A stretch of 36,274 bases of DNA from a virus: positions 1 to 36,274 of IMG/VR virus record IMGVR_UViG_3300027881_000043; one strand, given 5' to 3'. The first letter of the stretch is position 1; each line of letters starts with the position of its first letter. The position numbers were made by a program, and so were the translations under genes. This document shows positions 1 through 36,274 of this stretch, piece by piece. The notes under the pieces are model-generated. The model was not told the DNA's origin. It did no database searches and worked only from the letters and a program-made list of their open reading frames with translations.

Positions 1-315
1 GACGACACATTCCTCATCGCCCCCACTCCAGATGCCTCCTACGTCTATACCTTGGAATATACCCATCGCCCTGCGCGGCTTGCGAGTGACAACACAACGA
101 CCTGGCTGTCAACCAACGCGCCTGATGTACTGCTATTCGCTTGTCTTGTACAGTCTGCAGCGTTTCTTCAAGAACTTAACCGCGGCGAAGAGCCGGGTAT
201 GCTGCCAGTGTGGGAGAAGGCATACTTAGAAGGTATTAAGAGGTTGAGAGACGAAGAGATGCGCAAACAGCGCCGGACCGAGGCGCGCTTTGGTGAGAGT
301 CATGGCGAAATCTAA
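1..315 (+). CDS. Head-tail adaptor protein, SU10 adaptor-like (5' partial)
   Basis: The frame is open from base 1 to the TAG stop at 315, so this is the C-terminal part (about 104 residues) of a gene that begins outside the window. The visible part has an aromatic strand (YVYTLEYTHRPA) followed by WLSTNAPDVLLFACLVQSA. That pattern is typical of the C-terminal helix of phage SU10-type adaptor proteins, which sit in the ring between portal and tail. The last 25 residues are charged and helical. It lies just before fibre and tail genes, as expected for an adaptor. The family is recognised from memory of the pattern, not from a search. A TTG at 52 is the first possible start inside the window, but it is probably not used. 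Confidence 0.6.
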   Translation, partial: DDTFLIAPTPDASYVYTLEYTHRPARLASDNTTTWLSTNAPDVLLFACLVQSAAFLQELNRGEEPGMLPVWEKAYLEGIKRLRDEEMRKQRRTEARFGESHGEI

Positions 316-613
316 GTACTGGATTAGCGACATAGACGATGAAGGCTACATCTGGATTGAGTTCGACGGCGAGGGTGGCACGCGTTACCAGGTGCCGCTC
401 AACGAAGACGGCTCCATCCTCTCCAACGCCGACTTCAAGCAGTGGATTAAGAACACGGCGGAGGGATTTGAGGTGGTCCTGTCGGAGAAGCAGCTCCTAC
501 AAGCAAAGATGAAAGAATTGCGCGACCGAGAGGTTGTGTACAACTACGAACGTGATGATCCAATCACCCGCAAGAAGGGCAAGCGGATCAAAAACTTTAG
601 GAACATTAACTAA
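302..613 (+). CDS. Small acidic/basic protein of unknown function in the tail module
   Basis: This is a 103-residue protein starting MAKSKYWISD. I chose the ATG at 302 over the upstream TTG (290) because ATG is the stronger codon and the resulting 14-nt overlap with the adaptor stop fits the rest of the block. The N-terminal half looks like a beta-strand-rich domain (YIWIEFDG, TRYQVPLN). The C-terminal third is helical and ends in a strongly basic tail (KKGKRIKNFRN). There is no signal peptide and no membrane helix. The gene is translationally coupled to the tail fibre through TAATG at 611-615. I do not recognise the family; its place suggests a minor virion or assembly factor. Confidence 0.7.
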   Translation: MAKSKYWISDIDDEGYIWIEFDGEGGTRYQVPLNEDGSILSNADFKQWIKNTAEGFEVVLSEKQLLQAKMKELRDREVVYNYERDDPITRKKGKRIKNFRNIN

Positions 614-1860
614 TGGCTGATACATATACCACAAATCTACGGCTGGTTAACCAGACCAACAGCTCGAACTCGGGCGCTTGGGGTGACCTCGTTGACGCGG
701 CCTTCAACATGCTCGAGGACGCCATCTCGGACGTCCAGTCGATCACCCTCTCGGGGGCCAGCTCGTCGCTCACCACTGCCAACAACTCGGCGGATGAGGC
801 GCGGGCCGCGGTACTGGACTTCTCCGGTACGCCCGGCCAGACGCACACGGTCACCATCCCGGACGTCGACAAGGTCTACATCGTCTACAACGGCTGCACC
901 GATAATAGTACCATTACTCTGACCAATGGCAATGGCTCAACCAACATTAATGCGGGACACAGGCATCTAGTATATTCAAAGGCTGGTTCGGGTGTCGTAC
1001 CGGTTGAAGGTGCGTTGACGTACACAAGCAACAACACTAGTGCGAATGTAGGGCCAATTCTGACGCTGCATCGTAATAGTGCTTCTCCGGCAACCAATGA
1101 CATATTAGGACGGATTGTCTTTGCTGGTGAAGATTCTGGCAGTAACCAAACATCGTATGCTGCTATTGATGCTGCAATTATGGATGTTACGGGCGGTATC
1201 GAGTATGGGCGATTTACTATTAACACGATGATTAACTCCACGCTGACTGCCAATGCTAACTTTAAAGAGGGCCTTTACATGGAAGGTTCCAGCGATCCTG
1301 GTGCGGGCAAGATCGGGGCGGACACCTTCGTGTTCGACACGGCTATCACCGGCACCACCAAGGAGACCCTCTGGGTCCCAGCCGGTGGCATGACCTCGCA
1401 GGCTACGAACGGGGCAGCGTCAGGGCTCACCGAGTCCACGACTCACGACATCATGTCGCGCACCTTTGACTTCGACACCACCACGCAGGAGCACGTGCAG
1501 TTCACATACGCTTTCCCGAAGCGGTGGAATGCTGGCACGGTCACCTTCCAGCCAGTCTGGACCGCGGCCTCAGGCTCGGGCACGGCTCACTTCATGCTGC
1601 AGGGCATCACCATGATCGACTCGGCTGCCATCGACGGCGCTGACTTCGGCACGGGGATCGTCTCGGCAGACACCCTGATCACAGCCCTCGACGTCCACGT
1701 TGGACCAGAGAGTGCGGCGATCACAATCACCAACGCAGCGGACGACGGCTTGACCCACTTCCGTGTATACCGACAGGTCTCCTCGGACACCCTCGGCGTG
1801 GACGCGAAGCTGCTGGGCATCAAGCTGTACTGGACCGGCTCGACTAACACGGACGCCTAG
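613..1860 (+). CDS. Tail fibre / tail structural protein
   Basis: This 415-residue protein has the N-terminal signature of many phage fibre proteins: a strand LRLVNQTNSSNSGAWGDLVD, then a helix FNMLEDAISDVQSITLS, then a repetitive beta region LTTANNSADEARAAVLDFSG. The middle (about residues 145-215) contains LTLHRNSASPATNDILGRIVFAGED, here quoted only up to its key residues R, D and G, and is a shaft/beta-helix-type module common in fibres. The C-terminus (FRVYRQVSSD, KLYWTG) resembles a small tail-tip beta domain. Its likely role is host-surface contact or fibre attachment. The start is fixed by the TAATG overlap with the preceding gene. Bases about 900-1265 look more AT-rich than the flanks, suggesting a swapped module. 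Confidence 0.72.
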   Translation: MADTYTTNLRLVNQTNSSNSGAWGDLVDAAFNMLEDAISDVQSITLSGASSSLTTANNSADEARAAVLDFSGTPGQTHTVTIPDVDKVYIVYNGCTDNSTITLTNGNGSTNINAGHRHLVYSKAGSGVVPVEGALTYTSNNTSANVGPILTLHRNSASPATNDILGRIVFAGEDSGSNQTSYAAIDAAIMDVTGGIEYGRFTINTMINSTLTANANFKEGLYMEGSSDPGAGKIGADTFVFDTAITGTTKETLWVPAGGMTSQATNGAASGLTESTTHDIMSRTFDFDTTTQEHVQFTYAFPKRWNAGTVTFQPVWTAASGSGTAHFMLQGITMIDSAAIDGADFGTGIVSADTLITALDVHVGPESAAITITNAADDGLTHFRVYRQVSSDTLGVDAKLLGIKLYWTGSTNTDA

Positions 1861-1862
1861 TC

Positions 1863-3038
1863 ATGATGGCAATGAACGTACGCCCGATGATCTGCTTTGA
1901 GATCGCGGCGGGCAATGACCAAGTCTTCAACACCCTGATGTCGGCTGCCCCTGATGGCGACTGGGTTGGTGGCGCTGGCGGTGGTGATGTCATCGGTATC
2001 GTACGCTCAGGTACAGTCATCGGCGGCAGTGACGCAGAGGCGGGCACACTCTCCCTCTCGATCACGGCGACCGGCCTTACCGCTGACAAGACTAAGGTCA
2101 TCCTCGTAAACGCTGGTATCATCGATGGCAAGGGTGGAACAGGTGGAGCGGGTGGAACTGGTGGTAGCGGTGGAACCGGAGGCACTGGAGGAACAGGTGG
2201 CACAGGTGGTACAGGTGGAGCTGGAGGCGCTGGCGGTAACTCCGGTGTAGGACACCACGCAGGCTACCCTGGTAGCACAGGCGGAACCGGCGGAACCGGC
2301 GGCACAGGCAACACAGGTAATACAGCTACCGCGGGTAGTGCAGGTAGTGCAGGTGGCGCGGCATCGGGAACAGCGCTCAAGCTTGTTTACGCAACTGACA
2401 TTTACAACAGTGGCTCAATCCGTCAAGGTGGCGGCGGGGGCGGAGGCGCTGGTGGAACAGGCGGTACTGGCGGTACTGGCGGTAAGGGTGGCACAGGAGG
2501 CACAGGCGGTACAGGTGGCACAGGCGGCTCGGGTGTATCGTATACTAGCAATAAAGGTTGCGCCGATTTCAACGGCAACACCGGAGCAACAGGTGCTACT
2601 GGAGCAGCGGGTGCTACTGGATCGACCGGCGGAACCGGAGGAACAGGTGGCACAGGTGCTACAGGTGGCGATGGTGCTGGCAACGACTCGGCCGCAACAG
2701 GCACAGGTGGCACGTTCGCTACAGCAGGTGGCACAGGCGCATCTGGCTCAGCCGGAAGCCTTGGGGCGGGCGGGGCTACAGGCACGACCGGCTCAACAGG
2801 TACTACAGGTGGAACAGGTCTGTCAGGTGGTGGCGGCTGCGGACCTAACTGGTCTGGTGGTGCTGGCGGAGCTGGCGGAGCCGGAGGCGCAGGAGGAGCA
2901 GGAGGTGCAGCAGGTGCAGGTGCTGTGGCCGGTGCTAGTGGTGCAGGTGGCGCATCCAACGGCTATTACTGCGACGGCCTATCGACCTATGCAAACTTTG
3001 TCGTGACTGGCACAAGAACAGGGAGTTCACAAAACTAA
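1863..3038 (+). CDS. Glycine-rich tail adhesin-like protein
   Basis: This is a 391-residue protein. About 85 N-terminal residues form an ordinary beta-rich domain ending in ILVNAGIIDGKGG. From there to about residue 365 it is dominated by GGTGG, GGAGG and GATG repeats broken by short hydrophobic strands (LKLVYATDIYNSGSIRQGG; YTSNKGCADF). It ends in a short aromatic/Cys tip (NGYYCDGL). The pattern, glycine stretches alternating with short variable segments, resembles T-even gp38-type receptor-binding adhesins, whose glycine motifs pack as polyglycine-II helices. It is not collagen, because Gly-X-Y periodicity with proline is absent. The gene follows the fibre gene by 2 nt and is coupled to the next gene by TAATG. 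Receptor recognition is an inference from composition and position. Confidence 0.62.
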   Translation: MMAMNVRPMICFEIAAGNDQVFNTLMSAAPDGDWVGGAGGGDVIGIVRSGTVIGGSDAEAGTLSLSITATGLTADKTKVILVNAGIIDGKGGTGGAGGTGGSGGTGGTGGTGGTGGTGGAGGAGGNSGVGHHAGYPGSTGGTGGTGGTGNTGNTATAGSAGSAGGAASGTALKLVYATDIYNSGSIRQGGGGGGGAGGTGGTGGTGGKGGTGGTGGTGGTGGSGVSYTSNKGCADFNGNTGATGATGAAGATGSTGGTGGTGGTGATGGDGAGNDSAATGTGGTFATAGGTGASGSAGSLGAGGATGTTGSTGTTGGTGLSGGGGCGPNWSGGAGGAGGAGGAGGAGGAAGAGAVAGASGAGGASNGYYCDGLSTYANFVVTGTRTGSSQN

Positions 3039-3952
3039 TGAAAATCATGATCCCGTTCAGTGGTGGCGTCAATTCCTCATACCTACTGTGGAAGGCGCTC
3101 ACGGAGACTGATCACAGAATTACAATACTGCGCTTGACGGTACAACCCGAGAACAATAGCCCAGCCATGTGGGAGGCGACGAAGGAATACCGTGAACTCA
3201 ACGAAGAGAACTTTAGACGCGGCACCCAGATAGCAGATTTCATGCAGGATGTCTACAGGGAGTTTGAAACCATTACGGCTGAGACTACCTTCTTGGACTA
3301 CAAGGGTGAGCCTCTGGTCATGTCTCCGTTTCCAGACTTTACGGTGGGCAACACTGCGCGCCCACTTCGACCCGGCTTCGACGGCAAGAACTGCTTTCGC
3401 CACATCCTCGCCCGCCAGACAGACATGTCGCGGCACGCAGCGATGGAGCGAGTTGACGAACTGTGGAAGGGCTTGGACGCACAGAACACACAGACCTGGA
3501 ACAAGGAAGAGCTGTTTGGCATCCACCGCAGGCTCGCGTCCAATGTAAGGATGCGCTGCCCGAACTACTTCTGGGACAACCCCGCGGACGAGATGCGCAC
3601 GGAGCCAGACAGCTTCGGCCCAGGACACTGGGAACAGTATGCGCTCCTGCCCAAATCCCTCCAAGAAATGACTTGGTCCAGGTTGGGACAATTGGATTTC
3701 TATCATGAGCACATTGAGAACAGCGGCATTCCTGTCGCAACGTGGGACATGTGGGCTATGTTTCTGGGTGGCTATGGTCTCTTCCATGACGGCGCTGATC
3801 CTAAGACATATAGGCGCAATGATCACTTGAAGGCGTGCCTGAATATCGACAACTATGCTAAGTTCCTCGGCCTCGCGGATGAGCATCCCGCGCGCAAAGG
3901 TATGCGGCCAATCAAGAATGCAGAGGAGAGACTCGCAAATGCCCTTGGGTAA
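3038..3952 (+). CDS. PP-loop (N-type ATP pyrophosphatase) superfamily protein
   Basis: This is a 304-residue protein. Its N-terminus IPFSGGVNSSYLLWKAL matches the PP-loop SGGxDS motif of the ATP pyrophosphatase superfamily (asparagine synthetase C domain, QueC, TilS, ThiI, NAD synthetase), which adenylates a substrate while releasing pyrophosphate. The canonical Asp is Asn here. The following strand (RITILRLTV) fits the Rossmann-like fold. Cysteines are scattered (KNCFRH, MRCPNY, KACLNI) and do not form the QueC zinc cluster, so QueC is unlikely. It sits between the glycine-rich adhesin and a tail protein, an unexpected place for such an enzyme, and overlaps both. A copy of the 12-mer repeat lies at 3652-3663 and encodes KSLQ. 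The substrate is unknown. Confidence 0.6.
   Translation: MKIMIPFSGGVNSSYLLWKALTETDHRITILRLTVQPENNSPAMWEATKEYRELNEENFRRGTQIADFMQDVYREFETITAETTFLDYKGEPLVMSPFPDFTVGNTARPLRPGFDGKNCFRHILARQTDMSRHAAMERVDELWKGLDAQNTQTWNKEELFGIHRRLASNVRMRCPNYFWDNPADEMRTEPDSFGPGHWEQYALLPKSLQEMTWSRLGQLDFYHEHIENSGIPVATWDMWAMFLGGYGLFHDGADPKTYRRNDHLKACLNIDNYAKFLGLADEHPARKGMRPIKNAEERLANALG
3652..3663 (+). repeat. Dispersed 12-mer, copy 1
   Basis: Exact CAAATCCCTCCA inside the PP-loop gene, read as KSLQ. It is preceded by C and followed by A. Confidence 0.9.
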
Positions 3953-5717
3953 GATCAACATTGCAGCCGGATTGGTCGAGGATATCACAGACTATGCTGC
4001 CGGTCCCCGGTGGATCGCGGCTGACTATGTACGATTCCGACAAGCCATGCCAGAGAAGATCGGCGGCTGGGTGCAGAACGGCACCGACACATTCGACTTC
4101 GGTTCCTGCAGAACCCTGCTTGGGTGGAACACGCTGGCCAACGTCAAGCACATTGCTGGCGGTGGATCAGTCATGCTACAGATTTTTACTGGTTCTACGT
4201 GGGTGGACATCACACCAGTAGGTACCAACGGTACATATGCTCTGGACTCCTTCGCGGTCGTAGCGACGTCGGCGCAGGTGACAGTGACAGAGACTTCTCA
4301 CGGACAGATTACAGGTAACCGCGTTACAATTGCTGGTGCTTCCGCAGGTGGCGGCATCACGATTGCGGGGGATTACCTAGTGACAAAGGTGGACGACGAT
4401 ACGTACACGATTACGCACTCTACGGAGGCAACATCGACAGACGCTACGACGGGCGGTGCGTCGGCCACCTTTCAAAATTACATCGACTCTGGGCTGAGCA
4501 GCTCAGTGCTCGGTGAAGGTTGGGGTATCGGTGGCTGGGGTGACGATGGTTGGGGCGATCCCTCAACGGGCGGCACCGACATCTTTCCCGCGCGCACATG
4601 GTCCCTGGTTAACTGGGGTGAAGATCTGCTGGCAAGTCCTCGAGGCGCAGGCCTCTACACGTGGGATGCTAGCGTAGGAACAGGAACGCGGGCGGTCGCT
4701 GTGAGTAACGCCCCAACGAAGTGTAACTATGTCTTCGTGTCTCAAGGCGACCGCCACGCCGTAGTGCTGGGCAGTGATGAAGCAGGGGGCACTATTGATC
4801 CTCTGCTAGTGCACTGGTCGGATCAAGAAGACAACACCACATGGACTGCTGCGGCAACCAATACCGCGGGTACGTTTCGTGTCACAGAGGGCAACGAACT
4901 GATCTCGGGCATCAACACTCGGGCGCTGTCGCTCATCTGGACGGACACCGCGGTCTACTCCATGCAATTTATCGGACCCCCGTATACGTTCGGGTTCGAG
5001 CTACTCGGCAAGGGTTCAGGTATTGCAGGTCCCTTGGCCCGTGCCGAGGCCGCCTCACGCGTATTCTGGATGGGGCGCATCTCGCGCAACTTCTATGTAT
5101 ATGATGGCTCGGTGCGGGTGCTACAGTGCCCAGTGCTGCGCAAGATCCAAGAGGATTTCAATACGGAACAGCAGGACCTGGTGTGCTGCATACCTAACAC
5201 GCAGTTCAACGAGGTGTGGTGGTTCTATCCCAGCGCAGGCAGCAATGAGAACGACCGCTACGTGATCTACAATTACCTTGAGGAAACCTGGGTGACCGGC
5301 ACCATGGGTCGCACCGCGGGTATCGACATCGGGCTATTTCAGAATCCTATGTGGATGGATGCCGATACCAAGCTGTACTCGCAGGAGGATGGTGTGGATG
5401 CGGCTGGCTCGGCTATTAGCTCCTACATTGAGACAGGTGAGTACGAGGTAGGTTCGGGCGACAGGCTAATGCTACTCGACAAGCTCATCCTTGACGCCGA
5501 CATTACGGGCAACCTAGATATCACTATTTACACACGGCGCTACCCCAATGCGACCCAGATCACCAAGGGTCCATACACAGCTACCAGCTCCGACGGCAAG
5601 ATTAGCTTCCGAGCTAAAGGGCGACAGTTTGCCCTGAGGTTTGCTAGCGACGGAATCGGTGATGACTGGCGCATGGGTCACATGCGTATGCAGACCAAGA
5701 TTACTGGAGGTCGGTAA
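3939..5717 (+). CDS. Tail hub / P22 gp10-like stabilisation protein
   Basis: This 592-residue protein starts MPLGKINIAAGLVEDITDYA. I chose the ATG at 3939 because GAGGAGAG lies 10 nt upstream and because the N-terminus then matches the usual start of this family, followed by AGPRWIAADYVRFRQAMPEKIGGW. That sequence, the WG-rich stretch near residues 188-205 (GWGIGGWGDDGWGD) and the later YVFVSQGDRHAVVLG, VHWSDQEDNTTW and VRVLQCPVLRKI segments are typical of phage proteins related to P22 gp10, a beta-propeller-like plug that closes the DNA channel after packaging. The family assignment is from memory. It is coupled to the next gene by TAATG. Confidence 0.65.
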   Translation: MPLGKINIAAGLVEDITDYAAGPRWIAADYVRFRQAMPEKIGGWVQNGTDTFDFGSCRTLLGWNTLANVKHIAGGGSVMLQIFTGSTWVDITPVGTNGTYALDSFAVVATSAQVTVTETSHGQITGNRVTIAGASAGGGITIAGDYLVTKVDDDTYTITHSTEATSTDATTGGASATFQNYIDSGLSSSVLGEGWGIGGWGDDGWGDPSTGGTDIFPARTWSLVNWGEDLLASPRGAGLYTWDASVGTGTRAVAVSNAPTKCNYVFVSQGDRHAVVLGSDEAGGTIDPLLVHWSDQEDNTTWTAAATNTAGTFRVTEGNELISGINTRALSLIWTDTAVYSMQFIGPPYTFGFELLGKGSGIAGPLARAEAASRVFWMGRISRNFYVYDGSVRVLQCPVLRKIQEDFNTEQQDLVCCIPNTQFNEVWWFYPSAGSNENDRYVIYNYLEETWVTGTMGRTAGIDIGLFQNPMWMDADTKLYSQEDGVDAAGSAISSYIETGEYEVGSGDRLMLLDKLILDADITGNLDITIYTRRYPNATQITKGPYTATSSDGKISFRAKGRQFALRFASDGIGDDWRMGHMRMQTKITGGR

Positions 5718-6121
5718 TGGCACATGGTGATCTACAGCTTCCCCGCCGCCCCCGGTACCCGGACCCACCAGGCTCAGCAGACCCGTTGGTCCAACGGTGG
5801 ATGGCTGACATGCTGCGCATTTTGGCAGCGCGGGATCGTGAAGTCAACACAGCCCTCACACTCTCTGAGCTGAGTGGCTCCTTTGCCATCGACAGCACAG
5901 GTAACAAGACTGTAACAGTCGCCAATGTGTTTGGTTTCATCCCTGAAATCTCTCATTGTGTCATTAGTATAGTAGAAGCTACTGATGTAGATGACTGGGC
6001 CTACAACCTCCTTAAGGTGGAGAGTGTCTCTGCTACCAATATCGTAGGGCGTATCAACGTAAGCACAGCTAGCGCGACGGGTGCAGCTACAGCAACTATG
6101 ATCTTCTGGGTCCGCCCTTAA
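5717..6121 (+). CDS. Small structural protein of unknown function
   Basis: This is a 134-residue protein. It starts with a proline- and arginine-rich arm (LPRRPRYPDPPG) and a short helix (PLVQRWMADMLRILAARD). A predicted beta-sandwich follows (SGSFAIDSTGNKTVTVANVFG and onward) with a C-terminal strand TATMIFWVRP. No enzymatic motif, signal peptide or membrane helix is visible. It is coupled to the tail hub gene by TAATG and is the last gene before a strong promoter. A tail or head completion protein is likely from its position only. Confidence 0.68.
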   Translation: MAHGDLQLPRRPRYPDPPGSADPLVQRWMADMLRILAARDREVNTALTLSELSGSFAIDSTGNKTVTVANVFGFIPEISHCVISIVEATDVDDWAYNLLKVESVSATNIVGRINVSTASATGAATATMIFWVRP

Positions 6122-6122
6122 C

Positions 6123-6152
6123 TTGACAGGAAGCCACAAAGTGTGGTATAAT
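6123..6152 (+). promoter_or_regulatory. Near-consensus sigma70 promoter with extended -10
   Basis: TTGACA (6123-6128), an 18-nt spacer, then TATAAT (6147-6152) preceded by TGG, which makes an extended -10. The predicted transcription start falls at about 6158-6160, on or next to the ATG of the next gene, so that mRNA would be leaderless or nearly so. The segment GTGTGGTATAATAGTATAT closely repeats the - strand promoter near 20030. Confidence 0.8.
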
Positions 6153-6157
6153 AGTAT

Positions 6158-8164
6158 ATGGCAAACGAATCGACTCCAGATCCACATGGCGCAGTAGGGA
6201 ACAACCCCCTACAAAACATTGCGCGGTATGGTTCTACCGTAGAGCACAACTTCTTTCCAAATGGAGTCCCAGGTGCGGGTCCCGTGGAAGGCTTTGTGCC
6301 ATCTCCGGCTGCAACCGGGGGCGGTGGTGATTCAGGTGATGATGGTCTTAGCAATGCTCAGGCTATGGGCGCGGCGGCTGTTGGTCTAGGTCCTGTCATC
6401 CTGGGTGCTGGTGGTAAGCTGCTCGGCAGTATTGCTAAGAGCGTTCTCAACGATGGCGAGACACCTGATACTTCTGTCACAACGTCTGATGCTGGTGTGG
6501 CAGCGGGCGTGGCCGCGCCTGACCTTGCATCTACTGTATCTGACACTGCTGCATCTACTGTATCTGACACTGCTGCAAATGCTGCCCAACCTGCCGTTTC
6601 AGTGGATACGGTAACCCCAGTAGTCGATGGTTTTGATTCATTGGCTACTGATGACTTTAGTGCGGCAGGTGATTGGTACGACGGAACCTGGGCAGCTGAC
6701 GGAAGTACGACTGACGCTATCTATGGTGGCGTTGACTCGTACGCAGGTGGTGATGGCTCCTTGACAGGTGATGCCTGGGTTGTCACAGACGAAGGCAACA
6801 TCGATATCAGCGGTGGGGGTGGAGATGAGATTCTTGATGGAGGGATTTTGAATGACCTTCTACCCGATGATCTCAAGAACTCGATCAACAGTGGAATAAC
6901 AACTCTCAAAAGTGGCGTCAGCGACTTCATGGGCAGCATCGGTTTAAACGGTTTGCCTACGGGGGCGGGAACCCTGGCAGGACAGCTCAGTGCTGACTAC
7001 CTTGGAGGCGTAACAGGATCTATCGGGGCTGAGGGCATCGCTGGCGGCATCGGTTCGACGGCATCAGATGCAGGAGCCTTGGGTGCATCAGCGGGCGCGG
7101 GCATGTCAGCGGGCATGTCGTCCGGTATCGGCATCGCGGGCAAGATCGCAGGGCAGCTCATCGGTGACAGCATGGGGCCAATTGGTGGCTTCCTGTCTAA
7201 CATCGGATACATTACCACAGCCATGTCGGCAGGTCCGGCAGGTGTGGCAGCCATCTTTGCCATGAAGATCGCGCAGGGCATCTTCTCCAAGAGTTCGGTT
7301 GGTCCCAACGGCGGCTTCAATATGACTGTTGGCGCGAACGGCGAGTATGGAGTGGACAGCCACGGCGGTGACAACGGCTTCAATAGCGAGAAGTTCAGCG
7401 CAATCGGACCTGCGCTGTCAGGCGGCTTGTCTAACATTGCCAAGGCGTTTGGCGGCACCGGCAAGGTTACTAGCGGACCAGCAGTGTCGTTCGTTTCGCA
7501 CCGCGGCAACTACGAGATGGTGGTCAACGGCGTCGAGTCGCGCATGCCCATCAGGATTGATACAGATGTAATGTCTGGAACATGGGGCGAGGAAGGCTTC
7601 GATCTCGATGGCGGATATGAAACAGAGCAAGCACCATTCGCGCCGATCATCGACAGCATGCTGGTGCGAATGATTAAGGCGTCCACGTTCGAGGGCATCG
7701 ATCCCGCATTTAATACGGCGTTGAATCAGGCCAACGGCGATACGGTGCATAAGCTTTGGGTGGATGCCCGCGGACGGTACGCCAGGAACTTGGGACAGGC
7801 AGGCTACGACGCTCTCGATGGGCAGGATCAGGCCAGCATCCAAGAGTTCTACACGAACAACCCGACGCAGGGTTCGATCAAGGACGGCAAGATCACATAC
7901 AACGCGGACTTCAAGTTCAACGAGGCACCGCACAATCAGATGCAATGGGAAGCGCGGCGTGACATGGACCGTGCGAATATGCAGGCAGCAGTAGCTGCGG
8001 ACATGAAGAACCAGGGGTGGACAGCTCAAGGTAATAGCATCTCGGCCCAGAGCAACAGGATTGCGATAGCGACCGGAGAGAGTGCGAATTGGGGTGCGAT
8101 TGATGGGGACGAAACTTTGCCAGGTCCCAGCACAGAGCCTGACTGGTGGTGGGGAAGTGAATAG
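6158..8164 (+). CDS. Gly/Ser/Ala-rich virion-associated (ejection-type) protein
   Basis: This is a 668-residue protein of low complexity. Residues about 60-130 are Ala/Gly/Thr/Asp-rich and carry a tandem 8-residue repeat (ASTVSDTA). Residues about 270-380 contain long glycine-zipper-like hydrophobic stretches (MGPIGGFLSNIGYITTAM, AGPAGVAAIFAMKIAQGIF) that could insert into a membrane. The C-terminal third is more regular and charged. Two similar virion-type proteins and the giant protein follow, the usual arrangement of internal proteins ejected with the DNA. No ribosome site precedes the ATG at 6158, which sits at the predicted transcript start. A later GTG (about 6302, after GGAAGG) is an alternative start. 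The function is inferred. Confidence 0.6.
   Translation: MANESTPDPHGAVGNNPLQNIARYGSTVEHNFFPNGVPGAGPVEGFVPSPAATGGGGDSGDDGLSNAQAMGAAAVGLGPVILGAGGKLLGSIAKSVLNDGETPDTSVTTSDAGVAAGVAAPDLASTVSDTAASTVSDTAANAAQPAVSVDTVTPVVDGFDSLATDDFSAAGDWYDGTWAADGSTTDAIYGGVDSYAGGDGSLTGDAWVVTDEGNIDISGGGGDEILDGGILNDLLPDDLKNSINSGITTLKSGVSDFMGSIGLNGLPTGAGTLAGQLSADYLGGVTGSIGAEGIAGGIGSTASDAGALGASAGAGMSAGMSSGIGIAGKIAGQLIGDSMGPIGGFLSNIGYITTAMSAGPAGVAAIFAMKIAQGIFSKSSVGPNGGFNMTVGANGEYGVDSHGGDNGFNSEKFSAIGPALSGGLSNIAKAFGGTGKVTSGPAVSFVSHRGNYEMVVNGVESRMPIRIDTDVMSGTWGEEGFDLDGGYETEQAPFAPIIDSMLVRMIKASTFEGIDPAFNTALNQANGDTVHKLWVDARGRYARNLGQAGYDALDGQDQASIQEFYTNNPTQGSIKDGKITYNADFKFNEAPHNQMQWEARRDMDRANMQAAVAADMKNQGWTAQGNSISAQSNRIAIATGESANWGAIDGDETLPGPSTEPDWWWGSE
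6527..6574 (+). repeat. Tandem direct repeat, 2 x 24 nt
   Basis: Two identical, adjacent 24-nt units (6527-6550 and 6551-6574) inside the Gly/Ser/Ala-rich gene. They preserve the frame and duplicate an 8-residue ASTVSDTA segment, which suggests slippage or a recent duplication. Confidence 0.85.
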
Positions 8165-8173
8165 GATAGCGCA

Positions 8174-9121
8174 ATGCCAACAACAAATGTAGTTACATCT
8201 AGTTCGACTCCACCGTGGCTATCGGCTGAGTATGAACACCTTATGGGTCGTGCTCGCGAGCAAAGCGAGACGGGCTACCAGACGTATAACAACCCCAGGT
8301 TGGCTGAGTTCAACCAGGACCAGGAGACTGCGTTCCAGATGGGGCGCGACAATCTCGGTGTTGCACAAGGGCTGCAGGACGAGGGTCTCGCGACAATGCG
8401 GGCTGCTGGGCAGGCTCCTACACAGGCTGGCATCCAACAGTACATGAATCCTTATTCTAATCTAGTACAGCAGAACACGCTGGAAGAGATGAATAGGCAA
8501 AACCAAATCGATAATACTAGAGTGCAGGCTGGCGCAGTAAACGCAGGTGCGTTCGGTGGTTCACGCCATGGGATCGTAGAGGCCGAAATGGCGCGCAATC
8601 AGTCGCAGCAGAAGCAGCGATACATTGACCAGTCCAACCAGGCCAACTATCAACAAGGCCTCAATCAATTCAACAACCAACAGCAGGTTCAGATGGGCCT
8701 CGGCGGTGCCATTGCCGGACAAGGAAGCGTACGCCAAGGCATGAATGCGCAGGACGTATCTTCGCTGGCAGGCATCGGCTCTGTCAACCAGGGTTACGAC
8801 CAGCAGAACCTGAACATGGCCTACGATGATTTCACGCGCCAACAGAATCATCCGAGGCAGAACATCTCCTGGTATAACAACTTGCTACAAGGACATGGGC
8901 AGGACGGATCATCCACGAAGACTACAACAAAACCAGACCCCAGCTCGATATCCCAGATTGGTGGGATCGTGTCGGGCATCGGAAGCTACCTGGGCAACAA
9001 TCCTGGCATCGTAAGCGGTGTCTCTGATTGGGTCGGCGGGCTGTTCAGTAGCGGCGGCGGCGGTATGGACACCATGTCTGCGTTCTCTGATACGCTCAGT
9101 GATCCGAATGACTGGATATAG
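8174..9121 (+). CDS. Internal virion / DNA-ejection-type protein
   Basis: This is a 315-residue, Gln/Asn-rich, mostly helical protein. The central MNPYSNLVQQNTLEEMNRQNQ-type stretch and the following AGAVNAGAFGGSRHGIVEAE are a pattern found in many phage internal or ejection proteins near the tail genes (the MNPY start, the GAFGGSR core). The C-terminus is a glycine-rich hydrophobic segment (IGGIVSGIGSYLGNNPGI), possibly membrane-active. AGGA lies 9 nt upstream of the ATG. It is followed after 9 nt by another virion-type gene. Assignment rests on remembered family patterns and position. Confidence 0.62.
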   Translation: MPTTNVVTSSSTPPWLSAEYEHLMGRAREQSETGYQTYNNPRLAEFNQDQETAFQMGRDNLGVAQGLQDEGLATMRAAGQAPTQAGIQQYMNPYSNLVQQNTLEEMNRQNQIDNTRVQAGAVNAGAFGGSRHGIVEAEMARNQSQQKQRYIDQSNQANYQQGLNQFNNQQQVQMGLGGAIAGQGSVRQGMNAQDVSSLAGIGSVNQGYDQQNLNMAYDDFTRQQNHPRQNISWYNNLLQGHGQDGSSTKTTTKPDPSSISQIGGIVSGIGSYLGNNPGIVSGVSDWVGGLFSSGGGGMDTMSAFSDTLSDPNDWI

Positions 9122-9130
9122 GAGCGAGAT

Positions 9131-10231
9131 ATGTCAGTAATTGGCGAAGGTATCATGGGCTTCCTGAAGCAACAGGAAGCTGATAACGTCCGCAGAAAAA
9201 CAAACCCAGCAGGTACCAAGAAGGCTGTCGGTGTACCCAACCCCTATGACAACGCTGTGGCGGGTGCTGCTGGACGGCGTCCGACTGATGTTAAACCCGC
9301 CCCGGCGACTCCGCCACGAGGCTCAGGCATGATCTCTGACTATATCAGGGAGCGCGAGGAGCTGCGGCAAAACGGGCAGGTTACTACCTACCAGGACCAG
9401 CGCCCATTCGACCGCGTCGACAACGACCGTAACCCGGTGACCACAGGGCTTGGAATCCTGGACGGACCAGAGCGCAAGCTATATATGCCACGCCCAAATC
9501 CCTCCAGAGCGAACCCAGAGGTGGCACAGAAGGCTGGCGTACCCATCATGAATGATAATCCGCCAGCAGAGGAAATAGCTCCAGTCCCTTCATCGTCGGT
9601 TGGCGGTGGCACGCAGGGCAAGGACATCCAGGCAGAGGACAAAGGCTGGTGGCAGAAGATTGCTGAGGCTGGACAGAATAAGGGCGGTACCAACTACTGG
9701 GACACCCTGGCCAAGATGGGTGCAGTCATGTCCCAGAACAAGGCTGTGGGTGACAACGCATTCCTGCAGGATCTTGCTGCGGGCGTCGGTACTGCGGCCC
9801 TCGACGACAAGACACAGCGACAAGAGCGTTCGGCTTCGGCTGCAGCCAAGCAAAAGATGCAGATTGAACAGCGCAAGGCCCAGGCGGCTGAGCTGACGGC
9901 GCGTGCTGCATGGAAGAAGGCGGGCATGCCCACTGGGAAGCTCCAAGAGTACGACAACATCTTCCGACAAGAGTCGTTGGAAGTCCTGCCACATGTTGTG
10001 TCAGGCAAGATCTCACCGGAGAAAGCGCGGCGAATCATTGCACAGCGTTCTCTGGCGCGGATGTATCCTAACGCTGAAGAGAAGGCACTTGCCGCTTTGG
10101 CTGCCGATCCTATGACGATGGGACCACAGAAGGAAGCTATCCTTGCTCGCATTGAAGCGATGAGCGGGCCGCGGAGAATTCCTGGACAGGGTAAAACCTG
10201 GGATAGTATGCACCTTAAACAATTGAAGTAA
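9131..10231 (+). CDS. Virion-module protein of unknown function
   Basis: This is a 366-residue protein preceded by GGAGCGAG at a good distance from the ATG. The N-terminal half is Pro/Arg/Asp-rich and probably disordered (TPPRGSGMI, RPFDRVDNDRNP). A helical domain then begins near residue 175 (WWQKIAEAGQNKGG, YWDTLAKMGAVMSQ) and runs into a charged coiled-coil-like segment rich in Gln, Lys and Ala. No catalytic motif is visible. It sits between the ejection-type protein and the giant protein and probably belongs with them. It carries a 12-mer copy at 9495-9506 (PNPS). Confidence 0.62.
   Translation: MSVIGEGIMGFLKQQEADNVRRKTNPAGTKKAVGVPNPYDNAVAGAAGRRPTDVKPAPATPPRGSGMISDYIREREELRQNGQVTTYQDQRPFDRVDNDRNPVTTGLGILDGPERKLYMPRPNPSRANPEVAQKAGVPIMNDNPPAEEIAPVPSSSVGGGTQGKDIQAEDKGWWQKIAEAGQNKGGTNYWDTLAKMGAVMSQNKAVGDNAFLQDLAAGVGTAALDDKTQRQERSASAAAKQKMQIEQRKAQAAELTARAAWKKAGMPTGKLQEYDNIFRQESLEVLPHVVSGKISPEKARRIIAQRSLARMYPNAEEKALAALAADPMTMGPQKEAILARIEAMSGPRRIPGQGKTWDSMHLKQLK
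9495..9506 (+). repeat. Dispersed 12-mer, copy 2
   Basis: Exact CAAATCCCTCCA inside a virion gene, read in a different frame from copy 1, as PNPS. Confidence 0.9.
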
Positions 10232-10237
10232 GGTCCA

Positions 10238-13200
10238 ATGGCAGAATTCGAACTGCCTACTGGAGAAGTAGTTTACGTACCTGAAGAGCATGTCGGGTCT
10301 GAGGCTGCAGCGCAAGCGATACAACAGCGTTTCCTCTCTCCAGAGGCGAACAAAAACTCAATAGTGGGTGCGCTCCATAGAGCAGAGGCAGCGCGCAACA
10401 CTGAATACAACCCGACGAGTAGCTCGGTCGGCGAGGATTTTGTACGCTTCAACAACTTTTACGAGAACAAACGTCTCGCTGTCATGGCTAACGCCTGGGG
10501 TGACGACAAGGTAGACACGTGGATCGAGCGTGGCTCCCGGCCGGAAGAAGTTCCCAAAGAAATCAAAGAGTATACTGACCGTGTCCTGGGTGCGACTACC
10601 ACCCCTGAGGATGTGGGCGCTATCACGCGTGGCTTTATCAGCCAGCTTGGTGGTGGCAATGCAGAGATGCTCGGCCAAGCCATGCAGGCTCTCGGCGATA
10701 CCTCAGGTCTAGACCACGTCCAGAGGTGGGGTGCTGACGTCGTACGCTGGGGCGAAGACAACGCTGAGGGCTACGACCTACACGAACCCAAGCTCGAGGA
10801 CGTTGACAGTGTCGGCGGGTTCTTCACCTATGTTGGTGAGGGCATCGGTGAGCTAGCTGCCACCCTAGTGCCAGTCGGTGCTGCGTCGTTGCTGGGGGCG
10901 GCTGCGGGTTCCACAGTAGCTCCAGGTCTGGGCACAGTTGGTGGTGCTGCCCTCGGAGCAGGTACCACATCATACGTATTCGGCGTTGGCGAGACTCGTC
11001 AGGCTATCATGCAAGACCCCACCGTGCAGCAGCGCATACGCGACGGTGAAATCACACACAACGACATAGCCAAACTCTCCCTTATCGCGGGCGTGCCTAT
11101 CGCTCTGCTTGATGTCTATGGTTTGGGTAAGGCCACGCAGGTCGCTAGTCGGGACGCACGTGCCAAGATCAAGGGCGCGCTAATCAAATACATTCTGGCC
11201 AGCAGCGCCAAGGGTGCGGGCTATGAGGGCACCACGGAAGGTGCGCAGGAGGTCATCACCACGGCATTCAAGAACGCGGTGGGCGATGGCGACTGGGACA
11301 CCGAGGATCTCAGTGGTATCATGAACGCCGCGGCTAAGGGTACCATCGGTGGTACGGCACTCGGTACTGGCGGCAGTGCATACAAGGCTGGCAGGGTTGC
11401 ATACAGTGACAGGCTCATCGATAGGGCCATGCAGAATGCGCCTCGGGAAACGGACCCTGTGTCTGAGGAAGCGGGCATCGACGACACACCAGAGCAGCAA
11501 GATTCTGCGATGGCCTACTATGAAGAGCTGGTGCGTGGGCACAACCGTGAGGAACTCGGCGACGAGGATGCCACCGTCTATGACTTCAACACCACGATGG
11601 ATAGGCTCCGTGAAGACGAGACGCTGGCCGAGAGGGAGATTGAAGAACTAAAGCGGAGGACACCACAGCGCGACCCCAACGACACACGCACGACTGAGGA
11701 CAAGGAAGCCGCAGCAGCAACAGAGGGTGGCACGGTTGACCCCCAAATCCCTCCAAGCACCGACCCTGATACGCTGCGTGATGCTGGCTTCACCGAGAGT
11801 GAGATCCGTGATCCTAAGCACGTCGATCCTTACAAGGTTAGAACCGCTAAGGAGGGATTTGGGTATGTCGCAGGAGAGTGGCGGCCGATCACCCAAAAGG
11901 ATGTTACCCGCGAACGTGCGGAAGCGAAGATCCGGCAGGACAAAGATAAGACGTCGCTGCAGTTGTGGGTTACTAAGCACGGTATCTGGGAGGGCAAGCA
12001 CGCCAACATCTTTGGAAGTGACAGTCCGGCAATGACGTACGAAGAGGCTGTTGCACGGACTGAGAACACCGAGAAATATAATAGCATCGCTAACAAGTAT
12101 TCCCGTCAGCTCAAGCGGCGCAAGGATTGGGGTGCGCAGAACCCCGGTTACTTCAAGTCGGAGGCTAAGCGCAAGGCTAAGGAGAAGCGCGCCGCGGCTA
12201 AGCGGGCGCAGGCTCGTGTTGAGGAAGCTGTCAAGAAGGAAATCGTGCCAGTTGCGGAGGCTCCCGTCGAGCCTGAAGAAGTGGCAATGCACCAGATCGA
12301 CGAAGAAATACAGGAAAAGGTTGCAGAACACCGCACAGTGTCCGAACACCGCATCGATCCTACACCTATAACGACAGTTAACGCAGCAAACAGCCACGAA
12401 CTGCAGCTTATTGCGAACAAGCGTCGTGAAGCTGAGATGCAGCGGCGAGCTGCTGAAGATGCTGCGCTGGATGAGGCGCAGGACGAGCGTAATGCGAAGC
12501 TGCGTGCGGAGATTGTGGAGCTGCAGGCCCAGGCGCGGGAGGCTGATAGACAGGCTGCTCGGGCTGAAGCGGAAGCTGCCACCTCTGCCAAGGCTAAGGG
12601 CCTGGCCGAAGAGCACCAGCGGATGTGGACGGCGATCGCCAACAAGGACATGTCCAGCTACGGCGATGTAGTAGCCCTGGCCCAGGAGCTGCGGAGCTTG
12701 GGGCAGACGATCACACAAGACGATGTACCTGTCCTAGCCCACATGACTAGCAAGGCCCGTCAGGGTGATGCTGCGCTGGGTGGGTCTGGTGCGAGCTACC
12801 GTGAGCTGTTGAAGCGCCAGGTCTTGGAGTTCCTGCCTGAGGTCAACTTCATGTTGGCGGACACGTCGATTGCATCTCTCGATGATGGGTTCTCCCGACT
12901 GCACGATCCGGTGCTGCGTGTCCTACAGAAGATACCGACCAAGAGCATGCCCATCAAGGACTGGCTCGACGTCATCAGGGGTGCCACCAACCAGCTATAC
13001 GTAGACATGCTGATGGTGCAGGACACCCACGACGGTTCCATTGACCCCATGACAGACGAGGAGCTGTCGGAGAAGAAGACCAAGCACTTCATGATGAACT
13101 GGGTGCGCGAGCGCCAGCTTCACATCGTTGAGGTTGTCAGCAACGTCAATGCTGCGGAGTCTCCACCACACATGGGCCGTCGCGGCACCATCATAGGTGA

Positions 13201-16200
13201 TAACCCTGCGCTCAAGAACTACAAAGAGATCCATCTCACCGCCCCCCACGTGCCAGCCACATGGAATGACGGACACGGCTTTGCACATGACATTCTGAAT
13301 CCCATCGGGCGGATTCGTATGCACGACATGGTAACACACGACGGTCAGTCAGTCCTCATGCTCGAGGAACTGCAGCCACCAACCAAGTCTAACTTCGCCA
13401 AGATGCCCGCGTACCTGCAAGAGAATTGGCAGAGCCTGCTCATGCGGCGTGCGTATGCCTATGCTATTGCAAACGGCTACAAGCAGATGGCGTGGACGGA
13501 CGGTATGACACAGGCCCTGCGCAATGGGCACACAGTCAAGCCTACCGCTGTGCGTAAGATTACGACGGCCCAAGGCGAGGCAAAGTACTACTGGTCAGAC
13601 TATAACAACTGGTTCGTTGCGACTGTTGAAGCGCAAGACAAACTTATGTCGGATGACTTGAAAGCAGCAGTTGCCGCCAGCTCCACGACTACGTCAGTGG
13701 ATGACATGTCGGATGCAAGTGCTGGCCCTAGTGTGGGGCGTTTGCTTGACCATCCGTTTACTCGGACTACCATTTCAGAAGGAATGGTTGCGGACGAGAT
13801 TCAGGACGAGGCTCAAATACCCTTCTCCCCTACACATATTACTACAGTCTTCTTTGGTAGCGAGTGGCCTGTTGAGATGCAGGGTGATCACTTCGTTGCA
13901 TTCTCATCCATGGCCTATGAAGCAGAGATCATCGACGAGTCTGCTATTCCAGAAGATCTCATGCGAGAGATTCAAGATGCTAGAATCACGACCAGCGAGT
14001 ACGACGTAATTACGTATGTTGAACCTTGGCTGCAAGCGCTGGCTAAAGAGAACAACCTGCAGGAATACAAACTGTCGGCTGAGGACAAGAACAACCCCAA
14101 GATGTGGCTCCACGAGACATCGTGGGAGACGGCGCACTATGACAGGCGCATGCCACGCACCGCCAAGAAGATGGGCAACGAGCAGCCGGGCAAATACAAG
14201 TCGACCGTCGGTGAAGTAGCCTGGGATGCCGGTGCTAAGGGTCGTGTCACCAAGCGTGTGCACATGCTGGAGGTGCCGGTCGACGGCACTGTGATCATGA
14301 AGGCCGTGGCACCTGATCCCACCAGCAACACACCCTGGAGAGAACTCAATGAGATTGGCAAGGAGCGCCAGGACCACCTCAATGAACTCATCTACAAATC
14401 CCTCCAGGAATTGGCTGCACTCATTGCTCCCGGGGCCAAGATCGATAAGAACAATGCTGTCGTCGAGGCTTACCACGGCAAGAAGTGGGGTGGTATATCT
14501 ATGGGTAGCACCATCTGGCTGGCCCTAGACCGTATGCGCCCAGGCGAGAAGCGCTGGAACGAGGCGCTGTTCACGGCCTTCCATGAGATGGTCCATTACC
14601 TCGACAGAGAACATAACCTGATGGATGACGCCAAGTCAATCATTGCAGAGGATCTCGGTTCTGCGCAGGCTCTGGTGGCTGAGTACTACGGACAGGAACT
14701 TGGCTTCGGTCGCGAACATATCTACAAGATCATGCAGGAGATGGAGGCTAACCCACAGGAAGCGCTAGCCTATACCGCCTCCGTGTTCATGATCCAACAG
14801 CAGCAGCAAGACATGCGCATGCAGCGCTGGCCTGTACCCATGCAGAAGCTCCTTCGTCGTCTGATGAAGTGGCTCCGACGGTTCCGAAATGCTCTGATGA
14901 GCGGCGGCTTCACACGCATGGATGACATCTTCCAGGAGGTCAGAGACGGTCGACGTGGAGCACAGCTCAGCCTTGATCGCAACCCAGCCGCACACCAGAC
15001 AGCGATTCAGATGGCGCAGCAGCTAGCCATGGGCGAAGAGGCCTTCCGGCGCTGGTTCCAGGGGAGCCATGCCATCGACGGGGGCGGTCGACCACTAGTC
15101 CTCAGCATCCCTTCGCAGACAGGTGACCCCCTGATGACGGACTTCGCAGGTCCCATCGGTCCGGGCATCTACATGTACGACAACCCACTGCACGCTGCTA
15201 AGCACGCCGAGGACACCCAGGCGTACGAGTACCTGCGCGACTTCATGCCTGATGACATGGGGCCTGCAGAGCTAGAGGCGTGGCAGGAGTGGCACAACGC
15301 AGGCTTCCAAGGGCCTCAGGTGTTCCCTGGTGTGGCCTCTATCAAGGACCCTCTCTATGCTGATAGACCTATTACAGATATTCAGCGTGCTTGGATGCAC
15401 CGGCAGGTTGACCCCCTTGTGGAGAACTACCCCGTCGAAGCTGCAGGTATTAAAGCTACCATTGATCAAGCCGTTACTCTTCAAGATCTGATCAATTCTG
15501 ATACGCCTATGGTTGCGGAGTTTCCTCTCCAGATCGCACGCAAGGGTGGCTTTGATGGCATGCGTATGGACGGTGTCTGGATTGCACTAGACAACAACGC
15601 CAAGGACTTGCAGGAGAACGTACACGAGGCCAACCAGGCACTCATCGACATCACACGCAACTGGCGTAAGCCGCAGGTTGCTCTGGACTATGAGAAGCAG
15701 GCACCTACGGACGTCTCAAAGTGGAAGAGTTTCTTTGCCTCACCGCGGGGCGCGGCCAAGCGCAACGGATACATGGCTAAGGCCTACATGGCTGGCTCGG
15801 ACATGAAGCGCTGGGGTTCCCAGATCGTGGCCAATTCCACTATGCACATCCGCCCCTACGTGCAGCTCAGTAGTGAGAAGAAGGACATTGCCAACAAGGT
15901 CATGGAGGTGGCACGCATAAATGGCAAGAAGCTTATCCTGACTAGAGATAACCACATCGTCATAGAAAACACAACGGGTCGTGACCTCCAACTCTCTAAG
16001 AGGGATGAGGTGGTACGTGTTGAGGACCTGGAAACTGTTGAGGCCCTTATCTCCATGCAGACGTTGGGCGAAGAGATGCTCGGGTATTTCAAGGAAGCCT
16101 ACCTGCACGAACAAGAGTACACACTGACACAGACTGGTCATCGGGCACAGGTGCCTACTGACCTGACTGCCGAGAAGGCTACGGAGATGAAGAACAACTT

Positions 16201-18805
16201 CAAAGCCTGGGCGCAGACAGAACAACTGATTGCTGGCGAGGGTGAGAAGAGCAGAATAGCAGACAAGTTCCGCACACAAGCTGAGCGCTTTACGGAGATT
16301 GCTAAGCATCTCAAAGAGCTAGAGCATCAAATGCAAGACTCCATGTACGTGCCGTTCAGTCGGTTCGGTGAGTGGGGTATGGCTCTCGAGGCACCCAAGC
16401 TCGATGAAGATGGTAACATAATCACCGACGATCTCGGCGAGATAGTCTATGAGGACTCGGCATTCCTGTCCTTTGAGGAAGAGTGGACGGTGAAGGGTAA
16501 GAGGATCAACAATGCCAAGGTCAATACGGAAGTAGCTGAGGCTCTCGGCCGACGTGAAGGCTCGCGTGTTAAGAAGGGTGATGGCAAGGGCGTTGCTGTC
16601 TACGAACTAGACGAGGAAGGCAAACCCGGCACAGAGGTTCATTGGAAGAAGCTAAGCAAGCAGGCTACACCTGAGCTGATCAACGATACTATAGAGGATC
16701 TCAAGGAACAGTACCCAGGCTTGATCATCAGGGAAGAGACGCGCGACGAAGCGCCCATGTTCAAGATGACCAAGAACATCATCAACCGCATGGCGGGCAA
16801 CCCCCTGCAGGCTATGGACATGTTGGTGGGGCAGCTCAGTGACGCCAAGAAGGACGCCTACAAAGACATCGACACCCTGGTCAAGCAGCTTGTCAAGCAG
16901 CGTGGCTTTGGTGCTCACCTCAAGCACTCCCAGATGCTTGACGGTTACTCCACTGACTTCGAGAAGGCTTGGGGCAGGTATATCATTGGTGCGGCTGGCT
17001 TTGCATCGCGCATGAAGTATGGCATGAAGCTCAAGCAGATCGTGGGTAACATCCCTGCTGAGATGCCTCAAGTCAAAGAGAATGCGGACAAGTATCTCAA
17101 GAATATCATGGAGCCAACCGAGGATTTGAAGAAGATTCGGGCGCTTACGTTCTTCTGGTACCTAGGCTTTAACATGAGTTCTGCTGCTATACAGCTCATG
17201 AACCTACCTATGTACTCTGCACCCCACCTGAGCGGGCTTACAGGGAGCCTCAGGGCCTACCAGGAGGTGACCGCCGGGTTCGCTATTGCTGCTAAACTCA
17301 TGGGTACGCAGGGTCTGAAGAAGACCAAGGGCCTCAAGAAGTTCGCGGGACAGGTCACAGGTGACCCGCATTGGGACAGCCCTGAGGTGCGCAAACTATT
17401 TAAGAACGACGCAGAGTTCGAGGCTGTCAAGCGCGCGTGGGACGAGGGCTTCCTGGCTCCGATGCTCATGCTGCAGCAGGTTGGCGTGACCACCAATGAC
17501 ATCCCCAACTGGCGCTACGCCAAGGACATGAACAAGATTGTCACGATGGGACAGAACTACAGTGCCGCAGCGTTCGGCGCGATGGAGAAGATGGGTCGTA
17601 TTGCCCAGTTCATTGCAGCCTACCGCATTGCACAAGACCCCAAATCCCTCCAGAATGCTAACCGCAATCTCAAGGACGAGTCTTTGTGGAACGAGATGAA
17701 CAGGCAGGACCCAACTGATCCAGCTTACAACTTCTCCATCTACATGCTTGACGACATCATGGGGCAGTTCGATAAGACCAACCGGGCACCGTACGAGAAC
17801 ATGCCTGGCGGTTTGATTGTCTTCCAGTTCCAGACCTGGGTGCGTCAGATCCTGTCCACCATCTTGAGCAACATAGCTCACCGCGGACCGGGTGGCAAGC
17901 TGGCTGCTCTCCAGATGGGTGCGATGATGCTGATCTTTGCTGGGTATGAGGGCATGCCGGGGGCGGAGGATGCCGAGGATCTGGCAGAAGAAATCCATGG
18001 TATGTTCTCTGACTACGACCTGGACATCACCCAATTCCTCAGAGATTTTGCTCGTGATGAGATGGGCATGAGCGACGGCGCTATCTCTGCATTGATGCAT
18101 GGTGTGCTACGGCCCATGGCTGGTGTCGCTATCGACAAGCGGCTTGGCCTCGGTAAGTTCCCTGGCTCTGAGCTGGCGCGCTCCATATTTGGAGAGGGTG
18201 ACGCCTACGAGATCGCCGGTCCAACTGGCTCGACCTTCGTCGGTAGCTACAAGGAGTATGACCGACGTCGTGAAGGTGGTGAAGGCATGCCTGCAGCACT
18301 CTTCAGATCTATGACACCACAGTTCGTCAAGAATCTAACAAGCATGGTCATGAATGCAGGCGAGGGCTACAAGACACAGCGTGGGCACACCGTCGTCTCG
18401 AAGGAAGACATCAAGGCATACCACCACCTGCTTAAAGCGATGGGCTTCAACCCTGCCATCCTGGCTGATGCTGGTGAGAGGCGACGTGCCGAGCAACGTG
18501 AGTCGCAGGACACTGGACCTACACAAAGGTACCGCGGCAGGCTTGTGCGCATAGTGGGTGCCATGATTGATGCCCAGCGCAGGGGTGACATGGAAGCGGC
18601 GCGCGACTACGCCCAGCAGATGCAAAACATCTTCGCCAAGATACAGCGGCACAACGAACAGGCAGCTCCAGAAGACTGGATTAGAATTAACATGCGTGGC
18701 ATTATTAAGAGCGCACGTTTTGATATGAACCCTCAGCTTAGGGGCATCATGTCTGCTCCAGTGCACAAACGCAGACGCATCATGCAGATGCGCGGAGAGT
18801 TGTAA
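10238..18805 (+). CDS. Giant polyvalent / PLxRFG-type internal virion protein (2855 aa)
   Basis: This one protein carries several modules. Residues about 205-260 form a hydrophobic glycine-zipper region. Residues about 640-810 are charged coiled coil. Near residue 1040, MLEELQPP corresponds to the EEIQSD-type motif of phage polyvalent proteins. At 1449-1453 is HEMVH, a zinc-metallopeptidase HExxH motif, in FHEMVHYLD. At about 1602-1785 is a region resembling ADP-ribosyltransferase domains of polyvalent proteins (FRRWFQGS, GPGIYMYDN, GGFDGMRMDG). Near 2039 is the PFSRFG form of the PLxRFG motif. The C-terminal third has hydrophobic and helical segments (FWYLGFNMSSAAIQLMNLP) typical of this class. 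Such proteins are thought to be packaged and ejected into the host, where their enzymatic parts act early. Domain assignments are by motif recall. Confidence 0.7.
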   Translation: MAEFELPTGEVVYVPEEHVGSEAAAQAIQQRFLSPEANKNSIVGALHRAEAARNTEYNPTSSSVGEDFVRFNNFYENKRLAVMANAWGDDKVDTWIERGSRPEEVPKEIKEYTDRVLGATTTPEDVGAITRGFISQLGGGNAEMLGQAMQALGDTSGLDHVQRWGADVVRWGEDNAEGYDLHEPKLEDVDSVGGFFTYVGEGIGELAATLVPVGAASLLGAAAGSTVAPGLGTVGGAALGAGTTSYVFGVGETRQAIMQDPTVQQRIRDGEITHNDIAKLSLIAGVPIALLDVYGLGKATQVASRDARAKIKGALIKYILASSAKGAGYEGTTEGAQEVITTAFKNAVGDGDWDTEDLSGIMNAAAKGTIGGTALGTGGSAYKAGRVAYSDRLIDRAMQNAPRETDPVSEEAGIDDTPEQQDSAMAYYEELVRGHNREELGDEDATVYDFNTTMDRLREDETLAEREIEELKRRTPQRDPNDTRTTEDKEAAAATEGGTVDPQIPPSTDPDTLRDAGFTESEIRDPKHVDPYKVRTAKEGFGYVAGEWRPITQKDVTRERAEAKIRQDKDKTSLQLWVTKHGIWEGKHANIFGSDSPAMTYEEAVARTENTEKYNSIANKYSRQLKRRKDWGAQNPGYFKSEAKRKAKEKRAAAKRAQARVEEAVKKEIVPVAEAPVEPEEVAMHQIDEEIQEKVAEHRTVSEHRIDPTPITTVNAANSHELQLIANKRREAEMQRRAAEDAALDEAQDERNAKLRAEIVELQAQAREADRQAARAEAEAATSAKAKGLAEEHQRMWTAIANKDMSSYGDVVALAQELRSLGQTITQDDVPVLAHMTSKARQGDAALGGSGASYRELLKRQVLEFLPEVNFMLADTSIASLDDGFSRLHDPVLRVLQKIPTKSMPIKDWLDVIRGATNQLYVDMLMVQDTHDGSIDPMTDEELSEKKTKHFMMNWVRERQLHIVEVVSNVNAAESPPHMGRRGTIIGDNPALKNYKEIHLTAPHVPATWNDGHGFAHDILNPIGRIRMHDMVTHDGQSVLMLEELQPPTKSNFAKMPAYLQENWQSLLMRRAYAYAIANGYKQMAWTDGMTQALRNGHTVKPTAVRKITTAQGEAKYYWSDYNNWFVATVEAQDKLMSDDLKAAVAASSTTTSVDDMSDASAGPSVGRLLDHPFTRTTISEGMVADEIQDEAQIPFSPTHITTVFFGSEWPVEMQGDHFVAFSSMAYEAEIIDESAIPEDLMREIQDARITTSEYDVITYVEPWLQALAKENNLQEYKLSAEDKNNPKMWLHETSWETAHYDRRMPRTAKKMGNEQPGKYKSTVGEVAWDAGAKGRVTKRVHMLEVPVDGTVIMKAVAPDPTSNTPWRELNEIGKERQDHLNELIYKSLQELAALIAPGAKIDKNNAVVEAYHGKKWGGISMGSTIWLALDRMRPGEKRWNEALFTAFHEMVHYLDREHNLMDDAKSIIAEDLGSAQALVAEYYGQELGFGREHIYKIMQEMEANPQEALAYTASVFMIQQQQQDMRMQRWPVPMQKLLRRLMKWLRRFRNALMSGGFTRMDDIFQEVRDGRRGAQLSLDRNPAAHQTAIQMAQQLAMGEEAFRRWFQGSHAIDGGGRPLVLSIPSQTGDPLMTDFAGPIGPGIYMYDNPLHAAKHAEDTQAYEYLRDFMPDDMGPAELEAWQEWHNAGFQGPQVFPGVASIKDPLYADRPITDIQRAWMHRQVDPLVENYPVEAAGIKATIDQAVTLQDLINSDTPMVAEFPLQIARKGGFDGMRMDGVWIALDNNAKDLQENVHEANQALIDITRNWRKPQVALDYEKQAPTDVSKWKSFFASPRGAAKRNGYMAKAYMAGSDMKRWGSQIVANSTMHIRPYVQLSSEKKDIANKVMEVARINGKKLILTRDNHIVIENTTGRDLQLSKRDEVVRVEDLETVEALISMQTLGEEMLGYFKEAYLHEQEYTLTQTGHRAQVPTDLTAEKATEMKNNFKAWAQTEQLIAGEGEKSRIADKFRTQAERFTEIAKHLKELEHQMQDSMYVPFSRFGEWGMALEAPKLDEDGNIITDDLGEIVYEDSAFLSFEEEWTVKGKRINNAKVNTEVAEALGRREGSRVKKGDGKGVAVYELDEEGKPGTEVHWKKLSKQATPELINDTIEDLKEQYPGLIIREETRDEAPMFKMTKNIINRMAGNPLQAMDMLVGQLSDAKKDAYKDIDTLVKQLVKQRGFGAHLKHSQMLDGYSTDFEKAWGRYIIGAAGFASRMKYGMKLKQIVGNIPAEMPQVKENADKYLKNIMEPTEDLKKIRALTFFWYLGFNMSSAAIQLMNLPMYSAPHLSGLTGSLRAYQEVTAGFAIAAKLMGTQGLKKTKGLKKFAGQVTGDPHWDSPEVRKLFKNDAEFEAVKRAWDEGFLAPMLMLQQVGVTTNDIPNWRYAKDMNKIVTMGQNYSAAAFGAMEKMGRIAQFIAAYRIAQDPKSLQNANRNLKDESLWNEMNRQDPTDPAYNFSIYMLDDIMGQFDKTNRAPYENMPGGLIVFQFQTWVRQILSTILSNIAHRGPGGKLAALQMGAMMLIFAGYEGMPGAEDAEDLAEEIHGMFSDYDLDITQFLRDFARDEMGMSDGAISALMHGVLRPMAGVAIDKRLGLGKFPGSELARSIFGEGDAYEIAGPTGSTFVGSYKEYDRRREGGEGMPAALFRSMTPQFVKNLTSMVMNAGEGYKTQRGHTVVSKEDIKAYHHLLKAMGFNPAILADAGERRRAEQRESQDTGPTQRYRGRLVRIVGAMIDAQRRGDMEAARDYAQQMQNIFAKIQRHNEQAAPEDWIRINMRGIIKSARFDMNPQLRGIMSAPVHKRRRIMQMRGEL
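11744..11755 (+). repeat. Dispersed 12-mer, copy 3
   Basis: Exact CAAATCCCTCCA in the giant gene, read in the third frame as QIPP. A one-mismatch copy in the opposite orientation lies 96 nt further on (11851-11861, with AA in place of CT at its start). Confidence 0.9.
14395..14406 (+). repeat. Dispersed 12-mer, copy 4
   Basis: Exact CAAATCCCTCCA in the giant gene, read as KSLQ. It is one of only two copies not preceded by C. Confidence 0.9.
17641..17652 (+). repeat. Dispersed 12-mer, copy 5
   Basis: Exact CAAATCCCTCCA in the giant gene, read as KSLQ. Confidence 0.9.
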
Positions 18806-19053
18806 TGAGTACGAACGATGATATAATGAGGGCGCTGGGCAACATCGAGGGCAAGGTCGATGGGCTAGAGCAGCACTGGAAGGATGTCAAGCACGATGCT
18901 GAGGTCAAGGACAAGCAGGTTGAGCTTGATCATCAGAAGGTGCTGGCGCGCATCAATAGGATAGAGAACAAGCAGTCCTGGTTCACCGGACTAGTGACTG
19001 TGAGTGTAGGGGTGGCCTCCTTCCTGGGCATCAACTTCTTCGTTGGCAACTAA
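18805..19053 (+). CDS. Small coiled-coil protein with C-terminal membrane helix (holin/XhlA-like)
   Basis: This is an 82-residue protein. The first 55 residues are a charged helix with heptad-like spacing (IEGKVDGLEQHWKDVKHD, ARINRIENKQ). The last 24 form one hydrophobic helix (WFTGLVTVSVGVASFLGINFF). The layout, an amphipathic coil followed by one C-terminal membrane anchor, resembles XhlA-type lysis proteins and other small phage membrane proteins. It is coupled to the giant gene by TAATG and is the last gene before the terminator, a common place for lysis genes. No endolysin is visible nearby, so a lysis role is only a possibility. Confidence 0.7.
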   Translation: MSTNDDIMRALGNIEGKVDGLEQHWKDVKHDAEVKDKQVELDHQKVLARINRIENKQSWFTGLVTVSVGVASFLGINFFVGN

Positions 19054-19057
19054 AAAG

Positions 19058-19078
19058 AAGCCCGCGTCAAGCGGGCTT
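19058..19078. terminator. Bidirectional intrinsic terminator
   Basis: Arms 19058-19065 (AAGCCCGC) and 19071-19078 (GCGGGCTT) form an 8-bp GC-rich stem with a GTCAA loop. T-rich tracts follow on both sides (TTTCTCTTTC on +, TTCTTTTT on -). It sits between the converging + virion block and the - strand block, so it can end transcripts from both directions. Confidence 0.9.
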
Positions 19079-19107
19079 TCTCTTTCTTACGATTGTACTT
19101 CTTGATA

Positions 19108-19242
19108 TCAGGTACTATCCTTTTCCGGTACTGGCTCGTCCTCAAGGCGATAGCCATACTGTTCCCGATACCATTCTTGAAACACTTTCCAATGTCTCTC
19201 CGCATCTAGCTGGTTCCTTTCATGCTTGCGTGACTCTTCCAT
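19108..19242 (-). CDS. Small charged protein, last gene of the minus-strand block
   Basis: This is a 44-residue protein, MEESRKHERN onward, ending in an acidic tail (LEDEPVPEKDST). I chose the ATG at 19242 because it overlaps the stop of the metallophosphoesterase (TAATG) and has GGAG upstream (AAGGAGTACAGCTA). The upstream extension of this frame only shadows the preceding gene. The sequence is mostly helical, with aromatic residues in the middle (WKVFQEWYREQYGY). The family is unknown. Confidence 0.6.
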   Translation of the reverse strand: MEESRKHERNQLDAERHWKVFQEWYREQYGYRLEDEPVPEKDST

Positions 19243-20006
19243 TAGCTGTACTCCTTCTGCAACGTAGTTATCCGCTTGAACTCGGGATCGTAGAAACCCT
19301 GGTTGACGTCGTTGCACATCACCAGCCCTCTCCACCATAGCTGCTGCGCCGCCCCCGCGTAGCCTTCGTTGTGCTCAAAGAAGCAGCCACTCATGAGACC
19401 ACAGATCTTCCTGCCATCCGCCCGTGTCCGCTCGCTAAAGTCACGCGTGTGGTTGTGTCCCGCAGTGCAGGAGACAAACAGTTTCTGCAGCAACGATGCC
19501 GCGGGGTGGATACCACCAATGGGCCTGTTCATAACACCGCTTGGAAAGTAGTGGCAGTACTGTATCCCGTTGATGCCGATGGCCTGCTGGAATGGCACGT
19601 ACTCCCACCCATAGTCTTCCGCGCCCAAATCCCTCCAGTGAATTACACCATCGAGCATAGGCTCGTCTTCTATTACCCTGCGGATACGACCCTCACAGTG
19701 GTTGCCACCTAAGGCTACCTTCCGCGGCGTGTACTGGTCCTTGGGGTACTTACGGTTGTGGTCTTTGATAATATTGTTGAACGTCTCCCGTGCGTCTCGC
19801 GCCGCCTGGACATCCTTGGAGTACCTCCGCCCCTCGAAAGACTTCTTGCCCTTGTCGTAGCTGGAGAGTGAGGGCATGTCAGCCCAGTCCCCCATGTCGA
19901 TGATGACATCAGCTCGTTGGTCAACAGCCCACTGTGCCGCCCAGGCATACCGTCTAAGGTTTTGACCGGGCTTCACATGTGAGTCAGGTATTACAAGATG
20001 TTTCAA
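19242..20006 (-). CDS. Calcineurin-like metallophosphoesterase
   Basis: This 254-residue protein carries the ordered metal-binding blocks of the metallophosphoesterase fold: D8-S-H10 (IPDSHVKPG), GDWAD around residue 40, GGNHCEGR in the middle and AGHNHTRD near residue 185. Phage members hydrolyse phosphoesters; the natural substrate here cannot be read from sequence. It starts with TTG, supported by AAGGAG 8 nt upstream and by residues right after it that match the family start (MKHLVIPDSH). A promoter lies just upstream, so it probably has its own transcript, ending at the shared terminator. It carries a 12-mer copy in antisense (WRDL). Confidence 0.85.
   Translation of the reverse strand: MKHLVIPDSHVKPGQNLRRYAWAAQWAVDQRADVIIDMGDWADMPSLSSYDKGKKSFEGRRYSKDVQAARDARETFNNIIKDHNRKYPKDQYTPRKVALGGNHCEGRIRRVIEDEPMLDGVIHWRDLGAEDYGWEYVPFQQAIGINGIQYCHYFPSGVMNRPIGGIHPAASLLQKLFVSCTAGHNHTRDFSERTRADGRKICGLMSGCFFEHNEGYAGAAQQLWWRGLVMCNDVNQGFYDPEFKRITTLQKEYS
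19626..19637 (+). repeat. Dispersed 12-mer, copy 6
   Basis: Exact CAAATCCCTCCA on the strand opposite to the metallophosphoesterase coding strand. The gene reads its complement as WRDL. Confidence 0.9.
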
Positions 20007-20028
20007 TTTAAGTCTCCTTCTATATACT

Positions 20029-20057
20029 ATTATAACACACGTTGGAGGGATTTGCCA
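20029..20057 (-). promoter_or_regulatory. Extended -10 promoter for the metallophosphoesterase, containing a 12-mer
   Basis: On the - strand TATAAT (20034-20029) is preceded by TGT. The surrounding GTGTGTTATAATAGTATAT matches the + promoter near 6147 almost base for base. No good -35 is visible; where one is expected lies the 12-mer CAAATCCCTCCA (20054-20043). The predicted transcript starts about 15 nt before the ribosome site of the TTG-started gene. Confidence 0.7.
20043..20054 (-). repeat. Dispersed 12-mer, copy 7 (intergenic)
   Basis: Exact CAAATCCCTCCA on the - strand. It is the only copy outside a coding region and lies between the holin-like stop codon and the -10 box of the next promoter. 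Confidence 0.9.
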
Positions 20058-20060
20058 GAG

Positions 20061-20504
20061 TTATTTTGCATTTCGTACTAAGCTACTGCCGAAGTACAAT
20101 CCCACGATGCTACTCATTAGGTGTGTGTCGAGTGGTGTTAGCACCAGCCCCTTGAAGCTCTCCCACGTCACGTACTCACTACCGTCGAAGAACAGGAACC
20201 CTGGGTTCCATAGCGTATATCCTACACTCGTCATGATATCGGGCCAGAAAACTGGCACCATCTTTGGCCATACAATCACCGCGAATACAGCCAAAATAGC
20301 AATGGTCCTTCGGGTGAATTGGAACCCTTCGTTCTCGTACTCCCGTGCGTCCTTCACGGCCTTGTTCTGTGTCTTGAGCATCGACAGCGTCTGGCTGTGG
20401 CTCGCTGCCTTGGCCTTGATTGACATACTCCAGATACTGAGCAGCCCGCCGAGCAAGCCACTCCCTAGCATAGTCAATAGCTCTAGTGGTATACCCCATG
20501 CCAT
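20061..20504 (-). CDS. Holin-like phage membrane protein
   Basis: This is a 147-residue protein with an N-terminal hydrophobic helix (residues about 4-24, GIPLELLTMLGSGLLGGLLS), a charged helical linker, a second membrane segment about 66-86 (RRTIAILAVFAVIVWPKMVP) and a hydrophobic C-terminus about 128-144 (MSSIVGLYFGSSLV). The GIPLE, TRR, LFFDG and TPLDTH blocks resemble a conserved small membrane protein of marine-type podoviruses, usually left as unknown or called holin. It starts at the ATG overlapping the stop of the small coiled-coil gene (TAATG). A holin role is inferred from size and topology. Confidence 0.68.
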   Translation of the reverse strand: MAWGIPLELLTMLGSGLLGGLLSIWSMSIKAKAASHSQTLSMLKTQNKAVKDAREYENEGFQFTRRTIAILAVFAVIVWPKMVPVFWPDIMTSVGYTLWNPGFLFFDGSEYVTWESFKGLVLTPLDTHLMSSIVGLYFGSSLVRNAK

Positions 20505-20632
20505 TACCGCGTCCTTCCTTCGTTAGCTATGTTGTTCTTGATCTCTCGCGAGAGCGTGTCTACCTCCGCCTCGAGGCGGAAGATGCGTTGCCACAACTTC
20601 TCTACCTCTGCGTATAGTTGTTCATTAGTCAC
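20504..20632 (-). CDS. Small coiled-coil protein (42 aa)
   Basis: This short GTG-started frame has 43 codons ending in TAA. It overlaps the reductase stop by 8 nt at its start, and its own stop overlaps the ATG of the holin-like gene. The sequence reads as an unbroken heptad helix: LYAEVEKLWQRIFRLEAEV, then DTLSREIKNNI, with Leu/Ile/Val at a/d spacing and charged flanks. No other frame of this stretch is open. The close coupling on both sides and the regular heptads support a real gene. Its function is unknown; it may oligomerise or partner a membrane protein. Confidence 0.6.
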   Translation of the reverse strand: MTNEQLYAEVEKLWQRIFRLEAEVDTLSREIKNNIANEGRTR

Positions 20633-22319
20633 AAGATTTAGTCCCTGTTTCTGGGTCGTAGAAGCAGGCAGCACCATCGCTGTCTTCCTCCACGGCCGCG
20701 CGCATCATGTTGTCACGTGACTTGCCGTCGGTGTAGGTGGCTAGTCCTTTGCACCCGTTCTTCCACGCCGTCCAGTAGATGAGACGGAACTCGTCCCACG
20801 TGATGTCGTTCGGGCAGTTGACCGTTTTGCTGACGGCACTGTCCACAAAGCGGTAAGCAGCGCTGACAACGGCAACGTGTTCTGCGACGCTGACTTCGTG
20901 CGCTGTCTTGCCTTCGATGCCCCACTCCCGGTAGGCATAGTCGTCGATGACGAAGCTTTCTTCTCCGTCCGGGAACTTGACGTCTCTTTCGACTCGATGT
21001 GTGAACACAGGCTCAATACCACTAGATACATTATCAGCACAAAGACTGATAGTACCAGTAGGGGCAATAGAAAGTAGGTGGCTATTCCTAATGCCATGAA
21101 GGCGAATGGAATTCCTAATAGAATCAGGGAGAGTGCGAGCAAAACCACTATCGAGATACTTATCATCGAATAGAGGGAATGCGCCTTTCTCCTCAGCCAA
21201 CCTGACGCTTGCTCCGTAGACTGCATCTCTCATTACCTCCATGATCTTGTTTTGCATCTTGATGTAGTGTTCACTACCATACGGCAGGCCCATAGCCTCG
21301 ATGGCGTTGGCCATACCTGTGACCCCCAGGCCCATGCGACGTTTGTTCAGCGCCTCTTCTTTTTGCTCCGGGAGTGGGAAGTGTGCTCCGTCAATGATGT
21401 TGTCAATGGCTCGAACAACGGGAGGTATGTGTGACAGAAAGAGATCGGTGTCGAATCTAAATCCTCCCAGATCTCGGACCATGTACTTGGCCAGGTTAAA
21501 CGACCCAAGCAGACAAGCACCGAACGGTGGCAGAGGTTGCTCAGCGCACGGATTGGTCGCCTCCATGACTTCACAGTAGTGGAGGTTGTTCTGTCTGTTG
21601 ATGGTGTCAAGGAACAGCACTCCTGGCTCGGCGTGCTCGAGTGTTGAGCGCAGTATGAGTTTCCAGAGTGCTCTAGCCCGTACTGTTTTGTAAACTCGTC
21701 CTTCAAAGACGAGGTCAAAGTCTTCATCATTTGCCATCTTCCTCATGAAGTCGTCGGTCACCCCGACGCTTACGTTAAATTGTGTCCATCTTTCTGGCTC
21801 TGACTTGGCCCTTACAAAGTCTTCAATATCTGGGTGGTCGATACGAAGCACACCCATCTGGGCACCCCGTCTATGTCCTGCACTAGAAACTGCTTTGCAG
21901 CACATGTCGAACATGTCGATAAAGGGTAGTGGACCACTAGCTTCCGAGTCAAGAGATACAATGTGGGCACGCGCCGGGCGCAGTCGTGAGAAGTCATAGC
22001 CTATACCTCCGCCTACTCGCATGGTTTGGAACGCCTCGGTCAGCCGAAGCATGATGGACTCAGTGTTGTCCTCGATGATACCCGACACGAAGCACGAGAA
22101 GGGAGTCACGGTGCGTACCGCCCCCACCGCGGACTGCTGTCGCCCTGCTGGTAGGAAGTACTGGTTGCCCACGATGGGGCGCATCTGTTCAAAGTGTTCA
22201 AGACTGTCTTTTGTCGCGTCACAAAAACGGATGACCATCTCGTTGAATGTCTCGTCTTTGGCACGGTATTTTATTTGATGAAGCTTCTTCGCTAGCTCCA
22301 TTGTGGGACCTGGGAACAT
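20625..22319 (-). CDS. nrdJ: Adenosylcobalamin-dependent (class II) ribonucleotide reductase
   Basis: This 564-residue monomer-type reductase makes deoxynucleotides from ribonucleotides for phage DNA synthesis. Visible family blocks in order are FLPAGRQQ, TPFSCFVSG with the substrate-site Cys, GGGIGYDFSRLRP, NPCAEQPLPPFGACLLGSFN (catalytic NPCxE-type site) and IAPTGTISL. The C-terminal tail carries Cys residues (ACFYDP, KSCD-end) that could re-reduce the active site. There is no partner R2-type gene, as expected for class II. I chose the ATG at 22319 because GGAGAAAGG lies just upstream; a GTG 18 nt earlier falls inside a hairpin arm. The host or its surroundings must supply cobalamin. Confidence 0.9.
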   Translation of the reverse strand: MFPGPTMELAKKLHQIKYRAKDETFNEMVIRFCDATKDSLEHFEQMRPIVGNQYFLPAGRQQSAVGAVRTVTPFSCFVSGIIEDNTESIMLRLTEAFQTMRVGGGIGYDFSRLRPARAHIVSLDSEASGPLPFIDMFDMCCKAVSSAGHRRGAQMGVLRIDHPDIEDFVRAKSEPERWTQFNVSVGVTDDFMRKMANDEDFDLVFEGRVYKTVRARALWKLILRSTLEHAEPGVLFLDTINRQNNLHYCEVMEATNPCAEQPLPPFGACLLGSFNLAKYMVRDLGGFRFDTDLFLSHIPPVVRAIDNIIDGAHFPLPEQKEEALNKRRMGLGVTGMANAIEAMGLPYGSEHYIKMQNKIMEVMRDAVYGASVRLAEEKGAFPLFDDKYLDSGFARTLPDSIRNSIRLHGIRNSHLLSIAPTGTISLCADNVSSGIEPVFTHRVERDVKFPDGEESFVIDDYAYREWGIEGKTAHEVSVAEHVAVVSAAYRFVDSAVSKTVNCPNDITWDEFRLIYWTAWKNGCKGLATYTDGKSRDNMMRAAVEEDSDGAACFYDPETGTKSCD

Positions 22320-22332
22320 AGTAAACCTTTCT

Positions 22333-22354
22333 CCCACCCCCGCGTGGGGGTGGG
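22333..22354 (-). promoter_or_regulatory. Leader hairpin before the reductase gene
   Basis: A perfect 9-bp stem (CCCACCCCC / GGGGGTGGG) with a 4-nt loop lies directly upstream of the reductase ribosome site. No T-tract follows on either strand, so it is not an ordinary intrinsic terminator. It could control reductase translation or protect or process the mRNA end. Confidence 0.7.
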
Positions 22355-22378
22355 TGTGCTCAGTTAAATTTAAGGGAG

Positions 22379-22516
22379 TTAGGGTCGGGGGCCTGACTTC
22401 TTGCCGCCCGATTTGACCGGCTTCTTCACCGGCTTCTTCTTAGCAAAGATCTTGCTGTAGTTATCACGGTACGCGTCGTTGGCAGCACCGCTGTGTAGTT
22501 TGTCGTGATGGCTCAT
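22379..22516 (-). CDS. Small basic protein (45 aa)
   Basis: This protein starts MSHHDKLHSG and ends in a lysine/proline-rich tail (KKKPVKKPVKSGGKKSGP). I chose the ATG at 22516 because AGGAGA lies 7 nt upstream, and because the longer frame only overlaps the preceding gene. It overlaps the stop of the signal-peptide protein by 4 nt. The very basic tail suggests binding to nucleic acid or to an acidic partner. The family is unknown. Confidence 0.6.
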   Translation of the reverse strand: MSHHDKLHSGAANDAYRDNYSKIFAKKKPVKKPVKSGGKKSGPRP

Positions 22517-22818
22517 GAATCGTCTCCTAATATTTCGGGTGGAATCACTGTGAATCCCTTCCCTGTTCCAAGGAACCTGGACATCCATGCGGGGGTAGTC
22601 TCCACAATGGTCCAGTTATTCCCATCGCTATACCACTCGATGATGTTGCCGTTGAATGCAACACCCATCACAATGGGTATCTCTTTGAAGTTCTCTGCCA
22701 AGCTGGTGCGCACCTGATCATACGGTACCCACTGTGGAACCTCTTGGCCCACTACATTGGTAGTCAGAAGGATGCCGACAAAGCATGCTGCTGCCAATAA
22801 GTATGGGATGAATTTCAT
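22513..22818 (-). CDS. Signal-peptide (periplasmic) protein of the envelope cassette
   Basis: This is a 101-residue protein with a classical signal sequence (Lys, then about 17 hydrophobic residues, MKFIPYLLAAACFVGILLTT) and a likely cleavage near residue 24-26. An LAAAC within it is only a weak lipobox, so a lipoprotein is less likely. The mature part has an alternating strand/turn pattern (IPIVMGVAFNGNIIEWYSDG, WTIVETTPAW), a small beta domain. It overlaps the preceding gene by ATGA. Its place after the TolQ/ExbD-like pair suggests a periplasmic partner of that machine. The family is unknown to me. Confidence 0.65.
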   Translation of the reverse strand: MKFIPYLLAAACFVGILLTTNVVGQEVPQWVPYDQVRTSLAENFKEIPIVMGVAFNGNIIEWYSDGNNWTIVETTPAWMSRFLGTGKGFTVIPPEILGDDS

Positions 22819-23216
22819 GGTACTTCTTTCTCTGGTGATGGAGTCAACTCCCGTTGTAGTACACGGAACTTGCCCTCCTTGTGGACGATGTCATAGCCTC
22901 TGATCTTACCCTTTTTCTTTGCCTTGCCTGCTGCTTGGAGGGATTTGGCGAGACGCGTAGACCAAGGGACAATGTAGTAGCGGATGCCTGCCTTCGTCTG
23001 TGCCCATATGTGTATGCGTACCTCGTGTTCCAAAACGTGCGCGACGATTCCCCGCGTCACCGTTGTAGGCATTGGTCTGCCCCTACCTAGGATCTCGGGT
23101 ACGATGAAGAAGATACCTGCCACGATGGCAGCAACACCAACCAGGGTGCGCCAACTAGGGAACAGGACCCATGCCATGCCGCCGATGGCAAACGTGAGTG
23201 ACAGGAACAGTAGCAT
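22815..23216 (-). CDS. Two-helix membrane protein of the envelope cassette
   Basis: This is a 133-residue protein. Two membrane helices lie at about 1-19 (LLFLSLTFAIGGMAWVLF) and 24-43 (TLVGVAAIVAGIFFIVPE). A soluble part of about 85 residues follows, starting with Arg-rich sequence (GRGRPMP) and ending in a basic, Gly-Lys-rich segment (KAKKKGKIRGYD). The positive-inside rule places the soluble part in the cytoplasm. It begins 8 nt after the ExbD-like stop and overlaps the next gene by ATGA. A 12-mer copy encodes KSLQ near residue 92. The function is unknown; genetic linkage ties it to the TolQ/ExbD-like pair. Confidence 0.65.
   Translation of the reverse strand: MLLFLSLTFAIGGMAWVLFPSWRTLVGVAAIVAGIFFIVPEILGRGRPMPTTVTRGIVAHVLEHEVRIHIWAQTKAGIRYYIVPWSTRLAKSLQAAGKAKKKGKIRGYDIVHKEGKFRVLQRELTPSPEKEVP
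22936..22947 (-). repeat. Dispersed 12-mer, copy 8
   Basis: Exact CAAATCCCTCCA on the coding (-) strand of the two-helix membrane protein gene, read as KSLQ. Confidence 0.9.
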
Positions 23217-23224
23217 GTCTGGAC

Positions 23225-23764
23225 TTAGAATGGTAGTATCCCCTCATATATGTCATCCTGCTTCACGATGTGGGCGTTCTTGATCCAGAAACGGATGACT
23301 GTTTCCTCATCATTCAAGAACTCCAGGCCAACGGTACTCAGGTGGACGGTGCGGCCGTTGATCATGATCTCCACCTTGACAGCCACCGGCCCGGCGTAGC
23401 GATAGTAGTGGAGGTTGACAACGTACTTACCGTCGGGCAGCCCTCTGCTGTAGAGGTTCTCGAAGTTCAGGTCCAGGTTGTCGTTGACCTTGCCGAGGTC
23501 GTCCCGCACCAGATCAATGAACTCACCCTTGGGTCGCTTGAAGCCCACGACGTCGTCACCGGGGGCGGCAATCCACACATCAACATCCCCGCGGTGTCCA
23601 TCAGGCCAGCGTATCTGCACCGACAACGTGCCGGGTGGCCTAGCTTCGTCGTTCCTAGCCGGTGGGTTGACGTGCGACAACAGGATGATGGCAATGGCTA
23701 CGAACAGGAACATCATGTTGAGCAGGATGTCCCGGAACAGGAAGCGTGCTTTGGGTTTACTCAT
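23225..23764 (-). CDS. ExbD/TolR/MotB-like membrane protein with periplasmic beta domain
   Basis: This is a 179-residue protein. A short basic cytoplasmic start (MSKPKARFLFR) leads to one membrane helix about 12-31 beginning with Asp12 (DILLNMMFLFVAIAIILLS). An Asp at the head of the only helix is the proton-carrying layout of ExbD, TolR and MotB. About 145 periplasmic residues follow, predicted as a beta-sandwich (SVQIRWPDGHRGDVDVWIAA, FIDLVRDDLGKVN, GKYVVNLHYYRY). This outer part is not the usual ExbD/TolR or OmpA-like domain. It overlaps the TolQ-like gene by 8 nt. I infer that the two proteins form one complex. The exact partner and purpose are unknown. Confidence 0.6.
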   Translation of the reverse strand: MSKPKARFLFRDILLNMMFLFVAIAIILLSHVNPPARNDEARPPGTLSVQIRWPDGHRGDVDVWIAAPGDDVVGFKRPKGEFIDLVRDDLGKVNDNLDLNFENLYSRGLPDGKYVVNLHYYRYAGPVAVKVEIMINGRTVHLSTVGLEFLNDEETVIRFWIKNAHIVKQDDIYEGILPF

Positions 23765-24167
23765 CGAACAGGTGTGTCATCAGGGCTAGCCAGATGTATC
23801 CAACAGACCCGACTAGCGTGGTGTATAGTGCCACGCCCATGCCGGAGATTAGGGCTGTGACTAGCCCCTGTGCCCCTGACGCGGTCATGGCAACCGCAGG
23901 ATCGATGGACATCAGGGCCATGATGAAGCCCACGACGGTGCCGATGAGACCCAGGTTGGGCATCTGCTCCGCGGCGAACTCCACTCGGTCCCAGCGGTTG
24001 CGGAAGATAGCGTACCATCCATAGAGGAAGAGACCAAAAATGCCTGCCGATAGGTAGCTCTTGTCAGCCTCCCATATCATGTGCAACCACCCCACGTGCC
24101 ACGCTCCTACGAACAGCGCGCACGTGAGGATGAAGGCTACTCCCTTTTTGAATGTACTACCTGTCAT
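23757..24167 (-). CDS. TolQ/ExbB/MotA-like proton-channel subunit
   Basis: This is a 136-residue integral membrane protein with four hydrophobic stretches at about 10-30, 38-57, 70-88 and 102-131. The last two carry the family signature: PNLGLIGTVVGFIMAL (compare the ExbB block with G-L-L-G-T-V-x-G) and LISGMGVALYTTLVGSVG, with the conserved small and Thr residues that line the ion path. It is shorter than typical TolQ/ExbB and lacks their large cytoplasmic loop. I chose the ATG at 24167 because AGGAAG is 5 nt upstream. It lies directly before the ExbD-like gene, the normal pairing. The family call is fairly strong; the function in a phage is open. Confidence 0.68.
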   Translation of the reverse strand: MTGSTFKKGVAFILTCALFVGAWHVGWLHMIWEADKSYLSAGIFGLFLYGWYAIFRNRWDRVEFAAEQMPNLGLIGTVVGFIMALMSIDPAVAMTASGAQGLVTALISGMGVALYTTLVGSVGYIWLALMTHLFDE

Positions 24168-24474
24168 CACCGCTTCCTCTGAGTGTGCCTCGGGCCTGTC
24201 GAGACTTGAGCTTGGCTACGTTCATGTCCATCACCTCTTCCAGTGTAGTCCCTAAGAACGTAGCCAATCTACTATTATACCACATAATGTCACCAAGTTC
24301 AAGTATCATTTGGGTTCGAATGTCTGGTCCGTACCCATCTCGGATCAGCTTCTTGCGCTTGCCCGCCAACTCCCCTGCTTCCTCGTTGATGCCCAGGATA
24401 TAGCACTCCAGGCGGTGGTGTACAGGGTATAGATCAAGCTGGCTGATGATGTCGGAGTACTCTTTAGGCGTCAT
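24157..24474 (-). CDS. mazG: MazG-like nucleotide pyrophosphohydrolase
   Basis: This is a protein of about 105 residues. MazG-type metal-binding helices are visible in INEEAGELAGKRKKL (EExxE-like) and ILELGDIMWYNSRLA (ExxD). The conserved C-terminus is KLKSRQARGTLRGSGDDR-like, ending RGSGD. Phage MazG proteins hydrolyse nucleoside triphosphates or (p)ppGpp-like alarmones and help keep the host metabolically active. I prefer the ATG at 24474, which has GGAG 9 nt upstream; an ATG at 24489 gives five more residues. It overlaps both the small gene before it and the TolQ-like gene after it. A promoter for the envelope cassette lies inside it. Confidence 0.8.
   Translation of the reverse strand: MTPKEYSDIISQLDLYPVHHRLECYILGINEEAGELAGKRKKLIRDGYGPDIRTQMILELGDIMWYNSRLATFLGTTLEEVMDMNVAKLKSRQARGTLRGSGDDR
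24274..24302 (-). promoter_or_regulatory. Internal promoter inside mazG, facing the envelope cassette
   Basis: On the - strand TTGAAC (24302-24297), a 17-nt spacer, then TATAAT (24279-24274) with TGG before it. The segment TGTGGTATAATAGTA repeats the core of the promoters near 6147 and 20030. The predicted start is about 100 nt before the TolQ-like gene. It is also codons of MazG (MWYNS), so coincidence is possible. Confidence 0.6.
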
Positions 24475-24622
24475 AAGCTTTGTCTCCATAGTAGATCTTC
24501 AAGGTTTTTTTCAACTCGTGCACAAAAGTTTGGCAGGACACACCCATAACATCTGCTTCGTGCGCGTCGAGGGTGTCGATTAACAAGAACAGATCTTCTT
24601 GGTTGATAGCTTCATTCGTCAT
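24464..24622 (-). CDS. Small acidic protein (52 aa) between DUF1937 and mazG
   Basis: This short frame has 53 codons, from ATG at 24622 (overlapping the DUF1937 stop by 11 nt) to a TAA overlapping the mazG start. The sequence begins MTNEAINQEDLFLLIDTLDA and ends in a Lys-rich helix (HELKKTLKIYYGDKAYD). It is a regular two-helix pattern with acidic first half. Without it there would be an unexplained gap of about 120 nt in a gapless block, which supports it. I do not recognise the family. Confidence 0.6.
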   Translation of the reverse strand: MTNEAINQEDLFLLIDTLDAHEADVMGVSCQTFVHELKKTLKIYYGDKAYDA

Positions 24623-25004
24623 CTTCGGGGTTCCTTATGGTCATGTTGTTGGCCGTCTGTCCGTAGGGTAGGTACATGATAGGCTTGCCAGCCTTCTTGA
24701 AGTAGGCGATCTCATTCAGCACACCTGGGCTGACCTCCCACCCCTTCATGGTGCTAACGATGCAGCCGATAGCGCCCTCCATAAAGTACTTGCCGCTGTC
24801 GATCCACATCTGCCAGTGCTTGTCGCCCACCTCACCTGGTGGCATCCCACCATAGATGGACATCGGGTGCCCGTGTGCAATGGGACAGAAGATGGGGATG
24901 CCCTGCCCGAACAGCTCCCCAGCAACCTTGGAGATGTGTTCAAAGGCAGCCTGCCTGCCCTCTTCGTAGTGTGTGTAGGGTGACGCTAGATACCAGTAGC
25001 TCAT
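24612..25004 (-). CDS. DUF1937 / nucleoside deoxyribosyltransferase-like protein
   Basis: This 130-residue protein starts MSYWYLASPYTHYEEGR. The YLASPYT start, the FGQGIPIFCPIAHGHPMS block and the later KGWEVSPGVLNEIAYFKKAGKP (E at the usual catalytic place, S-x-G-x-x-x-E) match DUF1937 proteins, relatives of nucleoside 2-deoxyribosyltransferases. I chose the ATG at 25004 because it overlaps the preceding stop by ATGA and puts the family start at residue 1. It lies among nucleotide-pool genes, consistent with base exchange or salvage on deoxynucleosides. The activity itself is inferred. Confidence 0.75.
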   Translation of the reverse strand: MSYWYLASPYTHYEEGRQAAFEHISKVAGELFGQGIPIFCPIAHGHPMSIYGGMPPGEVGDKHWQMWIDSGKYFMEGAIGCIVSTMKGWEVSPGVLNEIAYFKKAGKPIMYLPYGQTANNMTIRNPEDDE

Positions 25005-25411
25005 TTTGTGTGTGGCTCCTTTGCTTCGGGGTAACGCTCGATGATCTCGGCTGCCTTCATGTTCAGCTCCGCCATCCAAACTTCACACGCCTGTGGGGGG
25101 CGGTCGTCTTCGAGCTTGCTCTGGATCATAGCATCCCTGAGCACGACTAGAGAAGCGATCGCCTTCGTTACGTGGCTGATGCCGGAGTCCGGGTCGTTGT
25201 CCTCCCCCTCCCACCAGGCCATCATGTGCCGCATCGCAGCATCGTAGTAGACCGAGGACAAAACCCCGACCACTCGGTAGTTGTGACGCCCATACTTTCG
25301 CGCGCCTTCGAACATCGCCAACCCAAGCTCCAAGAGAACGAGGGCTGACACGGTGGAGAGGGGGGCCTTCTTGACCCCCACCCTGTCCTTTGGGTTCGTC
25401 TCCTTTAACAT
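25001..25411 (-). CDS. dATP/dGTP diphosphohydrolase-domain protein (DUF5664-like)
   Basis: This is a 136-residue protein. NPKDRVGVKKAPLSTVSAL, then MFEGARKYGRHNYR, YYDAAMRHMMAWWEGED and SHVTKAIASLVVL match the conserved order of phage proteins assigned to the dATP/dGTP diphosphohydrolase family, all-alpha enzymes related in layout to MazG. They would remove pyrophosphate from purine dNTPs. A MazG and a DUF1937 protein lie downstream in the same operon, giving three candidate nucleotide-pool enzymes in a row. It starts at the ATG overlapping the previous stop by TAATG. Confidence 0.75.
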   Translation of the reverse strand: MLKETNPKDRVGVKKAPLSTVSALVLLELGLAMFEGARKYGRHNYRVVGVLSSVYYDAAMRHMMAWWEGEDNDPDSGISHVTKAIASLVVLRDAMIQSKLEDDRPPQACEVWMAELNMKAAEIIERYPEAKEPHTK

Positions 25412-25722
25412 TAGGAACCATGCGGCGGGATGATCAGCGAAGGCTTAGCCACCTGGATGATCTGTGCCTTCATCGGAATGATCTCCAGCATGAGCATCTG
25501 CTCGCAGTTGACACCCACTGAGTTGGCACCAGCCTTTAGCTCAGCATCGTCCTTGGTCAGGATGACTGCGCCGCCTGTCATGAACGCAGACTGTAACATC
25601 ATAGCAGTCGCGGTCGTAGTCTTGAGTTCGATGTTCCCTTGCGGAAAGCCACAACGCACTAGCTGATCGAACGGCATCACACGCTCGGACTCCATCTCCA
25701 CGTCAGTTGTTTCTTCGGACAT
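25411..25722 (-). CDS. Protein of unknown function (103 aa)
   Basis: This protein starts with an acidic stretch (MSEETTDVEMESE) and continues with small beta-rich segments (IELKTTTATAMMLQSAFM, GGAVILTKDDAELKAG, LMLEIIPMKAQIIQVAKP). It ends with hydrophobic residues but has no clear membrane helix. I chose the ATG at 25722 because AAAGGAAG lies at a normal distance. This gives a 46-nt overlap with the end of the nuclease gene. It is coupled to the next gene by TAATG. No family is recognised. Confidence 0.65.
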   Translation of the reverse strand: MSEETTDVEMESERVMPFDQLVRCGFPQGNIELKTTTATAMMLQSAFMTGGAVILTKDDAELKAGANSVGVNCEQMLMLEIIPMKAQIIQVAKPSLIIPPHGS

Positions 25723-26210
25723 TGCATTACTTCCTTTAGTGTGTGCACCACAGTGGTGCGCTTTGACGACGGCTTAAGGTGCCGACATACCTGTACGCAC
25801 TTGATAGCATTGTCAGGGTAGCCTGTGTACTCCTTGATCAGGGGTTTGTAGAGCTTGCTCATCTCCGCGTACGCCTTGCGGTACGTGAACCCCAGCTTGC
25901 ACTCGAAGATGATGACCTCCTTGTGGTTGAACAGCAACCCATCTGGCTGGCAGTAGCCCCAGCCGTTGGCGTCCTCGAAGTAGAGCCACTCCCCTGCTGA
26001 GAAGCCCTCGTGCCCTTTGTTCACCATGTAGTCCACCCAAGCTCGCTCGAACTTGACTCCGTGGTACGCCGCCCCTTTGAGCTTGGTGACCCGCCCCGCC
26101 TTCCGGGGTTTGCGCCACTCCACATGGTCAATTGGGTACACAATCTCCCGCTTCTTTCTCGTCGGGATGGGGGGCGGACGAGGTCCCACCTTATGGTCCA
26201 GCAATCCCAT
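25677..26210 (-). CDS. PD-(D/E)XK-type nuclease-like protein
   Basis: This is a 177-residue protein. The core reads GWGYCQPDGLLFN, then EVIIFECKLGFTYRKAY: an Asp in a strand, about 12 residues later E-x-K in the next strand (PD...ECK), then an amphipathic helix with conserved Gln/Lys-type positions. This is the arrangement of the PD-(D/E)XK nuclease fold, seen in phage exonucleases and resolvases. The N-terminus is Pro/Arg-rich. I chose the ATG at 26210 because GGGAGGAAGTA precedes it and it overlaps the helicase stop by TAATG. It sits directly after a helicase, suggesting a role in replication or recombination. Whether it acts as exo- or endonuclease cannot be told. Confidence 0.65.
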   Translation of the reverse strand: MGLLDHKVGPRPPPIPTRKKREIVYPIDHVEWRKPRKAGRVTKLKGAAYHGVKFERAWVDYMVNKGHEGFSAGEWLYFEDANGWGYCQPDGLLFNHKEVIIFECKLGFTYRKAYAEMSKLYKPLIKEYTGYPDNAIKCVQVCRHLKPSSKRTTVVHTLKEVMQCPKKQLTWRWSPSV

Positions 26211-27466
26211 TACTTCCTCCCTGATGTAAGCCAATCGTCGTCAGCTATTAGTGAACCATTTTTGATCAGCATGTCCACCGTCATGCCTACTTCCATCACA
26301 CTCTTGGCTGTGTTAGTGCCCAGCCTGAGCAACGCTGCCTTTGCCATGCCTGTCTTCTGAGCCTTCACCGCTTGCACCAACGTGTCTGCAAAGCGACCGG
26401 ACTCTGACATAGCGAACCGACGCAACACCTGTGGCATGGTCTTCTCAGTCTCCAACAACAGTTGGACTGCTGACTCCCAATCCTCGGGCATGATGACCAG
26501 CTCTTTCCGCCGCGCCGCGGCGTAGCACATACACATCTTGATCAGGTGAGACAGCTTCCGCGACGCGTAGTGCTGCATGACTGGCTCCACCTTGCCGATA
26601 CCCTTAGCCTCCAAATCCCTCCAAGCAGCGACCACACCCTTCGTATCGGCATGGAATGTATAGCTACCCACCTGTTCAATGGCGATGGTGCCAAGGTGCA
26701 GGCGGAGAGACTCGAGCTTGTCTTCATCTAGCTTTGGCTCTTCCAGCTCTTGTACAGTAAGGTTTCCGGGAACATACACAGGGATGATGCGTGACAGTAG
26801 CCCTTGCTCTTCTGCCATGGAAGGCATGTTTTCGACGAACATGTCCGGCGTGGCGCATGCGATCCACGTAAGCGTGAGGCCTTTGATAAAGTTGTCTCCA
26901 TGCCCTTTAGTTCCCTTCTCATAGCGTTCGTCACTGTCCCACGCCTCCGTCAGTAGGTTCTGAATCTTGGTGTCGTTCTTGTTCATGAACGATCCGAACT
27001 CGCTGGTTACAACTGCAAGGCTGGAGCCGTAACTGGTCTCTTCATCAATCTTGGATGTTGTTACAAAGTCTGGCAGTATCTGTGCTATCTTTGCATGGGT
27101 TGCTTCCCCTCTTAGCATGTGTCTTGGTGGTACAATGTCGGCCGAGCTTTCAGGGTTCAGGTACCTATCGTATACTAGTTGTGCTTCTTGTTTCTCATGT
27201 ACGTTAGAGAAGACAGGCTCACACAAATCATTAAACACCTTTCCGAACAGCACTCTTAGTGACGTGCTCTTACCGGAAGCTGGTGCCCCCACAAGCACGA
27301 CAAAGAGGTTTGGACGTACTGTGTACGCGCCCTGGACGTAGTGCACCTGCCTCTGGAGTGTAGCACTTACACATGCTAGTGCAGTCCACTCTTTCCAGAT
27401 ATCGGGCAGGTGTTCGCCCGGTACGACCGCCATCGCAGATCGTATCCAGTCCTTGCTGTATCGCAT
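26210..27466 (-). CDS. DUF3987-type replicative helicase/ATPase
   Basis: This is a 418-residue protein. A Walker A loop lies at about residues 60-67 (GAPASGKS) after a hydrophobic strand (LFVVLV). Later are a Walker B-like strand (SSLAVVTSEFGSF) and a sensor-type strand (LTLTWIACATPDMF). The order P-loop, EFGSF, then ATPDM followed by GLLSRIIPVY is typical of DUF3987 proteins, phage and plasmid helicases that work with primases. No primase domain is visible in this protein or in the window. It lies directly downstream of the polymerase in the same operon. A 12-mer copy at 26612 is antisense (WRDL). Confidence 0.78.
   Translation of the reverse strand: MRYSKDWIRSAMAVVPGEHLPDIWKEWTALACVSATLQRQVHYVQGAYTVRPNLFVVLVGAPASGKSTSLRVLFGKVFNDLCEPVFSNVHEKQEAQLVYDRYLNPESSADIVPPRHMLRGEATHAKIAQILPDFVTTSKIDEETSYGSSLAVVTSEFGSFMNKNDTKIQNLLTEAWDSDERYEKGTKGHGDNFIKGLTLTWIACATPDMFVENMPSMAEEQGLLSRIIPVYVPGNLTVQELEEPKLDEDKLESLRLHLGTIAIEQVGSYTFHADTKGVVAAWRDLEAKGIGKVEPVMQHYASRKLSHLIKMCMCYAAARRKELVIMPEDWESAVQLLLETEKTMPQVLRRFAMSESGRFADTLVQAVKAQKTGMAKAALLRLGTNTAKSVMEVGMTVDMLIKNGSLIADDDWLTSGRK
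26612..26623 (+). repeat. Dispersed 12-mer, copy 9
   Basis: Exact CAAATCCCTCCA antisense to the helicase gene; the gene reads its complement as WRDL. It is followed by AGCAGC, like copy 8. Confidence 0.9.
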
Positions 27467-27469
27467 TAG

Positions 27470-27646
27470 CTAAATACAACTGAGGACCATGTTGCTACGG
27501 ATAACATACAAGGCTTTCTTGTACGTCCCCGTGTCTCTCTCCACCCATACTCTGACATCGTATGCTCCTTTCTGGTGCCAATACACTTCAATGCTCTTGG
27601 CTAGTGTCCGCGACGCGGACGCGTTACTACAATATCTAATCGACAT
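27470..27646 (-). CDS. Small protein after the DNA polymerase (58 aa)
   Basis: This protein begins MSIRYCSNASASRTLAKSIE and continues with YWHQKGAYDVRVWVERD, a helix followed by strands ending in a beta-hairpin (YKKALYVIRSNM). I chose the ATG at 27646, which overlaps the polymerase stop by 11 nt, rather than the longer frame that only shadows the polymerase. It lies 3 nt before the helicase start. A 15-bp inverted repeat is embedded in its codons (27606-27620). The family is unknown. Confidence 0.6.
   Translation of the reverse strand: MSIRYCSNASASRTLAKSIEVYWHQKGAYDVRVWVERDTGTYKKALYVIRSNMVLSCI
27606..27620. repeat. Perfect inverted repeat, 7-bp arms
   Basis: GTCCGCG-A-CGCGGAC. The arms are separated by a single base, which makes a near-palindrome rather than a good RNA hairpin. 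It lies inside the small gene after the polymerase. It could be a protein-binding site or a chance GC-rich palindrome. Confidence 0.5.
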
Positions 27647-29264
27647 ACTTACGCAAGTCCCTTCCATTGAACCCAACCTTCATTTCACTAGGGATGATTA
27701 ACGTCCTCCCATTGATCGGGGTTTCCATATGCAGGAGTTCCGGTACCCGCTTAACCACATAGGCCAGGTCCTCTTCGCGGCATTGTCCCGCGACACTATC
27801 ATGAACCTGACTCATGATCTCTGCTTCGGGTAGCTCGTGATAGATGCGAAGCATACCCATGTTCAAAATCTCTGCGATCATACTCTGTGGTTTGTAGGCC
27901 ACACCCTCACGCAGAGTACCCATATCATCTAGCTTGCCCCAGAAGTAACGCTTGCGTCCCAGCGGGGTAGTGAGTGCACTGTCTGTCTCTAACTCTACCG
28001 CGGTCTGTGCATGCCACTTCTTGATGCCGGGGAAGGCACCAGGGAACACAAGGTAGCGTCCGTCCTTCTCATGCGCCAAGTCGTACAGGTCAAGACCCGC
28101 TGCCTTGTCCGCCCTCATCTCTCCGCCGAGGTACAGTAGGTACACCCGGAATGCCTGCTTCACAGAAATTTTCATGTTTCTTGCGAGAGAATGGGGAGTA
28201 AGTACGTAGTTGAGAGCGTGTCCAGCCCGCTTCGCCATATCTCGGTACGTAAAGTGACGATAGTACTTGTGCCCATCGGCGTACTCTTTGTCGGCAGGTA
28301 TCCCAAAGATCATAGAGGCGACGGTGGTGTGGAGGTCGGCCGACTCGCACGCTGTGATGTAATTCTCGTCGCCAGACAAGTACGCAACAGCACGGCTCTC
28401 CGCCTGCTCCAAATCAACGTTCCACAGTACCTTCCCTGTATCCGGAATAAAGATCCTGCGCAGCTCGGGGGCGACGTTTTGCAAATTCATCCCAGTGTCC
28501 CACACTGAGGTGGATGACGAGAAGCGTCCCGTCTCTGTTCCACATATATTGAAACTGCATCTCATCCTTCCATCGGTATCCATTCTCTTCCGCAGGACTT
28601 CGGCTAGGTTCTCTAGCGTCCGGCACTCTAGGATCGCGTTGCATATCAGCTTGGCCCGAGGATAATTTTGCGCGAGGGACTCAAGAGCAACAGCGTTAGT
28701 TGCAACCTTGACCTTCCCTTTAACCCGCTGGGTTTGAGTAGGCAAGCGCATATGCTTATACAATAGTTCTTGGAGCTGCTTTGGAGAGTGATAGTTAACA
28801 GTCTTCCCAGAAATGGCCAGTGCAAGTGACTGTAACAGACTCTCTCGCTCCACCACTTGCCACTTATTCGTCTTGCGCGTGTCATCTTTTTCCATCCCCC
28901 CAAGGCGTATGGCTCTCTGTACCAACCCGAGTTGGCGGTTCCGTACTTCTCTCTTAGCGATGGCGGATGTTTCGTAAACCTTGGACGGGCCGACGTCAGC
29001 GAGCGTGTATCCTGCATTGGGTTCCCCTTCTAGTGTGGTTCGGATCACGTCCTGGTCCACCAGCATGCCGCGGCGCATCATCGCATAGACTGGTGCTTGG
29101 AGGGATTTGGAAAGCTCGTACGTGCGCCTCGCCTCTGGCTCCATCATGGAGAGGAAGAGACCCGACAGTTCGTGTGTTACACCGCAGTCCAGGTCGCAGT
29201 ACGCCCACAAGTTCTCTTCCTTGTCCAGCTTGTAGTCGCCTAGCTCTGCGCTATTGATTATCAT
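27636..29264 (-). CDS. Family A DNA polymerase, C-terminal protein (ExoIII + polymerase)
   Basis: This is a 542-residue protein. It begins inside an exonuclease domain: Y22-x3-D26 (YCDLDCGVT) is the ExoIII motif, while ExoI and ExoII lie in a separate protein encoded upstream (29724-30764). Motif A is V-D284-LEQAE-S-R291 (the DxxxxExR form). Motif B is R341-DMAK345-...-Y353. Motif C is V487-H488-D489-S490, where most relatives have HDE. Four positions after Lys345, where Pol I has F762 and T7 has Tyr, this protein has His349, as in the KR..HG.NYG-type phage polymerases. GGGAG precedes the ATG by 5 nt. It should copy the phage genome together with the upstream half. Confidence 0.9.
   Translation of the reverse strand: MIINSAELGDYKLDKEENLWAYCDLDCGVTHELSGLFLSMMEPEARRTYELSKSLQAPVYAMMRRGMLVDQDVIRTTLEGEPNAGYTLADVGPSKVYETSAIAKREVRNRQLGLVQRAIRLGGMEKDDTRKTNKWQVVERESLLQSLALAISGKTVNYHSPKQLQELLYKHMRLPTQTQRVKGKVKVATNAVALESLAQNYPRAKLICNAILECRTLENLAEVLRKRMDTDGRMRCSFNICGTETGRFSSSTSVWDTGMNLQNVAPELRRIFIPDTGKVLWNVDLEQAESRAVAYLSGDENYITACESADLHTTVASMIFGIPADKEYADGHKYYRHFTYRDMAKRAGHALNYVLTPHSLARNMKISVKQAFRVYLLYLGGEMRADKAAGLDLYDLAHEKDGRYLVFPGAFPGIKKWHAQTAVELETDSALTTPLGRKRYFWGKLDDMGTLREGVAYKPQSMIAEILNMGMLRIYHELPEAEIMSQVHDSVAGQCREEDLAYVVKRVPELLHMETPINGRTLIIPSEMKVGFNGRDLRKYVD
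29098..29109 (-). repeat. Dispersed 12-mer, copy 10
   Basis: Exact CAAATCCCTCCA on the coding (-) strand near the start of the polymerase protein, read as KSLQ. Confidence 0.9.
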
Positions 29265-29437
29265 TGTAACTCCCGTAAGTCTGTGACTTGGAACCCGAAC
29301 TGTTCAAAGTAGCGGTTGATGTGTTCCATCTCGAAGCCTATTATCCATTCGATCTCATCCTCAGCACTGATAATATAACCCTCGCTGACAAAGACGTCGG
29401 ACTCCCAGCCATCCCCCTCTATTCTGTAGGCTCGCAT
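29261..29437 (-). CDS. Small acidic protein inside the split polymerase locus (58 aa)
   Basis: This 59-codon frame starts at ATG 29437, overlapping the stop of the 100-residue gene by 19 nt, and ends in TGA overlapping the polymerase ATG. It begins MRAYRIEGDGWESDVFVSEG, a compact beta start with an acidic helix after it (SAEDEIEWIIGFEMEHINRY). It has no homing-endonuclease or intein motif. It fills the space between the two polymerase halves completely, so translation appears to pass from gene to gene without a gap. Confidence 0.62.
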   Translation of the reverse strand: MRAYRIEGDGWESDVFVSEGYIISAEDEIEWIIGFEMEHINRYFEQFGFQVTDLRELQ

Positions 29438-29721
29438 GCAACCAACCTCTTGACTTGTTCCTGTACGAAGAAGATAGGCAGGTCAGACAGGTCACAAATC
29501 TCGTCGAAAGGTGCATGCAAATAGCCATACGGAACCTTGCGCGAATACCATACTTCTGCCGCCCTCTTGGCGTACTCTTCTTCACCCGTCCTGGGTGTCA
29601 TGCACATGTCCTCCACCATCTGATCAATGATCGCACGGTTCAGGGTGATGCAACGCTGCACTGTGATCTCGCAGTCCCGAGTCGGTAGGTCTCGGAAGAA
29701 ATGTACTCTGTTATACTCCAC
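29419..29721 (-). CDS. Protein of unknown function inside the split polymerase locus (100 aa)
   Basis: This is a GTG-started protein, 2 nt after the stop of the upstream polymerase half, with AGGAGG at 7 nt. It begins MEYNRVHFFRDLPTRDCEIT. It has a helical middle (NRAIIDQMVEDMCMTPR; EEEYAKRAAEVWYSRK) and a C-terminal helix (PIFFVQEQVKRLVACEP). There is no LAGLIDADG, GIY-YIG or HNH motif, so it is not an obvious homing endonuclease. Its place between two halves of one enzyme domain makes it a candidate invading or accessory subunit gene. Confidence 0.62.
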   Translation of the reverse strand: MEYNRVHFFRDLPTRDCEITVQRCITLNRAIIDQMVEDMCMTPRTGEEEYAKRAAEVWYSRKVPYGYLHAPFDEICDLSDLPIFFVQEQVKRLVACEPTE

Positions 29722-29723
29722 GA

Positions 29724-30764
29724 CTACGCCTCCTTCTTGTTCTGCGCCCAGCTTACCATCTGCTTGAACGCTGCTTCATTAGTATACGTTGATGCGAGGT
29801 ATCCAAGTCCCTTCTCAAGTTCAGGCTGCATCGCGTGATGCATAAGCATGGTGTCCTCACACTGCTCGGGTCGAGCACGGATAGCGAACTTACGGTCGAG
29901 CCACTGGATATCGTACAGAAAGTTCTGCCCCACCAGTGTTGTATCAGGGTTCTCAATATGCCTACGACACCACTGATACGCTTCAAACTCTTCCTCTTGG
30001 GTGTCCCAGTACGACCAGCCCGGCTTGGTCTTGTCCATGAACGGCACAACCAAAGCTGTTCGGGGTGTGGGCGCAAAACCGATACACAGTATTTGTTTCG
30101 TTGTCCAGGGGTCTGTTTCAATGTCAACACACAGTCGGTCGGGCGCAGGCAGGTGCAGTCTTTCAAAGGTGCTGAGGTCATCTAGTGTTGGCCTGATCCA
30201 TAGCTCTCGCTGGGGGCGGACCTTCTCCCTGTATCCCGACTCAATCCGTGCTTTAAGCAGGTCTTTTCCAACAGTCGCTCGGTGATGGAACTGTCCTTTA
30301 AGGATAGTCGTGGGGAGTAGTGTCGGTATGACCTTTCCGTATGGAGAGTCCAGCACAGTTCCTCGATATTTAGTGATGCCTTTGAGTCCTGTGAGAATTT
30401 CGAGAGCGACAGGGCCAACAGCGATAGTAACAACAGGGTTGTAATCACTGAGAGCAGCAGCAACACGCGTTGGCTCTCCTTTCCACTCATCATTTAGCTT
30501 TCCTTTCGTGTAGAAAAACTTAGTGTCATTCTGCGGTGGCCGTTCGGAGAAGCAGGAGACCACGAGACATTCACGTCGGTCGATCCCGGCGGCACTGAGT
30601 AGCTTATTGAATAGCCGCCCGGCTTTACCAGCAAGGGGATAGCCTGAGACTGCGTCCTCTTCATCGGGCACTCCTACGACTAGGGCTATTCCGTTTCCGC
30701 TTCCGCCGCTTTGGGGTAGCTGATCCCGCACGACTTTCAGGTTTGGGTTGATGCTTGATCTCAT
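29724..30764 (-). CDS. Uracil-DNA-glycosylase-like domain fused to the 3'-5' exonuclease half of a family A polymerase
   Basis: This is a 346-residue protein. Residues about 26-185 resemble family 4-type UDGs: VVGVPDEEDA with GYPLAGKAGRLFNKLL in place of the GEAPG..E...PF.G..G block, then ECLVVSCFSERPPQ and TIAVGPVALEIL. The late HPS-type motif reads LPT here (TLLPTTILKG), so the enzyme may be inactive or altered. Residues about 210-325 are the exonuclease N-terminal part: ExoI D214-IE216 (DIET), ExoII with N281 and D285 (GQNFLYDIQWL) and ED304. The protein stops before ExoIII, which is in the polymerase protein. I chose the ATG at 30764 (GGGAG upstream). It overlaps the preceding gene by 104 nt. 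Confidence 0.72.
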   Translation of the reverse strand: MRSSINPNLKVVRDQLPQSGGSGNGIALVVGVPDEEDAVSGYPLAGKAGRLFNKLLSAAGIDRRECLVVSCFSERPPQNDTKFFYTKGKLNDEWKGEPTRVAAALSDYNPVVTIAVGPVALEILTGLKGITKYRGTVLDSPYGKVIPTLLPTTILKGQFHHRATVGKDLLKARIESGYREKVRPQRELWIRPTLDDLSTFERLHLPAPDRLCVDIETDPWTTKQILCIGFAPTPRTALVVPFMDKTKPGWSYWDTQEEEFEAYQWCRRHIENPDTTLVGQNFLYDIQWLDRKFAIRARPEQCEDTMLMHHAMQPELEKGLGYLASTYTNEAAFKQMVSWAQNKKEA

Positions 30765-31059
30765 TCTTGATCTCCCTGGTGAACGCTGCGTCAGGTGCCA
30801 GTCGCTCGAGTCTCTCAAGTATCTCGGCAGGCTCATCTGTCCACACGTTAACCCTCTTTAAAATTGGGTGCCACTTGGCGTTGTTGAATACCTTGCGGCG
30901 CTTGCGGTAAGGACAGTAGATGGTGACCAGCTTGCGCCCCGTCTTGATCACCAAATCCCTCCACCCTGCGCCGAGTACGGGTGCCTCGTCCTCCAAGTAC
31001 ACCCGCGCCCAACTCCATTTAGCCACGCAGCTTTCCAACATTTCGCATCGACATATCAT
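30661..31059 (-). CDS. Small basic protein with a long overlap into the next gene
   Basis: This is a 132-residue protein (or 126 from the ATG at 31041). The N-terminal part has Trp-rich strands (WSWARVYLED, VLGAGWRDL) and a basic helix (CPYRKRRKVFNNAKW). The last 35 residues form a strongly basic tail (KPESRAGSATPKRRKRKRN). The final 104 nt lie inside the start of the UDG-exonuclease gene in another frame. The leader before it (TTTTGGAGAG and upstream) is repeated before the gene at 34462. Nucleic-acid binding is likely from composition. A 12-mer copy is antisense (WRDL). Confidence 0.6.
   Translation of the reverse strand: MICRCEMLESCVAKWSWARVYLEDEAPVLGAGWRDLVIKTGRKLVTIYCPYRKRRKVFNNAKWHPILKRVNVWTDEPAEILERLERLAPDAAFTREIKNEIKHQPKPESRAGSATPKRRKRKRNSPSRRSAR
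30952..30963 (+). repeat. Dispersed 12-mer, copy 11
   Basis: Exact CAAATCCCTCCA antisense to the small basic protein gene; its complement is read as WRDL. It is the only copy followed by C instead of a purine. Confidence 0.9.
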
Positions 31060-31098
31060 CTCTCCAAAATTTCGTGTATTTCAGTTTGGTCTGACCGG
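31060..31098 (-). promoter_or_regulatory. Duplicated leader element, copy A
   Basis: A block of about 39 nt just before the small basic protein gene, similar to 34468-34506. Both contain GGTCTGACC or GGTCTGGCC (on +), then TTTCA and CTCTCCAAAATT, the last being the complement of the ribosome site TTTTGGAGAG. Most positions match. The shared part ends at the start codon in both cases. Confidence 0.55.
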
Positions 31099-31154
31099 TG
31101 GGGGGTCCGTGGTTTTTCTGGAGGCCGGACCAACGCCCCCAAACTTTCCACCGG
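31095..31154 (-). ncRNA. Structured RNA segment between tRNA-Pro and the next gene
   Basis: A 7-bp outer stem (CCGGTGG 31095-31101 with CCACCGG 31148-31154) encloses a 6-bp inner stem (GGTCCG 31104-31109 with CGGACC 31126-31131), with extra G-C pairs possible between them. No T-tract follows, so it is not a plain terminator. It may direct 3' trimming of the tRNA, which lacks an encoded CCA, or control the downstream gene. Confidence 0.45.
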
Positions 31155-31159
31155 CAATG

Positions 31160-31233
31160 TCAGAGCGGTAGGATTCGAACCTACGACCCCCGGTCTCCAA
31201 GGCCGGTGCGCTACCAAGCTGCGCTACGCTCTG
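31160..31233 (-). tRNA. tRNA-Pro (UGG)
   Basis: The acceptor stem is CAGAGCG / CGCTCTG, with C1-G72 and discriminator A73 as in bacterial tRNA-Pro. The D arm AGCGCAGCTTGGTAGCGC and the T arm GTAGGTTCGAATCCTAC are canonical. The anticodon loop CTTGGAG gives UGG at 34-36; the pair 31-39 is a C-A mismatch. No CCA is encoded after A73. It lies 6 nt after the DUF669-like gene and is probably co-transcribed. It would read CCN proline codons and may replace a host tRNA that is cut during infection. Confidence 0.92.
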
Positions 31234-31239
31234 ATACAG

Positions 31240-31662
31240 TTAGTCCACTTTAAGGAAGCGGACAACCTCTGCGTAGGGATTACCCTTCTTGGAGATGCTC
31301 TGCTTGACCTCGCAGATAACCTCGGCACCAAGCGCAGACTCCCACAACTCACCGAAGCGATCATCTTTTCCGATCTCCATGCCGAGCTTGCGCTCGAAGA
31401 AGTCGAGTGTGATCTTGTCGGCCGCTGGCGTACGCCAGAAGTCGGAGCTGATCGTGCGGGTAGAGTTGAGGTTCACTTCGTCCTCACACTCGACGACGTC
31501 GACCGGCTTGAGGGTAACACGGACGAACGGCGTCCGCTTCTCGTTCTTCGCACGATCAATCCCGTAGCGGGTGATGATGCACTTGAACACGCCCGAGGGA
31601 AGTACCTGCGGGACTTCAACATCCCCAACTCGGATGTCTAGAAACTCACTGAGTTCACTCAT
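31240..31662 (-). CDS. DUF669-like / putative ssDNA-binding protein
   Basis: This is a 140-residue protein. The layout is an acidic N-terminus, a beta strand block (VPQVLPSGVFKCIITRYG), a charged turn, strands (PFVRVTLKPVDVV) and a C-terminal block SISKKGNPYAEVVRFLKVD. That last block (K-G-x-P-Y-x-x-V) is common in phage DUF669-type OB-fold proteins that bind single-stranded DNA next to annealing proteins. It is followed upstream in the operon by a Sak4-like protein at 31676, which is a usual partner. The ATG at 31662 lies 13 nt after that gene's stop. Confident in the pairing, less in the exact family. Confidence 0.55.
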   Translation of the reverse strand: MSELSEFLDIRVGDVEVPQVLPSGVFKCIITRYGIDRAKNEKRTPFVRVTLKPVDVVECEDEVNLNSTRTISSDFWRTPAADKITLDFFERKLGMEIGKDDRFGELWESALGAEVICEVKQSISKKGNPYAEVVRFLKVD

Positions 31663-31675
31663 TCTTTGCTATCTC

Positions 31676-32446
31676 CTAGCTGTTGGTTGTGTCTGTTTTG
31701 TTACCTGTGATCCCCGCCAGCAACACAGACAAATCTGCCGGAATTTCGAGAGGGAAATCACCACTCACTTTAAGCTCCATTCGATTGTCACCACCCGTTC
31801 GGATGATGCGGGAGCCGTCACGCTTGCTACTAATACGCACTACATTGTCGAAGTACTTCCCGACACCTGCACTAAAGTTCTTGGTCACGATGTTAGGGTA
31901 GAACTTGCTGATCCCTGCTTCGTCCTCTACTAGGAGCGGCAAGGCTGTCATCACAAGGTGGCACTTGAAGAAATCACTGGTCAAGAAGTTGAACAGGTTC
32001 TCCACTTGCAGGATAGCATCGTACCAGTTAGCTTGGGAGAGCTTCTCGAAGTTAGCCTTCCCATCCATTGCCCTCGCTTCATTCTTAATGATGTCTCCGA
32101 GGAACGTCGCTGAGTCGATGGCGAGGACCGTGTCGGGACCCCAGGTCTCCAGTTTCCCTAGGTCCTCGTCATCGTCTTTCCAGCCGTTGTATACTACATT
32201 CTTGAACCGCTTGTACGCGTCGGCCTTCTTGTTCAGAGCGTCCTTGAACGTCATCACGCTGACGTTTCCCGCACCTTCTTCTGTGAGGTGCTTCCGTAGA
32301 ACACTCAGCTTGTTGTCCAGGTCTAAAACACGCAGGTTATAGCCCGCATTGGCGAGGGATGCAAGTGAGCTGGTCTTACCAGCCCCGCTGTCTCCCACCA
32401 CCATGATAACGCCCCGCCCAATCGCGGGATAGTCATTAAACTTCAT
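31676..32446 (-). CDS. Sak4/AAA_24-type RecA-like recombinase
   Basis: This is a 256-residue protein. Walker A lies at residues 18-25 (GDSGAGKT). Walker B-like LAIDSATFL follows after GPDTV. Later come VMTALPLLVEDEAG and a C-terminal strand (VVRISSKRDGSRIIRT). This order matches phage AAA_24/Sak4 proteins, RecA-core ATPases that anneal single strands with help from an ssDNA-binding protein, here probably the next gene. I chose the ATG at 32446, where the protein starts MKFNDYPAIGRG with GGAGG upstream; the longer frame would overlap the preceding gene completely. It overlaps the DUF4177-like gene by 11 nt. Confidence 0.8.
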   Translation of the reverse strand: MKFNDYPAIGRGVIMVVGDSGAGKTSSLASLANAGYNLRVLDLDNKLSVLRKHLTEEGAGNVSVMTFKDALNKKADAYKRFKNVVYNGWKDDDEDLGKLETWGPDTVLAIDSATFLGDIIKNEARAMDGKANFEKLSQANWYDAILQVENLFNFLTSDFFKCHLVMTALPLLVEDEAGISKFYPNIVTKNFSAGVGKYFDNVVRISSKRDGSRIIRTGGDNRMELKVSGDFPLEIPADLSVLLAGITGNKTDTTNS

Positions 32447-32711
32447 CCGTCTTTGCCTCCGTAGTTTCAGTGCCTTCGATTCGTGGCTGTGTCTTGTTGG
32501 CCTTCGCCTTCTTGACGATAGTCTTTGCAGTATCGGATAGAGTGGTGTCTGCTGGCGTGTTGACCTCATGCAGGAACCAGTAACAGTTCTGGTGGTGAAT
32601 GAGTTCAGGCATGAGCTTGAAGCCCTCTTTACCGGCGGTATTGAGGACCTCAGCTAGTTCCACCGGGGACTTGACGTCCTTGTGGGGAACATAGATGTAT
32701 TCGTATTGCAT
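32436..32711 (-). CDS. DUF4177-like small protein
   Basis: This is a 91-residue protein, MQYEYIYVPHKDVKSPVE onward. The first half has the DUF4177 pattern: an aromatic strand, then a helix (ELAEVLNTAGKEGF), the EGFKL turn and a late strand (CYWFLHEV). The last 40 residues are Lys/Thr-rich and disordered-looking (KTIVKKAKANKTQPR). I chose the ATG at 32711 because GGAG precedes it at about 5 nt. It is the first gene after the long structured leader and so opens the replication operon. Its function is unknown. Confidence 0.65.
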   Translation of the reverse strand: MQYEYIYVPHKDVKSPVELAEVLNTAGKEGFKLMPELIHHQNCYWFLHEVNTPADTTLSDTAKTIVKKAKANKTQPRIEGTETTEAKTDEV

Positions 32712-32892
32712 TGGACTCCATATCCGGGGCGGATTGGAGATAACGAGGGGTGGTGCCACTCCTGCACCGCTTTAAACCCGTCTGCGTCGGGGTCCCTCTA
32801 ACTGTGGGGAGAGGTGGTTGGCTGGGTGCCGTCCCTCTCCCCGAGAATCTCCTGCCATCCCGCCCCCAAGAGGAAGGAAATTCTCAATTCGT
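32712..32892 (-). ncRNA. Structured 5' leader (about 180 nt) of the replication operon
   Basis: Downstream of the promoter on the - strand are two stems. The first is about 10 bp with one G-U pair, GAGAATTTCC with GGAGATTCTC, and lies near the transcript start. The second is a perfect 9-bp stem, GGGGAGAGG with CCTCTCCCC (32806-32814 and 32834-32842), with a short GGC/GCC pair in its loop. The stretch holds no ORF. No match to a known riboswitch or phage ncRNA is recognised. It could control the operon by attenuation or binding. Confidence 0.5.
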
Positions 32893-32898
32893 AATTAC

Positions 32899-32928
32899 AT
32901 TATAGCACATCAGACCGGGGCGATGCAA
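32899..32928 (-). promoter_or_regulatory. Promoter of the replication operon with operator-like repeat
   Basis: On the - strand TTGCAT (32928-32923), an 18-nt spacer, then TATAAT (32904-32899) with TGC before it. A 7-bp inverted repeat, TCAGACC (32910-32916) and GGTCTGA (32939-32945), brackets the -35 box. This is the main start candidate for genes from the DUF4177-like protein onward. Confidence 0.7.
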
Positions 32929-32945
32929 GAACTTTCGTGGTCTGA
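32910..32945. promoter_or_regulatory. Operator-like inverted repeat
   Basis: TCAGACC (32910-32916) and GGTCTGA (32939-32945) are 7-bp inverted arms 22 nt apart around the -35 box. The right arm extends to GGTCTGACC. The same GGTCTGACC-type word recurs at 31088-31096 and, as GGTCTGGCC, at 34497-34505, both before minus-strand genes. It may be the site of a phage regulator, which is not identified in the window. Confidence 0.45.
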
Positions 32946-32971
32946 CCGCGATTTTTATTTAGTAGGGCTGG

Positions 32972-34003
32972 TCACAGCACACTTGGTGTGGACTCCGGGT
33001 CTGTCATCTCCACCACTTCATCCTTCGTGTCGACCTCTTCTTGCACGGTGATGTCGATGTCACTCGCCACCGCGTCTCCACCACCCAGGTCCAAGCCCTC
33101 CACGAGCTGTTGCTTGTACCACTCCGGGAACCCTGCGGTCGACTTGCGGGTGAAGTCACTCTTGAAGATGCTGAACAGTCCCTTCATGATGTTCTCCTTC
33201 TCTTCCTCGAAGATGTCCGCGTGGATAGCCTTGACCAACGGTCCGATGTCCTGGGGCTGTCCTTGCAGCTCACCCGCTTCACGCCTGGCCTGGATGGCCT
33301 TATTCCAGCGCGCCTCAGACCGATACTTCTCGACAAGCTCCGTGAGCTTGCCCTTGTTGGTGTTCTCCTTCACCCAGTCAGAAGCGTGGACTTCCTTGAA
33401 GGCTTCAGAGACGTACTTGGCGCAGGTGATGTCGTAGATAAGACCCCGCCATTCACAGGCCTTGTTGAGGTTCTTGACGACGATGCCTTCGATCTTACAC
33501 CCGCCAAGTATGCTATCCCGATCAAGCAGAGTATTGAGATAGCCCATAGACAGCTCATCAAGGGGTCCTTCGTGGAGTAGTGGGACAACTTCACACCCCA
33601 ACTCGTAAGCCATATTCTGACAGTCTGCATGATTGAGCCACGTGTTTTCCATGTAGTTGTAGACACCGAAGATGGCAAAGTTGGAATGGGGGACCCGATC
33701 ATACTTAAGGACGTTATGTTTCTCCTTACGAAGGTACTCTCCGTAGATAACGTGGCCTTGGGGGACGAACTCGGCTTGTTCGATGGCAAAGTCATGAGCT
33801 TTCCTAAACATATCGTTGGGAGCAAGCTGCTCGATGGTAGCATTCTTACTGCGCATACCATACTGGAACACGCCGGGCGAAAGTCGAAACCAGCCAAAGC
33901 TGAACTGGCTGCCGTCGATCTTCTCGGTGATCTCCACCGGGCCGTCAAGGATGTTGGCTACTTGCTCGACACCAACGTGCCAAATCTTCGGAAACTTTTT
34001 CAT
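32972..34003 (-). CDS. Rnl2-type RNA ligase
   Basis: This 343-residue protein has ligase motif I as ITEKIDGSQFSFG, with the AMP-accepting Lys28 in K-I-D-G. Later blocks are GHVIYGEYL (motif III-like), KIEGIVVKNL (motif IV EGxVxK) and CAKYVSEAFK (motif V). The order and spacing fit T4 Rnl2-like RNA ligases (nucleotidyltransferase fold), which seal nicks in RNA. The C-terminal third is a helical extension and an acidic tail. GGGGAG lies 8 nt before the ATG, which overlaps the previous stop by ATGA. It acts in the same block as the phosphatase-kinase upstream, a likely partner in tRNA repair. Confidence 0.85.
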   Translation of the reverse strand: MKKFPKIWHVGVEQVANILDGPVEITEKIDGSQFSFGWFRLSPGVFQYGMRSKNATIEQLAPNDMFRKAHDFAIEQAEFVPQGHVIYGEYLRKEKHNVLKYDRVPHSNFAIFGVYNYMENTWLNHADCQNMAYELGCEVVPLLHEGPLDELSMGYLNTLLDRDSILGGCKIEGIVVKNLNKACEWRGLIYDITCAKYVSEAFKEVHASDWVKENTNKGKLTELVEKYRSEARWNKAIQARREAGELQGQPQDIGPLVKAIHADIFEEEKENIMKGLFSIFKSDFTRKSTAGFPEWYKQQLVEGLDLGGGDAVASDIDITVQEEVDTKDEVVEMTDPESTPSVL

Positions 34004-34263
34004 ATCAACGCTCCCCTTGGGATTTCGGGTGGTTCGATGAAGTACTGTCGAGACATGGGTCGCCCAAAGGCTCCCATGACTCTAACCTTTCGGACGCCCG
34101 GTTGAAGACCAAAGCTGCGGTACTCATCTTCCGGGCTAATCTCGCCGTGTACGAAGTGTCTAATAAAACCAAGCGACGCGGGGTTCTCTTGGAAGTGGAG
34201 CGTGTCAAGCTCGTAGATTTCCTCGGCGATGTTGATCTGGACATCCCAATCACTCGCATCCAT
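34000..34263 (-). CDS. Protein of unknown function before the RNA ligase (87 aa)
   Basis: This protein starts MDASDWDVQINIAEEIYELD, with a later strand block (GVRKVRVMGAFGRPMSRQYFI) and a Pro-rich end (EPPEIPRGALI). I use the ATG at 34263; a GTG at 34272 is an alternative that would couple to the stop of the frame ending at 34269. It overlaps the RNA ligase start by ATGA. No domain is recognised. The block position suggests co-expression with the RNA repair genes. Confidence 0.6.
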   Translation of the reverse strand: MDASDWDVQINIAEEIYELDTLHFQENPASLGFIRHFVHGEISPEDEYRSFGLQPGVRKVRVMGAFGRPMSRQYFIEPPEIPRGALI

Positions 34264-34462
34264 CACTATCACAGCGCGTTGTTCGAGCCAAGATTTGGGA
34301 ACGGCGGCGTGCCGCTGCCTGAGTTCCGGCGCAGTCTTTCGCGGTATACTTCGACAGATTCTTCGGGACGATGCGTCCCGTCACCATATGCTGCGTCGAT
34401 AGCCTCTTCGCAGCTCGTATCATTTGACGTGCCCGGACGCGGGGTGAACCAAGGTTGCTCAT
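34250..34462 (-). CDS. Candidate small basic protein (70 aa), option 1 of two overlapping frames
   Basis: This frame starts MSNLGSPRVRARQMIRAAKR and has a very good ribosome site (TTTTGGAGAG, 5 nt before ATG), the same one as in the duplicated leader element. It is rich in Arg/Ala helices (KDCAGTQAAARRRSQILAR) and ends with two Cys (RCDSDGCE). A competing frame (34269-34493) covers most of the same bases. I favour this one because of the ribosome site, but codon use does not separate them clearly by eye. Confidence 0.45.
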   Translation of the reverse strand: MSNLGSPRVRARQMIRAAKRLSTQHMVTGRIVPKNLSKYTAKDCAGTQAAARRRSQILARTTRCDSDGCE

Positions 34463-34493
34463 CTTTGCTCTCCAAAATTAGCTTGCGTTTCAT
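34269..34493 (-). CDS. Candidate acidic protein (74 aa), option 2 of two overlapping frames
   Basis: This frame starts MKRKLILESKDEQPWF and has a plausible helical middle (CEEAIDAAYGDGTHRPEE; SVEVYRERLRRN) and a Gly/Pro/Asn-rich end. It has no ribosome site before its ATG, and that ATG lies inside the duplicated leader element. Its TGA overlaps a GTG that could start the next gene. It is less likely than the 34250-34462 frame, unless both are translated. Confidence 0.35.
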   Translation of the reverse strand: MKRKLILESKDEQPWFTPRPGTSNDTSCEEAIDAAYGDGTHRPEESVEVYRERLRRNSGSGTPPFPNLGSNNAL

Positions 34494-34506
34494 TTGGTCT
34501 GGCCGA
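34468..34506 (-). promoter_or_regulatory. Duplicated leader element, copy B
   Basis: The second copy of the block at 31060-31098: GGTCTGGCC, TTTCA and CTCTCCAAAATT on +, containing the ribosome site TTTTGGAGAG on -. It fills the 62-nt gap before the frame starting at 34462, which supports that frame as the expressed one. Confidence 0.55.
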
Positions 34507-34524
34507 TGCTGCCATCCGTGCGGT

Positions 34525-34737
34525 CTAAACCCCGTACTTTTCGTACTTGGCTCTTCGGCGATTGCGCCGCTCTTCCTCCGAGAGCTTCCACCAACGACGA
34601 CGTTCATTCCCAGCGCGGCGAATGAGTCTCTCAGCCGCCTTGGTACCAACTTCGATGTTTCGACGATCCTCATCGGATATGCCATCTTCTAGCTCCTTGT
34701 TGATCTCGGCGTTGGAGGGATTTGGGCGGTCTGTCAT
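34525..34737 (-). CDS. Small highly charged protein (70 aa)
   Basis: This protein starts MTDRPNPSNAEINKELED. It is almost entirely helical, Glu/Arg-rich (AERLIRRAGNERRRWWKLSE; EERRNRRRAKYEKYG). I chose the ATG at 34737, which overlaps the previous stop by ATGA; the longer frame only shadows the preceding gene. It contains a 12-mer copy (PNPS). The charged helix pattern suggests RNA/DNA or protein binding. The family is unknown. Confidence 0.65.
   Translation of the reverse strand: MTDRPNPSNAEINKELEDGISDEDRRNIEVGTKAAERLIRRAGNERRRWWKLSEEERRNRRRAKYEKYGV
34713..34724 (-). repeat. Dispersed 12-mer, copy 12
   Basis: Exact CAAATCCCTCCA on the coding (-) strand near the start of the small charged protein gene, read as PNPS. 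Confidence 0.9.
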
Positions 34738-35156
34738 TGTCCGGGCCTTGCCCAAGCAATTTCGACACACGATGATGATGGTGCAAGGCCCCGGCGTTCG
34801 CGCTCTAACGCTTGTCGACGGCGTGCGTCCTCATAATATTCCTCCCTGTTGGTGGGTGTGTCCTCTGTGGCAGCACGGACATACATGAAGAGAGTGCGGA
34901 AATGTCCGCCATAAAACTCCTTATGCACGCAACGGAAGCCGTGCTTGGGCAATAGATCCTTGTAGACGTCTCGCTGATCGCTGTTGATGATGAGCGACAC
35001 GATAGCCTTCTTGGCGGTCTTTTTGATGGCCGCTTGAAGCTCTTCCTCGGCATCTTCCTGGGATATCATACCCGTTCTCCCTCCCGACGTTCTGGTGCAG
35101 GCGAGATCGTTGATAACGGCAGAACCGCAGCAGTTGGGGTAGGCAGCGACGCGCAT
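34734..35156 (-). CDS. Protein of unknown function with N-terminal Cys pair (140 aa)
   Basis: This protein starts MRVAAYPNCCGSAVINDL. An AYPNCC-type opening recurs in small phage proteins of unknown role. After a Ser/Gly linker comes an acidic helix (SQEDAEEELQAAIKKTAKKA) and an alpha/beta segment (IVSLIINSDQRDVYKDLLPK; FRTLFMYVRAAT) with a later charged helix. The adjacent Cys pair might bind metal or form a disulfide. It overlaps the preceding gene by TGATG and the next by ATGA. Confidence 0.65.
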   Translation of the reverse strand: MRVAAYPNCCGSAVINDLACTRTSGGRTGMISQEDAEEELQAAIKKTAKKAIVSLIINSDQRDVYKDLLPKHGFRCVHKEFYGGHFRTLFMYVRAATEDTPTNREEYYEDARRRQALERERRGLAPSSSCVEIAWARPGQ

Positions 35157-35404
35157 CAGTTTGTCCTCCAGAGACGAATACCATGGGGATAGGTACGCAC
35201 TGAGTAGGCTTTGCCGGTCGCATCCTTGCGCGCCAGCTTGGCGGTGCAGATACGCTCACGCAGAGCAGCTTGCCCCTGCCCGCGCTTGCGGAAGAAGACG
35301 CTCTGGCCCACCTCCATGTCGTCCCATGGGACGTCGTTCATCGGCTCAACCTTGTAGCGACGCATCGGCGGAATCTTCTTAACGCGCTTCTCGATCTCTA
35401 ACAT
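35156..35404 (-). CDS. Small conserved-type phage protein (82 aa)
   Basis: I chose the ATG at 35404 because GGAG lies 9 nt upstream; longer starts lack a ribosome site. The sequence is basic at first (EKRVKKIPPMRRYKVEP). It then has WDDMEVGQSVFFRKR and a late GIRLWR. This IEVGxSVF...RVWR pattern is shared by many small phage proteins of unknown function. It overlaps the next gene by TGATG and follows the phosphatase-kinase stop by 40 nt. Confidence 0.65.
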   Translation of the reverse strand: MLEIEKRVKKIPPMRRYKVEPMNDVPWDDMEVGQSVFFRKRGQGQAALRERICTAKLARKDATGKAYSVRTYPHGIRLWRTN

Positions 35405-35444
35405 TATAGGATTCTCCATACATATGTGCTGTTGAGTTGGTACA

Positions 35445-36274
35445 TCAGACAACCTCTCGGTAGTCGCGGACAGTGACGTTGGGGAAACCATCGCCCTCAA
35501 GGGCGTATGGCAGGGACGATTGGTATTTATGATGCTGGTCGGTTACTAATTCAGTACTCCGCCAGCCGCGGTCGTCTATTTTCTGGTAGAGGGGGCGGTC
35601 GAGGACCCAGTATTCCACCTCCGTTCCGGCTCCGACGAGGGCCACAGAATCACGACGAGAGCTGGCGTTGTAATGAGTCTCATCCAGAATGACGGGTAGA
35701 CCTGCCGCAAGACGCGCCTTCGCAATGCCACGAATAGCTTTAAATACGCGGACGTTGTCAACCTCAGCCCAGGGGAAACCCTCACGGTAGGTAGGGTATA
35801 GCTCAGTGCGGATGTTGTCGGCACTGACGATGCTACCGCGGTCAATAAGGCCCTTGTCGAGCAGCCCACGTAGGAAAGTTGTCTTGCCCGTGCCCGGGCT
35901 TCCCACCATGAGCGTGAGAGGGGCATGCACCCCTTCTGGAAGTACGAACTTGTGTTCTTTGACATAGTGTTCTTCCCTTCCCATATCCATAACGATAAGG
36001 CCATTCTCACGGTACATGGCAACGCACTCGGGCGTGTCTTCCAGGACCAAGAAGGGCTTGTAGGTCTCTCGCGCCTTCATCAGCATGTCCTGTTTCACCA
36101 GGTGGGCCTTTCGATAGTCGCCCGTCTGGCGCATCCAGCACGAGTCCCAGTTCAGCTTCTTGGGGCCGACGTTGTGACTCAACCAATGCTCCGTAGTTTC
36201 ACGGTATTCCTCACTGCGCCCGGTGAACATGAGCACATCGGCCTTGAGCGACATGACCTTTAGCATCTCAATGA
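35445..36274 (-). CDS. Polynucleotide phosphatase-kinase, Pnkp-like (5' partial)
   Basis: The frame is open to the window edge, so the start, which should contain the HAD DxDG motif, is outside. The visible N-terminal part is HAD-like (VLMFTGRSEEYRETTEHWL, the TGR motif II, then FLVLEDTPECVAMYR). The C-terminal part is a P-loop kinase (LTLMVGSPGTGKTTFLRGLL; SADNIRTELYP; LPVILDETHYNASSRRD, with the Asp-Glu-Thr-His strand). The order phosphatase then kinase is the reverse of T4 Pnkp, in which kinase comes first. Such enzymes turn 3'-phosphate and 5'-OH RNA ends into ends that a ligase can seal. An RNA ligase lies about 1.4 kb downstream. Confidence 0.8.
   Translation of the reverse strand, partial: IEMLKVMSLKADVLMFTGRSEEYRETTEHWLSHNVGPKKLNWDSCWMRQTGDYRKAHLVKQDMLMKARETYKPFLVLEDTPECVAMYRENGLIVMDMGREEHYVKEHKFVLPEGVHAPLTLMVGSPGTGKTTFLRGLLDKGLIDRGSIVSADNIRTELYPTYREGFPWAEVDNVRVFKAIRGIAKARLAAGLPVILDETHYNASSRRDSVALVGAGTEVEYWVLDRPLYQKIDDRGWRSTELVTDQHHKYQSSLPYALEGDGFPNVTVRDYREVV

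Follow-up and report, generated by a model that had tools for sequence, protein, structure and literature searches.

The locus examined here raises the question of why a virus should carry what looks like a proton-driven machine of the bacterial envelope, and what such a machine might do in an infected cell. The window, i.e. the whole stretch of DNA that was analysed, comprises 36,274 nt (positions 1 to 36,274 of IMG/VR virus record IMGVR_UViG_3300027881_000043). At 22513-24167 on the minus strand it holds, as the earlier note had claimed, a cluster of four tightly packed open reading frames (ORFs), overlapping or at most 8 nt apart. The first, B (23757-24167; 136 aa from the ATG at 24167, or 137 aa from an alternative GTG start at 24170), is predicted to encode a small channel subunit of the MotA/TolQ/ExbB family. 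It is followed by D (23225-23764; 179 aa), with an ExbD-like layout and a beta-sandwich outer domain, by X (22815-23216; 133 aa), a third conserved subunit with two N-terminal membrane helices, and by a gene for a signal-peptide protein (22513-22818; 101 aa; phrog_25396, E 2e-9). D and B overlap by 8 nt, D and X are separated by 8 nt, and X overlaps the signal-peptide gene by ATGA.

Directly upstream of B, on the same strand, lies a mazG-like pyrophosphatase gene (24157-24489; phrog_229, E 2e-34; Pfam MazG), whose stop at 24157 is overlapped by the B start. The earlier note had suggested that the cluster may have a promoter of its own inside mazG. A site of this kind does exist on the minus strand at 24274-24302 (TTGAAC-17-TATAAT, TG-extended, 10/12; ~110 nt before B), but the region contains three promoter-like sites against 1.9 +/- 1.3 in shuffles, so that the site provides no evidence of a promoter; given the overlap between the B start and the mazG stop, read-through from mazG is as likely. 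The cluster is flanked on one side by a large ribonucleotide reductase gene (20625-22337) and on the other by a block with MazG, DUF1937 and a dATP/dGTP diphosphohydrolase-like gene, with primase, DNA polymerase, RNA ligase and polynucleotide kinase genes further along. The late genes occupy the opposite strand and end with a holin-like ORF (18805-19053). No integrase was found among the window proteins scanned, and the record may be a fragment. Among deposited phages the nearest relative of the window DNA polymerase is that of Caulobacter phage Kuura (31% identity), with which an alphaproteobacterial host would agree. Two side observations concern the same region of the record and its late operon. 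The polymerase gene seems split into two minus-strand ORFs (27636-29264 and 29724-30836, ~460 nt between them) that match consecutive parts of phrog_17 (479-801 and 802-1229), and no Pfam match was obtained for a 2855-aa ORF (10238-18805) located towards the end of the late operon.

Profile searches with B recovered the relation to MotA, TolQ and ExbB that had been proposed from its appearance. B scored 27.5 bits against Pfam MotA_ExbB (PF01618), above the curated cut-off of 22.9 (32.8 bits in another search), and all eight of its first relatives matched the same family (E up to 1; best E 2.9e-6). Searched against all solved structures, the B profile retrieved ZorA, MotA, TolQ, ExbB and PomA chains, with ZorA chains at the top and a weak ATPase c-subunit match as the lone exception. 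B thus reads as a true member of the MotA/TolQ/ExbB family, with about four membrane helices and almost no cytoplasmic domain. Its channel motifs, LGLIGTVVGF and GMGVALYTTLVG (numbered LGLIGT(78)VVGF and GMGVALYT(117)T(118)LVG), align through their Gly and Thr residues with those of MotA and PomA. Across all sequences collected, G74 and G77 are invariant (134/134 each), position 118 is Thr in 128/134 and Ser in the other 6 (Thr or Ser in 134/134), and position 78 is Thr in 109/134 and Asn in 23/134. In the pore of the Tol motor the polar site consists of Thr145 and Thr178 of TolQ and Asp23 of TolR (PMC12215075); by motif, Thr78 and Thr118 of B and Asp12 of D would be their counterparts.

The AlphaFold model of D (pLDDT 90.9) comprises a single N-terminal helix (residues 5-32), with Asp12 at its head, and a beta-sandwich spanning residues about 46-170. 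Asp12 is kept in 119/121 sequences, and W53, D60, D62, L85, D88, G91 and E102 are invariant in all 121, bearing out both the ExbD-like layout and the departure of the outer domain from the usual TolR/ExbD type. Neither D nor its relatives matched Pfam ExbD (PF02472) at E up to 1. D is therefore ExbD-like in layout only, the TolR/ExbD domain being replaced by a beta-sandwich with invariant acidic residues, and its proposed relation to ExbD is drawn from layout, the Asp and gene order. In VIA structural comparisons D reached Z scores of 10.0, 9.7 and 9.3 to 2qng, 2qz7 and 9a6r over 122-127 residues, against a background of about 6 from rank 5 onward and 8.8 for a radial-spoke chain; Foldseek returned nothing below E 0.001, with 2qng at E 0.012. 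The first and third VIA matches (the third named SCP2) we take to be members of the TerD family, and the modelled fold accordingly appears nearest to TerD proteins (Z about 10). Direct homology to TerD by sequence is unsupported, with no profile match of TerD (PF02342) to D and an hhalign probability of 0.3% against six TerD sequences, and TerD is kept here as a fold likeness only; genomes carrying B, D and X are mostly without TerD genes.

By sequence, the nearest known domain of D appears to be DUF2135 (PF09906). Window D scored 12.3 bits and a distant cellular D (L158) 21.5 bits against this model, both short of the cut-off of 22, and with the D profile DUF2135-like domains were retrieved from further alphaproteobacterial proteins (E 1e-7 to 3e-9). 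Given the invariance of the acidic residues and the folds that D resembles, D60, D62, D88 and E102 probably form a metal site, putatively for Ca2+. Domains related to the D outer domain were also observed in alphaproteobacterial proteins (L165:1010-2347, L166:1515-2402, L168:883-1902 and L169:1725-2744) that combine one helix and a long stretch rich in proline with a DUF2135-like domain at the C-terminus.

The two hydrophobic N-terminal segments expected of X are present, and its AlphaFold model (pLDDT 83.7) adds to the two helices a small beta-beta-beta-alpha-beta-beta domain. Nearly all members (alignments A3 and A8) carry Lys or Arg in the short inter-helix loop, which under the positive-inside rule probably places the C-terminal domain in the periplasm. 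Comparison of X with PDB folds gave nothing above chance, and searches of Pfam, PHROG and NCBIfam gave no match of note. Homology to TonB or TolA was not found, and X has two helices rather than one; its conserved position directly downstream of D suggests a positional analogue of these proteins.

Whether the four genes form a cassette was examined by seeking D-like sequences in deposited phages, IMG/VR and genomes. Single-protein IMG/VR scans with window D and window B gave no matches, and the eight-row alignment was too diverse for scanning; the sub-alignments A4 and A5 served as scan queries. Of the loci collected, 156 are complete, i.e. hold all three genes, some of them being repeat records. 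B, D and X lie on one strand in 156/156 and in the order B-D-X in 155/156, the single exception having X first, and in unrelated phages the reading frames are still preserved at identities as low as 20-40%. A further 71 viral loci were selected without regard to D, by the presence of an SbmA relative and enough upstream sequence; of these, 21 carried complete B-D-X, 50 had none of the three genes, and none had a partial set. B, D and X are thus one unit. The idea that all four genes travel together holds for these three and fails for the fourth: the 101-aa signal-peptide protein has one relative among about 155 loci (L155:9801-10121) and no match in the deposited-phage collection, and it appears to lie outside the conserved unit. 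A four-gene cassette is rejected on this count. The relative itself is a small secreted protein of a chromosome, encoded ~1.5 kb from B-D-X there.

Carriers of B-D-X include temperate, T4-like and jumbo phages, prophages and alphaproteobacterial chromosomes. The cultured ones all infect Rhizobium or Sinorhizobium (phage 16-3 and relatives, RHph phages, Pootjesviridae and a 171-kb phage), and B, D and X are annotated as hypothetical in the phage records examined. The unit is not specific to phages. D matches occur in 45/136 genomes of the SAR116 order and in 65/385 of the class Alphaproteobacteria (about 57 of them strong), and strong matches in 16/398 genomes surveyed at phylum level. SAR116 chromosomes hold B-D-X between housekeeping genes, at the same place in different species, and the flanks of the other cellular copies have nothing in common but B-D-X itself, from which we infer a self-contained system with a cellular role. 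Many independent SAR116 contigs (L084-L112) end about 75-110 nt before the B start, as if assemblies break there. In the D tree, sequences from viruses and cells are mixed, and well supported branches require at least three virus/cell changes, parsimony seven; phages and cells therefore appear to have exchanged the unit several times. Window D, on a long branch, falls with those of temperate rhizobiophages and related sequences (support 95/93).

In the viral genomes examined, B-D-X sits in metabolic/early, host-directed regions and not in lysis cassettes. Its context comprises mazG, DUF2829 and exonuclease genes in rhizobiophages, a gyrase, sigma, SbcCD and clamp region in Y68, and, in marine viruses (L040-L073, e.g. 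L055:2866-8108), genes for HSP20/HSP70, ClpS, ClpP, an SbmA/BacA-like peptide importer, FTR1 iron permease and NifU; an Fe-S assembly gene was also observed around the unit in the marine loci. SbmA accompanies B-D-X in several D clades and in different arrangements, a proximity suggestive of a part in import or in modifying the envelope. By itself, SbmA is frequent among viral contigs (202 relatives); it was not found beside B-D-X in rhizobiophages or cells, and the link to uptake may reflect shared phage ancestry only. As an obligatory partner SbmA is rejected, since 50 of the 71 comparable SbmA-bearing viral loci are without B-D-X. A gene for a trypsin-like, probably periplasmic serine protease lies near the unit in 34/73 viral loci, usually first, mostly in temperate rhizobiophages and also in prophages (L002-L006, L012-L037). 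In phage 16-3, B-D-X is located between the tail-fibre/immX area and attP. Because this stretch has been described as genetically silent, the unit is probably dispensable there in the laboratory.

Taken together, these features make it very probable that B-D-X is a proton-driven motor of the Tol/Ton kind. A ring of B in the inner membrane would surround a pair of D helices, presumably in a 5:2 complex, with a proton path formed by Asp12 of D and the ring of Thr78 and Thr118 of B. Ion flow could then drive the D beta-sandwich and, through D or beside it, X in the periplasm; as there is no cytoplasmic tail or effector, the force should act in the periplasm. The phage copies may represent a stripped-down version of an uncharacterised alphaproteobacterial envelope machine, acquired by phages and made together with nucleotide-metabolism genes, which would keep up or boost an energised process in the infected cell such as import or outer-membrane upkeep. 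As to biological role, an auxiliary device supporting such an energised envelope process is our tentative choice, held with rather less than half our confidence, and speaking against this reading is that no TonB-dependent receptor partner was seen. The explanation as a whole, a Tol/Ton-type motor borrowed by phages as an auxiliary envelope device, falls only a little short of even.

The main rival, which we rank below this role, is superinfection exclusion or lysogenic conversion, in which the motor would reshape the envelope, or sense its disturbance as ZorAB does, and so block injection by a second phage. Several observations would suit such a function: PADLOC and NCBIfam ZorA models are among the best matches of B (20.2 bits for the best), ZorA chains lead the PDB profile search, the 16-3 genes occupy a customary location of conversion genes, and B-D-X is found in temperate and apparently virulent phages alike. 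However, no genes for ZorC/ZorD effectors lie nearby, B is without the long cytoplasmic tail of ZorA, and the chromosomal copies of SAR116 are syntenic in the manner of housekeeping genes rather than patchy like defence genes. On this evidence we consider exclusion unlikely, though deserving of serious attention.

Less probable again is that the phage subunits join host B-D-X or Tol/Ton motors, replacing or jamming them. Some genomes of the class Alphaproteobacteria do carry B-D-X, and the segment of B between the second helix and the channel motif is much shorter in viruses (36-63 aa, one of 87) than in most cellular copies (up to 124), as if cytoplasmic contacts of the host machine had been dropped. 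Against this, the B of SAR116 chromosomes is as short as viral B in this segment (47 aa), and the viral units retain all three subunits as well as the channel residues, features that a poison could do without; we regard interference as improbable. A role in lysis timing or in outer-membrane disruption at lysis, the former among the earlier note's suggestions, agrees with the envelope location and with the presence, in some rhizobiophages, of lysozyme genes a few kb away at most and is nonetheless very improbable, because the holin-like gene of the window closes the late operon, which runs on the opposite strand, B-D-X keeps company with nucleotide-metabolism, replication or host-takeover genes in very different phages, and there are chromosomal copies without phage genes.

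With the support of an energised envelope process retained as the preferred role, the unit has wider implications. It is present in abundant marine SAR116 bacteria, in other alphaproteobacteria and in many phages of these hosts, and has so far gone unrecognised as a system. If the viral machine is indeed energised, it would show that, in the course of an infection, some phages spend proton motive force on the envelope. Its place in a genetically silent stretch of the classical temperate phage 16-3 makes it directly testable in laboratory Sinorhizobium.

Comparison with known systems indicates an old channel family in a combination that is undescribed in the libraries and papers searched. Our literature search found no description of phage-borne or alphaproteobacterial B-D-X, which does not prove its absence; a survey of MotAB proteins has nothing on DUF2135 and mentions phage only with Zorya (PMC12505986). 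An ExbB-family gene has been reported in Lentisphaerae phages, a 'TonB-system energizer ExbB' described as a single gene among polysaccharide genes and proposed as an auxiliary metabolic gene (PMC11361711). With MotA-MotB and PomA-PomB, B-D-X has in common a four-helix B and profile matches to MotA/PomA, but it lacks a torque domain, the OmpA domain of MotB and a flagellar context. Its likeness to Zorya ZorA-ZorB lies in the ZorA models and structures among the best matches of B, and a defence system in the Zorya sense is rejected: only 14-40 residues follow G121 in viral B in place of the long ZorA tail, D has no OmpA-like peptidoglycan-binding domain, ZorC and ZorD are missing, and PADLOC gave no meaningful match for D or X. 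D shares with TerD and DUF2135 (YfaP) a beta-sandwich fold (Z about 10 to TerD) and conserved DxD and acidic motifs, with a weak to moderate sequence match to DUF2135; it differs in being tethered to a motor helix, and neither the TerD profile-profile match nor the DUF2135 score reaches significance or cut-off, respectively.

The nearest systems are ExbB-ExbD-TonB and TolQ-TolR-TolA, encoded in the orders exbB-exbD-tonB and tolQ-tolR-tolA, which share with B-D-X the channel-subunit family and its motifs, a single-helix partner with an Asp at the helix head, and a gene order ending in a membrane-anchored third subunit (periplasmic, and predicted to be so for X). B-D-X departs from them in its TerD/DUF2135-like beta-sandwich in place of a TolR/ExbD domain, in an X with two helices and no TonB/TolA homology, and in a viral B almost devoid of a cytoplasmic domain; genes for a receptor, TolB or Pal were not seen with it. 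The known 5:2 motors are a handful, i.e. Mot, Tol, Ton, Agl, Gld and Zorya, to which B-D-X would add a compact and widespread set whose outer domain and third subunit differ from theirs. With slightly better than even confidence, we propose that B-D-X forms a class of its own, as yet unnamed, among proton-driven trans-envelope motors, its outer domain being metal-binding and TerD/DUF2135-like and its third subunit particular to it; alphaproteobacteria would be its native hosts, and phages of the temperate, T4-like and jumbo kinds would have captured it repeatedly for control of the infected-cell envelope.
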